Shown one piece after another: positions 1-61,389 of a stretch of DNA of 61,389 nucleotides; within the stretch, counting starts at the first letter, position 1, and each line of letters opens with the position of its first letter. The position numbers were made by a program, and so were the translations under genes. The notes beneath the pieces are model-generated. The model saw only the letters and a program-made list of their open reading frames with translations. It did no database searches and had not been told where the DNA came from. Where the stretch lies: positions 1 to 61,389 of IMG/VR virus record IMGVR_UViG_3300025132_007241; one strand, written 5' to 3'. The DNA comes from a virus.

Positions 1-8
1 AGACCTAG

Positions 9-14
9 TATAAT
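9..14 (+). promoter_or_regulatory. Possible -10 box upstream of the tRNA cluster
   Basis: A perfect TATAAT lies 9 bases before the first tRNA gene, in an AT-rich leader. Its -35 partner, if there is one, would fall outside the window. The spacing suits a promoter starting transcription of the tRNA cluster, but a lone hexamer in AT-rich DNA is weak evidence. Confidence 0.3.
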
Positions 15-23
15 AAACACAAT

Positions 24-99
<76 letters not shown>

Positions 100-109
100 G
101 AAAAAGATT

Positions 110-355
110 ATGACAAAGAAAAAACCAGATCTAGAAGTACTTGAAGAGGCAGTAGCCGGAGTCTATCTCCGAGAAGCTGAGTGCCGAATCTCGCCCATCG
201 CAGGGCGCACTTATCATGTATACCTTCGCGAAGACAAAACGTCTTTCATATCCCTTGTGGAGCCTGAATATTGGGATACTGAAAGATTTAAGGTTCAGTA
301 TGTCTGTAAAGCTATTTATAACGAAAGCGGGTGGCGTGAACTGCCCACAAAATAA
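110..355 (+). CDS. Small protein of unknown function between tRNA genes
   Basis: An 81-residue ORF starting with ATG 11 bases after the Thr tRNA CCA and ending 1 base before the Ala tRNA. The frame is also open upstream through the tRNA, but the first sensible ATG is at 110. The product has a lysine-rich start (MTKKKPD), then a predicted alpha+beta sequence ending SGWRELPTK. No signal peptide, membrane segment or known motif is visible. There is no clear Shine-Dalgarno sequence. It fills the space between two tRNA genes exactly, so it is probably a real phage gene of the small accessory kind common in tRNA clusters. I do not recognise the family. Confidence 0.65.
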   Translation: MTKKKPDLEVLEEAVAGVYLREAECRISPIAGRTYHVYLREDKTSFISLVEPEYWDTERFKVQYVCKAIYNESGWRELPTK

Positions 356-356
356 T

Positions 357-432
357 GGGGATGTAGCTCAGTTGGGAGAGCAGTTGCCTTGCACGCATCA
401 GGTCGCAGGTTCGACTCCTGTCATCTCCACCA
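357..432 (+). tRNA. tRNA-Ala (anticodon TGC)
   Basis: Acceptor GGGGATG (357-363) pairs with CATCTCC (422-428). The anticodon stem is GTTGC/GCATC and the loop CTTGCAC (388-394) places TGC at 390-392. The T arm has GGTTCGACTCC and CCA is encoded at 430-432. It directly follows the stop codon of the small ORF at 110-355. Confidence 0.96.
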
Positions 433-438
433 TTTTTC

Positions 439-515
439 GGGCGGCTAGCTCAGTTGGTTAGAGCGTCTCGTTTACACCGAGAGGGTCGGGAGTTCGAGTC
501 TCTCGCCGCCCACCA
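439..515 (+). tRNA. tRNA-Val (anticodon TAC)
   Basis: Acceptor GGGCGGC (439-445) pairs with GCCGCCC (505-511). The anticodon stem TCTCG/CGAGA encloses TTTACAC (471-477), giving anticodon TAC. The T loop is intact and CCA is encoded at 513-515. All expected stems pair perfectly. Confidence 0.97.
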
Positions 516-520
516 TATAA

Positions 521-597
<77 letters not shown>

Positions 598-602
598 TTT
601 AA

Positions 603-677
603 GCGGGTGTAGCTCAGTGGTAGAGCATCGCGTTGCCAACGCGAGGGTCGTGAGTTCGAATCTCATCACCCGCTCCA
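603..677 (+). tRNA. tRNA-Gly (anticodon GCC)
   Basis: Acceptor GCGGGTG (603-609) pairs with CACCCGC (667-673). The anticodon stem TCGCG/CGCGA encloses TTGCCAA, giving GCC. The discriminator is T and the encoded CCA lies at 675-677. It is the last of the first five-tRNA run. Confidence 0.97.
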
Positions 678-704
678 TAATTAATGTGAGTGGCTATATA
701 ATAT

Positions 705-1493
705 ATGAGCGACACTGTTTTACTTTGCCCTCCTGTGCAATTCGACGTTGTTTATTCGATTAATCCCTGGATGAAAGGGGAGGCTGTCAATAAACAAAAA
801 GCCATGAATCAGTGGGGTCAACTTAAGAGCGCTATTGAAGACTGGGGTGTTAAAGTAAAGCTTATAGAACAGCCTCAACACCTTCCAGATATGGTATTCA
901 CAGCCAACGCTGGAACGATCCGCGGCTCCAAAGTTGTCCTTAGTAATTTTAAGTTCCCCGAAAGACAGGAAGAGACAGATTATTACGAGAGGTGGTTCAA
1001 AGACGAGGGATACGAGACATATCGTTTGCCTAAAAAAAATAGTTTTGAAGGTTGTGGTGATACAGTCCCCTGGGGGGATAAAATGTTGGCGGGATATGGC
1101 GTCCGATCGGATCTCGGGGGAATCCGTAGAGCTGCAAAGATTCTTGATGTGGAACTCATACCTCTGAAATTAGAGCATCCTAACTTTTACCATCTTGATA
1201 CGTGCTTCTGTTTGCTAGGTCCTCACAGTGCAATGTACTATCCTGGTGCGTTTACTCCGTCAGCAACCAAAAAACTTAAAAAACATATACCAGAGCTAAT
1301 TCCCCTCGATGTCACTGATGCAGCTATGTTTGCATGCAACTCAGTGGTCTATGGGAATCAAATATTGATGCCGCTTGGTCCGCAGAAAATAGTGGAAGAG
1401 CTAGAGATTAGAGGGTATGAGGTAACGCATATAAATACTAGTGAGTTTTTAAAGTCAGGTGGCTCTTTACAATGCATGACTTTGTGGATATAA
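705..1493 (+). CDS. Amidinotransferase / dimethylarginine dimethylaminohydrolase-family enzyme
   Basis: A 262-residue guanidine-modifying enzyme (GME) superfamily protein. The signatures appear in order: PDMVFTANAGT near residues 61-71 (substrate Asp62), FEGCGD at 114-119 (Glu115), HLDTCF at 163-168 (catalytic His163), and the terminal GGSLQCMT at 252-259 with nucleophile Cys257. Family members hydrolyse or transfer guanidino/amidino groups of arginine and derivatives such as methylarginines, ornithine or glycine acceptors. The exact substrate cannot be read from sequence. The length matches single-domain DDAH-like enzymes, and all catalytic residues are present. It sits between tRNA-Gly and tRNA-Asn with no obvious Shine-Dalgarno. 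In a phage it would be a candidate auxiliary metabolic gene acting on arginine or polyamine pools. Confidence 0.85.
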   Translation: MSDTVLLCPPVQFDVVYSINPWMKGEAVNKQKAMNQWGQLKSAIEDWGVKVKLIEQPQHLPDMVFTANAGTIRGSKVVLSNFKFPERQEETDYYERWFKDEGYETYRLPKKNSFEGCGDTVPWGDKMLAGYGVRSDLGGIRRAAKILDVELIPLKLEHPNFYHLDTCFCLLGPHSAMYYPGAFTPSATKKLKKHIPELIPLDVTDAAMFACNSVVYGNQILMPLGPQKIVEELEIRGYEVTHINTSEFLKSGGSLQCMTLWI

Positions 1494-1503
1494 TGTAGTT
1501 TCT

Positions 1504-1579
1504 TCCGGGGTAGTTCAATTGGTAGAACGTCCGACTGTTAATCGGGTGGTTGTTGGTTCGAGTCCAGCTCCCGGAGCCA
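1504..1579 (+). tRNA. tRNA-Asn (anticodon GTT)
   Basis: Acceptor TCCGGGG (1504-1510) pairs with TCCCGGA (1569-1575) with one G-T pair. The D arm is GTTC/GAAC. The anticodon stem TCCGA/TCGGG encloses CTGTTAA (1535-1541), giving GTT. CCA is encoded at 1577-1579. It stands apart from the other five, after the amidinotransferase gene. Confidence 0.96.
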
Positions 1580-1598
1580 AAGACAAGAGGTTTTTATA

Positions 1599-2087
1599 AT
1601 GAGTACAGAAAAAACAGTGTGTGTTTCGGGTGGCTTCGACCCGGTACACGTTGGTCATCTTCGCATGATGCAGGAAGCTTCTGAGCACGGTAAAGTGATC
1701 GTGATTGTTAACTCGGATGAGTGGCTGATGAGAAAGAAGGGCTATATTTTTATGCCCTTTGCAGAGCGCTGCGAGATTATTGAAGGCTTCGGCTGTGTAG
1801 CGGCGACCACTCATGTTAATGATTCGGATAACACCGTCTGCGAAGCGCTTCGAAGGATGAAGCCCACCTATTTTGCCAATGGCGGTGATCGCAAAACAGA
1901 TAATACTCCAGAGATGGATGTGTGTGAAGCACAGGGAATTCAACTTCTATGGGGTGTTGGAGGAGGAAAGGTACAAAGTTCCTCAACTCTGGTGGAGTCG
2001 AGCGGCATGGTAAAAACATCTCATGAGGAAGAAGACTGTCCCGAACCCGACAGTGTAGAGATCGTTTCCAGCTCTTCCGCCGACTAA
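1599..2087 (+). CDS. HxGH cytidylyltransferase-like nucleotidyltransferase
   Basis: A 162-residue protein of the nucleotidyltransferase superfamily that includes glycerol-3-phosphate cytidylyltransferase and the adenylyltransferase domain of HldE. It shows GGFDPVHVGH at 11-20 (nucleotide-binding HVGH at 17-20) and a C-terminal SSSTLV at 128-132 like the conserved S-T motif of the family. It would transfer a nucleotide onto a sugar or alditol phosphate. A good ribosome site (AAGAGG) precedes the ATG. The last 25 residues are an acidic, serine-rich tail without family similarity. It is a second, divergent relative of the protein encoded at 9313-9711 but lies outside the sugar island, next to phoH. 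The substrate is unknown. Confidence 0.8.
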   Translation: MSTEKTVCVSGGFDPVHVGHLRMMQEASEHGKVIVIVNSDEWLMRKKGYIFMPFAERCEIIEGFGCVAATTHVNDSDNTVCEALRRMKPTYFANGGDRKTDNTPEMDVCEAQGIQLLWGVGGGKVQSSSTLVESSGMVKTSHEEEDCPEPDSVEIVSSSSAD

Positions 2088-2097
2088 CTCAAGTAAC

Positions 2098-2105
2098 AAT
2101 AAATA
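2098..2105 (+). promoter_or_regulatory. Possible T4-type late promoter element
   Basis: AATAAATA differs at one position from the T4 late promoter consensus TATAAATA. It lies in one of the few true intergenic gaps (54 bp), 37 bases before the phoH start. A gp55-like late sigma factor encoded at 26666-27361 makes such elements plausible. One short AT-rich match is weak support. Confidence 0.2.
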
Positions 2106-2141
2106 TTTGACACTAGTTACTTTAGAGTTAGAAAGGTCTAT

Positions 2142-3464
2142 ATGAGCCGTAAAAAGATATATGTTTTAGACACCAGCGTCTATCTCACCAATGCCGATGC
2201 AATCTATGCTTTTAAGAATCATGACATTCATGTTCCCCTGAAAGTTTTTGAGGAAATCGATAACCACAAAAAACGCCAAGATGCAGTCGGTGCACAAGCA
2301 CGAAAGATTATTCGCATCTGGGATGAACTGAGGGGTCACGGCTCCTTAGAGACCGGTGTGCGGATCCGCAAGGGTCTGGGCATCGTCCGAGCCATTAGTG
2401 GTCAAGGAATCACCCGAGAGGACCTCCCAGAGGATCTTAACCTCTCTGTTCCAGACCATCTGATTATTGCCACAGCTCTACGTGAACATCGAACATCAGA
2501 ACGTAAGGTTATCCTAGTCTCCCGCGATATTAACATGCGTGTTATTGCAGATGCGATTGGACTAACCTCCGAAGACTTCCAAAATAACCAGATTGTTGAC
2601 AATAGCGAAAGCATTTATACAGGATACACAACGGTACTTGTCGATGATCAGGTAATAGACCAGTTTTACGAGCAAAAAGATGTCTACCTTGATGAGGAGC
2701 ACAAACTCCATGCTAATCAATACCTCATGTTGGTTTCTAGTGCAAATGAAAAGAAAACTGCGTTAGCCCGATATCTTAATCCATCGACCCCTCTTCGACA
2801 ACTCATGCATAACAAGAAGGGTTGCTGGGGTATCAAGCCTCGTAACAAAGAGCAACATTTTTTAATGGATGCTCTTATGGATCCGACCATCGAAGTAATC
2901 ACGGCCATTGGTAAAGCAGGTAGCGGTAAGACGATCTGTGCCATCGCTGCAGGGCTTGAACAGGTCATAGATGAATCCTCAGCTGACTACTCGCGTATAA
3001 TCGTTTCTAGACCCGTACAGCCGCTTGGAAAGGACATCGGCTTCTTGCCGGGAACAATGGAGGAGAAAATGTCCCCCTGGTTGATGCCGATTCAAGACAA
3101 TCTGCAAACTTTAATGGGAAATGATAAAATGACCCTTGACATTTACATGCAGAAGGGTACAATAGAGATTGAAGCTATTACTTACATTCGGGGTCGTTCA
3201 ATCGCAAACGCCTTTATCATCATTGACGAAGCCCAGAACTTGACAACTCACGAATTAAAGACTATAATAACAAGAGTTGGTGAAGGAACAAAGATCATTT
3301 TGACTGGTGACGTAGAACAGATTGATAATGTCTACATAGACGCCACCACAAACGGATTGACCCATGCGGTTGAAAAGTTTAAGGACTTTGAGTTAGCTTC
3401 GCACATCACTCTCCACAAGGGAGAGCGATCTAGAGTTGCAACCTTCGCCGCACAAAATTTGTGA
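2142..3464 (+). CDS. phoH: PhoH-like protein: N-terminal PIN domain, C-terminal ATPase
   Basis: A 440-residue two-domain protein. Residues about 5-150 are a PIN-type RNase domain: VLDTSVYL with Asp10, an acidic pair at 37-38, Asp105 and the SRDINMRV segment with Asp129. Residues about 230-440 are the PhoH P-loop ATPase with Walker A GKAGSGKT (257-264), the PVQPLGKDIGFLPG segment, and Walker B FIIIDEAQN (358-366). This matches bacterial PIN-PhoH proteins, thought to be ATP-driven ribonucleases or helicases acting on RNA. PhoH is very common in marine phages. The PIN fusion is less usual than the PhoH domain alone. The start is supported by GAAAGG upstream. The next gene begins 8 bp downstream. 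Confidence 0.93.
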   Translation: MSRKKIYVLDTSVYLTNADAIYAFKNHDIHVPLKVFEEIDNHKKRQDAVGAQARKIIRIWDELRGHGSLETGVRIRKGLGIVRAISGQGITREDLPEDLNLSVPDHLIIATALREHRTSERKVILVSRDINMRVIADAIGLTSEDFQNNQIVDNSESIYTGYTTVLVDDQVIDQFYEQKDVYLDEEHKLHANQYLMLVSSANEKKTALARYLNPSTPLRQLMHNKKGCWGIKPRNKEQHFLMDALMDPTIEVITAIGKAGSGKTICAIAAGLEQVIDESSADYSRIIVSRPVQPLGKDIGFLPGTMEEKMSPWLMPIQDNLQTLMGNDKMTLDIYMQKGTIEIEAITYIRGRSIANAFIIIDEAQNLTTHELKTIITRVGEGTKIILTGDVEQIDNVYIDATTNGLTHAVEKFKDFELASHITLHKGERSRVATFAAQNL

Positions 3465-3472
3465 GGTTAGAG

Positions 3473-3727
3473 ATGGAATTTAAAGACACTGTAAGGACCG
3501 GAGTAGTGACTTCGGATACTGGGCTCAAAGAGCTGGTAGTTAGTTATATTGGAGAAAGACTGGCTGGACCGGAAGATATTACTGTAGATATGGCAGTGCA
3601 GGTCTTCGCCGCTGAGTTCCCAGAGTTTCTTTTGGCTGTTGCGGAGGAAAACTTTCTTCGAGGATACGAGCAAGCACTCACTGATGTTGAAAACACAAAA
3701 AGACCCACAGAAGAGTTTTTAGGCTGA
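3473..3727 (+). CDS. Small protein of unknown function
   Basis: An 84-residue acidic, mostly helical product. The frame is open slightly further upstream (3461, GTG), but the ATG at 3473 is preferred because GAGGTTAGAG lies just before it. The stop codon overlaps the next start (TGATG), so it is translationally coupled to the zinc-peptidase-like gene. No motif is recognised. It may be an accessory or partner of its neighbours, but that is only positional inference. Confidence 0.7.
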   Translation: MEFKDTVRTGVVTSDTGLKELVVSYIGERLAGPEDITVDMAVQVFAAEFPEFLLAVAEENFLRGYEQALTDVENTKRPTEEFLG

Positions 3728-4338
3728 TGGAGTATTACATTTACAATATCCCAGTCTTTGCTTATGACCGGGTACCCGGAGGTGTGAGCATTCCGCAGTT
3801 TTGTCAGCAGGCTGAGGATATCCTTCATCAAAACATGCTTGTAAATGTCGATATCGTATATATTGGAAACATGCATATGCTCAAAGGTCGCAACGCCGCG
3901 TACCATGATGGGGCTATCTACATGACATCAGATGAGCCCACCGTAGAGGATATGCTAGAGAATTTTGTCCATGAAGTAGCTCACTCGCTAGAGAGCACGT
4001 TTGGACACGAGATCTATACAGAAGACTTGATAAATGAGTACCGTGCAAAACGGGAGAGGCTGTATCAAATTCTTCAAGCCCACGGTTATACCCCCGCCCG
4101 CGTTCATGCGTCGTTTACAGAGTATACACCTGCCTGGGATAAATACTTGGCAGATGAAGTAGGCTACCCAACACTGCTGAGCCTGACGATGGGGCTGTTT
4201 GCCTCTCCATACGCCGCCACCTCAATCCAAGAGTATTTTGCTAATGGATTTGAGAAGTACTATCTTGAGGAACCATGGGACCTGAAAAAAGTGAGTCCTG
4301 TGCTTTTTGATAAGATTGAGTCGGTGGTAAATGTCTAA
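3727..4338 (+). CDS. Zincin-like putative metallopeptidase (HExxH)
   Basis: A 203-residue protein with the zinc-binding motif HEVAH at residues 82-86, inside FVHEVAHSLE. A Glu/Asp-rich stretch about 15-20 residues later (HEIYTED) and EYF near residue 175 could supply the third ligand. Family knowledge: HExxH plus flanking helix defines zincin metalloproteases. No signal peptide or membrane segment is visible, so it probably acts in the cytoplasm or is carried in the particle. Its start overlaps the upstream stop and its end overlaps the downstream nuclease start by 8 bp. The substrate is unknown. Prohead maturation or cleavage of a host protein are only possibilities. Confidence 0.7.
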   Translation: MEYYIYNIPVFAYDRVPGGVSIPQFCQQAEDILHQNMLVNVDIVYIGNMHMLKGRNAAYHDGAIYMTSDEPTVEDMLENFVHEVAHSLESTFGHEIYTEDLINEYRAKRERLYQILQAHGYTPARVHASFTEYTPAWDKYLADEVGYPTLLSLTMGLFASPYAATSIQEYFANGFEKYYLEEPWDLKKVSPVLFDKIESVVNV

Positions 4339-5110
4339 GCGTGAACACATTTCATATTCTGAATTAAAAGACTGGAACACTTGCCCCCATTACCATAAGA
4401 AAGCCTGGGTAGAGAAAGTGGCGCCCTTTGAAGGGAACGAATATACTGCTTTCGGATCAGCAATTCATGATGTCTGTGAGAAAAAGCTCCTGAAGGAGGA
4501 CATTAATGAGAACGCTATCTTTCAACTCGGATTTGCCGAAAGACTGCAAAAACTCTTAGAGAAAAACATTGAGTTTGATGCCAAGCGGGTTCAAGAGATG
4601 AAAGTAGCTGGACCTGCCATACTTGCAGAAGTTGAGGATGCATTGCAGGACTATTTTGGAGATTACGAAGTTTTCTCCTCCGAGGAAATGCTCTACGTTC
4701 CTATTGAGAACTTCAACGTATACTTTAAAGGTTTTGTTGACGCAGTGGTAAAGGTGGGAGATACCTACCACTTGTTTGATTGGAAGACATGCTCATGGGG
4801 CTGGGATTCCCGAAAGAAGTCTGAAAAGATGGTGACATACCAGCTCACACTCTACAAGCACTTCTTCTGTCAGAAACACAAGATTGATCCTGCTAATGTT
4901 GAAACCCACTTTGCGTTGTTAAAAAGAACAGCTAAAAAAGACCGTGTGGAAATATTTAGAGTAACCAGCGGTCCTAAGAAAACGGAAAACGCCCTTAAAC
5001 TTCTGTACCAAGCAATCTATAATATTATCAAAGGGGTCTCAATTAAGAACCGTTTGAACTGTCTTAAGCCCTATCGTTGCAAACTATACAACACAGAACA
5101 CTGTCGTTAG
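4331..5110 (+). CDS. RecB/Cas4-like PD-(D/E)XK nuclease with possible Fe-S cluster
   Basis: A 259-residue nuclease of the PDDEXK_1 (RecB C-terminal/Cas4) group. The N-terminal YSELKDWNTCPHYHKKAW (9-26) is the typical start of this family. GSAIHDVCE holds His46, GFVDAVV holds Asp137, FDWKT holds Asp150 and Lys152, and YQLTLY is the QxxxY motif at 170-175. Four cysteines sit where Cas4/AddB proteins bind a 4Fe-4S cluster: Cys18 near the N-terminus and Cys244, Cys250, Cys258 at the C-terminus. The spacing (C-x5-C-x7-C) is wider than usual. It likely acts as an exonuclease or flap nuclease in recombination, replication or host DNA breakdown. It is coupled to the preceding peptidase-like gene. Confidence 0.85.
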   Translation: MSKREHISYSELKDWNTCPHYHKKAWVEKVAPFEGNEYTAFGSAIHDVCEKKLLKEDINENAIFQLGFAERLQKLLEKNIEFDAKRVQEMKVAGPAILAEVEDALQDYFGDYEVFSSEEMLYVPIENFNVYFKGFVDAVVKVGDTYHLFDWKTCSWGWDSRKKSEKMVTYQLTLYKHFFCQKHKIDPANVETHFALLKRTAKKDRVEIFRVTSGPKKTENALKLLYQAIYNIIKGVSIKNRLNCLKPYRCKLYNTEHCR

Positions 5111-5118
5111 GAATATCC

Positions 5119-6369
5119 ATGTCAGAAAAAATTAAGATCTTTACGATCGGTGACCACCCTCTTTCTCCTTCGGGGGTGGGAACACAAACAAAATATATTA
5201 TCGAAGGAATGCTCAAAACTGGTAAGTATGAATTCATTTCGTTTGGGGGCGCCATCAAGCACCCCGATCACAACCCACAGAAAACGCAAGAATGGGGTGA
5301 CGATTGGGTGATTTGGCCAGTTGATGGATATGGCAACGCGGACATGGTTCGAGCTATGATTCACCAACAGAAGCCAGACATCCTGTGGTTCATGACAGAT
5401 CCACGTTTCTACGGGTGGCTCTGGTCAATCGAGAATGAAGTTCGAGCACATGTCCCCATGGTTTACTACCATGTGTGGGATAACTATCCTTATCCCGACT
5501 TCAATCGTAATGCATATTTGTCAAACGATCATATTGCATGTATCTCAAAGCTGACATACGATATCGTACAGACTGTCACGCCCGAAGTTGAGTCGTCCTA
5601 CATTCCGCATGCCGTAAACTCAGAGCTGTTCAAACCCCTAGACATTCCTCAGATCGCCGAGATCCGCACAGATCAGGGAATAGATGACAAGTTTGTAGTA
5701 TTCTGGAATAATCGTAATGCTCGTCGAAAACAGTCCGGGAGCGTCATTTTTTGGTTTAAGGAGTTTTTAGACCGAGTCGGTCATGATAAAGCATGTCTTA
5801 TTATGCATACAGACGTTAAAGATGTTCACGGTCAGGACCTGGAAGCTATCATTGCTAATCTGGGACTCACTAATGGAGAAGTGATGTTCTCCCGTCAGAA
5901 AGTGGAACCCCACAACTTAGCCGTGATGTATAATATGGCAGACGTTACAATTAATATAGCGGACGCCGAAGGCTTTGGGCTTGCAACGCTAGAGTCCCTG
6001 TCTTGCGGGACACCCATCATCGCCACGATGACCGGAGGTCTGCAAGATCAATTAACTGATGGAGAAAACTGGTACGGAATTCCAATATACCCAGCTTCAA
6101 GAGCAGTTATTGGATCTCAAGAGGTGCCTTATATTTATGAAGATCGGGTCGCCAAGGACGATGTCGTAAACGCATTAGTTGAGATGTATGAAATGGGTAG
6201 CGAAGGACGTTCCGAACTAGGGGCACGAGGTAGTGAGTGGGCGCGTACCACCTTTGGTTTTGAGACATTCATGGACAGTTGGGACGAACTGTTTACCAAG
6301 ATACACGAGACACAGGGCTCGTGGGATACACGCAAGGGATACACACCCTACGAAGTTAGGACTTTTTAA
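5119..6369 (+). CDS. Glycosyltransferase, GT4-like (GT-B fold)
   Basis: A 416-residue retaining GT-B glycosyltransferase. The N-terminal half begins with a glycine-rich donor/acceptor loop (GDHPLSPSGVGTQT), and the C-terminal half has the EX7E signature in EGFGLATLE followed by SLSCGTPIIAT. The ATG at 5119 is preferred over an in-frame one at 5077 because it follows TAGGAA and avoids a long overlap with the nuclease. It is the first gene of the sugar island and abuts the next glycosyltransferase with no gap. Donor and acceptor are unknown. Confidence 0.88.
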   Translation: MSEKIKIFTIGDHPLSPSGVGTQTKYIIEGMLKTGKYEFISFGGAIKHPDHNPQKTQEWGDDWVIWPVDGYGNADMVRAMIHQQKPDILWFMTDPRFYGWLWSIENEVRAHVPMVYYHVWDNYPYPDFNRNAYLSNDHIACISKLTYDIVQTVTPEVESSYIPHAVNSELFKPLDIPQIAEIRTDQGIDDKFVVFWNNRNARRKQSGSVIFWFKEFLDRVGHDKACLIMHTDVKDVHGQDLEAIIANLGLTNGEVMFSRQKVEPHNLAVMYNMADVTINIADAEGFGLATLESLSCGTPIIATMTGGLQDQLTDGENWYGIPIYPASRAVIGSQEVPYIYEDRVAKDDVVNALVEMYEMGSEGRSELGARGSEWARTTFGFETFMDSWDELFTKIHETQGSWDTRKGYTPYEVRTF

Positions 6370-7623
6370 ATGAAAAAGAATATTTTGCTTAAAGGACCAC
6401 TGTTGTCCCGCTCTGGTTATGGAGAACAGGCACGATTTGCACTTCGAGCCCTACAGAGCCGACCTGAGTTGTTTGAAATTTATGTGCTAAATATCAACTG
6501 GGGTCAGACCGGTCATCTGACCACACATGATGAAGAGCACCAGTGGATCCTTCGCAGAATCCAGGAGACAGCTGTCTTTGCACAGCAAGGAGGTACTTTT
6601 GATATCTCTATCCAGGTTACGGTGCCCAATGAATTTGAAAAAATTGCTCCAGTTAATATTGGATATACAGCGGGCATTGAAACGACGAAGTGTTCGGGGC
6701 AGTGGATTGAGAAGATTAATGCATTCGTTGAACGTGTAATCACCATTTCGGCACACTCGCAAAAGGTGATGGAAAATACGACGTACGATGTAAAAGACCA
6801 ACAAGGTAATGAGATCAAAGACTGGGGAATTAATGTTCCCGTAGATTATGTAAGCTACCCCCATCTTGAAACAGAGCCCGAACCTTTAGAGTTGAACATA
6901 GATACAACGAATAACTTTCTTGTCGTCGCTCAGTGGTCGCCTAGAAAAAATCTGGAAAATACCATAAGATGGTTTGTAGAGAAGTTTGCTGAGGATCCTA
7001 CGGCTGGTCTCGTTCTTAAGACTAACACCGCCAGTGATAGTATTCGCGACAGGGAGTTCACATCCCAGCGCCTTCAAGCACTGCTTGAAGCGTACCCGCA
7101 GAGGCAGTGTAAGATTCACTTAATTCACGGTGAACTCACCCCAGGCAATTTAGTCTGGCTGTATCAGCATCCTACAATGAAGGCTCTTATCAACATCGGT
7201 CATGGCGAAGGTTTCGGGTTGCCAATGTTTGAGGCGGTATGTAATGGCTTGCCGTTGATCACCATAACGTGGAGCGGACAGCTTGATTTCATCACCAAGC
7301 CAAACAAAAGCAAGAAAGCAGTGCCTAGGATTATTAAGGTAGACTATGACCTAGCTAAGGTCCAGGACCATGCTGTTTGGCCGGGAGTTATTGAGGCAGA
7401 TTCTATGTGGGCTTATGCTCGCGAGGCATCGTTTAAACGCGCCCTCGGGGACGCACTGGAAAAAGAAACTCACTGGAGGAAGGAAGCTGCAGCACTGCAG
7501 AAGCATGTGCTGGGCAAGTTCACTAGTGAGAACATGTATGCCGACTTTGTAAGGCAGGTTTACGACCCATCGCCCGAGGAGATCGAATGGTTATCTCAAA
7601 TGGAAGACATTCAGATTCTGTAG
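6370..7623 (+). CDS. Glycosyltransferase, GT4-like (GT-B fold)
   Basis: A 417-residue protein starting directly after the stop of the previous glycosyltransferase. It opens with LLKGPLLSRSGYGEQAR, the glycine-rich loop of GT-B enzymes. Near residues 275-300 it has the EX7E motif in GEGFGLPMFEAVCNGLPLIT. A segment around residue 175-190 (FLVVAQWSPRKNLE) is the usual start of the second Rossmann domain. It likely adds a hexose or related sugar to a growing glycan. The pair 5119-6369 and 6370-7623 probably acts in sequence. Confidence 0.87.
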   Translation: MKKNILLKGPLLSRSGYGEQARFALRALQSRPELFEIYVLNINWGQTGHLTTHDEEHQWILRRIQETAVFAQQGGTFDISIQVTVPNEFEKIAPVNIGYTAGIETTKCSGQWIEKINAFVERVITISAHSQKVMENTTYDVKDQQGNEIKDWGINVPVDYVSYPHLETEPEPLELNIDTTNNFLVVAQWSPRKNLENTIRWFVEKFAEDPTAGLVLKTNTASDSIRDREFTSQRLQALLEAYPQRQCKIHLIHGELTPGNLVWLYQHPTMKALINIGHGEGFGLPMFEAVCNGLPLITITWSGQLDFITKPNKSKKAVPRIIKVDYDLAKVQDHAVWPGVIEADSMWAYAREASFKRALGDALEKETHWRKEAAALQKHVLGKFTSENMYADFVRQVYDPSPEEIEWLSQMEDIQIL

Positions 7624-8459
7624 TGTCGGTGCTATTCCTCGCTGATTTCTTCAGCGACCAGATCAACGGTGGGGGCGAGAACAATGATGCTGTCCTCATC
7701 GCTGATCTGCGTCAGAGGGGAATTTCAGTTGAAAAGGTTCACTGCCAAGCGGTCACGGTTGATCAACTACATGCAGCTGATACGGTTATAGTTTCAAACT
7801 TTGTTACTCTTGCATCGACGCATAGGGAATATATTACCGACAATTGTGATTACATCATTTATGAGCATGACCACAAATATGTAACAACGCGTGATCCCTC
7901 GAAGTTCGTAAACTTTATGATTCCTCCACAACATATTATCAACAAGATGTTCTATCACCGTGCACGAAAAGTGATTGTACTCAGTGAAATTTGCAAAACT
8001 GTCATGGAAAATAATTTGGGTAATACCAACGTCCACTCGATTGGTAGCAGCTTGTGGTCGAAAGAGAAATTCACATTTTTGCGTGAGTGCCCAAAGAACA
8101 AGACAAAAGGCGTAGCTGTGATCGATTCTAGCAACCCGACCAAGGGTAGGGCTGCAGCGATAGCCACTTGCGAGAAAAAGAACATAGAATTTGATCTTGT
8201 CTCATCACCTGATCAATATGAATTTCTCAAGATATTAAGCGAGTATAAATCATTGTTATTTGTCCCTCAAGTGTTAGAGACCTTTTGCCGATTAATAGCA
8301 GAAGCAAAGATGTTGGAATGCCAGGTTTACACTAACGGAAAATTAATTGGCATGATGAGCGAGCCATTTGCACAACAATCCGGACTTGAATTAATCGAAA
8401 CCCTGGAAGGTCAGGTCACTAGCGCCTTGGATTATTTTTATGAGTTGGTAAAAAAATGA
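7587..8459 (+). CDS. Glycosyltransferase-like protein (GT-B fold, divergent)
   Basis: A 290-residue protein. The N-terminal part has FSDQINGGGENND, a glycine-rich loop near residue 25. The C-terminal part has an EX7E-like motif (ETFCRLIAE) followed by AKMLECQVYTNG, as in GT4 enzymes. It is shorter than its two upstream neighbours, with a reduced N-terminal domain. The ATG at 7587 has a strong GAGGAG 5 bases upstream, so I keep it despite a 37-bp overlap. A GTG at 7623 is the alternative. It ends in an ATGA overlap with the heptose epimerase gene. Confidence 0.7.
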   Translation: MVISNGRHSDSVVSVLFLADFFSDQINGGGENNDAVLIADLRQRGISVEKVHCQAVTVDQLHAADTVIVSNFVTLASTHREYITDNCDYIIYEHDHKYVTTRDPSKFVNFMIPPQHIINKMFYHRARKVIVLSEICKTVMENNLGNTNVHSIGSSLWSKEKFTFLRECPKNKTKGVAVIDSSNPTKGRAAAIATCEKKNIEFDLVSSPDQYEFLKILSEYKSLLFVPQVLETFCRLIAEAKMLECQVYTNGKLIGMMSEPFAQQSGLELIETLEGQVTSALDYFYELVKK

Positions 8460-9316
8460 TTTTAGTGACAGGCGCCGCAGGATTTATAGGACAAAGCTTA
8501 GTCGACCATCTAGGCACCCGCGCCGTGATTTGCGCCGATCCCTCTGATTCAAATATGTTAACACCGGAAGAGGCTTTACGCCGTCTGGAGTTTACTGACG
8601 ATATCACCGTGGTATATCATATGGGCGCCATATCTTCTACTACAGAAACAAATATGTTGGCGCTCACTGAAAATAATGTTGCTTATAGTCTCAAACTTCT
8701 GTATCTTTGCCTCGATAAAGACATTCCCTTTGTTTATGCCTCTTCCGCATCGGTGTATGGCGCTGCCACTGGAACTCAGCGAGAGGACCAACCACACGCC
8801 CCCATTAACGGATACGCTATAAGCAAGTCGACCTTTGACAACTTTACGCATCAGATAATCTCACTATATCCAGACGCCAAAGTGTATGGGCTTAGGTATT
8901 TTAACGTTTATGGTCATCACGAACATCATAAGGGCAATATGGCGAGCCCTGTGCACAAATTCACGATGCAGGCAAGAGATACAGGTAAGATCCAGATTTT
9001 TGAGGGTAGCGAAAACTATCTTCGTGATTTCATTAATATTGAAGACGTAGTAAAAATTACCATTGAAGCAAGCAACCTCGCGCAAGCTGGTGTTTATAAC
9101 GTAGGAACAGGAGTCGCTCGATCGTTCCTAGATGTGGCTAAGATAATCGCTGCTGAGACGGGGGCGGAAATTGAGGAAATCCCCTTCCCAAACCATCTCA
9201 AAGGTAGATATCAGACCCACACCTGCAGCGATAACACAAAAATTGCGGACAATGGCTACACTCACCCGCGCCTCGATCTAGAGACTGGAATTAAAAACAC
9301 CCTGGCTTTGATATGA
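8456..9316 (+). CDS. hldD: ADP-L-glycero-D-manno-heptose 6-epimerase
   Basis: A 286-residue extended SDR enzyme. GAAGFIGQS (6-14) binds NADP. HMGAISSTTET (55-65) matches the HldD substrate segment. YAISK has catalytic Tyr120 and Lys124, and RYFNVYG plus HHKGNMASPVHKF and FEGSENYLRDF are HldD hallmarks, as is FPNHLKGRYQ near residue 245. HldD converts ADP-D-glycero- to ADP-L-glycero-D-manno-heptose, the last step of the LPS inner-core heptose donor pathway. It is somewhat shorter than the usual 310 residues because the loop after the first strands is trimmed. It is coupled by 4-bp overlaps to both neighbours and is followed by the heptose adenylyltransferase and kinase genes, which strongly supports the assignment. 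Confidence 0.9.
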   Translation: MILVTGAAGFIGQSLVDHLGTRAVICADPSDSNMLTPEEALRRLEFTDDITVVYHMGAISSTTETNMLALTENNVAYSLKLLYLCLDKDIPFVYASSASVYGAATGTQREDQPHAPINGYAISKSTFDNFTHQIISLYPDAKVYGLRYFNVYGHHEHHKGNMASPVHKFTMQARDTGKIQIFEGSENYLRDFINIEDVVKITIEASNLAQAGVYNVGTGVARSFLDVAKIIAAETGAEIEEIPFPNHLKGRYQTHTCSDNTKIADNGYTHPRLDLETGIKNTLALI

Positions 9317-9711
9317 CAACAGTTTTTATTAATGGCTGTTTTGATATCTTGCATCGAGGTCACCTAGAATTGTTTAAATATGGTGCCTCCCTGGGTACTA
9401 CTCTCGTCGTTGCAATCGATTCAGACGAAAAGGTCAGAGCAGCCAAAGGACCAGATCGTCCTGTTAACAGTGTAGAAGATCGAAAGTTTATGTTATCCTC
9501 ATTACGATACATCGATCAGGTCGAAGTGTTTAACACACCAGAAGAGCTTGTCGCACTAGTAAAACAAACCGCCCCTGATATTATGATTGTAGGATCAGAT
9601 TGGCAAGGTAAGCATATTGTTGGCGGAGAGCACGCCAAAAAGATTAAGTATTTTGAGAGAATAGATGGATATTCCACAACCAAAATCATTCAAAGTATTA
9701 GTGATAGGTGA
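9313..9711 (+). CDS. rfaE2: Heptose 1-phosphate adenylyltransferase (HldE C-terminal domain as a free protein)
   Basis: A 132-residue nucleotidyltransferase. NGCFDILHRGHLELF (8-21) holds the HRGH motif (14-17), KGPDRPVN (45-52) is the RfaE substrate loop, and GYSTTKII (119-126) is the C-terminal nucleotide motif. These are the signatures of the adenylyltransferase half of HldE, which makes ADP-D-glycero-D-manno-heptose from the 1-phosphate and ATP. In E. coli this domain is the C-terminal part of a bifunctional enzyme. Here it is separate and precedes the kinase gene. It overlaps hldD by 4 bp and the kinase gene by 47 bp. Confidence 0.9.
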   Translation: MTTVFINGCFDILHRGHLELFKYGASLGTTLVVAIDSDEKVRAAKGPDRPVNSVEDRKFMLSSLRYIDQVEVFNTPEELVALVKQTAPDIMIVGSDWQGKHIVGGEHAKKIKYFERIDGYSTTKIIQSISDR

Positions 9712-10435
9712 TGCCTGCACAGATCGGTATTATTATGGGGACTGCACACGGCTAAGTCCAGAGGCGCCTGTGCCCGTTTTGAAGCACTTATACACTGAAG
9801 AGCGCCTAGGCATGTGTTTGAACGTTGGAGCCAATCTAAAGGCTCTGGGCGCCTCTGTAGACGTTTTAAAGAATGACGAAATGATCTATAAGGATCGCTT
9901 TGTCGACGTCAAAACAAAACAGCATCTTTTAAGAGCGGATTTCGGTGAAAGCAAAGCAGTGATACCGATGGATACGTCCTGTCTTAATGTAAATTCATAT
10001 GACGCTGTCGTGGTATCAGATTATGATAAAGGATTCGTTAGTCGAACAGCAGCCGTTGAAATATCAACAAAATGTAACGAAGCTAAAATTCCGCTGTTTG
10101 TGGATTCCAAGAAAAAGAAATTAACTTGCTATGAACACTGTTTCATCAAAATAAACGAAAAAGAAAGAAACGAACTGCATTCATATTCTAAAACGGCAGA
10201 CCTAATTGTGACCTTGGGCGCAAAGGGGGTAGAGTGGGCAGGCACGGTGTACCCCACAACAGAATGCGAAGTGTTTGATGTGTCGGGTGCAGGCGATACT
10301 TTCCTTGCTGCGCTGGTGCATAAATATCTTGAAACCAAAGATACACCCACAGCGCTTAAATTTGCTAATGATTGTGCTAGAATAGTAGTACAAAAGTTTG
10401 GCACCTATTGCCTAAAGCCAGGAGATCTTACATAG
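9665..10435 (+). CDS. rfaE1: Heptose 7-phosphate kinase (HldE N-terminal domain as a free PfkB-family protein)
   Basis: A 256-residue PfkB/ribokinase-family kinase. VLVIGDACTDRYYYGDCTRLSPE (11-33) and APVPVLK (34-40) are close to the HldE start. FVDSKKKK sits near residue 148, and DVSGAGDTF (205-213) holds the catalytic Asp211 and the anion hole. HldE kinase phosphorylates D-glycero-D-manno-heptose 7-phosphate at O1 to the 1,7-bisphosphate. The protein is 60-70 residues shorter than the domain in E. coli, with shortened middle segments. The start is supported by GAGAG before the ATG and by the conserved N-terminus, although it overlaps the adenylyltransferase gene by 47 bp. The next gene starts immediately after its stop. 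Confidence 0.88.
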   Translation: MDIPQPKSFKVLVIGDACTDRYYYGDCTRLSPEAPVPVLKHLYTEERLGMCLNVGANLKALGASVDVLKNDEMIYKDRFVDVKTKQHLLRADFGESKAVIPMDTSCLNVNSYDAVVVSDYDKGFVSRTAAVEISTKCNEAKIPLFVDSKKKKLTCYEHCFIKINEKERNELHSYSKTADLIVTLGAKGVEWAGTVYPTTECEVFDVSGAGDTFLAALVHKYLETKDTPTALKFANDCARIVVQKFGTYCLKPGDLT

Positions 10436-10765
10436 ATGAACTATGTATTTGATATAGATGGTACAATTTGTACCACCACAGAGGGGAACTATGAGACAGC
10501 TAAACCTCTCGCTGATCGTATTGCGATCGTTAATGCTCTTTATGATGAGGGGCACACAATTATTTTCCAAACGGCTCGTGGAATGGGGCGTAGCGATAAC
10601 TCTGTTGCCTATGCAAACACTGCATTTTATGAGTTAACAAAACGGCAGTTGAACAACTGGGGAGTTAAGTATCACTCTCTATTTTTAGGAAAACCAGCAG
10701 GAGATATATACATCGATGACAAAGGAATTAAAGACAAAGACTTCTTTGCCCATGAAACACGTTGA
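10436..10765 (+). CDS. Small HAD-type phosphatase, candidate heptose bisphosphate phosphatase
   Basis: A 109-residue minimal HAD hydrolase with FDIDGTI (5-11; nucleophile Asp6, acid/base Asp8), FQTARG (42-47; Thr of motif II), LGKPAGDIYIDDK with Lys near residue 84 and the acidic pair near residue 92. It resembles small HAD proteins of capsule and LPS loci. It directly follows the heptose kinase gene with no gap, so removal of the 7-phosphate from heptose 1,7-bisphosphate (the GmhB step) is a reasonable inference. True GmhB proteins are longer (about 180-190 residues) and this one lacks their insert, so the role rests on context. Confidence 0.75.
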   Translation: MNYVFDIDGTICTTTEGNYETAKPLADRIAIVNALYDEGHTIIFQTARGMGRSDNSVAYANTAFYELTKRQLNNWGVKYHSLFLGKPAGDIYIDDKGIKDKDFFAHETR

Positions 10766-11093
10766 TAAAGGTTGGGGCTGGGAACGTTGGATTGTTAACT
10801 GTGAAGAATATTGCGGCAAACTCTTGTTTTTCAATTCTGGAAAGCGGTGTTCGTGGCACTACCATGTATTGAAGGACGAGGTATTCTATCTACAATCCGG
10901 TAAGATGATGATATACTTTTCCGAACAGGATGATATCACTAAGGCTGAGCAATTAGTTTTAAACGCCGGGGACAACTTCCATGTTTACCGCGGCTTACGT
11001 CATCAGATGGTGGCTCTGGAAGACTCGGAACTATTTGAGTTTTCGACACAACATTTTGACAGCGATAGCCATCGTGTCATAAAGGGTGATTAA
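10752..11093 (+). CDS. Cupin-domain protein
   Basis: A 113-residue single cupin. It starts KHVDKGWGWERW, then has CSWHYHVLKDEVFYLQSG (metal-binding His pair and Glu), and ends with the second cupin motif around AGDNFHVYRGLRHQMVAL. The pattern is that of mannose-6-phosphate isomerase/sugar-epimerase-type cupins in polysaccharide loci. An in-frame ATG at 10716 would add 12 residues with no similarity. It has an AGGAG, but at a long 12-base spacing. I prefer 10752, which overlaps the HAD gene by 14 bp. A sugar isomerase or epimerase role is likely, but the substrate is unknown. Confidence 0.75.
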   Translation: MKHVDKGWGWERWIVNCEEYCGKLLFFNSGKRCSWHYHVLKDEVFYLQSGKMMIYFSEQDDITKAEQLVLNAGDNFHVYRGLRHQMVALEDSELFEFSTQHFDSDSHRVIKGD

Positions 11094-11789
11094 ATGACAA
11101 CAGAAATGGACTGGTTCCTGGAGAACCTCAGGACAAAAACTCCTTTTGGCTACGCGCGGTTTAACGATGGCGAGATGATGGCAATCGACCAGATTGGATC
11201 TGTAGTTGCCCGTGGCGATCAGGTTGTAGACGAGTCTTTACACAATGCGCTCAACGAAGCCATTATTCACAAACAAGAGCGTTACTATATTGGTATCCCT
11301 TGTTCATTATGTTACCCACGCCTTGCAGCTCTTGCCCACGAAGTAGTGGGTGACTACGACTATCTAACAAGCGCCGTCGCAACAACAAACAGAAATTGGA
11401 AGCATTTTATTACGTCTTTCCCGGCTGCAATGGAAGGTCGCCGGCTCGTATGGGTGGGAGGTAATGACCAGAACCCCGATGCAATTCGTGATTTAGGAAT
11501 TACTGTAGGGAAAACGGCACTTGTCCCGCGCAAAAACAGCTGGAAATTCTATGACAAGATTCGCCAGGCGCTTCCCGAACACTTCCAACCGGGAGATGTG
11601 GTGGGCATATCACTAGGACCAACTGCGAGGATCCTTGTTAGACAATGGTTTGAGGAGTTCCCGGATCTCACATTTATCGATATGGGTAGCAACCTTGATC
11701 CATTTACGCGCAACGTGCGTCACAATTGCCACAAGGGCTGGGACGAGACTGGATTTAACCTGACTAAGCGCTGCCCGGAGTGCAACTAA
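11094..11789 (+). CDS. GT-D fold glycosyltransferase (DUF1792-like)
   Basis: A 231-residue protein starting directly after the cupin stop. GYARFNDGEMMAI near residues 18-30 carries the D-x-E (DGE) motif that marks GT-D fold glycosyltransferases of the DUF1792 family. Later segments YIGIPCSLCYP, FVGG-like VWVGGN and VPRKNSW fit that family, as does GDVVGISLGPTARILVRQW. Family members transfer glucose in protein O-glycosylation or cell-surface glycan assembly. The C-terminus has a Cys/His group (HNCHKGW, RCPEC) that may bind metal, which I do not know from the family. Acceptor and donor are unknown. Confidence 0.75.
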   Translation: MTTEMDWFLENLRTKTPFGYARFNDGEMMAIDQIGSVVARGDQVVDESLHNALNEAIIHKQERYYIGIPCSLCYPRLAALAHEVVGDYDYLTSAVATTNRNWKHFITSFPAAMEGRRLVWVGGNDQNPDAIRDLGITVGKTALVPRKNSWKFYDKIRQALPEHFQPGDVVGISLGPTARILVRQWFEEFPDLTFIDMGSNLDPFTRNVRHNCHKGWDETGFNLTKRCPECN

Positions 11790-11790
11790 C

Positions 11791-12519
11791 ATGAGAATTT
11801 ACCTTTCTACTTCGAACAAATACAATGTTCTCTGTCCTATCAATATTCATTTTTTGAATAAGTATTGGCCTGGGCAAGACATCACATTGGTCGGGTATGA
11901 AAAGGTACTCGAACTAAAAGATCTCCCGGATAATGTAACAGTCCATAGCCTCGGTAACCAAGACAACTTTGGAAAGACATGGACGAACGCCCTTATTCCA
12001 TTCTTTCGCGATATCCCGGAAGAATATTTTGCTTTAATCCTGGACGATCAGGTGTTGGCGCACCCAGTAGATCAAAGTAAAATGGATCTTCTAGAAAAGT
12101 ATTTCAAGTTTGGCAGAGCAGAAAAAGCTATGATTGGGGGAGGTGTGCAATTCTCGGACGGTAAAAGAATTGGAAATGACTTAGTTGAAATTCGCCAGGA
12201 TGTCCCGTACAGAACGTCACTACACCCGGCTATTTGGAAGAAAAGTTATTTTCTCAAGTACCTAAAACCTAATTTTACTTCATGGGATTTTGAATTAAAA
12301 AATGAAGCCCGTAATGACCAAGCCAGAATTTTAAACTTTGATTATGATTACCCCAATGAGCCCCATCCCTATTGCAATGTGGAACTCTACAATAAGGGAG
12401 AGATCACAATCAACAGTGCAGGAGAGACGATTACCAATCAACCGTCGACCCCATTCTTCAAGAAAGAAGACTTAAAATATATGTGGGACGAAATCCACAA
12501 AGAAGGAATCAAGATATGA
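11791..12519 (+). CDS. Putative glycosyltransferase (GT-A-like)
   Basis: A 242-residue protein. The sequence MRIYLSTSNKYN, followed by a YFALILDDQVL segment near residue 90, looks like the strand plus acidic (DxD-like) motif of a GT-A glycosyltransferase. The C-terminal half has many aromatic and charged residues, with an SWDFELKNEAR segment. No standard family is recognised with certainty. It starts 1 base after the previous stop and overlaps the next SDR gene by 4 bp (ATGA). Its place within the sugar operon supports a glycan role. Confidence 0.6.
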   Translation: MRIYLSTSNKYNVLCPINIHFLNKYWPGQDITLVGYEKVLELKDLPDNVTVHSLGNQDNFGKTWTNALIPFFRDIPEEYFALILDDQVLAHPVDQSKMDLLEKYFKFGRAEKAMIGGGVQFSDGKRIGNDLVEIRQDVPYRTSLHPAIWKKSYFLKYLKPNFTSWDFELKNEARNDQARILNFDYDYPNEPHPYCNVELYNKGEITINSAGETITNQPSTPFFKKEDLKYMWDEIHKEGIKI

Positions 12520-13439
12520 GAGCACTAGTATTAGGACACACAGGGTTTGTAGGATCAAACTTGATGACATACCTTATCGCACAGGGTGTCGATGTCATGG
12601 GGGTATCCCGAGAAAACTGCGATCTTCGCATTCAGGGACATTTTGAGGAATACCTTAGAGAAGCAGGAGAGGGGCTGGATGTTATTTTTAACTGCGCCGC
12701 AAATGTCGGAAGTGTTCATTACGTTACGGAATTTGCTGGCGACGTCATGTACGACAACACCCAAATGGTCTTAAACATTTATAACGCTGTTCGTGAAGTC
12801 ACCCCCTCTACGGTGATTGTCAACCCTCTGTCTAACTGTTGTTATGCTAACGGAACCCAAGTACAAGATGAAACCAAGTGGCTAGAGGGCGAAGTACATC
12901 CTTCAGTGTTTTCGTTTGGTAATTTTAAGCGGGTCCTATATTATATATCTCGTTGCTACAGTATGCAATACGGCGTAAGAAGCGTAAACCTTATGTTCCC
13001 CGGTATTTACGGTCCTGGTGATAGCACAGACCCGAACAAAGTACACGCACTTAACGGAATGATTATCCGCATGTTGGGTGCCATTGAGGCAAATGACGAG
13101 CACTTTGAAATTTGGGGTACCGGGAAGCCAATCCGCGAGTGGGCATACATTGATGACGTTTGCAAAATTATGCATATGAGCGTCGATTTAGGTGAGATGA
13201 TTGAGCCTGTTAACGTAGCTCAAGGTAAAGGATTTACTATTGCTGAAACCGGCGGGTGCATCGCCGCAGCCACTGGCTATACCGGAGAGCTTGTCTTTAA
13301 TACAGAATATCAAGACGGTGCCCCAGTGAAAATTCTAGGAATGGGCAAGTTTGCCACAGTTTTCGAAGGCTATGAATTCTCGGATCATCAAGAAGGAATT
13401 AACCATACAGTTGAATATTATAAAGGAGTACTAAACTAA
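12516..13439 (+). CDS. GDP-fucose synthase-like SDR protein with Tyr-to-Phe change in the active site
   Basis: A 307-residue extended SDR resembling GDP-L-fucose synthase (Fcl/WcaG). It has the GHTGFVGSNL nucleotide loop at residues 8-17, NCAANVGSVHY near 68-78 and NPLSNCCYANG near 108-118. The catalytic block usually reads YxxxK, but here it reads FGNFK. Aligned on the conserved QYG 15 residues later, the tyrosine is replaced by phenylalanine while the lysine is kept. MFPGIYGPGD and IREWAYIDD follow as in the family. The start at 12516 (ATGA overlap) is preferred over 12483. The loss of the tyrosine means it may catalyse only epimerisation, another reaction, or none. Confidence 0.8.
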   Translation: MRALVLGHTGFVGSNLMTYLIAQGVDVMGVSRENCDLRIQGHFEEYLREAGEGLDVIFNCAANVGSVHYVTEFAGDVMYDNTQMVLNIYNAVREVTPSTVIVNPLSNCCYANGTQVQDETKWLEGEVHPSVFSFGNFKRVLYYISRCYSMQYGVRSVNLMFPGIYGPGDSTDPNKVHALNGMIIRMLGAIEANDEHFEIWGTGKPIREWAYIDDVCKIMHMSVDLGEMIEPVNVAQGKGFTIAETGGCIAAATGYTGELVFNTEYQDGAPVKILGMGKFATVFEGYEFSDHQEGINHTVEYYKGVLN

Positions 13440-14572
13440 TGGAACAAGATTACAAGATGGAAGAACCCGTCATTCGCTGCTGGAGTGTTTTCATTCCGGA
13501 CCATGCTGGTGATGAAGTAACAAAGACTCTTAAGTCAACCTGGATTAACACAGGCAAGAAAGAAAAGGAATTCCGCTCCAAGATTTGTGAACGGTTCAAC
13601 GCCCCCTATGCTGTCGCGTGTATGACGGGCACAGCTGCTCTTAAAATTGCTCTCAAGGCGCTAGGCATCGGTCCTGGAGATGAAGTCGTTAGCACGCCCT
13701 TTACCTTTATTGCCACCAACACAGCCATCCTTGAAGTAGGGGCAACCCCGGTATTTGCGGATATCCAATACGATACTCTGAATATTGATCCCAAGAGTGT
13801 CGCCGAAAAGATTACAGATAAGACAAAAGCTATTATGTGTGTGCACTACGCGGGCAACCCCGTCGATCTAGACGAACTCCGCGAAGTTGCCGCCGCCCAC
13901 AATCTACCAATTATTGAAGATAGTGCCCACGCACAGGGCACTCGCTATAAGGGTAATCCCATTGGTTCAACTGGAGATGTGGCTACGTTTTCATTTCAGT
14001 GTGTTAAGATTGTTACCAGCGGCGACGGCGGCGTGGTTACCACAACGCGCCCAGAGGTCTATGCAAAGCTTAAAAAGCAGTCATGGTATGGCATCGACCG
14101 CGACACCAAGAAAACGAGCATCCTCGACCCGCTCCCAGCCCCACCGGATGGTCTAGGATTCAAGTCTAACATGAATGACATCACGGCCACGCTCGCATGC
14201 GTAGCTATTGACAGTTTAGACGAAGCATTAGCTATCCGGAAAGAAATGGGTGAGCGATATCGGAATGAGCTGTCCGGACTCAACAAGGTGACGTTAGTAG
14301 ACTACAAGGATCACTGGACGCCGAATTATCAGATCTTCCCGATTCATGTAGAAAACCGAGATGAGTTTGCCCAGTACATGTGGGATCGTAATATTCAGGT
14401 CAATGTTAACAATCGACGTAATGACATTTATGAGATGTTTGGTGGTCTGTGTGATTTGCCTAATCTTAAGCGTTGTGATGAAGACGTTATCTTGATCCCC
14501 CTACATGCAGACCTTACATATGCGGATCTAACGCGCGTTATTGATGCGATTAAGGAATATGATGCTTTATGA
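13439..14572 (+). CDS. DegT/DnrJ/EryC1/StrS family sugar aminotransferase
   Basis: A 377-residue PLP-dependent enzyme of normal length. CMTGTAALKIAL near residue 61 binds the cofactor phosphate, FTFIATNTAI follows, and IIEDSAHAQGTRYKG near 155-170 supplies the Asp that contacts the pyridine nitrogen. FSFQCVKIVTSGDGGVV near 183-199 holds the Schiff-base lysine. These enzymes transaminate nucleotide-linked keto-sugars to amino-sugars, using glutamate or glutamine. It would act on a 4-keto or 3-keto sugar made by one of the neighbouring SDR dehydratases, for example the RmlB-like enzyme. It shares a TAATG stop/start with the upstream SDR gene and an ATGA with the next gene. Confidence 0.9.
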   Translation: MEQDYKMEEPVIRCWSVFIPDHAGDEVTKTLKSTWINTGKKEKEFRSKICERFNAPYAVACMTGTAALKIALKALGIGPGDEVVSTPFTFIATNTAILEVGATPVFADIQYDTLNIDPKSVAEKITDKTKAIMCVHYAGNPVDLDELREVAAAHNLPIIEDSAHAQGTRYKGNPIGSTGDVATFSFQCVKIVTSGDGGVVTTTRPEVYAKLKKQSWYGIDRDTKKTSILDPLPAPPDGLGFKSNMNDITATLACVAIDSLDEALAIRKEMGERYRNELSGLNKVTLVDYKDHWTPNYQIFPIHVENRDEFAQYMWDRNIQVNVNNRRNDIYEMFGGLCDLPNLKRCDEDVILIPLHADLTYADLTRVIDAIKEYDAL

Positions 14573-15288
14573 GAGGGCTTATCGGTCATACTGGATTCGT
14601 AGGATCGAATATTCTAGAGCAGTCTAAGTTTGATAAGTGTTATAATTCCAAGAATATAGAGTCCATAGCAGGCGAAAACTTTGATGTTCTAGTCTGTGCG
14701 GGCGTAAGCAGCGTCAAATGGAGAGCGAACAAAGAACCTGAAGAAGATTTCAAGCAAATTGAGCGACTGATCAGCAGTATTAACAAGGCTACGTTCAAAA
14801 CATTAGTACTCATTTCAACGATCGCAGTGTATGATAATCCTGCAGATAGTGCATATGGTCGGCATAGATTGTATCTAGAGACCTATTTAATGAACAAATA
14901 TAAGAACGTTTATATTACTCGCTTGCCATCCTTATTCGGGAAAGGATTAAAAAAGAACGTAATCTATGATTTAATGAATGAGGATTATAGATTTGTTCCA
15001 AGTCCATGGAGTTATTTTCAATACTATTGCTTAGACAACATCTGGAAAGATATCCAAAAGCAGATTGATTTAGATATTAAGACATTAAATATTAACTCGG
15101 AAAGAGTGCCGTTTGGTAAGGTGTTGAATCTTTTTGGGCTAAACTTAGAACAATTTAGAAGAAATAAAGTAGTGCAAGAAAACATGTTGAGTGATCACGC
15201 TGAACACTGGGGACAGACGGGAGACTATCTGTATACTCAGGAAGAGACACTAGAAGAGATTAAGAAGTTTATAACACCACATGAATGA
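14569..15288 (+). CDS. SDR-like NAD(P)-binding protein, probably degenerate
   Basis: A 239-residue Rossmann-fold protein with LIGHTGFVGSNILE (4-17). The usual catalytic YxxxK is YGRHR near residue 104, so the lysine is replaced by arginine. It is also 60-80 residues shorter than typical epimerases. The gene looks markedly AT-richer than its neighbours (two 60-base lines counted at 14881 and 15061 give 32-33% G+C, against 52% for a line in the preceding gene), which suggests a separate origin. It is coupled to both neighbours. It may be a structural or regulatory SDR relative rather than an active epimerase. Confidence 0.65.
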   Translation: MRGLIGHTGFVGSNILEQSKFDKCYNSKNIESIAGENFDVLVCAGVSSVKWRANKEPEEDFKQIERLISSINKATFKTLVLISTIAVYDNPADSAYGRHRLYLETYLMNKYKNVYITRLPSLFGKGLKKNVIYDLMNEDYRFVPSPWSYFQYYCLDNIWKDIQKQIDLDIKTLNINSERVPFGKVLNLFGLNLEQFRRNKVVQENMLSDHAEHWGQTGDYLYTQEETLEEIKKFITPHE

Positions 15289-15568
15289 ATACTACGCAAA
15301 ATACTTAACGCTCCACAAGCACCCGACAAACCGGCTGCTGCATTTTGTTGGGCTTTGGGTCACAATTCTTTTTGTAGGCTGGGTAGTTGCTTCGAAGCTC
15401 TGGCTTCTTCTATTGCTAGCTCCATTTGTGGTATACCCGTTTGCTTGGTCGGGACACTACATTTTTGAAAAGAATAAACCAGCTGCATTTCATAATCCCA
15501 TTAAAGCTAAGATTGCTGATTGGATGATGTTTAGAGATATCTTACTTGGAAGGTTAAGGATATGGTAA
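15281..15568 (+). CDS. DUF962 / Mpo1-like small membrane protein
   Basis: A 95-residue protein matching the DUF962 family. LHKHPTNRLLHFVGLW sits at 11-26, two hydrophobic segments at about 22-40 and 40-56, then GHYIFEKNKPAAFHNP (58-73). The conserved histidines are all present (His12, His14, His21, His59, His71). In yeast, the family member Mpo1 is an Fe(II)-dependent dioxygenase acting in alpha-oxidation of 2-hydroxy fatty acids. Bacterial members are mostly uncharacterised. Bacterial homologues are often longer, and this short form keeps the core. It overlaps both neighbours within the sugar operon, so a role on 2-hydroxy acyl chains of lipid A or glycolipids is possible but unproven. Confidence 0.85.
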   Translation: MNEYYAKYLTLHKHPTNRLLHFVGLWVTILFVGWVVASKLWLLLLLAPFVVYPFAWSGHYIFEKNKPAAFHNPIKAKIADWMMFRDILLGRLRIW

Positions 15569-16509
15569 AGAAGAAAATATTAGTTACCGGCGGTGCCGGA
15601 TATGTTGGAACAGCATTGCTTCCAAAACTACTTGAAGCCGGTCATGAAGTTACCGTCTTCGACAATCTGATGCAGGGAGGTAATCAATTACTCTCGTTCT
15701 TTAGAAATAAGAACTTTCATTTTATTAATGGGGATGTAACCATCAAGAAGGATCTAGAGGAGGCAGTAAAGGGGATGGATGTGATTGTCCACCTCGCAGC
15801 CATTGTGGGCTTCCCCGCCTGCAAGAATAATCCTGAATTAGCCACTGCTGTCAATGTTGACGGGACGCAGAACCTGATCGATGTAACAACCCCGGATCAG
15901 GTTATTTTGTATGGCTCCACGGGCAGCAACTACGGGAAAGTAACGGACATCTGCACAGAGGAGTCCCCGCTCAACCCCTTGAGCCTCTATGGTGAGACTA
16001 AGACTAAAGCTGAGCATATGCTGATGGCTCGCGGCAACACTGTTGCGTATCGTTTTGCTACTGCCTTCGGTGTGTCGCCTCGCCTTCGGCTAGACCTTCT
16101 TATCAATGACTTTACCAACAAGTGCCTCCGAGATGGGTATCTAGTGGTTTACGAAAAGCACTTCATGCGTACGTTCATACATGTTTCAGATATGGCCAAT
16201 GCTTTCATGCTGGCAATCAATAATTTGGACAAGATGGTTAACAATGTTTATAACATTGGTGATGACTCAATGAACTATAGCAAAGAAGAGATTTGCAATA
16301 TGGTGGCTGAAAAAACGGACGCCTTCATCCACTTTGAGGAGATTGGCTCTGACGCTGACAAGCGCAACTACGTAGTGAGTTACGACAAGGTCCGCGCCCT
16401 AGGGTTTCGCACGGAGGTCACAATCCAGGACGGCATCGACGAGATTATCAAGGCTCTGAACGTTGTAGACTTTACAAATCCCTATGTCAATATCAAGCGA
16501 GGTCTGTAA
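15562..16509 (+). CDS. NAD-dependent nucleotide-sugar epimerase/dehydratase
   Basis: A 315-residue extended SDR. GGAGYVGTALL (10-20), FDNLMQGG near 33-40, VHLAAIVGFPACKNNP near 76-91 and YGETK near 150 (Tyr and Lys present) are intact. The sequence is most like a broad group of UDP- or dTDP-sugar epimerases without a firm specificity. The ribosome site GGTTAAGG precedes the start, which overlaps the DUF962 gene by 7 bp. It likely supplies a modified sugar to the glycosyltransferases in this island. Confidence 0.83.
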   Translation: MVKKKILVTGGAGYVGTALLPKLLEAGHEVTVFDNLMQGGNQLLSFFRNKNFHFINGDVTIKKDLEEAVKGMDVIVHLAAIVGFPACKNNPELATAVNVDGTQNLIDVTTPDQVILYGSTGSNYGKVTDICTEESPLNPLSLYGETKTKAEHMLMARGNTVAYRFATAFGVSPRLRLDLLINDFTNKCLRDGYLVVYEKHFMRTFIHVSDMANAFMLAINNLDKMVNNVYNIGDDSMNYSKEEICNMVAEKTDAFIHFEEIGSDADKRNYVVSYDKVRALGFRTEVTIQDGIDEIIKALNVVDFTNPYVNIKRGL

Positions 16510-17150
16510 TGTCAAAGCACAAATATAACTTCTCTCTCACTAACACTACTGCTAAAACCGATGAGCCACACCCCGAGAATCTGAAAAAAACATGGCAACA
16601 TAATAGACCAGTCGAAGGCGCTACTGCAGCTGCTGTATTCGGTGAAGGCAACGGTGACACGGAGTATGTCAACATCTTTAATGCTCATTATCCTAACTTT
16701 GAAGGCAAGGTTCTTGAAATTGGCGCCGGCACCGGTTGGTTTGCTAAACAGATTCTTACGAGTTGCCCTAATGTAGAATATACCATTTTAGACATTGAAA
16801 GGAATATTGAAGACACAATTAAGAACACGCTCTCGGATTTCCCTGATGTTTGTTATATAACCTCTGCTAACTATAAAGATGCTTTGACGGAAACATACGA
16901 CCTGTTTATAGAGACCCATTGTTTGTCGGAGACTCCTCAATATTACTATACAGACATTCTCGGTAAACTCCAGACCAAAAATTGTTTAGTGATTGATTAT
17001 GGCGGCGATCCAAATGATCCGGGTTTTAACGACACTCTCGACACATGGTTCTCTCAATTTGCACACCAGGACAAATCGATTAACCGAGCCCTCCTAGGCG
17101 GCAACAATTATCCCATCCCAGTCTATATTGGTAAATCAGACAAGGCATAA
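16509..17150 (+). CDS. SAM-dependent methyltransferase, class I
   Basis: A 213-residue protein. VLEIGAGTGWFAKQIL near residues 69-84 is the SAM-binding motif I, YTILDIERN (about 95-103) is motif II and YDLFIETHCLSE (about 133-144) is the motif IV region. It resembles sugar O-methyltransferases found in LPS and capsule loci. The N-terminal 50 residues include HPENLKKTWQ, a helical extension. TAATG couplings link it to both neighbours. The substrate is probably a sugar hydroxyl on the glycan. Confidence 0.8.
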   Translation: MSKHKYNFSLTNTTAKTDEPHPENLKKTWQHNRPVEGATAAAVFGEGNGDTEYVNIFNAHYPNFEGKVLEIGAGTGWFAKQILTSCPNVEYTILDIERNIEDTIKNTLSDFPDVCYITSANYKDALTETYDLFIETHCLSETPQYYYTDILGKLQTKNCLVIDYGGDPNDPGFNDTLDTWFSQFAHQDKSINRALLGGNNYPIPVYIGKSDKA

Positions 17151-17872
17151 TGAATCCAAATATCTCCAATCCTTTTGCGCCCTATAAAGACTCTCATGCA
17201 GGGGCAACTGCAATCTTGTGCGGCTCTGGACCCACACTTTTAGAGTTTGATGCATCGCTGGTTCCTGAAGGAGTGTTGCGATTCGGTGTAAATGATCAGA
17301 TTTTCCTTGACCTAGATCTAGATTATTGGTTTATGGGAGATTCCGTTCCGCAAGTCCCGGACAAGTTTTGGAATCGGTACAACGACTTTAACGACTACCT
17401 ACCCAAGAGACAGAAGTTTGTGCGTTTCTGTAATTGGGTCGACGATAGGGAGATTATAATTCAACCCTACGGTCGTGTGCCGCGGAATGGACAGTTACCT
17501 CTTAACCTTAAAAACGCCAAGTACTATGTATCGGACAGTGGAGGAAACCCTGATCACTGCAAGTTCAAAAAGAATATAGCAGAGGGAAATTTGACTTCTG
17601 TTGCATCAATTACTTTTGAAGTGCTCCAATTCATGTTATACTGTGGCATAAAGAAGATCTTTTTAGTGGGACAAGATTGTGATTATTCTGGTGGAACCTT
17701 TGCCAAGATTATGATAGGCAAACAACAGAGGGCGGATTACTATATCCTCAGATACTGGAAGCATGTAAAAGAGTGGATTACAGAAAATCACCCTGATGTT
17801 GAGATTTATAGCATCAACCCCGTGGCTTTAGATATCTTCCCCGAAGCCAAGATAGAGGACATTAAATGTTAG
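17150..17872 (+). CDS. DUF115/sialyltransferase-like glycan enzyme
   Basis: A 240-residue protein. AILCGSGPTLLEFDA near residues 21-35 is the GSGP nucleotide loop typical of DUF115-like and bacterial GT42-like proteins. VNDQIFLDLDLDYWFMGD (about 47-64) and KKIFLVGQDCDYSGG (about 168-182) match the rest of that fold. SVASITFEVLQFMLYCGI is a conserved helix before the QDC segment. These proteins transfer nonulosonic acids (sialic or legionaminic type) to glycans or flagellin. A CMP-sugar synthetase gene lies two genes downstream and would supply such a donor. The exact acceptor is unknown. Confidence 0.7.
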   Translation: MNPNISNPFAPYKDSHAGATAILCGSGPTLLEFDASLVPEGVLRFGVNDQIFLDLDLDYWFMGDSVPQVPDKFWNRYNDFNDYLPKRQKFVRFCNWVDDREIIIQPYGRVPRNGQLPLNLKNAKYYVSDSGGNPDHCKFKKNIAEGNLTSVASITFEVLQFMLYCGIKKIFLVGQDCDYSGGTFAKIMIGKQQRADYYILRYWKHVKEWITENHPDVEIYSINPVALDIFPEAKIEDIKC

Positions 17873-18846
17873 ACATTGAAGATTTTGAAAGAAAATATAA
17901 CGCTATCGTGAATAGCGAGCAGTTTGCCCAACTGCAAGAAACATATAACAAAGCCAAGTACGTGTTTTTCTTTGGACATGGTGGTAATATGGGCGTGGCA
18001 GAACACGCCGCTATTGATCACTCTCGCCTCACAGACAAGAATGTATTCGCCCCAGGAGGCGGAGTCATTGTGACATCAATCCAGGGTGACACCAGCTTTA
18101 ATGACTGGATCATGAACTGGCTAGATATTCGTACTCGCGGATTAGAAAAGAGCGAGTGCTTGGCTATTGGAATTTCGTGCTCCACCAACGGTATCTCCTC
18201 GGATTGCCTCTCTACTGCGCTGAACTGGGCTGCAGAAAACGGCATGCAAGCGTGTCTCTGGGCTGCGCAGCCGAAAGAAAAGGGCATCCACCCGCAAGTC
18301 AATCAGATTATCCAGCACACCAAATACTACCATACTTCGGAGATTATTTCTCTAACGATGACATATGAGTTGATTCATGGTGCCGGATTTATGTGCCCTG
18401 CAATCTCGACCAAAGCCCAGCAGCGTCGGTTTGAAAAGCTAGGGATTGAATCTGAGGTCGAAACCCACAATCAGCACGTTCCACCCGGCATGGAGACCCA
18501 ACTCAACAATTTGGCCATTGACTTCGATGGAGTTATTCATAACTTTGATAAGGGCTGGCACGATGGCACCTGCTATGGTGATCCCCTGCCCGGAGCACTG
18601 GATGCCATCCGCACACTGGCTGAGGACTGGAACATTATCGTCTTCTCTGCAAAGGTTCGCCCTGATCGACCACTAGTTGGCGGGAAAACAGGATACGAGC
18701 TGGTGGATGAATGGCTACAGGACCACGGAGTTCGTGACTTAGTCGCTGAAATTACTCATGAAAAGCCACGCGCTCAACATTATATTGACGATAAGGCTAT
18801 TGAGTTTACCAATAACTGGACTGAGATTCTGGAGCGCCTACAGTGA
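17866..18846 (+). CDS. gmhA: Sedoheptulose-7-phosphate isomerase (GmhA-like SIS domain) fused to a HAD phosphatase domain
   Basis: A 326-residue two-domain protein. Residues about 28-185 are a SIS domain of GmhA type: FFGHGGNMGVAEHAA (35-49), PGGGVIVTSIQGDTSFND (63-80), and AIGISCSTNG (100-109), where GmhA has GISTSGNS. A His (171) sits in the C-terminal helix. Residues about 215-326 are a HAD domain with LAIDFDGVIH (216-225; Asp219 and Asp221), FSAKVRPDR, and HYIDDKAIEF (305-314). GmhA isomerises sedoheptulose 7-phosphate to D-glycero-D-manno-heptose 7-phosphate. The fused HAD could remove a phosphate later in the route (GmhB-like). I know of no standard GmhA with this fusion. The overlap with the upstream gene is 7 bp. 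The next gene uses a GTG start inside its stop. Confidence 0.85.
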   Translation: MLDIEDFERKYNAIVNSEQFAQLQETYNKAKYVFFFGHGGNMGVAEHAAIDHSRLTDKNVFAPGGGVIVTSIQGDTSFNDWIMNWLDIRTRGLEKSECLAIGISCSTNGISSDCLSTALNWAAENGMQACLWAAQPKEKGIHPQVNQIIQHTKYYHTSEIISLTMTYELIHGAGFMCPAISTKAQQRRFEKLGIESEVETHNQHVPPGMETQLNNLAIDFDGVIHNFDKGWHDGTCYGDPLPGALDAIRTLAEDWNIIVFSAKVRPDRPLVGGKTGYELVDEWLQDHGVRDLVAEITHEKPRAQHYIDDKAIEFTNNWTEILERLQ

Positions 18847-19508
18847 AAAGCATTACAGCTGTTGTACCTGTACGCAAGGGATCGGTAAGAGTAAAGAATA
18901 AGAATCTTAAACCTTTTGCTGGCAAAACACTTCTACAGATTAAGGTTGAGCAGTTAAAGCAAGTAAGCCTTATTGATAACATTGTCGTAAGTTCTGATTG
19001 TGATGACATGCTAGCCCTAGCAGCGGAGCTAGGAGTTAATACCCACCGTCGCGTTGATTACTTTGCTTCATCAGAGGCAACAAACTCAGAGTTCTTTGAA
19101 AATCTGGGGCAAGCCATTGAGGGTGACTATCTCATGTATAGTCCCGTGACTTGCCCTTTGATCTCATTGGAAACATATCATGATTGCATCTCAACCTTCC
19201 AACAGGATGAGGAGATGGAAAATCTAGTAACAGTTACCGCTGTGAAGCATCACCTGTGGTTGGACAACGAACCGTTAAACTATGATGTCACTAATTCCCC
19301 CAACAGTCAGGACCTTCCTGATATCTATGCCATCACTTATGGTGTTTGTATTATTTCCCGCGACGATATGATCGCTCGCCGCAATATCGTGACCCCAAAC
19401 CCTACCTTTAAAGTACTCGATGAAATTGAGTCTGTTGACATCGACACCGAGTTTGATTTTATGGTGGCGGAGATGATCTACAAGAAAATAAATAACTTGA
19501 CATTCTGA
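18843..19508 (+). CDS. CMP-sugar synthetase (acylneuraminate cytidylyltransferase-like)
   Basis: A 221-residue GT-A-type nucleotidyltransferase with a GTG start overlapping the previous stop. VVPVRKGSVRVKNKNLKPFAGK (7-28) is the NeuA/KdsB nucleotide-binding P-loop, ending with TLLQIKVEQL. YLMYSPVTCPL near residue 97 matches the acidic/pocket region. It would activate a nonulosonic acid or Kdo-like acid sugar as a CMP-sugar. No NeuB-type synthase is present in the window, so the acid sugar would have to come from the host or from elsewhere in the phage genome. The length is close to that of single-domain NeuA. Confidence 0.82.
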   Translation: MKSITAVVPVRKGSVRVKNKNLKPFAGKTLLQIKVEQLKQVSLIDNIVVSSDCDDMLALAAELGVNTHRRVDYFASSEATNSEFFENLGQAIEGDYLMYSPVTCPLISLETYHDCISTFQQDEEMENLVTVTAVKHHLWLDNEPLNYDVTNSPNSQDLPDIYAITYGVCIISRDDMIARRNIVTPNPTFKVLDEIESVDIDTEFDFMVAEMIYKKINNLTF

Positions 19509-19525
19509 GGGTGAGGTGCTATATT
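19497..19525 (+). promoter_or_regulatory. Sigma-70-type promoter inside the sugar island
   Basis: TTGACA (19497-19502), a 17-base spacer, then TATATT (19520-19525). The -35 is a perfect match and the -10 is five of six, with ideal spacing. It overlaps the end of the CMP-sugar synthetase gene and lies just before one of the few gaps in the island (35 bp). The next gene starts at 19544 with AGAGGAAAAAG upstream. Transcripts would start near 19532 and give a 10-15 base leader. It probably drives the reduced aminotransferase, radical SAM, ferredoxin and rml genes by host RNA polymerase. Confidence 0.6.
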
Positions 19526-19543
19526 CTTTAGAGGAAAAAGACT

Positions 19544-20182
19544 ATGAAACACAATCCATACCAAGTTATTACTAATTTTGAGGAGATCGTAGCAGAATAC
19601 TGCGGCTCTAAATATGCTGTTGCTGTTGATAACGCAACCAACGGTTTGTTCCTGTGCTTAAAGTACTTAGGAATTGAAGACCAAGACATTACCATCCCGG
19701 CTGTCACATTTATGTCGGTACCCTGCACCATCATTCAGACAGGAAACCGCGTCAGCTTTGATAAGAATCACCCGGCGATTATTGATGGTAAGAGACTCCG
19801 CGGACAGTATCAGCTGGCACCCTTCCCAGTTTGGGACAGTGCTCTCACATTTCATCGCGACATGTATATTCCAGGGCAGTTTATGAACCTTTCGTTTAGT
19901 GGTCCTCACAAGTTTTTAAAGTTGGGCAAAGGGGGAATGATTCTTACTGATGACAAAGAAGCGCACACATGGCTCAAGCGAGCTGCCTACTTTGGTCGCC
20001 GTCCTATGGACCATAAAGAAGAGAAATTTGATATGCTTGGGTGGAACTACTACATGCTCCCAGAGATAGCGGCACGAGGTGCTGTATTAATGTTGGGAAT
20101 AAAAGATGATAATAAAGATCTTGAAATTGAATACCAAGACCTATCTAAATATAAAGTATACACGGAGGCAAACCGCAAATGA
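19544..20182 (+). CDS. Miniature DegT-family aminotransferase-like protein
   Basis: A 212-residue protein with clear DegT features but about 160 residues shorter than the family. YCGSKYAVAVDNATNGLFLCLKYLG (residues about 19-43) matches the phosphate-binding start, ITIPAVTFMSVP follows, then VWDSALTF near 104 (Asp for pyridine contact) and SFSGPHKFLKLGKGGMI (Schiff-base lysine candidates) near 120-136. The segment between TGNRVSF and the Asp motif is much shortened and the whole C-terminal domain is missing. No remnant lies downstream: the radical SAM gene begins in an ATGA overlap, so this is not a frameshift. It may be catalytic in a minimal dimer, or act as a binding partner. Confidence 0.75.
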   Translation: MKHNPYQVITNFEEIVAEYCGSKYAVAVDNATNGLFLCLKYLGIEDQDITIPAVTFMSVPCTIIQTGNRVSFDKNHPAIIDGKRLRGQYQLAPFPVWDSALTFHRDMYIPGQFMNLSFSGPHKFLKLGKGGMILTDDKEAHTWLKRAAYFGRRPMDHKEEKFDMLGWNYYMLPEIAARGAVLMLGIKDDNKDLEIEYQDLSKYKVYTEANRK

Positions 20183-21558
20183 AGGTCGTTCTAATTCAAC
20201 CATATTACGAAAACATCTGGGAACCCATTGGTTTGGGTTTCATCTCAGCTTATCTTAAGAAGCACTACGAAGGAGAGCTGGATCTTTGTTGCTATCAGGG
20301 CAACTTTGACACTGATGAGGAGATCATCGAGGGGTGCACTGGCGCCGATGTGGTCGGGTTCTCTTGTACCTCCCCGGCTTGGCCTCATGCATTGCGGTTG
20401 GCTGAAGAGATTAAGAAAGTTAGCCCGGACACTCGCACAGTGGTCGGGGGATTCCACCCGTCTGCGCTTCCAGAGGAAAGTGTAGCCCACGATTGTATTG
20501 ATCAAGTAGTAGTCGGCGAGGGCGAAGAGGTTTTCCTTGATATTGTCAATGGCAACACAGATCCCATCGTTCAGGGGACAAAGCCTGCAATGCAGGATCT
20601 TCCTTGGCCAGATCGCTCAATTATTAAGAACTATCGCACCGTCGACCTTTGTGAGTCGATGAACGGTACTCGAACTGCCTCATTCCAGTGCAACCGGGTT
20701 TGCCCTGTGGCGTGCACCTTTTGCGCAGAACGCATTATTACTGGTAAGCATAATCGCCGCGATAATCCAATTCGTTCTCGGGACGTTAGTGAGTTGTGCG
20801 ACGAGATTGAGCATGTTATTGAAGAGCTGGATCTCACATATTTTAAGTTTGTAGATGCTACTTTTGATATCTCAGCAGACTTTGTTATTAGATTTTGCAA
20901 GGAGAAGATTAAGCGTGGTATTACCACAGAGTGGGAATGCCTGGTGCATGCTAGTTTTGCAACTGAAGAAATGTTTGAATGGCTCAAGAAAGCTCAGTGT
21001 AACCGAGTTGCCATTGGCTGCGAAAGCGGCTCCGACCGCATTTTGAAGCGCGTCGGTAAGGGACTAAAAGTTGATACAATCCGTAAAGTCTTTGCATGGG
21101 GACGAAAGCATGATGTCGAGCGCCGAGGTTTCTTCCTGCTGGGAATGCCTGAGGAAACCCGCGAGGACTGGTTGCTCACAGAACAGTTGATTGATGAAAT
21201 CGAACCCGATGTGGTTGGCTTCACAATTCTCTGCCCATATCCAGGTACCCATTACTATGATCCGCAGCTGCATAAAAATGTAGACTGGGAGAAGGCTGAC
21301 GAGTATTCTAATGATTTCTGGGCTACACCGCACTTTACTAACATTGAACTCAAAGCCAAGCAGGCATACTTTAAGACTAAGTATGACCTCTTACTCAATG
21401 AACGTCAGTTCGGCGAAGGATCCACATCGGCTGGTGCAACAGATATGCGTGAGCTAGAAAAAGAGTCGTTCTCGACACCAATTGGCACCAACGTCAATAA
21501 CGCACCAGACATTGCTGGTGTTGTCCAGCTTGATACTAGTAAAAGAACGGAAGCCTAA
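20179..21558 (+). CDS. B12-binding-domain radical SAM protein
   Basis: A 459-residue protein of the BchE-like group. Residues 1-130 form a cobalamin-binding-type Rossmann domain (WEPIGLGFISAYLK, DVVGFSCTSP, TVVGGFHPSALPEE, VVGEGEEVF), without the classic DxHxxG. Residues about 165-370 are the radical SAM barrel with the CxxxCxxC cluster motif at Cys175, Cys179 and Cys182. GCESGSDRILKRVGKG near 277-292 and GFFLLGMPEET are typical of the subgroup. The last 55 residues are a serine/threonine-rich tail. Such enzymes methylate unactivated carbons or remodel ring structures. The stop overlaps the ferredoxin start (TAATG), suggesting a dedicated electron donor. The substrate may be a nucleotide sugar or a lipid, inferred from context. 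Confidence 0.9.
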   Translation: MKVVLIQPYYENIWEPIGLGFISAYLKKHYEGELDLCCYQGNFDTDEEIIEGCTGADVVGFSCTSPAWPHALRLAEEIKKVSPDTRTVVGGFHPSALPEESVAHDCIDQVVVGEGEEVFLDIVNGNTDPIVQGTKPAMQDLPWPDRSIIKNYRTVDLCESMNGTRTASFQCNRVCPVACTFCAERIITGKHNRRDNPIRSRDVSELCDEIEHVIEELDLTYFKFVDATFDISADFVIRFCKEKIKRGITTEWECLVHASFATEEMFEWLKKAQCNRVAIGCESGSDRILKRVGKGLKVDTIRKVFAWGRKHDVERRGFFLLGMPEETREDWLLTEQLIDEIEPDVVGFTILCPYPGTHYYDPQLHKNVDWEKADEYSNDFWATPHFTNIELKAKQAYFKTKYDLLLNERQFGEGSTSAGATDMRELEKESFSTPIGTNVNNAPDIAGVVQLDTSKRTEA

Positions 21559-21875
21559 TGACCCATGTGGTGGGGGATGCTTGCGTAAAATGTAGATATA
21601 CTGACTGCGCAGAGGTATGCCCGGTCACTTGTTTTCATGGCGCCCCGAATATGTTGGTTATCGACCCCGAAGTTTGCATAGACTGTGGGCTTTGCCTCCC
21701 GGAGTGTCCTGTGGACGCCATCTATCTGGATGATGACGTACCAGAAGATCAAATAGAATACATTCAGATCAATGCTAAGTTATCGCAGCAGTACGACATT
21801 ATAGAATACGCAGAAGATCCGCATCCTGAGGCGGACAAATACAAGGACGTTAAAAACAAGAAAGACTTAATTTAG
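21558..21875 (+). CDS. fdxA: 7Fe ferredoxin ([3Fe-4S][4Fe-4S], Azotobacter FdI type)
   Basis: A 105-residue ferredoxin. Cysteines lie at 9, 12, 17, 21, 25, 40, 43, 46 and 50, the same pattern as Azotobacter vinelandii ferredoxin I shifted by the initiator Met. By that comparison Cys9, Cys17 and Cys50 bind the 3Fe cluster and Cys21, Cys40, Cys43 and Cys46 the 4Fe cluster. The C-terminal half, with VPEDQIEYIQINAKLSQQ (61-78), matches the FdI extension. It carries one electron at low potential in the cytoplasm. It is translationally coupled to the radical SAM gene, which needs a reductant, so the two probably work together. A stand-alone FdxA gene in a phage sugar operon is unusual. Confidence 0.95.
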   Translation: MTHVVGDACVKCRYTDCAEVCPVTCFHGAPNMLVIDPEVCIDCGLCLPECPVDAIYLDDDVPEDQIEYIQINAKLSQQYDIIEYAEDPHPEADKYKDVKNKKDLI

Positions 21876-22829
21876 ATGAATATTTTAGTAACAGGCGGAT
21901 GTGGGTTTATTGGCTCCAATCTCATTAAATTTATATTAGAAAGCAATTTTCCCGAAGTGGACCGGGTAGTGAATCTTGATGCAGTGACGTATGCTGGCGA
22001 TATCAGCAATACTGCTGCCTTCGCCGATCATGAAAACTATTTCTTTGAGAAGGTAGATATCCGTGACACTGCGCGCCTATGGAGTGTGTTTAGTAGACAT
22101 GATATTACTCATGTAATTCACCTCGCAGCTGAGTCTCACGTCGATAATGCGATTGCGTCTCCGGGCGCGTTCATGACAAGCAACATCATTGGTACTCACA
22201 ATCTACTCAAAATCTCCCGTGAGCTGGAAATTAAGAGGTTTCACCATGTCTCTACCGATGAGGTTTATGGCGAGCTGGGGGAAACTGGAACGTTTGATGA
22301 GGAGACACCGTATGATCCTCGTAACCCCTACTCAGCGTCCAAAGCAGCATCAGACTTTATTGTACGCTCTTACTTCCACACATATGACTTCCCAGTGACT
22401 CTATCTAATTGTTCGAATAACTATGGGCCGCACCAACACGACGAAAAATTAATCCCCACAGTGATTCGTTCAATATCCCGCGGCAACAAGATCCCCGTTT
22501 ATGGCAAAGGTCTGAATGTTCGCGATTGGATTTATGTAGGAGATCACTGCGAGGGGATCTGGAAAGTCTTTACCGAAGGGGCATTGGGTGAAACCTATTG
22601 TATTGGGGCTAACTGTGAGCGTCGTAACATCGACTTAATTCATATATTGTGTAAGGAGATGGGGGTATCCCCTGAGGAGTCGATCGAGTATGTTAAGGAC
22701 CGTGCAGGACATGACTTTAGATATGCCATTGACAACAAAAAAATTGTAGAGAAGTTAGGCTGGAAGCCTAAGACTTCTTTTGAGGAAGGGCTGAAGCAAA
22801 CAGTAGCATGGTACAATGAGAAATATTAA
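21876..22829 (+). CDS. rfbB: dTDP-glucose 4,6-dehydratase (RmlB)
   Basis: A 317-residue SDR. GGCGFIGSN (7-15), HLAAESHVDNAI (82-93), STDEVYGE (126-133; Thr127-Asp128-Glu129 catalytic triad) and PYSASKAASD (151-160; Tyr152, Lys156) are all intact. NYGPHQHDEKLIP and GLNVRDWIYVGDHC are RmlB hallmarks. It converts dTDP-glucose to dTDP-4-keto-6-deoxyglucose, the precursor of rhamnose, fucosamine and other deoxysugars. It is followed by the matching RmlA gene in a 14-bp overlap. RmlC and RmlD are not seen, so the keto sugar may go to an aminotransferase such as 13439-14572. Confidence 0.93.
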   Translation: MNILVTGGCGFIGSNLIKFILESNFPEVDRVVNLDAVTYAGDISNTAAFADHENYFFEKVDIRDTARLWSVFSRHDITHVIHLAAESHVDNAIASPGAFMTSNIIGTHNLLKISRELEIKRFHHVSTDEVYGELGETGTFDEETPYDPRNPYSASKAASDFIVRSYFHTYDFPVTLSNCSNNYGPHQHDEKLIPTVIRSISRGNKIPVYGKGLNVRDWIYVGDHCEGIWKVFTEGALGETYCIGANCERRNIDLIHILCKEMGVSPEESIEYVKDRAGHDFRYAIDNKKIVEKLGWKPKTSFEEGLKQTVAWYNEKY

Positions 22830-23538
22830 AGGTATTATTTTAGCTGGTGGCAAGGGAACACGTTTATATCCCTTAACCAAGGTTACAAACAAGCATCTGC
22901 TTCCTATCGCTGGAGAGCCGATGATTTATTATCCACTGCGCAAGTTAATTGAGGCAGGGATCGATGACATTATGATCGTGACGGGGGTGGAGCATAGTAC
23001 GGGTGTGACCGCTCTACTGGGTTCTGGACATGAACACGAGTGTTCACTCACCTACCGAGTCCAAGACCAGCCAGACGGCATCGCAGGGGCTCTCAGACTG
23101 TGTAGGAACTTTGTGGGAGATGATGCATGCGTAGTCCTTCTGGGCGACAACATCTTTAAAGATAATCTAAAAGAGCACGTTACAGATTTTATTCATGGTG
23201 AAGAGGATTGCAAACTGTTCTTCAAAAGAGTGACGGATCCCCGCCGTTATGGTGTTGGGACCTTCAAAAAGGACCGTCTCGTGGGACTAGAAGAAAAGCC
23301 CGAGGTGCCTAAGTCAAATTTGGCATGCGTAGGAATTTATTTCTACAGCAGCAATGTCTTCGACGCAATTGATAAAGTTGAGATGTCGGACCGAGGCGAG
23401 TTTGAAATTACCAGTGTTAATAATCTTTTTATCGAAAACAAATCCTGCGGACATGCTATTCTAGAAGATGTCTGGTCTGATGCTGGTACCATGGACTCAT
23501 ACCACAATACTAACTGGCTGATGTATCAAGAGAAATAA
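22816..23538 (+). CDS. rfbA: Glucose-1-phosphate thymidylyltransferase (RmlA, short form)
   Basis: A 240-residue nucleotidyltransferase. IILAGGKGTRLYPLT (7-21) is the nucleotide-binding signature, NKHLLPIAGEPMIYYPL follows, then the DQPDGIAGAL segment near 84-93, LGDNIF near 112 (Asp for metal), and LEEKPEVPKSNLACVGIYFY near 154-173. It makes dTDP-glucose from glucose 1-phosphate and dTTP. The protein is about 50 residues shorter than enterobacterial RmlA and lacks the C-terminal extension, as in several archaeal and spore-coat-type forms. It overlaps rfbB by 14 bp, a typical rml pair. Confidence 0.92.
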   Translation: MRNIKGIILAGGKGTRLYPLTKVTNKHLLPIAGEPMIYYPLRKLIEAGIDDIMIVTGVEHSTGVTALLGSGHEHECSLTYRVQDQPDGIAGALRLCRNFVGDDACVVLLGDNIFKDNLKEHVTDFIHGEEDCKLFFKRVTDPRRYGVGTFKKDRLVGLEEKPEVPKSNLACVGIYFYSSNVFDAIDKVEMSDRGEFEITSVNNLFIENKSCGHAILEDVWSDAGTMDSYHNTNWLMYQEK

Positions 23539-23539
23539 A

Positions 23540-24247
23540 ATGAAACTGCTGTTAACTACACGCGCTGATGGAAATAGTATTGAATGGGCCAAGCTGGTTC
23601 ATCCGATGTTTCAACAATACGCGCACAGAATAGGTGCAGACTTTCTAGTCCTAGATGAAGCAACAGACGCCCATGATGCCACAGGAGGCATTGGTAACGG
23701 AGTGTACCAGTATCGCATTATGAAGCATTACGATCTTCACGAGCATTACGATAGAATTATAGCGCTGGACACAGATATGATTCTGACTCCGTCACTTCCC
23801 AGTTTATTTGACGTAGTGCCCTACGATTGTGTTGGGTCGATCTATGAGGACGTAGGTTCCCGCGCTCCCCAGCGAGTTGGTTGTATGCGCAATGCACAAC
23901 GACAATTCGGGGACATTGGGTGGACCTCCGGGTACATTAACACAGGAGTTTTTGTTACATCAAAATGCCACAGGGATATTTATAGAAAAATAAACGATCA
24001 GTACTTTGTGGCATGGGGCACTGATGATATCCATATTGGATATTTGATCAACAAGTATGGATATAAAGTACATGAGCTGTCATATCATTTTAATCATATG
24101 ACAATGTTTTCTGAGCCGTGGAATGGTTCACCGGACCGGTTTGATTCGCACATTATACATTATGCAGGCGGGGGAGTATTCGAACCTGGAGTCGCAAGCA
24201 ATAAGCTGCACCAAGCTCAACTAGATTATGAGAGGTTATACGGATGA
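23540..24247 (+). CDS. GT8-like glycosyltransferase
   Basis: A 235-residue GT-A protein. MKLLLTTRADGNS starts the first strand, then YQYRIMKHYDL and YDRIIALDTDMILTPSLP near residues 68-88, where DTD is the metal-binding DxD. GYINTGVFVTSK near 132-143 and AWGTDDIHIGYL near 155-166 are the GT8-like acceptor and conserved Asp segments. HIIHYAGGG near 209-217 ends the catalytic core. It probably transfers a sugar from a nucleotide donor. It begins 1 base after the rfbA stop and couples by ATGA to the next gene. Confidence 0.75.
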   Translation: MKLLLTTRADGNSIEWAKLVHPMFQQYAHRIGADFLVLDEATDAHDATGGIGNGVYQYRIMKHYDLHEHYDRIIALDTDMILTPSLPSLFDVVPYDCVGSIYEDVGSRAPQRVGCMRNAQRQFGDIGWTSGYINTGVFVTSKCHRDIYRKINDQYFVAWGTDDIHIGYLINKYGYKVHELSYHFNHMTMFSEPWNGSPDRFDSHIIHYAGGGVFEPGVASNKLHQAQLDYERLYG

Positions 24248-25056
24248 GTAAATTAATAGTAGGACCCTGGGTGGGGGAGTTCGGATGGGAACTCTATGCA
24301 TGGCAAGGATATATTCGTGCTCTATCAAGAAACTTTGAACATACCACAGTGATCTCTCGCCCGGGCTCAGAGGCTCTGTATAGTGATTTCTGCGATATGT
24401 TTGTCCCATGGAATCCCACAGGGGGCTTGACGGATTCTTTCTTTATGCATGATGTTGACGTCAAAAAAGAGTGGATGCACGCAGTTAAATCTGCTAAGAT
24501 CCCCCTGTCTAAGGAGACCACCGTTTTCACCCCCCGTCGTCTAGGATTCCCACCCCACACTCACTACGAGCAATTTTTGATGATCGGCAATTATATGATT
24601 GCCCCAGAGTATATTACATATGGCAAGAAAGCAGAACGCACCTATGACTACATTTTTCATGCGCGCAGTCGTCCGCTTCGCCCTCAAGATAATTGGTCAA
24701 TCGAAAACTGGAACGAACTAAAAAATTTATTGGGAGATAAGCGGATCGCATGCATTGGCACGACAGCCGAGTCAGCCTTAATCGAGGGGGCTGATGACCT
24801 GCGTGATTTGCCATTAGGCGAGCTTTTTGACTTATTACATAACGCCGAATGTGCTTTCGGACCGTCTTCTGGACCAATGCATCTAGCTAGCCTCTGTGGT
24901 CTGCCGCATATAGTTTGGTCAATTCCGGATAACAAGATTCGATACGAGACGAACTGGAATCCCCTCCAGACACCAGTACTCTTTGATAGCACTGCAGACT
25001 GGCATCCAACTGCAGCTTACATACATGATGTCTTTACAAAGTGGAATCATGAATAA
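24244..25056 (+). CDS. GT9/heptosyltransferase-like glycosyltransferase
   Basis: A 270-residue protein. VGPWVGEFGWELYAWQGYIRAL (6-27) matches the glycine-rich acceptor loop of GT-B transferases. GPSSGPMHLASLCGLP (about 208-223) is the GT9 (ADP-heptose:LPS heptosyltransferase) signature, in which the family has a DSGPMH core. The middle HARSRPLRPQDNWS is a basic loop. It is about 60-80 residues shorter than WaaC or WaaF. In an island that also encodes the ADP-heptose route, it is the best candidate for the transferase using that donor, but GT9-type folds are also used with other sugars. Confidence 0.72.
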   Translation: MSKLIVGPWVGEFGWELYAWQGYIRALSRNFEHTTVISRPGSEALYSDFCDMFVPWNPTGGLTDSFFMHDVDVKKEWMHAVKSAKIPLSKETTVFTPRRLGFPPHTHYEQFLMIGNYMIAPEYITYGKKAERTYDYIFHARSRPLRPQDNWSIENWNELKNLLGDKRIACIGTTAESALIEGADDLRDLPLGELFDLLHNAECAFGPSSGPMHLASLCGLPHIVWSIPDNKIRYETNWNPLQTPVLFDSTADWHPTAAYIHDVFTKWNHE

Positions 25057-25912
25057 GATTCTGGTCACGGGTGGCGCAGGCTTTGTAGGCTCCTGTCTAA
25101 TTCGTGAACTGATCAAAGATCCAACTAACCTCATTACGTCCCTAGACAATTACTTTACCGGCACAGAGGATAATCACGTTGACGGTGTGTGTTATGTGCG
25201 GGGCGACTGTCGTAATATTGACGAACTCATTACTTTCACTCCAGATGTCATATATCATTTTGGAGAATACTCCCGGGTCGCCACCAGCTTTGAGGACTAT
25301 GATACAGTATGGGAATCAATCATTGCTGGCACACATGCAGTTCTGAATTTTTGTCGGTCTAGAGGCTCCAGGCTAGTTTATTCAGGGTCAAGCACTAAGT
25401 TTGGCGACGGGGGTAAGAACAAGAATGCGTCTCCGTACGCCTTTCATAAATCACAGAACACTGACACTATTGTCAATTACGCCGAGTGGTTTGGCATTGA
25501 TTATGCAATATGTTATTTTTACAATGTTTATGGTCCTGGTCAAATCTGTACAGGAAAGTATGCAACGGTAATTGGTATTTTTGAAACACAAGTAAATAAT
25601 AACCAACCCGTGAGTGTGGTATTACCTGGTACACAGAAGAGAAGTTTTACCCATATTAACGATATAGTGAGCGGACTGCTGCTACTTAAGGACGCTGGCA
25701 CTGGAGATGGATATTGCATTGGCAATCCGCATGAATATGAAATTAATCAAGTAGCTAAAATGTTTAGCAACAATGTAGTATACTTAGAGGAGCGACCCGG
25801 AGAGCGTCATGAGTCTGAGATCAATTTGACTAAAATGAAAGCTCTTGGGTGGGAACCTAAATATAATCTAAAAGACTATATTCATTCAAGGAGAAAAAAT
25901 GATGAAACTTAG
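25049..25912 (+). CDS. NAD-dependent nucleotide-sugar epimerase (UDP-glucose 4-epimerase-like)
   Basis: A 287-residue extended SDR. GGAGFVGSCL (residues 8-17), YHFGEYSRVATSFED near 70-84, YSGSSTKFGDGG near 111-122 and YAFHK (Tyr and Lys present) at about 131-135 are intact. YNVYGPGQICTGKYATVI and PGTQKRSFTHINDIV are typical of the UDP-sugar 4-epimerase group. The ATG at 25049 is preferred over 24983 because it starts the Rossmann fold directly and the longer form would overlap the GT9 gene widely. The specificity is open. It is the last recognised gene of the sugar island. Confidence 0.8.
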   Translation: MNKILVTGGAGFVGSCLIRELIKDPTNLITSLDNYFTGTEDNHVDGVCYVRGDCRNIDELITFTPDVIYHFGEYSRVATSFEDYDTVWESIIAGTHAVLNFCRSRGSRLVYSGSSTKFGDGGKNKNASPYAFHKSQNTDTIVNYAEWFGIDYAICYFYNVYGPGQICTGKYATVIGIFETQVNNNQPVSVVLPGTQKRSFTHINDIVSGLLLLKDAGTGDGYCIGNPHEYEINQVAKMFSNNVVYLEERPGERHESEINLTKMKALGWEPKYNLKDYIHSRRKNDET

Positions 25913-26120
25913 CAATCAAGCAATTGGTGCCCTTATGATGGCACTGCAGAAGTCTCTTATGGAGCAGAGCGATATTGTCCCAACACTGCAGGAGATGGAG
26001 TTTGTTGCCAACGCTACGGGCGAACTGGGAGTAACTAATCCCCCTGTGGTTTCCCTAGATGGTGTAGAGGTTAACGAGACGCCAACAACAGAGAGCAGTG
26101 TTCTCATCCCAGAGGAATAA
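25899..26120 (+). CDS. Small phage protein of unknown function
   Basis: A 73-residue acidic product with two consecutive ATG codons and a good GGAG upstream. A helical N-terminus (SNQAIGALMMALQKSLM) is followed by LQEMEFVANATGELGVTNPPVV. Similar small proteins occur near the gp55 region of T4-like cyanophages, as far as I recall, but no function is known. It overlaps the end of the epimerase gene by 14 bp and marks the switch from sugar genes to core phage genes. Confidence 0.7.
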   Translation: MMKLSNQAIGALMMALQKSLMEQSDIVPTLQEMEFVANATGELGVTNPPVVSLDGVEVNETPTTESSVLIPEE

Positions 26121-26122
26121 GA

Positions 26123-26374
26123 ATGCCTCGCTACCGTTATCGTTGCGAGAAGTGCAGCAAGGAATACACAATCCAGCACCTTGTTGCCGAAACGATAACA
26201 GATTGTGAGGAGTGTGGTGCCACCAATACAATGAAGAAATTGCTGAGTCGCTTCACTACCTCGCCCAAAACAACCGCCTCACCCAAAAAGGTAGGACAAG
26301 TCACCGAAGAGTTTATCTCTGACGCTCGCGAAGACTTAAAAAAGCAAAAAAGAGAGCTTAAGGAGAATACCTAA
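26123..26374 (+). CDS. FmdB-type zinc-ribbon protein
   Basis: An 83-residue protein. The start PRYRYRCEKCSKEY (2-15) and a second CEEC pair (33-36) give the CxxC...CxxC zinc ribbon of the FmdB family. The rest is a charged, lysine-rich helical tail (residues 50-83). FmdB-like proteins are small putative regulators found widely in bacteria and phages, and their exact role is not established. It starts 2 bases after the upstream stop and shares one base with the next start. Confidence 0.85.
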   Translation: MPRYRYRCEKCSKEYTIQHLVAETITDCEECGATNTMKKLLSRFTTSPKTTASPKKVGQVTEEFISDAREDLKKQKRELKENT

Positions 26375-26691
26375 TGGAACTTTATCTCGCATTAGCTGTC
26401 TCTATTATAGTTAATAGCTTGCTATTATGGTATATCGTCCGTCTTCTGCGCAAATTTGTTTTTATTTCTGAAAACTTAGCAGACCTATTCCTGACTAACA
26501 AAGCATTCCAAGTGTTCTTAAAGTCGATGTATAGCATGCAGAATTACCACGGTGAGCCCATGATTCAGGAGCTTATGCTTCGCGTGGGAGACGTTGTTGA
26601 GGAAATGGAGAATTTTAGAGAAATTTTTCAATATAGCTTGGATATGGAATTAGAGGAAGAATTAGATGCCGCCGCGGAAGAAACGAACTAG
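26374..26691 (+). CDS. Small membrane-anchored protein, function unknown
   Basis: A 105-residue protein with one hydrophobic N-terminal segment (residues about 3-24, LYLALAVSIIVNSLLLWYIV) followed by basic residues (RLLRK), which predicts an inside-facing C-terminal domain. The rest is an acidic helical domain (GDVVEEMENFREIFQY, then ELEEELDAAAEETN). No family is recognised. It overlaps the sigma factor gene by 26 bp, so the two are likely expressed together. Confidence 0.7.
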   Translation: MELYLALAVSIIVNSLLLWYIVRLLRKFVFISENLADLFLTNKAFQVFLKSMYSMQNYHGEPMIQELMLRVGDVVEEMENFREIFQYSLDMELEEELDAAAEETN

Positions 26692-27361
26692 AAACAAGAA
26701 CCACTACTTTACCAGTGTTCACGAAGAGGCAATTATCAAGTATGCCAACTCGGAGGACCGAGAGCTTCGCTCTAAACTCTACGAGGAGTATATTCAGCCA
26801 GCTTTCGATCAGATGGTAGATAAGATTATTTACACCTACCGGTTTACTACTTTACCTAACATTGATTACTTGAAGGCTGACTGTAAAGTGTGGCTCACAA
26901 CCATTCTCAACAAGTACGATCCAAGTAAAGGATCGAAAGCATTTTCATATTTTTCGGTCGTCACCAAGAACTGGTTCATACACAAGGTCAAAAGGACTCA
27001 GAAACGAAACAAGACCGAAGTATTCATGGAAGATATTATCAGTCAACTTGACGAGGACCTGATATCTCAGGAGAAGACTTATTTTCAAACTCGCTCAGAG
27101 CTAGAGTTCTGGACCTCACTTAATGGAGAAATAGATACTTGGGATTCCTTCATGCTTAAAGAAAATGAAAAAAAGGTTCTCATGGCAGTGCGCATCCTCC
27201 TGGAATCAGCTGATCAGATAGAAATTTTCAATAAAAAAGCTATTTACTTATATCTTAGGGAGATTACGGGCCTGAATACGAAACAAGTCGTCAATAATCT
27301 TAACAAACTAAGAAAAAGATATAGGACGTTTAAGAGCAAATGGCAAAACGGCGAGATCTAA
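26666..27361 (+). CDS. Late sigma factor, T4 gp55-like
   Basis: A 231-residue protein. The region around residues 55-115, with a YDPSKGSKAFSYFSVVTKNW segment (about 89-108), matches sigma region 2 of gp55-like late sigma factors. The N-terminus is strongly basic (PPRKKRTRNKNHYF) and the C-terminal part (about 165-231) is helical with a KKAIYLYLREITGLNTKQVV helix-turn-helix-like stretch. In T4, gp55 directs host RNA polymerase to TATAAATA late promoters. Such a factor fits the following 33-kb run of virion genes. It overlaps the upstream and downstream genes by 26 and 22 bp. Confidence 0.82.
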   Translation: MPPRKKRTRNKNHYFTSVHEEAIIKYANSEDRELRSKLYEEYIQPAFDQMVDKIIYTYRFTTLPNIDYLKADCKVWLTTILNKYDPSKGSKAFSYFSVVTKNWFIHKVKRTQKRNKTEVFMEDIISQLDEDLISQEKTYFQTRSELEFWTSLNGEIDTWDSFMLKENEKKVLMAVRILLESADQIEIFNKKAIYLYLREITGLNTKQVVNNLNKLRKRYRTFKSKWQNGEI

Positions 27362-27645
27362 GTCTAGATGAATACCTAGAAGAAACCACTAAAAACATTA
27401 GAGAAGACCGTGCAATGGCCAAGACGCTCTTGATGGATGTCATGGCAGACATGGCAGCGTCTGCGACAGACCGCCGCGAGATGGGACCCATCGCAGCCAA
27501 GTTTGTTGAGAATCTCCAACGCTCAAACGAGCAGATGGTCAAACTCGCCTCCATTCTTCAAAGACAGAAAACGAACGCTGTTGGTCTTACAGCCGATGAC
27601 AAAGAAGAGTTGTTTGATCTCTTGAATGAGGGGAAAGACTCATGA
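27340..27645 (+). CDS. Small helical protein, function unknown
   Basis: A 101-residue, charged, largely alpha-helical product (LDEYLEETTKNIREDRAMAK, then FVENLQRSNEQMVKLASI). It starts within the sigma gene stop region and ends in an ATGA overlap with the lysozyme-domain gene. No motif is seen. Its position between late sigma and tail genes would fit a small terminase-type or regulatory protein, but nothing in the sequence proves this. Confidence 0.65.
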   Translation: MAKRRDLSLDEYLEETTKNIREDRAMAKTLLMDVMADMAASATDRREMGPIAAKFVENLQRSNEQMVKLASILQRQKTNAVGLTADDKEELFDLLNEGKDS

Positions 27646-29072
27646 CTTTTTCTCTCAAAGAACTTAGGTTTGGTGAGCTAAATAATGTCAAAGATAACGA
27701 TGAAAACCCCTCAGGGGATCGAAGGCGCACTAGCACATCCAACGCTCTACGCATGGCAGCGGAAAAAGCTTTCGAGATCAACACGCTCTCCAGCATATCT
27801 GCATTAGTGGGTATTGTGGTGGGATCCCGCCGGATCAGCAGACCCATATCTGCATATAAGTCTACAATTGTGGGACTACAGCAGGAAGCCAACTCGGACG
27901 ACGGAGAAGCGTCGACTGAGGACGAAGTAGCAAAATACCTATATAAAGTATATATTCCAGAAATCGAGCCCCTACCAGCCCCAGTAGCCTTAGATGATCC
28001 CGTGGCGGGATTATACGCTGACGTAGCTTTAGCTGAGGGGATCCTAGGCGCCGACACTAACCCAGCGGAATTAAATGGTGCAATGGTGGAAGTGACATAC
28101 GAGGATATGGCTAATCTTAATGGACCCCAAATTACTCGAATCGTCAAGCAAGGCGCGATTTCCATCCCTGCGACGATGGAAGAAGCAAGAAGCTTCAACC
28201 AGGGGATCCCGCTCGGTAGCGGCGCAGGACAGCAAGGTTTTTCCACACCCGCGCGGTCGATAAGAGCTTTTACCTGGCAGGAAAGGGAGGTTTTGTATGC
28301 AGCTCTTAAACCATTATTCGATTATATCTCTAGTGGCGAAGGTAACATTAACTCACTAAACAGGGGTATAGCCGGTGACACGCCGTCTAAATATTCGTCG
28401 ACTGTGTTTACAGATGGAAAACCACTATCTCAAAGAACGATTGGGGAGGTTCAAAAATTATATAAAGGAGGATCGATGGCCAACAAGGTGTCTCTCTATA
28501 AAAAAGATAATACGAACCCCAGCGTATGGAAAAAATATCAAAACAATGACTACACTCCGGGAACTATGAGAAGTGCCAACAAGTCAGGCATCCTCGCAGC
28601 AGGAAAGTTCCAGTTCATCCCGGACACAATGAAATCCTGCATACGAGCCGTGGGGTTATCTCAAACTCAGCTTGATACTTTGATTTTTAATAATGACAAT
28701 CAAAATACGATGGGTACCTATCTTATTTTGGATAAGGCAGGTCGATCGCGTCTTGGCGGATATTTGCTGGGACTTCATGATAATGTTGCTGATGCGGGAC
28801 AAGAATTGGCAATGGAATTTGCCTCTGTCCCAAATCAATTTGACGCAAAGAACCCCAGCAAGAAGAAAAACTGGATTTGCCCCCGTGGATATAATCATTA
28901 TTGTAGCAACCCAAAGCCCGGCGGCAAAGAGGGCGCCAACGCCAAGTTTAAACCCACCACTAAAAAACCAGATGGAGTAGCACAAAAACTACGAGAAGCC
29001 CGGGAGGCTGTAAGAAAAAACCCCCAAGCAGTGGCAATTGCGCGCACCATAGATACATCGGCATTTGCCTAG
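27642..29072 (+). CDS. Baseplate hub-like protein with tail lysozyme domain
   Basis: A 476-residue virion protein. The N-terminal part (about 95-170) has an OB-like segment: KYLYKVYIPEIEPLPAP (98-114) and MVEVTYEDMANLNGPQITR (148-166), as in gp5/baseplate V-type proteins. Residues about 212-400 form a murein hydrolase domain: TWQEREVLYAAL, SSGEGNINSLNRG (231-242; putative catalytic Glu233), LAAGKFQFIPDTMK (318-331) and FNNDNQNTMGTYLI (349-362), the usual pattern of phage muramidases. It would sit at the tail tip and cut peptidoglycan during DNA entry. The C-terminal 75 residues are basic and low-complexity. Gene order next to gp25/gp6-type genes agrees with a gp5-like role. Confidence 0.78.
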   Translation: MTFSLKELRFGELNNVKDNDENPSGDRRRTSTSNALRMAAEKAFEINTLSSISALVGIVVGSRRISRPISAYKSTIVGLQQEANSDDGEASTEDEVAKYLYKVYIPEIEPLPAPVALDDPVAGLYADVALAEGILGADTNPAELNGAMVEVTYEDMANLNGPQITRIVKQGAISIPATMEEARSFNQGIPLGSGAGQQGFSTPARSIRAFTWQEREVLYAALKPLFDYISSGEGNINSLNRGIAGDTPSKYSSTVFTDGKPLSQRTIGEVQKLYKGGSMANKVSLYKKDNTNPSVWKKYQNNDYTPGTMRSANKSGILAAGKFQFIPDTMKSCIRAVGLSQTQLDTLIFNNDNQNTMGTYLILDKAGRSRLGGYLLGLHDNVADAGQELAMEFASVPNQFDAKNPSKKKNWICPRGYNHYCSNPKPGGKEGANAKFKPTTKKPDGVAQKLREAREAVRKNPQAVAIARTIDTSAFA

Positions 29073-29084
29073 GAATCCCACAGA

Positions 29085-30068
29085 ATGTCACGATATACCA
29101 CTAAAGCCATCAACCTTGATCTAATGACGGCGGCTCAGCGAAAAGTCTATGACTCGCTTTCGCCCAATGGAAAAGCAGAGTATCTAGGATACGGGGATCA
29201 AGCAACGCGTGTTGATTTTGATACCCCCAATTATATTACCAACGCCAATGAGAAAGTCTATAGCAAGGGGAATGCATTCCTCGTTCTGGGACTTGATCGC
29301 CCCGGAACGACCCTTACACAGAAACGAGAAACACATTGCGCTGCCATTGATTTAGTGTCGGGAAGAAAAGGATTCCGCGGTCGAGCGCGCAATAATGCTG
29401 GGAAACTGCTAGACGTGGATCCAGACATGGTGCTAGATGCCGCAAGAGTATACATATCTCAGAAAGCAAATCCCGATGGGTTCCTTCGATTGGCGGCTGG
29501 CTCGGTAGGAAATACCAGCGAGGAAGAGCCAAGAAGCACGGTTGCTGTCAAAGCTGATACAATTCGGATCGTGGGAAGAGAAAATATTAAGCTAGTGACC
29601 CGTACTGATTCTTACAACTCCCAAGGTGGTGAACTTACAAATATTTCAACCAAACCATTTGGCATTGATTTAATTGGTTGTAACGATGACAGAGATATTC
29701 AGCCCATGGTTAAGGGTGACAACCTTCGTGCATGTCTCACAGAGATTGTGAGCAGTATCAATGAATTGCGTGGCTTGTTTAACAACTATGTAGATGAGCA
29801 GCGCAAAGTTACTGTAGCTCTTATGAACCACACCCATCACTCTCCTTTCTATGGGGTCCTTACAAGTCCAGCTTTTACCAACTTAGCGCCGGCAGCAGCC
29901 ACAGCGTTAATCAATAATGTTATAGACGTAACCGCCCAACTCCCATTGCATGCAACTAAGTGTGCGATGATAGAAACTAGCTACCTGGGAGCCACCGAGG
30001 TGGCAGACTCAGTAGACGAAAACGGAAAAAGTTTATATATTTTAAGTAAATATAATAACACGAACTAA
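29085..30068 (+). CDS. Virion structural protein, probably baseplate
   Basis: A 327-residue protein with a repeated beta-type core (TVAVKADTIRIVGRENIKLVTR, about 148-170) that looks like a short beta-helix or spike segment. Its N-terminus is YTTKAINLDLMTAAQRKVYDSL. AGGA precedes the ATG at a moderate distance. No catalytic motif is seen. It lies between the hub/lysozyme gene and a 1661-residue protein, so it is likely a baseplate hub or central spike component. This is based on position and composition. Confidence 0.6.
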   Translation: MSRYTTKAINLDLMTAAQRKVYDSLSPNGKAEYLGYGDQATRVDFDTPNYITNANEKVYSKGNAFLVLGLDRPGTTLTQKRETHCAAIDLVSGRKGFRGRARNNAGKLLDVDPDMVLDAARVYISQKANPDGFLRLAAGSVGNTSEEEPRSTVAVKADTIRIVGRENIKLVTRTDSYNSQGGELTNISTKPFGIDLIGCNDDRDIQPMVKGDNLRACLTEIVSSINELRGLFNNYVDEQRKVTVALMNHTHHSPFYGVLTSPAFTNLAPAAATALINNVIDVTAQLPLHATKCAMIETSYLGATEVADSVDENGKSLYILSKYNNTN

Positions 30069-30072
30069 GATC

Positions 30073-33000
30073 ATGGCCAACCTCTTTCCTAAACGATACG
30101 TCAACCGCGCATTTCAAATACCATTTCATGACGCAAACTCGAATGAGTTTAAGTTAAAGCTGAAATTCTCGCAGGGAGAAGACTTTAACAATAAGATAGA
30201 TAGGGCACTACGGTACTACCTCGACCACTTCTTCCCAGAGTTTTACCCTTACCGCGTCAACCCAGAGTACTACAACCAGCCCCGCAACATGAACGCATCC
30301 CCTCCCCCGGATATAGCTACTATCAACACGATTATGGAAGAGGTAAGGGATACTATCGATGTGACTGCCCGGTTTCCAACGTCCCCTCCCACCCAGAGGC
30401 AAGTAAATGTCTTTAGCACCTCTTACGACTTCATTGGCACCCGAACCCAGTTGGAAGAGGATGGGACAATGCCATCCTATGAAGACGCCTTGGATTATTT
30501 TAGGCAAGAGAAAAACCTGAGCACCCCCACCTCCGAGACCACCCTAGTCATTGCAGCCCTAGGCACGACCAACAACGCCTTTAATGACGGCATGGCAGCG
30601 TATAATAGGCAACTCCAGGGATTCGAGGGACAACTTAACATTAACCTAGACCTTAATTTTGTTCAGACAGATGTACAGAAGCTTCTTAACGCTTTGGTGA
30701 CTGATCTGGTTTATACTCTTCGGCGTACCGGAACTTCAACTGCTTTTACCGATGCCGACACGTTGACAATTCAGTTTGGCTTATTGGACGATCGCAAAGC
30801 TGCGGTTGTGGGCATTGAACATCTTTTGGTGGAGCAATCGATCGCTAGTGAGCCGGCTAAAGTGGGAGTGTTCACAAACCTTCTCTACAACCGAATATTC
30901 CGAGACCCGCTAAGCATCGCAGCATTAAAAAACTACCAGAACATTGTCGAATCAGTTCAGGGAGGACCGCTGGAGGCTAGTGCACTTCAACAGATGTTCG
31001 CCACTAGTGGCAGCATGGGGGGCACTTTTCTGGATTTTTTGGAGTCGCCCGACACATTAGCAACTCTTCAAGACCCTCCAACCATAGTGGATATGGATGA
31101 GTTTGACCCTACATTTAACTTAGGGAAGACACCTGTAACAGGCAGCGGTAATGATTTTCAAAACGCATTCATTCAGGTAGCATATGAGGAAGGTCTCTTA
31201 AGTCCTGCAAACCTCAATGCCCTCCAGAATGGATTCCAGGAGTTCTTCAGCTCCGATGAGATGAAGAAGATTAAGGCACAGATCTCGCAAAACCCTAAAC
31301 TGTACCGACGCGTTTTTGATAAGACTAAAGTGAAAACACTCACCAAAGCACGTAAAACTGTATCGGTTATCAACAATATTCTTCTTACAGGACCCATGGG
31401 TTTCCTTGATAAGAAGAACCCTGTAATAGGACGCCTCTTTCGAAGTCTTGGCTTAGATCAACTTATGAAAGAGGTAATGCTCTGTGCTACCTTCGGGCTG
31501 AACTATGAAGCTTCGCGTATTGGAACGGCAGTGGGAAATGCCCTCCAGCAAGCACAGTCACAAACTGGCGGCACCTCTGGTTTCTACAAGAAGCCCGAAT
31601 TACCTCCCCCCGGCGGAGCCGTTGAAATTCCAGCTATTGATTGGAGCCTCTTCAAACCCAAACTTAAAGATGGCGACATTTCTAAACTTATCAAAAATGT
31701 TCTAGTCGATGCTGTGCAAGAACTTGCCTTAAGTGTGATTCAAACTTTGTCGGAAATTTTAAAAGAAAAGTGTGAATTCAATAATCCTAATACTCACGAT
31801 TATGGTGCTATTGATATAGCAGATTTATTGCCACCGCCTAATACAACCTTCGTGGGAGGCGGCTCTCAACTCGACCAATTAGCAGCCACCTACAATCTGA
31901 ACACCGAGCAGTTAAGGAAGTATCTTCGTGACGTTTCTACTATTATTAGCTCCGTAGGCGTTTGCACCCTTTTTACAGCGAGAGATACCGCTTCACCCGA
32001 ATTAATCTCGGCAATTATAGAATACAACCAAGCATACCCAAACGAATTTGTCCAAGACAAACTAACAACACCCAGTTCATTGATGGGATTTTTTGCTCGC
32101 CTCTCTGAGATTGTGGATGTTACGGATATTTGTGACGAAATTGCCAACACTGTTTATGCACTTAACGAAGATAATATTTGTTTGCTTTTTGATGATGCGG
32201 ATCTCTTCGATAATCTTCTTGACCGGGTGCAGATGCCCGAAGTAAACTTTGATTGCCCAGATCAAGAAAACTTCATTAATGACCCTACCATTACAGTTGC
32301 TATTCCCGAGACCTTTAATGCGTTAGCAGAAACAGTTGAAGTTAGCTTTATTAACGCAGCCAGCTCTCTAAAGGAGGTGCTCCTGGAGCCCGTCATCATT
32401 CGGGGCACCGATTCTAACGTCCTGTCCAGTGCCAATTCAACAAAGGATTTAGGTCGCGACGTAAAATCCACAGGCAGTCTGGAAAGCATTGACCCTGCGA
32501 TCCTCAACAATATTATTAGCGTCTTTGACAAGATTGGTGAAGGCGCCGGTGACTTGCAGGACGCTTTCCAAAACTGCGACGTTAATATCTCTCAAGTATT
32601 AGGTTTTGACCCCGCAGTGGCTACCGAAGCTGCAGCAGTCGCCTTTGAGACCTTGGGTACTGCGGTGAATTCCTCCGAGTTCAAAAACGCTATCGAGGGC
32701 ATAAATACAAAACTTGAAGGTATTTCGCAACTGACCGAAACCGGACAAGCCGCGTCAGCCCCGGCGGTAACCACATACAAGTTTAACCAACAATTTACGC
32801 GAGCCTTCCTGGGGTACACAAATCCAGCCAACGCCACATGGACTAACGCTCCTACAGAATATCCCTATGAGTCTCCCATTTATTTTGACGCTCGACGAAT
32901 AGCACCAGATGTCACGTATCGGTCTGCTCAGGCAGCCCAGGAAGCTGCCAATGACTATACCCCAATAGAACTTAAGTTTAGGTTCCCCACGGACCTACCC

Positions 33001-35058
33001 GGCGTCACGACCCGAACCAGACAGGGAATATCGGAGTACATTACCGTCACCTACCCGGAATTTGGCGCCGAGAATAACATTGACTTTGGTTACGCGTCTG
33101 ACTCAGGGCTTATAATTGATGAAAGACTCATCTCGTCGTTTGCAGCGGTAGACGATCCTTACGTTGTAAACTTTGAAGATGAGTCGCCCCCTCATGCCAC
33201 TAATGTTTATGTAGATAGATTTGTGCAAGCGTATTTTGACTCTCCTCTTATTCAAGAACAATATCTCCAAGGAGATGCAGATGAACAACGCTCCTATCGG
33301 AATGAGGTAGAGTCACACGAATTTCCCAAAGCCAATGCTGCAATCGTAGAACAAATGATTCAATATATTGTAGATAATGGGGTCTTTGACGCCGCCACGC
33401 TCCAGTCATTGAATCTTTTTCACCTCAACACCAACTGTCAGCCTGAAGATATCGCCGATTTCTTAGATGTGCGCGGGATCCTTGAGCAAATGACAAAAGA
33501 ATATGCTGAGGCAGCTTGCGGTGACTCTGCTTTGGGCGTCCCGATGCGGACAAAAATTAGTGATGTGATCAAATATGGTTTCTATCTGCTTCTCATACAA
33601 ATTCATATAGCTGAGTTTATCATTAAGAATATTTTTGTTTTCTCAGCGTTTACAATGGATATGCTCCTACAAGATCGCAACAACTACCTATACCGTTTTT
33701 TCCGAAGCCAAGTATTGTCCTCGGTTCTAACTTTTCTTGACTCCACCAGCGTGGAAGTCGCAGACGAATCTATATACCGATTACAACTCGCTGAGTACTT
33801 TAATCGCAAAGTGCGCCGCCCGAATGTTACGCAGAACGGAGGTATCCGGTTTACCCAGACACCCAACGATGTTGCATTTATTCCAGAGACTAGCTTCTCG
33901 GCTACTGATGACAGTCCGCTCATTGGTTTTGACGAGATCATGGACTATCTGATCGTAGAGAGGCTGCATTATGCTCGCACACCGATAAATAATGCAATCC
34001 GTAAAGCACTCCCGGACACTACACCAGTTGACCTTAACCAGATTTTGTTGCAGGCTATGCCACTACTCGTAGCCCCAGATGAAGCCACCCCTCCAGGACC
34101 AGCCCGAATCCGTGAGGCTGCACGTATCGCTTTCTACAGTGACCCCACCATCTTTATGGTTAGTCGTCGCATGCAGACAGGCAATACGTCCATCGGCTCG
34201 CGAGTTGATCAGCGAGTTTATTCAATGTGGTTTTACGATGGGCAGACCGCCAAAGTGACTAACGCTTCAGGGGAGGTCGTCGAAACCGGGAATCTTTTCC
34301 AGGACGAGTTTGGCTCGACGGGTGATGTGGTGATGCTTTTGGATAATCTCTATATAGAAGATAAAATTCTGCCTCCTCTCGGCGCTGAGAACGCTGTCAC
34401 CGAGGAAGCTCTTGATTGTGTAGATTCGTCGATGCAAGCGCTTATCGAAAGTCTCGGTGGTCATGTGCCCGAACACCGGCGCTGCCCCGGAGCACCAAAT
34501 CCGCGCCAAGCGCCCCCAGGCGCCTTTGTGACCACTCTCCAGAGACTCAACGCCAACCGACCGCCCGAAACTTTTGAGATACAGGAGCTTAACGTGCTTC
34601 AAAATGGCGTTGATGAATTTGCCAACTTGTTCATCAATGCACAGATCAATCGATCTCCAGCGACGGGAAATACAGTAATTTACTACGTTGCCCGCGACCT
34701 TGACGTTGACGAGTATGAGGCTATGGAGGATGGACAAAACGCCCTTCGCCTGTATCAGGTAAACCCCACTCATCCGTTCTTTAACTTGGTGGTCTATAAC
34801 GCAGAGCCAATGGTTTTGGTTCAAACTACTATTGGTAATAATACTATAGAGCAAGTAGGATGGATGTTAAGCGCTGTGGTCGATGGAGACGTTAGCTTCC
34901 TCACGGAATTGGGACCACAAGAGGAGGAATCAGCCTTTGAGGCTCCCGCCACCACACGTGCACAGCAGCCCACCACACGTGCACAGCAGCGCTCCAAAAA
35001 TAGTCAAACAACTGGCGTAGGCTCTTCCGCTGGTAGTTTTGGGGATATAGAGGACTAA
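30073..35058 (+). CDS. Very large virion protein (1661 residues), probably baseplate/tail
   Basis: A 1661-residue protein starting 4 bases after the previous stop. It has a mixed alpha/beta composition and several helical hydrophobic stretches around residue 1170-1200 (GFYLLLIQIHIAEFIIKNIF), which could be buried helices rather than membrane spans. There are cysteines scattered through the middle. The C-terminus (about 1629-1661) is low-complexity Thr/Gln/Arg and Ser/Gly with an imperfect repeat (see the repeat feature). No domain is recognised with certainty. Its position before the gp25- and gp6-like genes suggests a baseplate wedge or hub protein. Confidence 0.6.
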   Translation: MANLFPKRYVNRAFQIPFHDANSNEFKLKLKFSQGEDFNNKIDRALRYYLDHFFPEFYPYRVNPEYYNQPRNMNASPPPDIATINTIMEEVRDTIDVTARFPTSPPTQRQVNVFSTSYDFIGTRTQLEEDGTMPSYEDALDYFRQEKNLSTPTSETTLVIAALGTTNNAFNDGMAAYNRQLQGFEGQLNINLDLNFVQTDVQKLLNALVTDLVYTLRRTGTSTAFTDADTLTIQFGLLDDRKAAVVGIEHLLVEQSIASEPAKVGVFTNLLYNRIFRDPLSIAALKNYQNIVESVQGGPLEASALQQMFATSGSMGGTFLDFLESPDTLATLQDPPTIVDMDEFDPTFNLGKTPVTGSGNDFQNAFIQVAYEEGLLSPANLNALQNGFQEFFSSDEMKKIKAQISQNPKLYRRVFDKTKVKTLTKARKTVSVINNILLTGPMGFLDKKNPVIGRLFRSLGLDQLMKEVMLCATFGLNYEASRIGTAVGNALQQAQSQTGGTSGFYKKPELPPPGGAVEIPAIDWSLFKPKLKDGDISKLIKNVLVDAVQELALSVIQTLSEILKEKCEFNNPNTHDYGAIDIADLLPPPNTTFVGGGSQLDQLAATYNLNTEQLRKYLRDVSTIISSVGVCTLFTARDTASPELISAIIEYNQAYPNEFVQDKLTTPSSLMGFFARLSEIVDVTDICDEIANTVYALNEDNICLLFDDADLFDNLLDRVQMPEVNFDCPDQENFINDPTITVAIPETFNALAETVEVSFINAASSLKEVLLEPVIIRGTDSNVLSSANSTKDLGRDVKSTGSLESIDPAILNNIISVFDKIGEGAGDLQDAFQNCDVNISQVLGFDPAVATEAAAVAFETLGTAVNSSEFKNAIEGINTKLEGISQLTETGQAASAPAVTTYKFNQQFTRAFLGYTNPANATWTNAPTEYPYESPIYFDARRIAPDVTYRSAQAAQEAANDYTPIELKFRFPTDLPGVTTRTRQGISEYITVTYPEFGAENNIDFGYASDSGLIIDERLISSFAAVDDPYVVNFEDESPPHATNVYVDRFVQAYFDSPLIQEQYLQGDADEQRSYRNEVESHEFPKANAAIVEQMIQYIVDNGVFDAATLQSLNLFHLNTNCQPEDIADFLDVRGILEQMTKEYAEAACGDSALGVPMRTKISDVIKYGFYLLLIQIHIAEFIIKNIFVFSAFTMDMLLQDRNNYLYRFFRSQVLSSVLTFLDSTSVEVADESIYRLQLAEYFNRKVRRPNVTQNGGIRFTQTPNDVAFIPETSFSATDDSPLIGFDEIMDYLIVERLHYARTPINNAIRKALPDTTPVDLNQILLQAMPLLVAPDEATPPGPARIREAARIAFYSDPTIFMVSRRMQTGNTSIGSRVDQRVYSMWFYDGQTAKVTNASGEVVETGNLFQDEFGSTGDVVMLLDNLYIEDKILPPLGAENAVTEEALDCVDSSMQALIESLGGHVPEHRRCPGAPNPRQAPPGAFVTTLQRLNANRPPETFEIQELNVLQNGVDEFANLFINAQINRSPATGNTVIYYVARDLDVDEYEAMEDGQNALRLYQVNPTHPFFNLVVYNAEPMVLVQTTIGNNTIEQVGWMLSAVVDGDVSFLTELGPQEEESAFEAPATTRAQQPTTRAQQRSKNSQTTGVGSSAGSFGDIED
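34950..34990 (+). repeat. Two tandem 20-base copies, 21-base period
   Basis: Two identical 20-base copies, at 34950-34969 and 34971-34990, differ only in flanking bases. They encode a repeated TTRAQQ peptide near the C-terminus of the 1661-residue protein. The unit is a multiple of three bases, so copy-number change would keep the frame. The site is a candidate for slippage in a flexible tail. Confidence 0.85.
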
Positions 35059-35061
35059 TTT

Positions 35062-36909
35062 ATGTCAAATAATTCACCTTATAATTCTTATCTACGACGA
35101 CGCCAAATTTATCGGGCTATGGGGCTTAACCCTACGCAAACGGACATCGAACTAATTCTCAAGCCACGCGATTCGCAGGACTTACGAAACCCCCCCGAAG
35201 AAATTCTGGATAAAGAAATGGCGACTCTAAATTATCTCAAAGACAATAGCGGTTTTACCCGTGATATCAATGAGTGGGCGGAGCGCTACGGAGGCGCAAC
35301 CGTTAACGACGTCATAGTAAACGGAGTTGTCGCCCCTCTTGCTACCGGCGCAAATATAGGGGACAAGAATGGAGCGCAGCGATCCCTTTGGTGGCCAGTA
35401 ATGTCCGGAATTCAAGTACTTTTAAATGATATGCATAATTCCATCGCTCGGACAGCCGTCAATCCACCGGCTGACTATGATATTATTGCCATGACATATG
35501 AGGGTACAGATGAAGAGACCGGTGCGGTTGTTGCTGTAACGGCGCAGGTGTCTAGACCCCCGCTATATACAGAAGTCCAAGACATCCTAAATCGATTCCG
35601 CAGCGTCGTGTTCGCCCCAAACTCTCAAAGCTCCACCATCCGGAGCCGCTATTTCGATGCAGCTTATGCCTCTACGCCCACGAAGTCTCGCGTCGTCCGC
35701 GTTAACAATATTTATAGTGAAAACGAAACTACTTTTAAAAATCTAGAGAGAAAAGCAATATCACGACCTGAACCAGACCTTTTCACATTTAATAATACAG
35801 TCGGCAATTATGGCAAACAGTCAAAATTTGTTGCTACTCGCCTAATCACAAGACTCTGTGCATTGCACAATGGGCTTTTTGGCACAAATATAGTGCCGTT
35901 CAGTCCGAACATTAAGACGGTGTATGTTGGTCTTACCATGGCTCAAAAAATGCTGGCTAATTGTCAAGCTGGATTACAAATTCTTTTAGATGACATCCAG
36001 AACTGGCAAGATGTAGTGTCTCCACAAATGGCAGAGGACCAAGAGGACGTCCGTGACGAGGTGCAAGCCTCAAATTTGGAGGAGACCGGGTTTATTCTAG
36101 GTTCTATGGGGCAGGGAGAAATTGATATTATTGCTAATAACTCGGCGTATAATGAACTCTTTTCCACTACCTTCAACCGTGGTGTCCTTACTTCAGTGCC
36201 GATTATTCATAATCTGTACTTAACAACTAAGTATTTTCCCGAGGCGGATGCAGTATTCGTAGGACCCAAGCAAAAGGTGCTTGAGTTGTTAAAGTCCACC
36301 ATAGCCCGCGACAACGAATTCCCTACAGAACCGAACCTCACGCGCCCAGCATCTCAGGCGGCAATCGCAAACGCAAACGGTCTTCCTCCAGATCAGTTTG
36401 GGTTGGATGCTGGTAAATTCATTCTTAAAATGCTTATTGAGACTCCTATCAGCATTCTCAAAGGATTGGTGGAACTTATTGACCCCCATGTAGCAGTGAC
36501 CAAACTTATCAAGGTTGGTTCTGCCACAGGATTTCGTGAAGCTTCAAAAAAACTAGACCCATTTGCTACCACCATCAACGACAGATTACAGCAAGAATTG
36601 GAGGTAGACTCCAACCTCACAGGTAAGAACCTTATGACACTTTTGTTATGCCTGGTTGATTATGGGTTTGAACAGGGAGATTCTGCTATTGATGCCGCAC
36701 TTCCCATTCCAGCACCGGGCAATTTCTTCCCGGATGTTTCCATGAAAGGTGTGGATTTTACTGGAACGGTTTCTGGTATGCTTATGGTACCCCCGACTCC
36801 GCTGGGGCTACTTTATTTGCTGCTAGAACTAGTTAAGAGTGAAATTGACAATATCACAATTAATGTTGACGACGCCGCGGCAGCAAACGCTGAAGAAAAC
36901 GAGTGTTAG
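35062..36909 (+). CDS. Virion structural protein, probably baseplate/tail
   Basis: A 615-residue protein. It starts 3 bases after the previous stop (NSPYNSYLRRRQIYRAMGLNP) and contains no recognised catalytic motif. There is a charged, helix-rich middle (LAREDNEFPTEPNLTR region) and a hydrophobic C-terminal portion (VSGMLMVPPTPLGLLYLLLELVKSEI). A longer relative of the same architecture was not recognised. Its location between the 1661-residue protein and the gp25-like gene places it in the baseplate group. Confidence 0.6.
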   Translation: MSNNSPYNSYLRRRQIYRAMGLNPTQTDIELILKPRDSQDLRNPPEEILDKEMATLNYLKDNSGFTRDINEWAERYGGATVNDVIVNGVVAPLATGANIGDKNGAQRSLWWPVMSGIQVLLNDMHNSIARTAVNPPADYDIIAMTYEGTDEETGAVVAVTAQVSRPPLYTEVQDILNRFRSVVFAPNSQSSTIRSRYFDAAYASTPTKSRVVRVNNIYSENETTFKNLERKAISRPEPDLFTFNNTVGNYGKQSKFVATRLITRLCALHNGLFGTNIVPFSPNIKTVYVGLTMAQKMLANCQAGLQILLDDIQNWQDVVSPQMAEDQEDVRDEVQASNLEETGFILGSMGQGEIDIIANNSAYNELFSTTFNRGVLTSVPIIHNLYLTTKYFPEADAVFVGPKQKVLELLKSTIARDNEFPTEPNLTRPASQAAIANANGLPPDQFGLDAGKFILKMLIETPISILKGLVELIDPHVAVTKLIKVGSATGFREASKKLDPFATTINDRLQQELEVDSNLTGKNLMTLLLCLVDYGFEQGDSAIDAALPIPAPGNFFPDVSMKGVDFTGTVSGMLMVPPTPLGLLYLLLELVKSEIDNITINVDDAAAANAEENEC

Positions 36910-36927
36910 ACAAAAGGGAGAAATAAG

Positions 36928-37326
36928 ATGAGTTCTGGATTATCAGTAGCACTACCGCTCACACTGAGTGATGTCTTTGGTGCCTACAATTTAAATACTA
37001 ACTTTAAGGATCTTGCTGTACAGAACCTAAAAATGTTAATTTTAACTAATCCTGGCGAGCGTATGATGGATCCTGGATTTGGCGTAGGTCTACGCGCGTT
37101 CCTATTCAATCAAAACACACCCGAGACGTACTCCGCTATCACCACAACAATCCAGCGACAAGTGGATAAATATCTTCCTTTCATCAGTATCGACGGTATT
37201 AGGTACACAACACCAGAAAACAATTCAGATCTGTTCCCCAATGATTTGATCGTCACGGTAAATTTTACAATTGTACCTCTTCAGCAGTCAGCAGTTTTGC
37301 AAATACAACAGAATCAACCTATTTAA
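36928..37326 (+). CDS. Baseplate wedge protein gp25-like (GPW family)
   Basis: A 132-residue protein. LALTLSDV-type start (here LPLTLSDVFGAYN), VQNLKMLILTNPGERMMDPGFGVGLRAFLFNQ (residues about 32-63) and IVTVNF are the signatures of T4 gp25 and phage P2 gpW. In T4, gp25 joins the inner wedge of the baseplate and has homology to the sheath-interacting part of the type VI secretion protein TssE. A ribosome site AGGGAGA precedes the ATG. It directly precedes the gp6-like gene, a conserved order. Confidence 0.92.
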   Translation: MSSGLSVALPLTLSDVFGAYNLNTNFKDLAVQNLKMLILTNPGERMMDPGFGVGLRAFLFNQNTPETYSAITTTIQRQVDKYLPFISIDGIRYTTPENNSDLFPNDLIVTVNFTIVPLQQSAVLQIQQNQPI

Positions 37327-37338
37327 TGAGACACCAAA

Positions 37339-39132
37339 ATGACTAAAAAGATTCAATCGATTAACTACACTAGCCGCGACTTTGAATCCATTCGAAGGGA
37401 TTTAGAGAACTACGCCAAGACGTATTATTCTGACACTTATAAAGATTTTAACGAAGCGTCATTCGGCTCCCTTATGCTGGATACTGTGGCATATATCGGC
37501 GACATCCTGTCTTTCTATTTGGACTATCAAGCAAACGAATCATTTCTAGATACTGCTATTGAATATGATAATGTTATTCGCCTGGCCAAACAGATGGGAT
37601 TCAAGCTCAACACTAGCCCCTCCTCTTTTGGTCGCCTCACGTTCTACATCCAAGTGCCCGCCGTAGGAACCGGACCCAACCTTGCGTACGCGCCAGTGCT
37701 TCAAGCGGGATCGCGGTTCTCTTCAAATGGTGGTGGGTTGTATACGTTGATAGAAGACGTCGATTTTTCTCGCGCTAGCAATCAGGTGGTTGTGGGTACT
37801 GTTAACTCTTCCACCGGCGCCCCCACTAATTTTATTATTCGCGCAACAGGGATCGGCGTATCAGGACGATCAGGTTTCAAGGAATTTGAACTGGGAGCTT
37901 TCCAGCGATTCCGTTCAGTTGATCTGGGGGTAGCAAATGTTGCGGAAGTACTGTCGGTAACCGACACTGAGGGACACGAATACGTAGAAGTAGATCACCT
38001 ATCTCAAAATACAGTCTATAAAGCTATTCGCAATGTCAACACAGCCACAAATTCTACAGTCCGAAATATCTTGCGCGCTGTCCCTGTTCCGCGACGTTTT
38101 GTAGTAGATCGTCAGCGCAATCGCACATTGCTGCAATTCGGCTATGGTTCAGACTCTGAGCTGATCTCCGACTCGATTAATAACCCAGCTAACTTAGTGC
38201 TGGACCAAAACGGCAGAACCTACATCACAGATGCTGGCTTCGACCCCACAAAGTTGATGAGCACAGATAAATTTGGTATTGCCCCATCCAACACCACTCT
38301 TCGAGTAGGATACAGAGTAAACACTACCCAGGATGTAAACGCTGCTGTTAACACTATTGTGAATGTAGACCGTCCATTTTTCCGATTTACCTCTCAAGGA
38401 TCTCTTTCCCCATCTTTACGCAACACAACTCAAAATTCATTAGAGGTTATCAATGACGAGCCGTTTGTAGGCAGCATTAGTCTTCCGAACGCCGAGGAAA
38501 TTAAGCAACGAGTGTTCGGCTATTTTGCCACGCAAAACCGTGCAGTTACGACCGAAGACTATAGAACAATGGCTTATGCTATGCCAGGTGAGTTCGGCGC
38601 CGTAAAACGTGCAGCAGTGGTCCGGGATTTTAGTGAATTTCGGCGCAACCTAAACTTGTATGTGGTATCAGAAAACACTAGTGGAAAATTGGTTGCCGCC
38701 AACACAACTCTTAAAAATAACTTAAGAAATTGGATTCTTCAATATAAAATGGTGAACGATACGGTTGATATTCTTGACGCTTCGATCATCAATTTTTCGA
38801 TTGAGTACAGTGTGGTCGCGGACATCAATGCGAATAGGTTTACAGTGATCAATAGAGCCAGCGCTGCTCTCCGTGAGTATTTAGACAACAACCCCTATGA
38901 GATTGGTGAATCGATTATGATTACTGACTTTTACAAAGTTCTTCAAAAAGTAGAAGGAATTGTAGATGTAGAAAACCTAGAGGTCAAATCTGTCTCGGGA
39001 CCGCAGTACTCGGACGCAAGTTTCGATTTTGCCGGCAGTCTTGGTGCCACAGGACGCTCCATCAACATTCCGAACAATGCTGTTGTGGAACTAAAGTTTC
39101 CAAACGTAGATATTAAAGGGTCCGTTAGATAA
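37339..39132 (+). CDS. Baseplate wedge protein gp6-like (Baseplate J-type)
   Basis: A 597-residue protein. The N-terminal YTSRDFESIRRDLENYAKTYY (10-30), then FGSLMLDTVAYIGDILSFYLDYQANESFLDTA, are hallmarks of T4-like gp6 (baseplate J family). The RAVTTEDYRTMAYAMPGEFG segment near residues 400-420 and VPVPRRFVV fit the same family. Gp6 forms the inner ring that links wedges in the contractile-tail baseplate. Together with gp25 it marks the phage as a myovirus. The protein is close to the usual length of cyanophage gp6. Confidence 0.93.
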   Translation: MTKKIQSINYTSRDFESIRRDLENYAKTYYSDTYKDFNEASFGSLMLDTVAYIGDILSFYLDYQANESFLDTAIEYDNVIRLAKQMGFKLNTSPSSFGRLTFYIQVPAVGTGPNLAYAPVLQAGSRFSSNGGGLYTLIEDVDFSRASNQVVVGTVNSSTGAPTNFIIRATGIGVSGRSGFKEFELGAFQRFRSVDLGVANVAEVLSVTDTEGHEYVEVDHLSQNTVYKAIRNVNTATNSTVRNILRAVPVPRRFVVDRQRNRTLLQFGYGSDSELISDSINNPANLVLDQNGRTYITDAGFDPTKLMSTDKFGIAPSNTTLRVGYRVNTTQDVNAAVNTIVNVDRPFFRFTSQGSLSPSLRNTTQNSLEVINDEPFVGSISLPNAEEIKQRVFGYFATQNRAVTTEDYRTMAYAMPGEFGAVKRAAVVRDFSEFRRNLNLYVVSENTSGKLVAANTTLKNNLRNWILQYKMVNDTVDILDASIINFSIEYSVVADINANRFTVINRASAALREYLDNNPYEIGESIMITDFYKVLQKVEGIVDVENLEVKSVSGPQYSDASFDFAGSLGATGRSINIPNNAVVELKFPNVDIKGSVR

Positions 39133-40655
39133 TGTCAATTCTCAGGTATACAGCCAGCGCGGATACAACGATCACGAACGCTTTCGAAGCGAACCTCTTG
39201 ACCCGTGGCACTGGTTCCAATATGGGTTATGCAGATGCTCTAGAAGTATTCTCTATTTATGGTCAAGAGTCGGGATCTAACGGACAGTCACAAGAACTAT
39301 CCCGAATTCTTATTCAGTTTCCGATAAATCAAATCACTACAGATCGTGCAGCAGGCACGGTACCAGCTTCGGGCTCTGTGTCGTTTTATCTTAGGATGTT
39401 TAATGCTCGAACCCCGTTTACGCTTCCTCAGGACTTTAACCTTATCGTAGCGCCAGTGTCGCAGTCGTGGAACGAAGGAACAGGTCTGGATATGAACAAT
39501 TACCAAGATCTGGGTTTTTCAAACTGGGGATCAGCTAGTTCGACAGCCGGTTGGACTAGTCAGGGTGGTGATTACCTCACAGCCTCCAATTACAACGTAA
39601 GCTTCCCGCTAGGTTTTGAGGATATTGATCTGGATGTTTCCGAGATTGTTGAGCGCTGGATTACAACAGGTAATGAGTTTAATAACTATGGATTTGGCAT
39701 CCGTCTCACCGCCAGCCAGGAAGCATATTTTTCCAGCTCAGTGGGTGCCGACTCTGGAAGCGTCCTGCAGAACACGGTGGGATCGCGCCAGTCGTACTAC
39801 ACCAAGAAGTTCTTTGCACGTTCTACAGAGTTTTTCTATAAGCGCCCGGTTATCGAGGCGCGTTGGGACTCACGTATTCAGGATGATAGAGAGAACTTCT
39901 ACTATTCTAGCTCTTTGGCCCCTGCCGATGACAACTTGAATAATCTTCATATTTACAATTACATCCGCGGTCGCCTCGTGAATATTCCCCGGGTCGGAAC
40001 AAACAACCTCTTGGTATCTTTCTACTCTAGCTCCAATGGCGAGCCTACAGGGTCTAAGATCGCAATCTCAAAGGGGGGTGGCACTGTGAGCGCTGGGCAC
40101 CTGAATACCACGGCTAGCTATGTAAGCCCGGGCATTTACTCGTGCTCTGTAGCACTGACCGCTGCCTCTACTCCATTGTTAGCGATTCATGATGTTTGGC
40201 ACTCTGGTGGCGTTGAGTTTATCACTGGCTCCTTCTATCCCGAGAAGATGCCAACTTACGATTTTGCCCCTACGTTCAATTATGTGACCAGTTGCACAAA
40301 TCTTAAAAAGACATACACTAGCCAGGATACGGCTCGCTTCCGGTTCTTTGTTCGCAGCCGAGACTGGAATCCAACCCTGTATGTTAAAGCGACTGCCAAC
40401 AATCCAACAGAGATTATCCCCAGTGCGTCCTTTAGCATTGTGCGGGTAACCGATAATTTAACAGCAGTAAACTACGGAACGGGCTCGAATTACAGCACAT
40501 ACCTCTCCTACGACAAGGATGGCAACTACTTTGATCTTGATTTGGGTATGCTGGAGTCCGGATATATGTACGAAATTAAATTGTCATATCACAACGATAG
40601 CATAGGAGCATGGCAGGAACAACCACAAACGTTCAAATTTCGAGTTGAAGAATAA
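39132..40655 (+). CDS. Virion protein with DNRLRE-like N-terminal domain
   Basis: A 507-residue protein. The first 220 residues follow the DNRLRE pattern (ASADTTITNAFEANLLTRGTG, then SRILIQFP, then a SQSWNEGTG stretch), a beta-sandwich domain common in surface and adhesion proteins. The rest is serine-, threonine- and tyrosine-rich beta structure (residues 260-500) ending in a YMYEIKLSY segment. Its start overlaps the gp6-like stop by 1 base. It may be a wedge-to-fibre connector or tail-fibre-like protein. The receptor target is unknown. Confidence 0.65.
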   Translation: MSILRYTASADTTITNAFEANLLTRGTGSNMGYADALEVFSIYGQESGSNGQSQELSRILIQFPINQITTDRAAGTVPASGSVSFYLRMFNARTPFTLPQDFNLIVAPVSQSWNEGTGLDMNNYQDLGFSNWGSASSTAGWTSQGGDYLTASNYNVSFPLGFEDIDLDVSEIVERWITTGNEFNNYGFGIRLTASQEAYFSSSVGADSGSVLQNTVGSRQSYYTKKFFARSTEFFYKRPVIEARWDSRIQDDRENFYYSSSLAPADDNLNNLHIYNYIRGRLVNIPRVGTNNLLVSFYSSSNGEPTGSKIAISKGGGTVSAGHLNTTASYVSPGIYSCSVALTAASTPLLAIHDVWHSGGVEFITGSFYPEKMPTYDFAPTFNYVTSCTNLKKTYTSQDTARFRFFVRSRDWNPTLYVKATANNPTEIIPSASFSIVRVTDNLTAVNYGTGSNYSTYLSYDKDGNYFDLDLGMLESGYMYEIKLSYHNDSIGAWQEQPQTFKFRVEE

Positions 40656-40662
40656 TTAGAAC

Positions 40663-43600
40663 ATGAGCATTAAGAAGTATTTCGAAATTGCCGAAAACAT
40701 ACAGTCTCTCGCAAACAAGTCAGCCCAAGACATAGGGTCCGAGGTTGAGTCTGTTGGGTATCACGAGCAAGATATCATTGAGGAAGAGAGATTTATTCCC
40801 CGTATCGACTTTTCCAAGCCGGAAAACTTCGCTCGTTATGGTATGGCTGAGGAATACTATGAGTCTGCCATCAAGCGCATCTACAACACTTACCCTTATG
40901 ATGGTTCGCTGCAAGAGCGCCTCAAGTGGGTCAACGAATCGACATACCTCGACCTCTACATATATGACGAGAAATACCCCCGCACAACAGGATATATCAT
41001 TCTGTCAGCGGACGGCGCTGCCAGTCAGACTGTGGTCGACGGATACGGTCGCCCCACTACGCCAGAATACATTTATGTAAAGGGCGGACCAAACGTTAAT
41101 CCCAACGGGATGAAAAATACCGCGGTTAGCTTTACTGGATCAAATTATTACGAACCCTCCATGAACCGTGGCTCCAACCTGGAGCTAAATCTTTCATCCC
41201 AAGGCGCCTCTCTGGAGTTTTGGCTGAAAAAGTCAAGCTTCCCCGCTGTGGCAGTCGGTGCCCGCGAAGTTATTTTTGATGTCTCGACGGGCGCTGCCTC
41301 GTCCTCCGCCGGCTACGGACGTTTTCGCCTGGAGCTGAGCGGCAACTTAACTGACGGTTCGTCACCTGTCCAGCTCACCGCCATGTCCGGCGCCACTGGT
41401 ATCTACCGACAGTCTATTGCTGCGACCACGTTTACGAGCGCCTCGATAGCAGACAATAAGTGGCACCACTATGCAGTCACCGTTAAGAGCAGCGGGACAG
41501 ACCTGGTAACTAAGTTCTATGTCGATGGGTACCTTAATAAGGAAACTACCTTCAGCGGCAAGGCGGTGGCTGATCTGGATAGTACAACTCTCCGCGGCTA
41601 TGTCGGGGCTCTGTCAGCACCAGTATCAGGTGCTACCACCCCCAGCTCCACGGCTGCCGGCGATGGTAAGCTCGCTGCCTCATTGGATGAATTCCGATAC
41701 TGGAAGACGCAACGGACATCTAAAGACATAGGGAGGTTCTGGTTTACTCAAGTGGGTGGTGGCGTAAACACCGACCCAGAACCTTTTATTGAAACTCTAG
41801 AATCTGGTAACGTTGATTTGGGCGTTTACTATAAGTTCAACGAAGGCATTACGGGACAGTCGGCAACCGACAGCGTTGTTCTAGATTACTCTGGGCGCGT
41901 CTCAAATGGCGCATGGACTGGCTACAGCGCCACCGCTCGCAACACTGGTTCGGCAATTGTGTCTTCCTCCGCGGCCATCAAAGAGTTCCACGATCCAATT
42001 ATCTACTCCTTCCACCCTGATGTTGTATCTTTGAACGCGTCTCTTAAGCTTTCGGGCTCCGCTCACGATGTGACCAACAACGCGGCAGTGTACAACTCCA
42101 TCCCTGCGTGGATTACAGAAGAGGACCAGGAAGGTCAAAAGCAGCTTCTCCAGCTGACCCAGATCATGTCGAGTTATCTTGACACGGCGCAGCTGCAAAT
42201 TCAAAGCTTGAATAAACTGCGCGATAAACAATATCCTAGTGGTAGCGATAAGCCTCTCCCGTTTGCCGAGAAGCTTCTTGTTTCGCAGGGATTCATTGCC
42301 CCAGACCTTTTCTTGGATGCGGATTTACTAGAAAAGCTAGCTGATCGCAGCGAGGACCGAGTGTATGAAAAGTCTCTGCACGACATCAAGAATACGATTT
42401 ACCAGAACATCTATAATAACCTGACTTATATTTATAAGACCAAGGGCACTGAAAAATCGTTCCGTAACCTGATTCGTTGTTTTGGCGTGGACGAGGAGCT
42501 TATTAAGCTCAATATGTATGGCGACAACATCAGCTATACTTTGGAAAACAATCGCAAGAATGTAGTCGTTGCAGATAAGTTTGTTGATTTTAACACGGCA
42601 GAGAGTACAAATGCGGTGGTTTACAGCTATGCGGATGCAAGCAATGCCAATTCTGTAGGCGCAGTCCCGGTTAACTCTATCTTGACAGGGGGTTACGCAG
42701 TCACAATGGAGACTGAGATTCTCTTCCCTCGCAAGATGGAGGAAGATCGTCGCACCTATGTTAATACCAATGTTATTAGCTCTTCGTTGTTTGGCATGCA
42801 CTCTGCCAGTGCAACAGCGACGAACACCACCTGGGCAGGACCCGACACGGTTAACTTCCAGGTTTATGCCGAAAGAGACGAAATCTCCTCTACTAATGCG
42901 AAGTTTGTCCTCACAAGTTCTACAAATGGCTTAATTCCACGTCTTACATCTAGCTTAATTCAAGACCTCTACAACAACAATCGATGGAATCTGGCTGTTC
43001 GGATTAAACCAGCACAGTACCCACTTGCGGGATTGGTTAACTCCACGAGCAGCAACTACATTGTGGAGCTGCACGGCGTCCAGGCTGACTCTGGCGAAAT
43101 TCTCGAAGAGTTCACCGTGTCCCAGACCATTACGGCACCGACTCCTGGATTTGTTACAGGGTCTCGACGCGCCTACATTGGTGCCCATAGAACAAACTTT
43201 ACGGGCGCGGTACTGCAAAGTTCTGATGTCAAGGTAAACGCATGCCGTTTCTGGCTTGACTACCTCGATGATGACACGCTCCGTGCGCATATTTTAGATA
43301 CCGAAAACCATGGTCCACTACAGCCACACCTTTATGCTTTTGGATTTAATACCTGGGCCCAATTCGGCGATATCAAAAAAGCGGACACACTAGTCTTTAA
43401 CTGGGAGTTCCTACAGAACACAGGCTCTAATGCGTTAGGTCAGTTCTTAGTTAATGACCTAAGCTCAGGATCTGCTAACCTGACGCGCTTTGGATCGCTG
43501 GGCAATATTTTAAACAAGCAATATACGGCTAGTGGCTCGTTCTTTAAGGTGTCCTCGACAGACGCAATCGATAAAGATTTTGTAGTATCCTCCAAGCTGA

Positions 43601-46600
43601 ATCTTCCTGAGCATGTAGAATCCGTCGATATGGTACAGGTGGTTAGCCAGGAAGACACCGAAATCTTCACCTCCGAGTCACGACCAATAAACTACTACTA
43701 CGCTTTTGAAAAAAGCATGTATCAGGTTATCTCGACCCAAATTATCAATCACTTTGCTAACTTGAAAGACTTTCATAACCTGATTGGCGAGCCTGCGGAG
43801 AAATATCGCCCTGATTACAAGAAGATGCAAAAGCTGCGCCAACGCTTTTTTGAGACAGTACGCAACACCGAACTAGATTTTGATAAATTCTACGAGTACT
43901 ACAAATGGTTCGACAGCTCACTATCAGTGATGCTTGCGCAGCTCGTCCCAGCTTCAGCTGATTTTGCTGATAATATTTTAAACGTAATAGAAAATCATGT
44001 CTTGGAGCGCCCAAAGTATCGTCACAAGTTCCCGTTTATCGAGAAGATTGGTACACCGGACCCACTCAGCACAACAGCGCCAGCCGGAATGCCGACTAGC
44101 AATAACATCTATCCGATGTCAAGCCCAGATGGCAACTTTGGCTCAAACGATCGGTTTACCAAGCGCCAGCTTGGTTCTTCAAATCCCCCCGCGCAAAACG
44201 ACTGGAAAAAATTCCATGCTCCTGAAGATGGCAAGGCTAATAAAAATGCATACTGGCATCGCTATCGCGAAGAGCCAGTGGACTCGCCACGCAAAGACCT
44301 CATGGAGGCTATCAAGCAGACTTATAACCGTCGCTTAGGCTCGCCAGTCAAGTTCACTGCTGATGCTTCTAGTGTGGTCGCCGGCGTCGGGCGTCACCCA
44401 AACAACCGACCTGATTATGTTTTTGCTGCCACTGCGCCCTATGGTCCAACAGTTCCGGACACCAACATTCCAAAGAACGTAATGTTCGGCTATGGTGCTG
44501 ATGTCGAGGAGCTGATACCCACCAGTGATGAGTATTTCCCATCCCAGAAGCAGCGTTTAGGCTTTGGTCTTGATCCAGGGATTAACCATGACCCAGGTGA
44601 AATCAAGATGGATGGTAACATCTATGCACCGTTTAGCCTTTACAGTTCCTCCGTAAAAACGGGATACAACGACAACATCGTCCGCAAGTTTAAGTCTGGC
44701 TCCATGGTTACTAACCTTCACAATGATTTTGTTGGCAGCCGAGACATTCCAATGCAGGGACCATTCCCGGAGAAGTTTGTTGGAGGGCGCTTCTATCGAC
44801 ATACAGAGGTCAACCCGGGAACAGATACCCGGGAAAACCGTGCTGAAGGTTTCCGGATTGAGGTCGGCTCCCTTGCCCTACCATCGGTAGGTTATCTTGG
44901 AGTAGTGCCGCCCAACTATCCTTTTGGTTCCTCCCCTCCTGGCTCAGCGCCGTCTGGCTTCCTGCCTCGCTTGCCTACCGCTCAACGCCTTCGCGACGAG
45001 AGCGCAAAGCGTCCCGTAAACATCAAAAACATTCTGATGACGACAGCCTCAGCCGGCGTGCGGCTCTCGGGTACTATTACCCATGGCGCCATCGGCAACT
45101 ACCAGAAGAACTATCAAGTCATCAACACTGCAGGACGCATGGTTAATGATCCATTCTTTAAGGATCAGACATTCAAGTTTGCACCCTATCCGGAAACTCT
45201 CGCAACACGCGGTCGGTTCCCGCTCTATCTCGCCCCACCACTGGTTGGCAAATCCTATCTCTTCGACGGGTCTAATGACTTTGCAAAATCTAAAGATAAA
45301 ACTGCCAGTGACTGGAATACACTGATTGGTTCTTCCTCAGCCGGCGGCACCAAAGCTTACAGCATGTCCGTGTGGATATATGTAAATAATTGGGCTGGTG
45401 GTGATTCCGTTATGTCAATTGGACGATCCACCTATCTTCCTGGTGGTCGTGAAATCAACCTCTATGATGATGGCGGTGGTGATCTCGGAATTAGAGGAAT
45501 CGTGGGAGGTCTTAACTATCGAAGCTCAGACACAGCGATGACCACAGGGCGCTGGTATCATCTCACAGTTACCTATGCCGGCATGGCAGCAGGCTACGGC
45601 GGCACCACTGTCTTGCCTCTTATTTATGTTAACGGCGCCGACGACGGCGATAGTGGCAACACAAGCACACTAAGTCATGTTCAAGGAATTGGTACAACAG
45701 CTCTCCAACTAGGAAATTCCTCGACTCCAAGTAAGGGCTTCTTTGATGGGTACATGTGTGACGTCGCAGTGTACAACAAGCAACTTTCCGCGACGGAAGT
45801 GACAGAGCTTTATAATAGCGGACAGCGTTTCAATCCCCTAAACGCCACCTTCAGTAGCAACGTCATCACTTATCTTCCGATGGGCAACATGTCAACAGAT
45901 AGTGCAACAGTCATTACTGACCTTAAGGGTTTTGACAATCTAATTGGCGTAGACTTTACTTCGCCAATTAAGGAGGTTAGCCCTTCTGCACTGAGTCGCA
46001 CCGACTTCTCCGCCCTCGGCGGAGGTGGACTACCCGAAACGACCGCCAACACTGGGGGTGCCCTCAACTACATGATCCCACAGCGAACTGGTTCGGATTC
46101 TCAGGACACAGTTATTGTTTGTCGCTATGCAGGATCAGGCTATGAAGTCATGTCTCTTGGATACATGGATCCAGCGCACACTGAGCTGTCGGTATACAAT
46201 GCATCTCCATACCACAATCTTTCAATTATTGATCATGGTCTTTCGGGTTCTGCGTCTGTAGATCCCATCGCGGCCAAGACCATTACCGTGGTAGACCAGA
46301 TCGACAAGAACCGCGGTCTAGACCAGCGCGCTACTCTTCATTGCGGCAAGTTTGGCGCCGACTCGGCATATGGCACTGTCACGGCTGATACTTATGTAAC
46401 TGTTCCGTCGTGGCACAAGACCAACAGCAACCGCCGCCGCCGCATGGATAATAATGCTCTAGAGAACACGATGCCAGCCGGCAATCACACCGCGTCCGTC
46501 TATGATAACCTTTACGTCCAGCACGCGATCCCTCAGTCCACTCAGCAGTACGCTTGGGTAACTGGGTCGCTAATCCAAGGAAAAGCCATTCTCGGGCTTA

Positions 46601-49600
46601 CTAGACCCCTCTGCTTTAGTGCTTCGGTCCTTAACGAGTTAGTCACAAGTGGCGCTGTTCCCAATGCGGATTTTGTAGGTCTTCGACGCTATGTCCTTGA
46701 TCCAGTGAGTGCTTCAAGTCACATTCTTGGCTTCCCCCTAACTGCCGTACCAAGTTCGTCTTACTATAACTCTGATCTGGGCTTGCTCATGGCACCCACT
46801 CACAAGCGTTCCTTTGCAACGTCCTCGTACCTTAACACACTTATTAACAACCGCGGCGGTGCGTTTGGATATTCTAGCTGGAAGCAGCTCCGCGTAGGAG
46901 AAGGACCAGTCGCTCGCACTCTCCGTAAGGCTAACAAGATTGGGACTGTGGTGGCACCACCAACCATCCTTAATAAAATCGCAGGCAAAACAGTAGGAGC
47001 GATCACTCCAACACAGCCAAACACATTTGCGGATTACTTCGAGGCTCCAATCGCCAAGAATGCCTCGCCAATCAACTTCTATTTTGAGGACAACACAGAA
47101 AATTCAGACCCTGCAAACAACATCAATCTGACAGTTCCATACCGCAACTCGTTTGAGTACTTCACCAACAATGGCTTGAACAACCGCCTAGGACTAGAGA
47201 TAGACCTTGACACTCGCCGCGCGTATAATTCTGCCGTTGACTTTACATTGAAGAGTAATCTTAGTGTTATCGTGAATTATTCCGAAAGAGTATATCCTGC
47301 CGGAAGCAATGCGTATAAGCCAGAGGTTCGAGGACGTCAGAACTATACAATCAACAACATTTGGAATAAAGATCGTACGACTCGTAGCACGCCTTTGGGC
47401 GGCAAAGCCGATATCTTTAATTTGGGAATCATCGCCTCTGCGAGCATTTGGCCATTGGATGCACACCTTAATTTTACTATTACATCGTCAATCACCGCGT
47501 CCGATGGATCCGGCATCCTGCAGAATTCGTACAGCCGTTTCTACCATACTACCACAGCCTCTATCCAGCTAGCTCCCACATACGTTCAGCGCATCCCCAT
47601 GGGTTCAATTGGGGGACGTTCCGTCTTTGCGGGAGATACCCCGTGGTTAGCTCCAGCACAAGCCGGTAAAGATCCATACCAAGATTACACAACCTTCGCT
47701 GAGCGCATTCGTCTTGTAGGAAAGGATTATTCGATTCTACCGGAGTTCCGAATTAGTGAGCTGATGGAAACATATGTTATCCAAAAAGACGGAGACTTCC
47801 TAGCCAACATTAATAACGTCCTTACCCTAACAGGAGCCGCTACTCCCAACTCCTCAGAAGATGCGTTCTATCGAACATATACAAATGGGGATTTCCTGCG
47901 TTACTTTGGCGTTATTGACGACGATTTGAACGAGCAGCGCTCAGAAGATCTTAAGATTTTGCGCGACAAGGTTGTGCTTAAGTGCGATGCACTTGTAAAA
48001 TTCCTTCCGTATAAGGGTTTTTACCCCGCAGAGCGAACGCTAGAACTGTCGACATTGTTCTCCCAGTCATTTGGGAGAGCCTACTATAGGCGTTCCGGAG
48101 CGGACAATAAGATTATGCGCACCTTCTTCGAGCCGCTATATTCTCCAGGGATTATGTACAACACTATCAAATCCGGATTAGCAGTCAGCAACTTTATCAT
48201 CACTCGCGCTAATGCTAACCTGGTTCTGCCGCCCCCCTCTGCTTCGGTGAGCACCAATATGAGTGGACACTATAACGGCATCAATGTTGGACCACAAATT
48301 GTAATTTCTGGATCTGGCAAACAGTTCCCCACTATGGGCGGCGGCTCAGCTGGTCTGGGATGGCAGGTAACAAGGGTTCCTTTCGAAGCGTTACAACGTC
48401 CCGGAAGCTTCTTCCACGAAGATAATATAAGCGAAGTAGCAACGTCAGGCTCAACAATAGGAAATTCGTATATATATGACACGGGAATTTTCTCCTCCTC
48501 GCTTTACCTGGGTAATGCTCTCAATATTCTTCCTCGCCTAGACAAAGAAAGTAGCATACTCTATGAATTGGCTATGGATAATTATCTCTGTGAATCCAAC
48601 AGAATATTTATGGGATCTCTAGCCGGCTTTGAATCAAAGCGAGAAGAGTTATTCGAACCCGTAACATCGGGGTCCGTTTACGAGATGACCTTCAAGCTGT
48701 ACCGCACCCAGAATCTGGAGGGTTCCAGCCCAACTGTCGATCACAGCCGCTTTGAGATGTACGAGAACATCACTGCTTTTGGACCTTCCCTGGGATCATC
48801 TACTTCTCTTAGTTCACAACCTGACTTTTCACATCTTACCCCTCCCTACTATAACGGCTCTGCAAAAGTCACCTTTTACTATACCGCAAGTTTCTCTGGT
48901 CGCCCGACGCTAGATGAAATTTTTGCCAACACTAATTTGCTGTTTGATAGATTTGGAGTTACTAATACATTTGATTCTCTGCAGGGAACAACGCCTCTGA
49001 CTCCTTATGGAAAAAGCGATAGAATAATGCAAATAGATCAATCGTTTAACTTGCTGGGAATCGTGCCCACGGTACCGCCCGGGACAACAGCTCAGAAAAA
49101 CCAGTGGCTAATCCAGTCTAAGTACGAGTGCCCGATTTTAAACTTTGCCAACGTAAGTCAGTCCTTTGCTCCTGCCACAGTGGGCATTGGCTCAATAACC
49201 CCCGCCACCCTTAATACCAGAGGAATGTGGCATCAGTACGGCAGTCTTCCAAGTGGTTCCGGCATCGGCGTCTTCGCGGAGATTTCCAACATAGAAGGAG
49301 ATAATCCCTCGTTGGCAGAAATTGTTGGGTTTGATACTGGAGTTGCGAAGCGTATTGGTATTGTCAATCAGGAATACTCACTAGAAGAAGCCATTGTAGC
49401 TATTCCCTATAAACAAACTAACAACCGTCGCAAGTTTATTAAGTTCACCGACGAGACAAAACGCTCCGAGACTTACCAGAAGCTTACTAGTGCCATGCAA
49501 AAGTATGTTTTCCCACCGCGGTTTGATTTTATGGAATTTGATTCGGTCGATCCTGTTCTGATGTATGTTTTCGAATTCAGTGCGAAGTTGTCGCAGCAAG

Positions 49601-50247
49601 ACCTTAGCGACATCTGGCAAAACCTACCACCTTCAATCAATGAAAAATTTGAGACCAAAGAAGCAGTGGTTGAGGAAAGAGAATTGTTAGACCTCATTTT
49701 GGATAAAGATGCAGATACACACTGGATGGTTTTCAAGGTTAAGAGGAAGGGTACACGCAACTACGAGAAGTACCGACGATCGCTTGTTTCCAACGCTGAT
49801 CTTAGCTCCTTCCCAGACACATCTCGTACTCCGTACAGTTATAATTGGCCTCATGACTATTTTTCTCTGGTTGAGCTGGCGAAGATGGACGAAAAGGTGC
49901 AGTACGCATCGCGAGATCTTGCTCCACCAGCACCCACTCGAACTGGTGATGACACACCTCCGCCCGCCATTGCAAGCGTCGGCGCAAGCACATCGAGAGC
50001 ACGCCCAGCGACATCAGGTGCTCCAGGCTCCGCTGCATCATTAGCCAACCCGGAGCAGGCTGTTACCACGAGGACACCACAGACACAAACTGCAACCGCA
50101 CCGACCACCACCAGGGTCCAACAAACTGCAGCCACTACCACGGCTGCTGCCACCCAGGCGCCTCAAACTACTACAACTCAGGCACCACGCACAACTCGTA
50201 CCACTAGAGGTCGCGGCTCCGGCGGCGGAAGAGGAGGTAGCTACTAA
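40663..50247 (+). CDS. Giant LamG-containing virion protein (3194 residues)
   Basis: The largest gene in the window. LamG/concanavalin-A-like modules occur at about residues 150-360 (VSFTGSNYYEPS to DEFRYWKTQRTSKD) and about 1530-1725 (SYLFDGSNDFAK to TEVTELYNSG). A helical and mixed region lies at about 480-720, including YLDTAQLQIQSLNKLRD and TYIYKTKGTEKSFRNLI. The long remainder is beta-rich and Ser/Thr-rich. The last 110 residues (about 3085-3194) are low-complexity Ala/Thr/Pro/Gln, ending in an Arg/Gly-rich run. LamG domains often bind glycans, so it may contribute to host attachment at the baseplate or tail periphery. It starts 7 bases after the previous stop and shares a base with the next start. 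Confidence 0.75.
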   Translation: MSIKKYFEIAENIQSLANKSAQDIGSEVESVGYHEQDIIEEERFIPRIDFSKPENFARYGMAEEYYESAIKRIYNTYPYDGSLQERLKWVNESTYLDLYIYDEKYPRTTGYIILSADGAASQTVVDGYGRPTTPEYIYVKGGPNVNPNGMKNTAVSFTGSNYYEPSMNRGSNLELNLSSQGASLEFWLKKSSFPAVAVGAREVIFDVSTGAASSSAGYGRFRLELSGNLTDGSSPVQLTAMSGATGIYRQSIAATTFTSASIADNKWHHYAVTVKSSGTDLVTKFYVDGYLNKETTFSGKAVADLDSTTLRGYVGALSAPVSGATTPSSTAAGDGKLAASLDEFRYWKTQRTSKDIGRFWFTQVGGGVNTDPEPFIETLESGNVDLGVYYKFNEGITGQSATDSVVLDYSGRVSNGAWTGYSATARNTGSAIVSSSAAIKEFHDPIIYSFHPDVVSLNASLKLSGSAHDVTNNAAVYNSIPAWITEEDQEGQKQLLQLTQIMSSYLDTAQLQIQSLNKLRDKQYPSGSDKPLPFAEKLLVSQGFIAPDLFLDADLLEKLADRSEDRVYEKSLHDIKNTIYQNIYNNLTYIYKTKGTEKSFRNLIRCFGVDEELIKLNMYGDNISYTLENNRKNVVVADKFVDFNTAESTNAVVYSYADASNANSVGAVPVNSILTGGYAVTMETEILFPRKMEEDRRTYVNTNVISSSLFGMHSASATATNTTWAGPDTVNFQVYAERDEISSTNAKFVLTSSTNGLIPRLTSSLIQDLYNNNRWNLAVRIKPAQYPLAGLVNSTSSNYIVELHGVQADSGEILEEFTVSQTITAPTPGFVTGSRRAYIGAHRTNFTGAVLQSSDVKVNACRFWLDYLDDDTLRAHILDTENHGPLQPHLYAFGFNTWAQFGDIKKADTLVFNWEFLQNTGSNALGQFLVNDLSSGSANLTRFGSLGNILNKQYTASGSFFKVSSTDAIDKDFVVSSKLNLPEHVESVDMVQVVSQEDTEIFTSESRPINYYYAFEKSMYQVISTQIINHFANLKDFHNLIGEPAEKYRPDYKKMQKLRQRFFETVRNTELDFDKFYEYYKWFDSSLSVMLAQLVPASADFADNILNVIENHVLERPKYRHKFPFIEKIGTPDPLSTTAPAGMPTSNNIYPMSSPDGNFGSNDRFTKRQLGSSNPPAQNDWKKFHAPEDGKANKNAYWHRYREEPVDSPRKDLMEAIKQTYNRRLGSPVKFTADASSVVAGVGRHPNNRPDYVFAATAPYGPTVPDTNIPKNVMFGYGADVEELIPTSDEYFPSQKQRLGFGLDPGINHDPGEIKMDGNIYAPFSLYSSSVKTGYNDNIVRKFKSGSMVTNLHNDFVGSRDIPMQGPFPEKFVGGRFYRHTEVNPGTDTRENRAEGFRIEVGSLALPSVGYLGVVPPNYPFGSSPPGSAPSGFLPRLPTAQRLRDESAKRPVNIKNILMTTASAGVRLSGTITHGAIGNYQKNYQVINTAGRMVNDPFFKDQTFKFAPYPETLATRGRFPLYLAPPLVGKSYLFDGSNDFAKSKDKTASDWNTLIGSSSAGGTKAYSMSVWIYVNNWAGGDSVMSIGRSTYLPGGREINLYDDGGGDLGIRGIVGGLNYRSSDTAMTTGRWYHLTVTYAGMAAGYGGTTVLPLIYVNGADDGDSGNTSTLSHVQGIGTTALQLGNSSTPSKGFFDGYMCDVAVYNKQLSATEVTELYNSGQRFNPLNATFSSNVITYLPMGNMSTDSATVITDLKGFDNLIGVDFTSPIKEVSPSALSRTDFSALGGGGLPETTANTGGALNYMIPQRTGSDSQDTVIVCRYAGSGYEVMSLGYMDPAHTELSVYNASPYHNLSIIDHGLSGSASVDPIAAKTITVVDQIDKNRGLDQRATLHCGKFGADSAYGTVTADTYVTVPSWHKTNSNRRRRMDNNALENTMPAGNHTASVYDNLYVQHAIPQSTQQYAWVTGSLIQGKAILGLTRPLCFSASVLNELVTSGAVPNADFVGLRRYVLDPVSASSHILGFPLTAVPSSSYYNSDLGLLMAPTHKRSFATSSYLNTLINNRGGAFGYSSWKQLRVGEGPVARTLRKANKIGTVVAPPTILNKIAGKTVGAITPTQPNTFADYFEAPIAKNASPINFYFEDNTENSDPANNINLTVPYRNSFEYFTNNGLNNRLGLEIDLDTRRAYNSAVDFTLKSNLSVIVNYSERVYPAGSNAYKPEVRGRQNYTINNIWNKDRTTRSTPLGGKADIFNLGIIASASIWPLDAHLNFTITSSITASDGSGILQNSYSRFYHTTTASIQLAPTYVQRIPMGSIGGRSVFAGDTPWLAPAQAGKDPYQDYTTFAERIRLVGKDYSILPEFRISELMETYVIQKDGDFLANINNVLTLTGAATPNSSEDAFYRTYTNGDFLRYFGVIDDDLNEQRSEDLKILRDKVVLKCDALVKFLPYKGFYPAERTLELSTLFSQSFGRAYYRRSGADNKIMRTFFEPLYSPGIMYNTIKSGLAVSNFIITRANANLVLPPPSASVSTNMSGHYNGINVGPQIVISGSGKQFPTMGGGSAGLGWQVTRVPFEALQRPGSFFHEDNISEVATSGSTIGNSYIYDTGIFSSSLYLGNALNILPRLDKESSILYELAMDNYLCESNRIFMGSLAGFESKREELFEPVTSGSVYEMTFKLYRTQNLEGSSPTVDHSRFEMYENITAFGPSLGSSTSLSSQPDFSHLTPPYYNGSAKVTFYYTASFSGRPTLDEIFANTNLLFDRFGVTNTFDSLQGTTPLTPYGKSDRIMQIDQSFNLLGIVPTVPPGTTAQKNQWLIQSKYECPILNFANVSQSFAPATVGIGSITPATLNTRGMWHQYGSLPSGSGIGVFAEISNIEGDNPSLAEIVGFDTGVAKRIGIVNQEYSLEEAIVAIPYKQTNNRRKFIKFTDETKRSETYQKLTSAMQKYVFPPRFDFMEFDSVDPVLMYVFEFSAKLSQQDLSDIWQNLPPSINEKFETKEAVVEERELLDLILDKDADTHWMVFKVKRKGTRNYEKYRRSLVSNADLSSFPDTSRTPYSYNWPHDYFSLVELAKMDEKVQYASRDLAPPAPTRTGDDTPPPAIASVGASTSRARPATSGAPGSAASLANPEQAVTTRTPQTQTATAPTTTRVQQTAATTTAAATQAPQTTTTQAPRTTRTTRGRGSGGGRGGSY

Positions 50248-51179
50248 TGGAATTCTTTAACAAAAAAGAGGAAGTACTGAATGTCGAATTGACAGAGTAC
50301 GGAGAGTATCTTCTGGCTATCGGGAAGCTCAACCCCACATTTTATGCTTTCTTCGACGACGATGTACAGTACGACACTTTGGGTTCGGGGTACACAGAAA
50401 CACAGAACGATATCGCCAATCGTATTCAATACGATACCCCGCAACTCAAGATATTGAAAAACCGTACAGGCGCAGAAACACGCGTTGAGCGCTCCCTTTC
50501 CTCAGTTAGTGGGGGAGTGGGAACCCTAAGTGCTAATTCAACAACAGACGAGTACATCGAAATATTCCGCGCCCAACAAGATTTTGAGGATGGCACCAAG
50601 CTTGCCACCTATCCTATCGGTACCTCAATGCTTACAACCCCCTACAATGCCTCGTGGCAGCTGGAGGTATTGTCCGTTCCTGAAATTACTAGTGCCACTC
50701 GCACATTTGAGCCAGCTCCTCAAGGAAACATAGAGAATATACCCCAGGTTAATATCACCGTGGACTACGAAACCTACTTCCGTGACGGAGAAGTGAACGA
50801 TGAATCTATTACAGGATACCTCCAGGGCGAAAACATTTTTTTGGCTATGCGTGACAATTATCTTATGATTGAATTGATTGAAAATAATACAGTTTTTGAA
50901 AAAGATAATTTCGAACTTGAGGTTTACCATTCCTCATCTGGAGAGAACGGTGTAGGATCACTAACACAGAAGCAGTTTTTTGTAGACACCGAGACGTCCC
51001 AGTTTGGGGAGCCTAACCCGAACGAGGTCGAGTACTTTATGAATGTCCTTCTTGACGGAGACATTCCGCAAGAAGTTCTTTCGCAACTAGGTATATCTGA
51101 AGCAGTGGTCAATACGAGCGCCACTCGACTCCGCCTCAACCGCGACCTATATGAAACTGACAACGAGGAGCCCTGCTAG
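50247..51179 (+). CDS. Virion structural protein, unknown
   Basis: A 310-residue acidic protein. The N-terminus FFNKKEEVLNVELTEYGEYLLAIG and the following FYAFFDDDVQYDTLGSGYTE resemble structural proteins of uncultured marine large phages, as far as I recall, but no function is assigned. It shares a base with the giant gene's stop and lies 2 bases from the next start, so it is part of the same transcription unit. No signal or membrane segment. Confidence 0.65.
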   Translation: MEFFNKKEEVLNVELTEYGEYLLAIGKLNPTFYAFFDDDVQYDTLGSGYTETQNDIANRIQYDTPQLKILKNRTGAETRVERSLSSVSGGVGTLSANSTTDEYIEIFRAQQDFEDGTKLATYPIGTSMLTTPYNASWQLEVLSVPEITSATRTFEPAPQGNIENIPQVNITVDYETYFRDGEVNDESITGYLQGENIFLAMRDNYLMIELIENNTVFEKDNFELEVYHSSSGENGVGSLTQKQFFVDTETSQFGEPNPNEVEYFMNVLLDGDIPQEVLSQLGISEAVVNTSATRLRLNRDLYETDNEEPC

Positions 51180-51181
51180 AA

Positions 51182-53803
51182 ATGTTTGCTACCGGACCCT
51201 ACAACCGCCCCGTGCCTTTTGTCACACTCCAGGGAGCTATGGTTAGTGATAATGTTGATGGACAAAATCTAAACATTTCGCTGGAAATTTCCAATGAGGT
51301 CTCTAAAGTTCCCAACCTGGTGCGGTTCTCCAATTATTGTTTAGTTCTTTCGGATAGGACAAAGTTTAATTCCCTGGTATCAAATCCGACTCGTCTCATG
51401 AGTCATGTCATGGGAGATAAAAAGAATGTTCGTTCATTTGCGCTCGGCAAGGGAGACTTCGCGGTTAAGACAGTCCTCGACTCCACCCGTGGAACATACA
51501 TTTTTAATAATACTCATACTATTACGCGCGCCGTTCCAAAAACCCAGCAGCTGTATGTGGCAGTTGTTTCCTTTATTGAGCACAAGGATCGCATGCTTTT
51601 TGGCAACCTCACTAAGGAGATCATTCTTGCTAAAAACCAGACCCCAACAAATTCGTACATTTATCGATTGACCGAGACTGTTTCGGGATATGGTAAAGAA
51701 GGTGCCATATGGACTGGAGGGGTTCATCGTCATGAGGGCATTTTTATGGCCGGCAACACTCATATAACCGACAAGCACCCAGAAGTCAGCCAGGAAGTGG
51801 TCTTAAACTCCAAAATTAAAGACTTACGTGTTCTAAAAGAGGCGCAAGCGTTCTCTGTTATCGCAGGACCCAACACTAGTAATACGTCTTATCTCTCCCC
51901 TATCACGCTTTCGCGAAACGTTGATGGCAATGTACATGGATTATTTTCGCTGAGCCACATAGACTTTGCTAGAGAAAATACTCAATTTGGAGCACTCATC
52001 AAAAATGCAGACTCCCTCCTCTCGGCGTCCCCGCTAGAGGATATTGTAGTGTACCAGAAGGTAGTAAAAGAAGATGCTTCGGGTAATGCCCTTACTCCGG
52101 GTCGTCCCTCGCGGTGTGCTATTACGGAAGTTAGCACTTTTAAACAAGTTGCATCCTTGAATAACGGACTACAACTTGTGAATGGATTTAATAGTAACCA
52201 AATTCTTAATTTTTCTTTTATTGATACGGCTGCCCAAGAATATCAATCCAACATGCTAGAGTATAAGGTGGAAATTGTTCTTAAGGACGAAACTAAGGAA
52301 GCTATGCAGTTGATCACGCAAAGCCTAGCAACCAGCCTGAAAGTGCAGGAAACCGCACAAGACTCCTTAGCTCCCAATCAGCTCAAGTCTTTGGTGGACG
52401 CTTACTTAGCCGCAGTAGGATATCTTTTGGGACAAAACGCATTTCGCACGAGGGGTGCTTCGTCATTCCAGCAGAATCTTCTTGCGCTGATAAATGGCGG
52501 CACTGAATTCCGAGGACAAGTTATTGAACTTATTAGGAATTTTGCCGTTGGTGTTACGGCAGCCACCCAGCCCAACAAAAATATTACATATGGCGGAGCC
52601 GACTATAAGTCATTCATCTATCGCTCAAAAAAGGACAATACCGTAAGACTGACACATACTTTCCAAGATAAGCTTAGGATTCTGTATCGTAAGGGGATTG
52701 GTCTTGAATACGTCGACGCTACAATCTTAAATTCCGGAACCCCTGTTCCCGGAATCAGTCATCCCAGCCTAGAATCCCGTGTCACGGTAGAGGTGGAAAA
52801 ATATGCTCTAAACAACCCTAATGCTGGAGCTATAAACAAATATGGGTATCTCACCCCCGTCGCAGCAAGATTGCGAGACAACCCTATTGTGGTGCCGTCA
52901 ACAAGCCTGGTGAACAGCACCAAGAACTTCGCAGGAATTATTCGCAGCACAATTGATACAAATCCTGCCCTCTCACTGGAGCCAGCCAAAAGTGTAAGTA
53001 CCAACATGGTTGAAACTTTGAGTCAAGCTGGCGTGGGAGTTAAGACCAATAATATTAGTATTGTTGAAATTGCTAATGCTAGCGAGACCCAAGGCGAACA
53101 GACCACAGATTCTACGAGCTATTTGCCGAGTGGATCGGGCTTTGCAACAGTGGACACTCCCCAAGATTTCATCGTCAGCGGATCCTCAGAGGGGATAGCA
53201 TTTTCGAATGTTATCCCTGAGCGCCTGGAAGCTTCCCCGTTGGTTAACACCATGGTCAATCAAACCATCACAAATTTCTCAGTAATCAGCGCAATCACTA
53301 ATCAGGCCAACATTGCGGGCTCAATCCCACTACAAAAAGCTACAGAGGATGCCAACGCATTGCTCGCCGCCGATTCGATGACAAACCTAGTTAACTTCGG
53401 ATCCATTGTGCAAATTCAATATTTAACCAATTACTCTCAAATCTCGGGTATTCGCCAGCAGAATTGGGAGTTGCTAACATCCCAGGTTTATGAGAGAGTC
53501 CGCACTGCCGGCGCCTCCTTGTTGTGTCGTCTGGTTCTGATGTCTGAAACATTGAACGCTCCCAATATTGTAGACCTAAAGCCGCTAGCTTCGCTGTTTG
53601 TTCTGGGACCAACCCCCCAAACTAGACCGCAATTGAGTTACCAGGAGAGTTTTGCGCAGATAAAAAATAATCTACAACAGACAAACAGTCAAGTATTAAC
53701 AACTATGGATTCTTCTGATACTCTATACGCGGCTAACATTCCAATGGCGACACAGACAACTCGCCCCGCTAGCCCGCAACCTACTGAAGGGAGAGGATAC
53801 TAG
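51182..53803 (+). CDS. Virion structural protein, unknown (873 residues)
   Basis: An 873-residue beta-rich protein with a basic N-terminal half and a Ser/Thr-rich C-terminal half. A segment around residue 380-430 is alpha-helical (VQETAQDSLAPNQLKSLVDAY). No catalytic motif is recognised. It lies among structural genes and starts 2 bases after the previous stop. It is probably a tail or baseplate periphery component. Confidence 0.6.
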   Translation: MFATGPYNRPVPFVTLQGAMVSDNVDGQNLNISLEISNEVSKVPNLVRFSNYCLVLSDRTKFNSLVSNPTRLMSHVMGDKKNVRSFALGKGDFAVKTVLDSTRGTYIFNNTHTITRAVPKTQQLYVAVVSFIEHKDRMLFGNLTKEIILAKNQTPTNSYIYRLTETVSGYGKEGAIWTGGVHRHEGIFMAGNTHITDKHPEVSQEVVLNSKIKDLRVLKEAQAFSVIAGPNTSNTSYLSPITLSRNVDGNVHGLFSLSHIDFARENTQFGALIKNADSLLSASPLEDIVVYQKVVKEDASGNALTPGRPSRCAITEVSTFKQVASLNNGLQLVNGFNSNQILNFSFIDTAAQEYQSNMLEYKVEIVLKDETKEAMQLITQSLATSLKVQETAQDSLAPNQLKSLVDAYLAAVGYLLGQNAFRTRGASSFQQNLLALINGGTEFRGQVIELIRNFAVGVTAATQPNKNITYGGADYKSFIYRSKKDNTVRLTHTFQDKLRILYRKGIGLEYVDATILNSGTPVPGISHPSLESRVTVEVEKYALNNPNAGAINKYGYLTPVAARLRDNPIVVPSTSLVNSTKNFAGIIRSTIDTNPALSLEPAKSVSTNMVETLSQAGVGVKTNNISIVEIANASETQGEQTTDSTSYLPSGSGFATVDTPQDFIVSGSSEGIAFSNVIPERLEASPLVNTMVNQTITNFSVISAITNQANIAGSIPLQKATEDANALLAADSMTNLVNFGSIVQIQYLTNYSQISGIRQQNWELLTSQVYERVRTAGASLLCRLVLMSETLNAPNIVDLKPLASLFVLGPTPQTRPQLSYQESFAQIKNNLQQTNSQVLTTMDSSDTLYAANIPMATQTTRPASPQPTEGRGY

Positions 53804-53805
53804 TC

Positions 53806-56643
53806 ATGGCAAACGCGGCATATCAGGACAAACTCACCATTGTTAACACTGAAATGGCAGGAACAGTTGATCGACTGGCTAATCCTACAGGATATCATCC
53901 TTTGGTGAGGGAGGAGTGGGGAATTGAAGACCGGTTCAGAGGATTGATGGGGAAGTATTATACGCCTGTTTTTACAAACAGCCCCACCTTAGCGTCCGTT
54001 GCCATGATAAGTTATAGCGAGGTCTACAATAGTCCCGTGACATATGCGTTTGTCCCACTTCAGGGCAGCGACCTTACGCTGGGACAACAAGTACTTGGAG
54101 GCAACGAGGGTACTAACTTAATGTTTGATATGACGGTTGAGCCTTCGCCCGAATTGGGAGCCGCCGGTAAAAACACAATCACCCTTACCTTTGACGACGC
54201 AGGATGGAAGAGCCCAGGATATCAGCTTTCCTGGCCAGCAGCCGAAACATATTTTGACACGCAGCCCCCGAGATCTTCGGTCCCAGTAACCGACTCAGAG
54301 ATAGCCACTCGACTTACTCGGCTTTTAGGAACAAATACCGATAGTCTTCCTTATGCTCGCCTAGGCGCTAGCCCGTCTAGTGTAGCGCAAGCTATCGTGG
54401 ACGACGAGCCGGTTCCCGGCACACCAGTTCGTGGAACCTTTTTTGGGAGTGGACAGTTTATAGACTATGCATTTGAAATGCACGCCCCATCTGCGCATGC
54501 AACAATCCGCGAAAAAGCAGAAGATCGACTTTCGCTTGAATCGAATTATGTCCAGTACATCGATTCCATCCCCGCGTTAGAGGATGTGTTTGCCAATGAT
54601 GCGGTAACAGAGAATCTGCTCCCCAACGTCTACTATCTTCAGCTTGAATTACAAAACACTGGCTCAACACCACTAGCCAACGGTAGGTACGTCGACGCTT
54701 TACAGCTTAAATACAACAACAATTATAACGGTTCCTATGTGGACTGGTTCCGTAACTTGGGACAGGGACAATTTACTGAACGCAATATTAAGCAGTTTTA
54801 CGAGCAATATGTTAAGGGGCTAAACAATGCTCTTATAGATGACAACATTGATGCCTTGAACCAAGCTTTGGCATACACTAAGAATCTCTTTATCCTCCAT
54901 CGAGATAGGGACCTGTTAAAGGCGGAGACTATCAATGTTGGTACGACCCCCTTTTACAACGAGATAAGAATCCCAGCCGACAACCCTATTGGTTACAAAT
55001 CAGAGGTATCGGTCTTGGGAGATGTGGTAGCCGAAGCCGAGTTCGATGACAACAACCTTATAGATCTTCTACAGTATAGCGCCATTGAGAATTTAGAGTC
55101 TTCAAATAGTGCGGCTCTGTCATTCACAGCAGTGCTAAAAAAGATCAACACTGCAGCTGGTTACAGCACCCCAGCTGATGTTACATACACTCTCAACGAA
55201 GGCACCTATACGTCGGTCTATAATGTCAACACCAAACTCGATCTGTTTTTGGGAGCCGGTTTACCCGAGTCTCCTGGCTTGATGTCTTTACCCTCACCGA
55301 TGGGACCCAGTCCGGCACCTCCTCCCTTAGCAATGCCACAAGATAATGCCCCCGTGGGCGGACAACTGGCTCAGGCAATTGAGGACGATTCCCTCGTTGG
55401 GGCGCAACAAGCCTCCTCGCTCAATAATCGTCCTGCCGCAGGTATTGAAGTGAGCCCTTCGACAGAAGCCTGCTTTGATATGTTAGGTAACGCCACGGAA
55501 GTTAATCGTACATATTCTCAAATTATTAACGGACAATTCTGCCACGTTGAGACTCTGATGTTTGTGGTAAAGAAATACCGAGTTCAGGATGCAGGTGAGA
55601 CTCTGGTACAAACCTTCTACTTAACAAATCGCTTTGATGGTGACGATATAGTATTTTATGACTCCCAGGTAAAAACTAAACAAAAATATCGTTACGACAT
55701 TCAAAAAGTCGTAATTGTTTTTGGCAGCAAGTATAGCTATGACGGCAACCCTCGCTTTCTTCCTACGACAAGCCCAAGAGACGTACTACAGCGCACGACT
55801 TACCAGGGTACTGTTGATTGCACGGTAGAGCCTTCCTACATGCAGGCATTACTCGTGCCGCATGTGGTAGGGGGAATCGTGACGGTCCTAGATGACAAGC
55901 CTCCGATCGCGCCTGATATGTCTTTTTACTCCTTCCGCGGCGTGAACAATCAGTTAAAGATTTTATTACAGCCTACCACAGGAGTTCGAACTGAAAAGCC
56001 AGTGCGGATTGAGCCTACAGATACGCAATTATTTTTGGATGAATATTTAGCCCAAACAGGTATCGATGTTGACACCATCGGGGGAATCCCTGAATTGGAG
56101 TTTAGATCCGATGATCCCGTAGATGCGTATCAAGTGTTTAAGATCACCAAAAAACCTGAGTCTTATGCCGACTTTGCCGGGAGCTTAATAGAAGTTAACC
56201 CCAGACTTGGTCGCGCTGGTGCCCTAGATGAGTTAATATTACCAAACACAGTTTATTATTATTGTGCACGCGCAGTAGATATAAACGGGAACGTCTCTAA
56301 TCCTACTCACATCTTTGAAATCGAGATGGTAGACAATGCAGGGCAGATATTTTTGAGACAAGAGATATTTACTTTCGAAACAGCAAAACCAAAGTTTACT
56401 ACACAAGGAAGAAGATTTATTTACATAGAGCCCACTCTCCAGCAGCTTGCGCTACCGGATACCCAAAATGTGGGACAAGCTAACATTTATAATCCACCCA
56501 ATTCCTCTATACTTGGAGCCCCAAACATTTCTAAAGTGTGGGGGGAGACATACAAAATTCGAGTGAGAAGCACCAAGACAGGAAGAAAACTGGATCTAAA
56601 TGTTACATTTAAGAACACTGGGATTGTAAATCCTAGCGAATAA
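53806..56643 (+). CDS. Virion structural protein, unknown (945 residues)
   Basis: A 945-residue protein. The middle has a proline-rich flexible stretch (about 495-525, with PSPMGPSPAPPPLAMP), which separates two beta-rich halves. The C-terminal half has an NTVYYYCARAVDINGN segment near 815-830 that resembles a fibronectin-type III strand pair. No catalytic motif is seen. It starts 2 bases after the previous stop. A gap of 37 bp follows, the widest in the tail region. Confidence 0.6.
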   Translation: MANAAYQDKLTIVNTEMAGTVDRLANPTGYHPLVREEWGIEDRFRGLMGKYYTPVFTNSPTLASVAMISYSEVYNSPVTYAFVPLQGSDLTLGQQVLGGNEGTNLMFDMTVEPSPELGAAGKNTITLTFDDAGWKSPGYQLSWPAAETYFDTQPPRSSVPVTDSEIATRLTRLLGTNTDSLPYARLGASPSSVAQAIVDDEPVPGTPVRGTFFGSGQFIDYAFEMHAPSAHATIREKAEDRLSLESNYVQYIDSIPALEDVFANDAVTENLLPNVYYLQLELQNTGSTPLANGRYVDALQLKYNNNYNGSYVDWFRNLGQGQFTERNIKQFYEQYVKGLNNALIDDNIDALNQALAYTKNLFILHRDRDLLKAETINVGTTPFYNEIRIPADNPIGYKSEVSVLGDVVAEAEFDDNNLIDLLQYSAIENLESSNSAALSFTAVLKKINTAAGYSTPADVTYTLNEGTYTSVYNVNTKLDLFLGAGLPESPGLMSLPSPMGPSPAPPPLAMPQDNAPVGGQLAQAIEDDSLVGAQQASSLNNRPAAGIEVSPSTEACFDMLGNATEVNRTYSQIINGQFCHVETLMFVVKKYRVQDAGETLVQTFYLTNRFDGDDIVFYDSQVKTKQKYRYDIQKVVIVFGSKYSYDGNPRFLPTTSPRDVLQRTTYQGTVDCTVEPSYMQALLVPHVVGGIVTVLDDKPPIAPDMSFYSFRGVNNQLKILLQPTTGVRTEKPVRIEPTDTQLFLDEYLAQTGIDVDTIGGIPELEFRSDDPVDAYQVFKITKKPESYADFAGSLIEVNPRLGRAGALDELILPNTVYYYCARAVDINGNVSNPTHIFEIEMVDNAGQIFLRQEIFTFETAKPKFTTQGRRFIYIEPTLQQLALPDTQNVGQANIYNPPNSSILGAPNISKVWGETYKIRVRSTKTGRKLDLNVTFKNTGIVNPSE

Positions 56644-56680
56644 AGACATTTAAGACTATTTATATGAAGAGGACAATAGC

Positions 56681-57622
56681 ATGGGATTCTTAGATAACTC
56701 TGGCGATATTATTTTAGACGCCGTTTTGACTGACCTGGGTCGAAAAAGACTCGCCGAGGGCAACGGTCGTTTTAGCATTGCAAAGTTTGCGATGGGCGAC
56801 GACGAAATCGATTATGGACTGTATGACAAGAACAACACTAGCGGCTCCGCCTACTACGATGTAAGCATTCTGCAGACGCCAGTTCTGGAAGCATTCACCA
56901 ATAACATGTCAAGCATGAAATCGCGACTCATGTCCTATGCCCAGAATGACCTCCTCTATTTACCGGTCGTAGAAGTCTTTAATATTGGCGACTCGGCACT
57001 CAACTCTAGCCTTTCCAGCTATCTGGTACTAGTTGACGAAGAAACAGTCAATTCTCTCACCACCGATAACAACTCTCTTGATGCGGGTCTTCTCAACGGC
57101 TTCCGTCCGGACCTGGGTGATAATCTTTTACGCGCCGACCAGGGACTCAACACCGGCGAACTCTCCTCTGACTCGGTGATTAACCCAACACTTCTTGAGA
57201 CCCAGTATTTTATTCAGATAGATAATCGCCTAGGATTTCTCTCGCCTCAGCAGGGTGGCGATGCCAGCACATCCGCGGCGTTTAACCCCACATCAATTGA
57301 TGATGATAACATTGCCACATATGTCTTCTCGATGGATGATGGTACCCGCGTGCTCTCCTCGATTGCCCCGGGCGCTGCATCACAGATTGCTGGTCCCCGA
57401 GGAAGCCGCGTGAGCTTCAAGGTTGGATCGTCCCTAAGCACAAGGACTAGTACCTTCTTGTTCGATCAGTTGGGGAGCCAAGGCACAGCTGCAATTACAA
57501 GCGGAACCAAGACCCTGGCAGCTGCCAATTATAAGTTCATCGATACCACAGTGCGAATCTCTGGTGTATCGACTGGATACACATTGGACGTCCCCTTCCG
57601 CTTTGTAAAGAAGACTAGTTAA
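56681..57622 (+). CDS. Virion structural protein, unknown (313 residues)
   Basis: A 313-residue protein. The start GDIILDAVLTDLGRKRLAEG (residues 8-27), then KFAMGDDEIDYGLYD, is of a type seen in pelagic phage structural modules, as far as I recall. It has a Ser/Thr/Asp-rich middle and a basic last 20 residues. AAGAGGA upstream is a good ribosome site. It is followed by two genes whose products share C-terminal similarity with each other, and this one may be a shorter relative by layout, but I cannot show clear identity. Confidence 0.65.
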   Translation: MGFLDNSGDIILDAVLTDLGRKRLAEGNGRFSIAKFAMGDDEIDYGLYDKNNTSGSAYYDVSILQTPVLEAFTNNMSSMKSRLMSYAQNDLLYLPVVEVFNIGDSALNSSLSSYLVLVDEETVNSLTTDNNSLDAGLLNGFRPDLGDNLLRADQGLNTGELSSDSVINPTLLETQYFIQIDNRLGFLSPQQGGDASTSAAFNPTSIDDDNIATYVFSMDDGTRVLSSIAPGAASQIAGPRGSRVSFKVGSSLSTRTSTFLFDQLGSQGTAAITSGTKTLAAANYKFIDTTVRISGVSTGYTLDVPFRFVKKTS

Positions 57623-57636
57623 TAAAGGAAACAATA

Positions 57637-58764
57637 ATGGCCACTTCATTCAAAACTTTTGACCCCACAAAAGACTCGGTTGTAACCAGGAACCTCCTTC
57701 ACGAGGCTATCCCGATCACAGGCACGATTGTATCAGGAACGTACGCAGACAACAACATCAAGAACTATGCCCATGGCATGTTCCAGTCGGTATATGACTA
57801 TCCGTTCCTCAGCTCCTCCGCCAACCATATCTTTGATATCACACTCGGATTCCCAGCGGCATCGTCGCTTTCGCGGTCCTATGGTACCACGACGCAGCAG
57901 TCAAAGAAAATTAACCTCTACAACCAGATGGCTCAGGTCCTTGCGGGATATGACGCCAATGGTGCTATTCGACGCTTTGATGAGGATGGGGACCTCACAG
58001 GCGGCACGAAGATTGATGAGGCTTACTTCATTAACTTCACGCGACTTCTTTCCAAGGACGAGGTCAAGAAAGGCAGCTTCTCGCTTAAACTCAACGTTGG
58101 CGCCCCGGGATTCTCGGGATACACCAGTCTTTCTAAAGATACGCTCACAATCACTGACAAGAGTGGATCCAACGGCTACAAGGTTAACTCTCCAGCAGGC
58201 GAGTATGGCGTACTCTTCGCCACAGGTTCTGGTAAAGTCTGGAATCAGTCGGCTGGTGGTTACAACGCCAAGTGGGATCGGGGCTATGCTAAGGTCGGTT
58301 TGATTTATTATCAGGCTGGCATTGTTGTATTGAGTTCCTCTGTTTTTGGAAGCCTACTATCCTCTTCGGTTAGTATGAGTCGTACGGAAGGTGTTCGCGG
58401 TCCAGCGATCATGCTCAGTGCGAGCGTCGACGGTAACTTTATTAGTTCGTCAATTTCTGGAAACTGCGATAATCTTCGCCACCGCGTGCAGAATATCTCC
58501 TTCAACAACTCTACAGAATTGAACTCCACAGTTTACTTCTGCCGAGCCAACAACACGGACTTTAACTACTCCAGTAACCCAACCTACTTGAGTTCTAGCA
58601 AGATTGTTGTTAAGAATAACTCTCAGGATGTACCAGTATCGTATGTGACTTCGGTTGGTCTGTACTCTGGAGATAATGAGTTGCTGGCTGTTGCTAAACT
58701 CTCTGAGCCTCTGAAGAAGGACCCAACAACGGAGTTCACTATTAGAGTCCGTCTAGACTACTAA
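57637..58764 (+). CDS. Virion structural protein, paralogue A (375 residues)
   Basis: A 375-residue beta-rich protein. The last 40 residues (SVGLYSGDNELLAVAKL then SEPLKK) closely mirror the C-terminus of the next gene. The middle has a YYQAGIVVLSS stretch and a SSNPTYLSSSK stretch that also have matches downstream. AAAGGAAACAATA precedes the ATG. It is probably a tail or baseplate decoration protein. The N-terminal half is unrelated to the next gene. Confidence 0.68.
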   Translation: MATSFKTFDPTKDSVVTRNLLHEAIPITGTIVSGTYADNNIKNYAHGMFQSVYDYPFLSSSANHIFDITLGFPAASSLSRSYGTTTQQSKKINLYNQMAQVLAGYDANGAIRRFDEDGDLTGGTKIDEAYFINFTRLLSKDEVKKGSFSLKLNVGAPGFSGYTSLSKDTLTITDKSGSNGYKVNSPAGEYGVLFATGSGKVWNQSAGGYNAKWDRGYAKVGLIYYQAGIVVLSSSVFGSLLSSSVSMSRTEGVRGPAIMLSASVDGNFISSSISGNCDNLRHRVQNISFNNSTELNSTVYFCRANNTDFNYSSNPTYLSSSKIVVKNNSQDVPVSYVTSVGLYSGDNELLAVAKLSEPLKKDPTTEFTIRVRLDY

Positions 58765-58785
58765 TGAAGATGATGTGGTCATGGC

Positions 58786-60096
58786 ATGCCGTACTATAAG
58801 TTTAAGAAAAATGAGATCTATAGAAACAATCTAAAGACTTACCCTAGTATTAAATTTGTAACTTATAGTGGCTCGTCATTTTACAACGACACTCCTAATA
58901 TTTCTGGCGCCTTCGCTAGCCCAATTCGACTAACTGATTCAAGCCATATCTCGCTCTATGAGATGAATGTGGACAGGATCAGTTCATCCACGGGGCGCTT
59001 CATCGGCTCTGCACCGGCAGGTCCCACTGCCGTTCCAGACAACGGATTAATTTACTCCTATGTTGTGAAGAACGGGTCACGCATGGGCTTCCGCACTCTG
59101 GCGTCGACCGCCTCATGGAATTCTTCTGAGTACGGGCAGGTAATGTTTGGGAATTTCCCCTACACTGCCAGCATTTCGAAAGAATTTTATCACGCGGAAA
59201 CCCCCAGATCCGGGACGACCGCCGCAGCTCCGGGTGATGGTTATAAGTCAGGGTCTGTCTCGCACTTGCTGGCACTGAAGAACACAATTAACTATTACGA
59301 GTACGTCAACCCCGACTTCCAGTACTCCTCGTCAGTTAGAGATTTTAACTCTATTGATGTGGGGCTCATCAATGTGCCCACCATTTTCTATGGGTCGTCG
59401 ATTAAAAAGGGCACTATTGATCTTAAGTATTATATCACCGGTACACTTTTGGCCCGTGCTCAAGACAAATATAAAAATGGTCTCTTGTATTCAACATATG
59501 GAGTTATGTCGGGAAGCGTTATCGGACTAGCTTTGTACAACGAGGGCTTCCTGATCCTTACCAGCTCTGCTAATCTTACAGTGGCTAGTGCCCCGCATAA
59601 AGACTATTACACTAGTTCCGCTGGACGAACGAGTCCTCGCTGGACCTTCTTTGGGCAGTCTACTCGCTCTGTTCTGACATCTTCTGCTGATGGACTTAGT
59701 CCAGTCGTCAGCACAGCTTATCGCCCCGCCCCTGCTAGTGCATCTTTTATAATGGATATGAGCGGTACCACCACTACCCAGACGATTACGATGTTTGCTA
59801 ACGCCAAAAAGGGAGCACTTAACCAATCGAATAATCCAACATTCCTTCAATACTCTACCAACAATTACGCAGGTAGCGGGAGCAAGTCCTACATTGAGAA
59901 TGATAAGCTGCAAATTAAGAATGTTGTCAGTTCAGCGTACGCTGACCCAACTGGATCCTTTGAAAAAACAACCTACATCTCCAAGGTGGGTATCTACGAC
60001 GAGAACCAGAACCTGATTGCAATCGCTAAATTAGCTACCCCCGTGAGAAAAACAGTTGAGAGAGATTTTACTTTTAAGATCAAGCTCGATCTCTGA
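58786..60096 (+). CDS. Virion structural protein, paralogue B (436 residues)
   Basis: A 436-residue protein that is paralogous to 57637-58764 over its second half. Paired segments are IGLALYNEGFLILTSS with VGLIYYQAGIVVLSS, SNNPTFLQYS with SSNPTYLSSS, and the C-terminal KVGIYDENQNLIAIAKL with SVGLYSGDNELLAVAKL. The first 200 residues differ (MPYYKFKKNEIYRNNL start). The two genes probably arose by tandem duplication with N-terminal replacement. It is the last structural gene before the replication genes. Confidence 0.7.
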   Translation: MPYYKFKKNEIYRNNLKTYPSIKFVTYSGSSFYNDTPNISGAFASPIRLTDSSHISLYEMNVDRISSSTGRFIGSAPAGPTAVPDNGLIYSYVVKNGSRMGFRTLASTASWNSSEYGQVMFGNFPYTASISKEFYHAETPRSGTTAAAPGDGYKSGSVSHLLALKNTINYYEYVNPDFQYSSSVRDFNSIDVGLINVPTIFYGSSIKKGTIDLKYYITGTLLARAQDKYKNGLLYSTYGVMSGSVIGLALYNEGFLILTSSANLTVASAPHKDYYTSSAGRTSPRWTFFGQSTRSVLTSSADGLSPVVSTAYRPAPASASFIMDMSGTTTTQTITMFANAKKGALNQSNNPTFLQYSTNNYAGSGSKSYIENDKLQIKNVVSSAYADPTGSFEKTTYISKVGIYDENQNLIAIAKLATPVRKTVERDFTFKIKLDL

Positions 60097-60108
60097 TAAC
60101 ATGCCTTT

Positions 60109-60630
60109 ATGATTTTAGGGTTAGATATTTCGACCAGTATTACTGGCTACACAATTTTAGATTTTCAAGGCAACATCTTAGTCTGCAATCACATTGACTT
60201 AAGAAAAGAAAAAGATTTCTTTAAGAAAGTAGAAATTGTCAACGCCGAACTTCAGAAGATTGATTCCAACTACGAGATACAAAAAGTTTATATAGAGCAA
60301 TCTCTTCAGTCTTTTCGGTCTGGGTTCTCATCGGCACAGACATTGTCTCTTTTGTCAAAAATTAATGGCATTATTTCATGGCTGTGCTACAATACGTTTG
60401 GTGGCACCCCGGAATATATTGCTGCCACATCTGCTAGGAAGACTTGTGGTATCAAGGTTCCCAAGGGACACAAGGCAAAAGACGTCGCTCTTCAATTTGT
60501 TCTTGACAACGTACCCTCCTTTGATATAGAATATACAAGATACGGCAATCCAAAGGCTGGTTATGCTGACCGGTCGGATAGCTATGTGATTGCAAAGGCA
60601 GGGTGGATCCGTGAAAGCAAAGAAGCTTAA
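60109..60630 (+). CDS. RuvC-like Holliday junction resolvase/nuclease
   Basis: A 173-residue RNase-H-fold nuclease. It starts MILGLDISTSITGYTILD, where Asp6 is the first catalytic acid of RuvC-type enzymes. VYIEQSLQSFRSGFSSAQTLSLL (about 64-86) gives the Glu, and the C-terminal AGYADRSDSYVIAKAG (about 150-165) supplies the last Asp pair. It would cleave Holliday junctions or branched DNA before packaging. It is shorter than E. coli RuvC only by the tail. The next gene, a primase, starts within its last 20 bases, so replication genes are coupled. Confidence 0.85.
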   Translation: MILGLDISTSITGYTILDFQGNILVCNHIDLRKEKDFFKKVEIVNAELQKIDSNYEIQKVYIEQSLQSFRSGFSSAQTLSLLSKINGIISWLCYNTFGGTPEYIAATSARKTCGIKVPKGHKAKDVALQFVLDNVPSFDIEYTRYGNPKAGYADRSDSYVIAKAGWIRESKEA

Positions 60631-61389
60631 GATTTTAACTAATGTTCTCGGAGCATCTTACCGTTCAAACGATGAGCATCTTTTTACTTGCCCTTACTGC
60701 AAGCATCATAAGCGCAAATTTTCTGTTAATGTGGCTAAGGGCTACTACAAATGCTGGATATGCGACACGCGTGGTAAAAATATCTATCGTGTTATTCGCC
60801 GCTTCGGCAGTAGTCATGATAAGGCACAGTGGCGCGAAATTACAGAAACTGTTGATTACGACAAGCTCGAAGATCTATTTACCGAGAAAGTAGAAGAAAA
60901 ACAAATACTTGAGATGCCCGAAGGTTTTGTATCTTTGGCAAACAAAGATATACCGCCGACCGGCTTCGCTGCTAGAAACTACCTCCGAAAACGGGGTGTC
61001 ACGAAACAAGACCTTGTTTGGTGGAAGATGGGGTATTGCGCAAGTGGCGAGTACGAAGGACGCATCGTCATTCCATCGTTTGACGAAGAGGGCGATCTAA
61101 ACTATTTCATCTCTCGGTCCTACGACAAGAGAGCCTACCCCAAGTACAAGAACCCTCCAGCGAGTAAGAATATTGTATTCAATGATTTGTTTGTGGACTG
61201 GAGTTCTGATATTATTCTGGTGGAGGGTGTGTTTGATGCCATCACGGCAGGTCGAAACGCGGTACCTATCTTGGGGTCTACACTCAATCAGAACTCTGTT
61301 TTGCTCCGTAGGATTGTCAAAGAGGATGCAGGAGTTTATGTGGCTCTAGATCCGGACGCAAAGATGAAAGAGCTTGAGATTATCAAGAC
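60611..61389 (+). CDS. DNA primase, N-terminal part (runs off the window)
   Basis: A partial product of 259 codons, with a GTG start at 60611 that overlaps the RuvC-like gene by 20 bp. The frame stays open to the window end. Residues 27-51 form a CxxC...CxxC zinc ribbon (Cys27, Cys30, Cys48, Cys51; CWIC at 48-51). Residues about 125-180 have the core GRIVIPSFDEEGDLNYF. The TOPRIM segment IILVEGVFDAITAG (from about residue 199) has the catalytic Glu in VEG, and VALDPDAK (about 244-251) holds the DxD. These are the parts of DnaG/gp41-gp61-type primases. It makes RNA primers on single-stranded DNA. The helicase partner is outside the window. Confidence 0.88.
   Translation, partial: MKAKKLKILTNVLGASYRSNDEHLFTCPYCKHHKRKFSVNVAKGYYKCWICDTRGKNIYRVIRRFGSSHDKAQWREITETVDYDKLEDLFTEKVEEKQILEMPEGFVSLANKDIPPTGFAARNYLRKRGVTKQDLVWWKMGYCASGEYEGRIVIPSFDEEGDLNYFISRSYDKRAYPKYKNPPASKNIVFNDLFVDWSSDIILVEGVFDAITAGRNAVPILGSTLNQNSVLLRRIVKEDAGVYVALDPDAKMKELEIIK

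What the first reader, a model, noticed from the sequence alone, without database searches (positions are those of the whole stretch)
8456..18846. Apparent complete phage-borne ADP-heptose pathway
The window encodes a SIS isomerase (GmhA, 17866-18846), a PfkB kinase (rfaE1, 9665-10435), a small HAD phosphatase (10436-10765, and a second HAD domain fused to GmhA), the HxGH adenylyltransferase (rfaE2, 9313-9711) and the epimerase HldD (8456-9316). Together these cover every step from sedoheptulose 7-phosphate to ADP-L-glycero-D-manno-heptose. The four genes from HldD to the HAD are contiguous. ADP-heptose is the LPS inner-core donor and an innate-immune ligand in animals. Whether other phages carry the full set is not known to me.
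Basis: partly seen in the sequence, partly recalled or inferred. Interest (0 to 1): 0.85.

Follow-up and report, generated by a model that had tools for sequence, protein, structure and literature searches.

The report
Phage heptose module with cupin isomerase

Summary
The genes are real and at the stated coordinates. HldD, the adenylyltransferase and the heptose kinase are each best matched by their ADP-heptose families, though all score below the curated cut-offs. The small HAD is a capsule-type (EcbF/BcbF) phosphatase, not GmhB. The SIS-HAD gene has a GmhA-like fold but matches no GmhA profile, and elsewhere it travels with a CMP-sugar synthetase, not with the heptose genes.

In 42 non-redundant viral loci found by the kinase alone, 42 have the adenylyltransferase, 42 the cupin within 6 kb, 27 the HAD, 27 HldD and 1 an SIS gene. 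No SIS or GmhA domain passes cut-off in 50 such records, including nine complete cyanophages. DPANN archaea carry cupin-HldD-kinase-GmhB-adenylyltransferase operons without GmhA; six of nine assemblies have none anywhere. The cupin is fused to the adenylyltransferase or to HldD in some loci. Its closest solved relatives include D-lyxose/mannose isomerases, whose five active-site residues it keeps.

Best reading: a five-gene ADP-heptose pathway whose isomerase is the cupin, a non-homologous stand-in for GmhA. Phage carriage itself is known: cyanophage "LPS genes" (2010). The cupin role is inferred and untested.

The parts
8456..9316 (+). HldD-type ADP-glyceromanno-heptose 6-epimerase (286 aa)
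   Evidence: TIGR02197 8e-81, 271.6 bits (cut-off 274.6); E. coli HldD 1eq2 1.2e-54; Y120, K124 and K159 kept
9313..9711 (+). Heptose-1-phosphate adenylyltransferase (HldE C-domain type, HxGH)
   Evidence: TIGR02199 1.6e-32, below cut-off; the TagD-type cytidylyltransferase family follows at 6e-20; PHROG 7878
9665..10435 (+). Short PfkB kinase, HldE N-domain type (heptose-7-phosphate kinase)
   Evidence: TIGR02198 2.2e-48, below cut-off; PDB 4e84 heptose kinase 7e-19; SPEAPVPV and GAGD motifs conserved in relatives
10436..10765 (+). Small HAD phosphatase, EcbF/BcbF capsule type; candidate heptose-1,7-bisphosphate 7-phosphatase
   Evidence: TIGR01689 3e-11, no GmhB match; HAD motifs D6/D8, T46, K86, D94-D95; PHROG 1238 is labelled 'phosphoheptose isomerase', apparently wrongly
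10716..11093 (+). Cupin metalloprotein; proposed sedoheptulose-7-phosphate isomerase (start may be 10752)
   Evidence: Invariant H48, H50, K53, E55, H96 across 87-90 relatives; D-lyxose isomerases among top fold and profile hits; accompanies the kinase in 42 of 42 loci
17866..18846 (+). SIS-HAD fusion with a GmhA-like fold; probably belongs to a neighbouring CMP-sugar pathway
   Evidence: Foldseek GmhA 5by2 2.6e-7; no NCBIfam or Pfam SIS match in the window; CMP synthetase within 1 kb in 30 of 55 loci, kinase plus adenylyltransferase in 3 of 55
18843..19508 (+). CMP-sugar synthetase (PseF/KdsB-like), recurrent partner of the SIS-HAD gene
   Evidence: TIGR03584 PseF 4.9e-21, below cut-off; adjacency

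Best explanation
Window 8456-11093 is a five-gene phage module that makes ADP-activated manno-heptose. The cupin (10716-11093) converts sedoheptulose 7-phosphate to D-glycero-D-manno-heptose 7-phosphate by metal-dependent aldose-ketose isomerisation. The PfkB kinase adds the 1-phosphate, the small HAD removes the 7-phosphate, the HxGH enzyme adds AMP, and HldD epimerises C6. The ADP-heptose then feeds the glycosyltransferases of the surrounding glycan island, most likely to alter the host surface during infection. Shown: gene content, order, family matches, conservation of catalytic residues and co-occurrence. Inferred: every enzymatic activity, above all the cupin's, and the final use.
For: (1) Kinase-anchored viral loci with complete flanks: 42 of 42 non-redundant loci have the adenylyltransferase, 41 the cupin within 3.5 kb and 42 within 6 kb, against 27 HAD, 27 HldD and 1 SIS. 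Control: 7 of 55 SIS-HAD loci hold the cupin anywhere in the fetched locus (up to about 21 kb). (2) PF13580 and PF01380 above cut-off in 0 of 50 records, of which 49 carry the cupin and/or the kinase, including nine complete cyanophages; the full SIS-HAD in only 2 of those 49. (3) DPANN-type operons cupin-HldD-kinase-GmhB-adenylyltransferase, in two of which a GT9-type gene lies upstream; GmhA absent from six of nine of those assemblies; in two of the other three the GmhA-like gene sits in a separate GHMP-kinase/GmhB/transaldolase cluster. (4) Fusions cupin-adenylyltransferase (L056, L062) and cupin-HldD (L232). (5) Profile hits to D-lyxose isomerases 2y0o 1.2e-7 and 7nzo 2.2e-6; Foldseek ranks 2, 3, 5-7 and 9. 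(6) The lyxose isomerase residues H75, H77, K86, E88, H143 (PMC8378251) correspond to H48, H50, K53, E55, H96, all invariant.
Against: Cupins are catalytically versatile: quercetin dioxygenase scores as well as lyxose isomerase in the profile search, and CapF is the first fold hit. The cupin also occurs without the kinase: 14 of 24 selected cupin records gave no kinase match and a fifteenth only a weak one, and in soil Deltaproteobacteria/Binatia and two phage loci it sits beside a GDP-mannose-4,6-dehydratase-like gene. It may therefore be a mannose-6-phosphate isomerase or a broader sugar-phosphate isomerase. The host may supply GmhA. Most records are fragments or incomplete MAGs. No protein has been assayed.
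Confidence: 0.58

Rival explanations
1. One reading: the SIS-HAD protein at 17866-18846 is the GmhA (and perhaps GmhB) of the pathway.
For: The nearest solved folds of its SIS half are GmhA (5by2 2.6e-7, TM 0.65-0.75 by target length); profile hit to N. gonorrhoeae GmhA 9e-6; His47 and an acidic residue (Asp51) sit where GmhA has zinc ligands H61 and E65 (PMC5387315).
Against: No NCBIfam SIS or GmhA hit in any member scanned and only sub-cut-off Pfam SIS hits in two relatives. The GmhA zinc ligands Q175 and H183 appear as Glu159 and Tyr167 (helix register inferred). Kinase and adenylyltransferase lie in only 3 of 55 SIS-HAD loci, whereas the CMP synthetase is within 1 kb in 30 of 55. Absent from all nine cyanophages that carry the module.
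Confidence: 0.15
2. The module starts from D-manno-heptose 7-phosphate made by the host's own GmhA; the cupin does something else, such as epimerising or editing the nucleotide sugar or acting as mannose-6-phosphate isomerase.
For: The cupin also occurs without the kinase and beside GDP-mannose-4,6-dehydratase-like genes. Host GmhA could not be checked here.
Against: Six of nine DPANN-type assemblies with the operon lack GmhA altogether. The cupin is more constant in the kinase loci than HldD or the HAD, and its metal site and Lys-x-Glu motif are those of ketol isomerases rather than of metal-free RmlC-type epimerases.
Confidence: 0.22
3. The genes are passive cargo ('stuffer DNA' that fills the capsid) without function.
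For: Raised for P-SSM2, S-SM2 and S-SSM7 by Sullivan et al. 2010 (PMC3037559).
Against: Catalytic residues stay invariant at 30-60% protein identity over many contigs, genes overlap tightly, and lineages recombine the same gene set in different orders.
Confidence: 0.05

Closest known systems
E. coli ADP-L-glycero-D-manno-heptose pathway (GmhA, HldE, GmhB, HldD)
   Same: Kinase, adenylyltransferase and epimerase families and the order of chemical steps.
   Different: HldE is split into two genes, the kinase is about 60 aa shorter, an EcbF-type HAD stands in for GmhB, and a cupin stands in for GmhA.
Cyanophage 'LPS gene' cluster T4-GC 304, 305, 307, 308 (P-SSM2, S-SM2, S-SSM7; Sullivan et al. 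2010)
   Same: The same gene families, often in the same order (T4-GC 304-308), near phoH and tRNAs in P-SSM2.
   Different: There not assigned to heptose; T4-GC 306 is now labelled 'phosphoheptose isomerase' and 307 'cysteine dioxygenase', both of which look wrong. In the window HldD comes first and on the same strand.
D-lyxose/D-mannose isomerase cupins (Thermofilum 7nzo, B. subtilis 2y0o)
   Same: Cupin fold, HxH...KxE...H site, YCxK motif (2y0o), aldose-ketose chemistry with the same C2 stereochemistry.
   Different: Shorter (about 120 aa), 20-22% identity, below the Pfam Lyx_isomer cut-off; a phosphorylated C7 substrate is predicted.
GmhA (SIS family)
   Same: Same proposed reaction as the cupin; same fold as the SIS half of the 17866-18846 protein.
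   Different: Unrelated fold to the cupin; the window's SIS-HAD protein lacks the family scores and part of the zinc site.

Membership tests
HldD (TIGR02197) | Score above curated cut-off | tested here: not met
   271.6 against 274.6 bits, just below; best family by far
HldD (TIGR02197) | Catalytic Tyr/Lys plus the Lys of HKGxMAS | tested here: met
   Y120, K124, K159 invariant in phage relatives
HldE kinase domain (TIGR02198) | Score above curated cut-off | tested here: not met
   165 against 345 bits; protein about 60 aa shorter
HldE kinase domain (TIGR02198) | SPEAPVPV substrate motif and GAGD catalytic motif | tested here: met
HldE adenylyltransferase domain (TIGR02199) | Best family match, HxGH motif, score above cut-off | tested here: inconclusive
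   Best match and HxGH present, but 112 against 181.5 bits, with the TagD family the next distinct one
GmhB | GmhB profile match and Cys/His zinc knuckle | tested here: not met
   No GmhB hit; P0004 has a single Cys; best is EcbF/BcbF at 43 of 162 bits
GmhA (TIGR00441/PF13580), for 17866-18846 | Profile match above cut-off | tested here: not met
   None in the window at E 1 (PF13580), no SIS or GmhA family in NCBIfam
GmhA (TIGR00441/PF13580), for 17866-18846 | Zinc ligands His61, Glu65, Gln175, His183 | tested here: inconclusive
   His47 kept, Glu to Asp51; the other two read as Glu159 and Tyr167 but lie outside the profile alignment
GmhA (TIGR00441/PF13580), for 17866-18846 | GmhA fold | tested here: met
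   Foldseek 2.6e-7, model pLDDT 84
D-lyxose isomerase cupins (PF07385), for 10716-11093 | Profile match above cut-off | tested here: not met
   14.7 against 20.8 bits
D-lyxose isomerase cupins (PF07385), for 10716-11093 | Metal ligands HxH, E, H and the stabilising Lys | tested here: met
   H48, H50, K53, E55, H96 invariant in 87-90 sequences (residues from PMC8378251)
Sedoheptulose-7-phosphate isomerase activity | Conversion of sedoheptulose 7-phosphate to manno-heptose 7-phosphate | not testable with these tools
   Needs purified protein

The most novel reading that the evidence does not exclude
The cupin is a second, non-homologous class of sedoheptulose-7-phosphate isomerase, spread among marine and freshwater phages and DPANN archaea, so that these phages encode all five steps to ADP-heptose without GmhA, and some archaea, not known to make LPS, make ADP-heptose.
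Probability: 0.52. Interest if true: 0.75.

Novelty: new variant of a known kind. Interest (0 to 1): 0.62.

Why it matters
It gives a concrete, cheap test of what the long-noted 'LPS genes' of cyanophages do, proposes a new enzyme for the committed step of heptose biosynthesis, points to wrong annotations (a HAD called isomerase, a cupin called cysteine dioxygenase), and suggests that reduced archaea make an activated heptose, which as far as I know is treated as a Gram-negative speciality.

Tried and rejected
SIS-HAD as pathway GmhA: tested by profiles, structure and neighbourhood; fold met, family and context not met. GmhB assignment of the HAD: rejected by profile and by lack of the zinc knuckle. 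SIS-HAD as an arabinose-5-phosphate isomerase of a CMP-Kdo route: suggested by the adjacent CMP synthetase, but KdsD is only rank 48 in Foldseek and no Kdo synthase was seen among the annotated neighbours, so left open. Near-identity DNA search in phages found nothing. The Sullivan 2005 P-SSM2 paper was not held under the id tried. Full-text searches found no paper combining cupin with phosphoheptose isomerase.
Full report
Setting. The window is a 61,389-base virus record of a tailed myovirus: tRNAs, a PhoH-like gene, then a glycan-synthesis island (about 5-26 kb), then baseplate and tail genes. Its baseplate wedge protein is 28-31% identical to a Microcystis phage and to Flavobacterium phages and only weakly similar to marine cyanophages. 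No phage record matches the island at DNA level.

What the five claimed genes are. HldD (8456-9316) is the firmest: TIGR02197 8e-81, three bits under the curated cut-off, E. coli HldD as best solved relative, catalytic Tyr/Lys and the HKGxMAS lysine kept. The adenylyltransferase (9313-9711) is best matched by the HldE C-domain but below cut-off, with the TagD family next. The kinase (9665-10435) is best matched by the HldE N-domain, is about 60 residues short, and keeps SPEAPVPV and GAGDT; all phage relatives aligned are similarly short. The HAD (10436-10765) has a full HAD active site but belongs with EcbF/BcbF capsule phosphatases, not GmhB. The SIS-HAD ORF (17866-18846) is real, but no NCBIfam or Pfam SIS family recognises it.

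A missed fifth gene. Directly after the HAD, and overlapping it, lies a cupin (10716-11093; an internal ATG at 10752 matches the start of most relatives). It is 61-64% identical to cyanophage proteins, more than the kinase (44-48%), the HAD (55-57%) or HldD (41-44%).

The module elsewhere. P-SSM2, S-CAM1, S-CAM3, S-SSM7, Sf-FS3, Sf-CH8, S-T4, S-SM2 and P-TIM68 carry adenylyltransferase, kinase, HAD and cupin, seven of the nine also HldD. I took 42 non-redundant viral loci found with the kinase alone and with complete flanks: 42 have the adenylyltransferase, 41 the cupin within 3.5 kb and all 42 within 6 kb, 27 the HAD, 27 HldD, 1 an SIS gene. As a control, only 7 of 55 SIS-HAD loci hold the cupin. 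In two loci cupin and adenylyltransferase are one ORF. Searching 50 whole virus records, all but one (L008, the SIS-HAD query record) carrying the cupin and/or the kinase, including nine complete cyanophages, found no SIS domain above cut-off; the full SIS-HAD protein is in only two of those 49.

Cellular operons. A scan of bacterial and archaeal genomes found the cupin in 77 loci. In nine of them, nearly all Woesearchaeota or Nanoarchaeota, it opens an operon cupin - HldD-like SDR - HldE kinase - GmhB - adenylyltransferase; a heptosyltransferase-like GT9 gene lies upstream in the two read in full. In one the cupin and the SDR form one ORF. Four of the five steps have a recognised enzyme there and the only unassigned gene is the cupin. 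Six of the nine assemblies have no stand-alone GmhA anywhere; in two of the other three the GmhA-like gene sits in a GHMP kinase/GmhB/transaldolase cluster of the GDP-heptose type. These are MAGs, so absence is weak evidence one by one.

Why an isomerase. The cupin model is confident (pLDDT 96). D-lyxose isomerases of Thermofilum and B. subtilis are among its top structural neighbours (ranks 2, 3, 5-7 and 9) and among its top profile matches (1.2e-7, 2.2e-6); L-ribose isomerase follows. These enzymes interconvert ketoses and 2-epimeric aldoses (lyxose/xylulose, mannose/fructose), the same change as sedoheptulose 7-phosphate to manno-heptose 7-phosphate. In the Thermofilum enzyme H75, H77, E88 and H143 bind manganese, E88 takes the proton and K86 stabilises the intermediate (PMC8378251). 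The cupin has H48, H50, K53, E55 and H96 in the same HxH...KxE...H arrangement, invariant across 87-90 sequences. Quercetin dioxygenase, which scores equally, has His at the Lys position (alignment), and CapF heads the fold list, so the fold alone does not decide it.

The SIS-HAD gene. Its SIS half folds like GmhA (5by2, 2.6e-7). One zinc ligand is kept, one is Glu to Asp, and the other two appear to be Glu and Tyr, with the helix register inferred (ligands from PMC5387315). A CMP-sugar synthetase lies within 1 kb in 30 of 55 loci and somewhere in the locus in 47 of 55; kinase plus adenylyltransferase are in 3 of 55. I place it in a neighbouring CMP-sugar route.

Limits. The cupin also occurs in phage clusters without a kinase match (14 of 24 selected records, a fifteenth with only a weak match) and next to GDP-mannose-4,6-dehydratase-like genes in soil Deltaproteobacteria/Binatia, which would fit a mannose-6-phosphate isomerase. 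Its substrate may therefore differ between contexts. A host GmhA remains possible for the phages.

What is known. Sullivan et al. 2010 (PMC3037559) noted that T4-GC 304, 305, 307 and 308 co-occur in three cyanophages with three other genes, called them LPS genes, and left open whether they are functional or stuffer DNA; the word heptose does not occur in that text. HldE-type viral genes are listed in AMG surveys (PMC10653327). No paper found joins a cupin to phosphoheptose isomerisation. Phage carriage is therefore known; the complete pathway with a cupin first step is the new proposal.

Noticed in passing
NC_006883 (L003) 8725-9069 and 9050-9406; same in L002, L004, L172-L177; PHROG 1238: The small HAD is labelled 'phosphoheptose isomerase' and the cupin 'cysteine dioxygenase' in public phage records; both labels look wrong.
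   Followed up: yes
17866-19508: SIS-HAD plus CMP-sugar synthetase is a recurrent pair in marine phages, a possible separate CMP-sugar pathway without a recognised synthase.
   Followed up: partly
L340 2635-3778, L341 512-2814: Woesearchaeota-type genomes with a GHMP kinase - GmhA - GmhB - transaldolase cluster (GDP-heptose type) besides the cupin operon.
   Followed up: partly
L191, L197, L208, L216: Soil Deltaproteobacteria/Binatia genomes place the cupin next to a GDP-mannose-4,6-dehydratase-like gene.
   Followed up: partly
1599-2087: A second HxGH-type nucleotidyltransferase between tRNA-Asn and the PhoH-like gene.
   Followed up: no
20179-21875: A B12-type radical SAM protein followed by a ferredoxin inside the glycan island.
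   Followed up: no
1-3464: The glycan island lies next to tRNAs and a PhoH-like gene, the same insertion hotspot described for P-SSM2 (PMC3037559).
   Followed up: partly
L174 3978-5186, L175 4847-5992: S-SM2 and P-TIM68 have a transketolase-like gene close to the heptose kinase, a possible sedoheptulose 7-phosphate source.
   Followed up: no

Follow-up and report, generated by a model that had tools for sequence, protein, structure and literature searches.

The biosynthesis of Kdo follows a known order of isomerase, three-carbon addition, phosphatase, CMP activation and transfer. The same three kinds of reaction as those of KdsD, KdsC and KdsB, the last with a PF02348 synthetase, are predicted for one cluster in the phage locus described here. 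Unlike in the Kdo pathway the isomerase and phosphatase are fused, the sugar isomerase (SIS) domain is nearer to GmhA than to KdsD and lacks CBS domains, and the position of KdsA is taken by an HpcH/HpaI aldolase in many related loci. The bacterial sialic acid modules (NeuB-NeuA-GT29/GT42, with Cst-I and Cst-II among the transferases) share a CMP-sugar synthetase and a putative GT29/GT42-type transferase with the phage loci but are not known for a fused SIS·HAD protein; in addition, NeuB is often replaced by an HpcH/HpaI aldolase in the loci considered here, which reside in phage genomes. Known heptose donors, by comparison, are ADP- or GDP-activated.

The genes kdsB, kdsA, neuA and gmh have been reported in marine viromes and are already classed among the auxiliary metabolic genes there (PMC10653327, PMC9529941). 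While these earlier reports count viral genes singly, one fused protein here serves as the marker of an entire linked pathway, present in dozens of viral contigs, which spans from sugar phosphate to sialyltransferase-type transferase and yields a testable prediction on how phages change surface sugars. In the literature searched, mostly without subscription journals, no description was found of the SIS·HAD fusion and its linkage, or of the use of HpcH/HpaI aldolases to make CMP-ulosonates.

The fusion is encoded in the window, the whole 61,389-nucleotide stretch of an IMG/VR virus record (IMGVR_UViG_3300025132_007241), whose genes include one for a phage late sigma factor (PHROG 234) and a large cluster for sugar metabolism. 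It probably helps to make a sialic acid- or Kdo-type acidic sugar for surface coats rather than heptose, and is likely to be a bifunctional sugar-phosphate isomerase/ulosonate-phosphate phosphatase of a phage CMP-ulosonate (Kdo- or sialic-acid-like) module.

A two-domain protein of marine viruses

The fusion gene occupies positions 17866-18846 on the plus strand, starts with ATG and encodes 326 aa, while the opposite strand is interrupted by stops. The original prediction of a SIS domain followed by a HAD domain in this ORF proved correct in content, order and motif positions according to the ORF check, the alignment and the structural model. The GmhA-like SIS domain comprises residues 1 to about 178 (17866..18399, plus strand; model, alignment and VIA-align) and is joined by a linker of about residues 179-209 (18400..18492, plus strand), which has low confidence in the model and varies in length among relatives, to the HAD phosphatase domain of about residues 210-326 plus the stop codon (18493..18846, plus strand; model, alignment and PHROG). 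AlphaFold2, run with an alignment of 45 fused relatives of 34-97% identity, modelled two domains confidently and the linker between them with low confidence, at a mean pLDDT of 84.7. The protein is thus predicted to fold as two domains and not one, with an inter-domain arrangement that the model does not fix given its pTM of 0.55. Profile, structure and PHROG scans detected both domains, either of which was barely seen when the window protein was scanned as a single sequence against Pfam and NCBIfam; these searches and phmmer against the PDB returned weak or chance matches only.

The same domain order is found in other genomes, as two IMG/VR scans identified about 60 full-length SIS·HAD fusions on marine viral contigs. 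With this many relatives, assembly and reading-frame artefacts can be dismissed as the source of the fusion, and a chance origin is likewise ruled out. The SIS family cluster contains 67 sequences that form 46 groups at 90% identity. In five or six loci (L019, L057, L062, L063, L066 and perhaps L005) SIS and HAD are encoded by separate adjacent genes. The two halves in L005 (7625-8622) lie in two overlapping frames by an A-rich stretch, which may reflect a natural split, a frameshift or a sequencing error. Among 50,697 phage records no isolate phage carries a full-length fusion (best cover 48%). A scan of cellular genomes, one for each of 84,980 prokaryote species and seeded on the HAD motifs so that very divergent fusions could escape it, revealed a single full-length fusion. 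It is located on a contig of 8 kb binned with Verrucomicrobia (L091) that may itself be viral, since its neighbouring genes resemble those of the viral loci.

The SIS half and the question of heptose

The SIS half has a GmhA-type SIS fold, and GmhA and DiaA are both its nearest folds and its nearest HMMs. VIA-align comparisons gave Z scores of about 19-20 for this group (GmhA 20.1, DiaA 19.3), with an rmsd of 2.4-2.9 over about 165 residues for several GmhA structures, as opposed to 15.6 for the KdsD SIS domain and about 14 for GlmS. Like members of the GmhA/DiaA group the SIS half retains both phosphosugar loops (G37-N41 and S104-S112) and the equivalent of GmhA His61, which aligns with H47 of the fusion. 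None of the 45 fused relatives deviates at H47, D51, D75, S104, S106, S112, Y155 or E159. Unlike in GmhA, where 12 of the 13 sequences compared have a glutamate at position 65 (E. coli numbering), the corresponding D51 is an aspartate in 45/45 fused relatives. Gln172 and His180 of GmhA have no clear counterpart as hhalign gave no reliable columns for the last SIS helix; E159 and Y167 of the fusion match their spacing in this unreliable helix alignment but differ as residues. His61, Glu65, Gln172 and His180 are catalytic or metal-binding in GmhA, and judging from the alignment a GmhA-like site in the SIS half would at best be strongly modified. The gmhA equivalog model TIGR00441 (cut-off 209.45 bits) matches neither the window protein nor anything else in the window record, and reaches a best E of 3e-10 among the 45 fused relatives.

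The altered metal and catalytic positions, together with a fold about as similar to DiaA as to GmhA, are also what would be expected of a SIS half without enzymatic activity. Such a sugar-phosphate-binding or assembly domain, comparable to those of DiaA, MurR/RpiR and GKRP, would regulate the HAD domain or tether it ahead of the synthetase, and the occurrence of the HAD without a SIS domain in other cassettes is consistent with this. DiaA illustrates that such a fold can be devoid of enzyme function, and the greater structural distance to KdsD in the models also speaks against the CMP-ulosonate reading. However, the invariance of H47, D51, D75, Y155 and E159 across 45 divergent sequences suggests an active site, both phosphosugar loops are retained, and SIS and HAD exist as separate adjacent genes as well. 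A non-enzymatic SIS half is therefore considered unlikely, and an isomerase acting in a CMP-ulosonate module remains the preferred reading.

The fusion had been proposed to combine the first and the phosphatase step of heptose-donor synthesis. As a GmhA-GmhB fusion supplying precursors of ADP-heptose, its SIS half would convert sedoheptulose 7-phosphate to heptose 7-phosphate and its HAD half would remove the 7-phosphate from heptose 1,7-bisphosphate. The GmhA-like SIS fold is in line with this, as is the presence in the same window of HldD and of an HldE-like kinase and adenylyltransferase with no separate GmhA. HldD is encoded at 8456-9316 and with 271.6 bits falls just short of the 274.6-bit cut-off. 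It is followed by the genes for the HldE adenylyltransferase and kinase and then by a free small HAD at 10436-10765, which is present as originally described. Within 8456-10765 HldE is divided between two overlapping genes whose order is reversed, with the adenylyltransferase first and the kinase second.

By its gene content this region appears to be an ADP-heptose-like set that includes a phosphatase of its own but lacks GmhA, and the HAD at 10436-10765 is predicted to be a better GmhB candidate than the HAD half of the fusion. The suggestion of a different substrate for one of the two HADs is judged right, the free HAD being the one within the HldD/HldE cluster. No GmhA above the cut-off was detected in any of the 16 records searched, nearly all of them HldE-bearing, making the host GmhA the simpler source of this activity. 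The fusion itself does not fall in the heptose-donor gene set. The HldE kinase is present in only 8 of 36 SIS-HAD records, compared to 8 of 16 HAD-only loci, whereas the gene linked to the fusion in 31/31 records is a CMP-sugar synthetase, at odds with the nucleotides that activate known heptose donors. Together with the missing gmhA match and the Glu65 to Asp exchange this leaves a role in heptose-donor synthesis unsupported. An ADP-heptose role was rejected as the main reading on the gmhA model, the active-site changes and the synthetase linkage, and a GmhA-GmhB fusion is regarded as highly improbable. The SIS half also scores far below the gmhA cut-off, and the gene neighbourhood differs from that of the GmhA/DiaA group.

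The HAD half and its relatives

The HAD half contains D219 and D221, which by motif are the nucleophile and the acid/base, respectively. These residues as well as K300, D308 and D309 are invariant in 45/45 fused relatives, all of which have a serine or threonine at the motif II position 261. Conserved motifs of this kind mark HAD phosphatases generally and not GmhB specifically. The HAD half matches phrog_1238 (E 1.4e-13) and, weakly, the NCBIfam model of the BT0820 family. It is akin to the small HAD phosphatases of the phrog_1238, EcbF/BcbF and BT0820 families, albeit below curated cut-offs; unlike in these families the HAD is here fused to a SIS domain and linked to a CMP-sugar synthetase.

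PHROG 1238 is labelled phosphoheptose isomerase and yet it matches the HAD domain of the fusion and not the SIS domain, which calls for caution with the heptose label. Three of the matches in phage records (H9, H13 and H15) are likewise HAD phosphatases carrying the name 'phosphoheptose isomerase', apparently a spreading misannotation.

Gene linkage and a predicted CMP-ulosonate module

The end of the fusion gene overlaps by 4 bases with a gene for a CMP-sugar synthetase (18843..19508, plus strand), a PseF/KdsB-like PF02348 protein whose score falls well short of the equivalog cut-offs for PseF and KdsB. Its start overlaps by 7 bases with the gene for an MptE-like/GT42-like protein, a probable CMP-sugar transferase (17150..17872, plus strand). 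Overlaps on both flanks would be as in a translationally coupled operon. PF02348 synthetases are encoded in 31/31 whole SIS-HAD records and in 0/10 HAD-only control records (Fisher p about 9e-10, an optimistic value since the records are partly related). Of 69 loci, 33 have the synthetase gene no more than 60 bases away from the SIS gene and 47 have it within 1.5 kb; overlap with the fusion gene itself is frequent. Gene neighbourhood of this kind indicates a pathway and not a reaction.

The HAD of the HAD-only controls shares about 60% identity with that of the fusion and sits in another conserved cassette, PfpI-cupin-HAD-E1alpha-E1beta. This thiamine-dependent cassette occurs in L067-L083 (around 6.7-10.1 kb) and L092-L095, and is common to viral contigs and gammaproteobacterial single-cell genomes, with the E1 genes missing in some.

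The protein encoded at 17150-17872 matches the MptE-like family weakly, and no PDB chain matched its sequence profile. Its predicted fold (pLDDT 75.7, pTM 0.82, from eight sequences) yielded 11 Foldseek matches in the PDB at E <= 0.001, all of which are bacterial GT42-type sialyltransferases, mostly CstII. VIA-align placed an MptE-type HPPK first with a Z score of 11.1, followed by Cst-I and Cst-II with 9-10. The gene occupies the slot that is held by GT29 in L001, L002 and L008-L011. No locus combines members of the GT29 and MptE-like clusters. Sialyltransferase-family GT29 genes are present in 16/31 SIS-HAD records compared to 0/10 HAD-only records. Based on the modelled fold, the likeliest product of 17150-17872 is a CMP-sugar transferase, with the HPPK match leaving room for another activity.

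In about 17 loci the fusion directly adjoins or overlaps a gene for an HpcH/HpaI pyruvate aldolase. Aldolase genes are found in 9/31 SIS-HAD records versus 1/10 HAD-only records, a difference that is not significant (p 0.40). The gene run GT29-synthetase-aldolase-SIS·HAD is present in L027, L048, L051 and L052-L054, while in L025 a kdsB gene above the TIGR00466 cut-off is followed by the aldolase and then by the fusion. In L099 (5329-6462) an HpcH/HpaI aldolase is fused to the same HAD family, with an epimerase and a CMP-sugar synthetase nearby, so that gene fusions and gene positions alike tie SIS, aldolase and HAD together. NeuB is encoded in 5/36 SIS-HAD records and DAHP_synth_1, a DAHP/KdsA-type synthase, in 2/36. 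That NeuB, KdsA-type or HpcH genes occur in only part of the relatives counts against the CMP-ulosonate reading. Searches of the window, possibly a genome fragment, revealed neither a ulosonate synthase nor an aldolase, hence the carbon-adding step would need a host enzyme or a missing part of the genome.

In the proposed pathway the SIS half would act like KdsD in converting ketose and aldose phosphates into one another. Three carbons would then be added by the HpcH/HpaI pyruvate aldolase, a PEP-dependent synthase of the NeuB/KdsA type or a host enzyme to produce a 2-keto-3-deoxy sugar-acid phosphate, from which the HAD half would remove the phosphate as KdsC does. The product of the overlapping next gene would attach CMP (the KdsB/NeuA/PseF role) and that of the upstream gene, GT42-like here and GT29 in relatives, would transfer the sugar onto a surface or virion glycan, the presumed purpose of the module being the remodelling of surface glycans. 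A more tentative proposal, to which we give rather less than an even chance, is that a widespread marine-phage cassette makes CMP-ulosonic acids by an undescribed route consisting of SIS·HAD, an HpcH/HpaI aldolase in place of the PEP-dependent synthase, a CMP-sugar synthetase and GT29/GT42. If so, phages could give a new coat of sialic-acid-like sugar to their host or to themselves.

A further fusion is found close to the SIS-HAD cassette in 10 loci, where a HAD_2 phosphatase is joined to an NTP_transferase domain, as in L021 (4831-6201).
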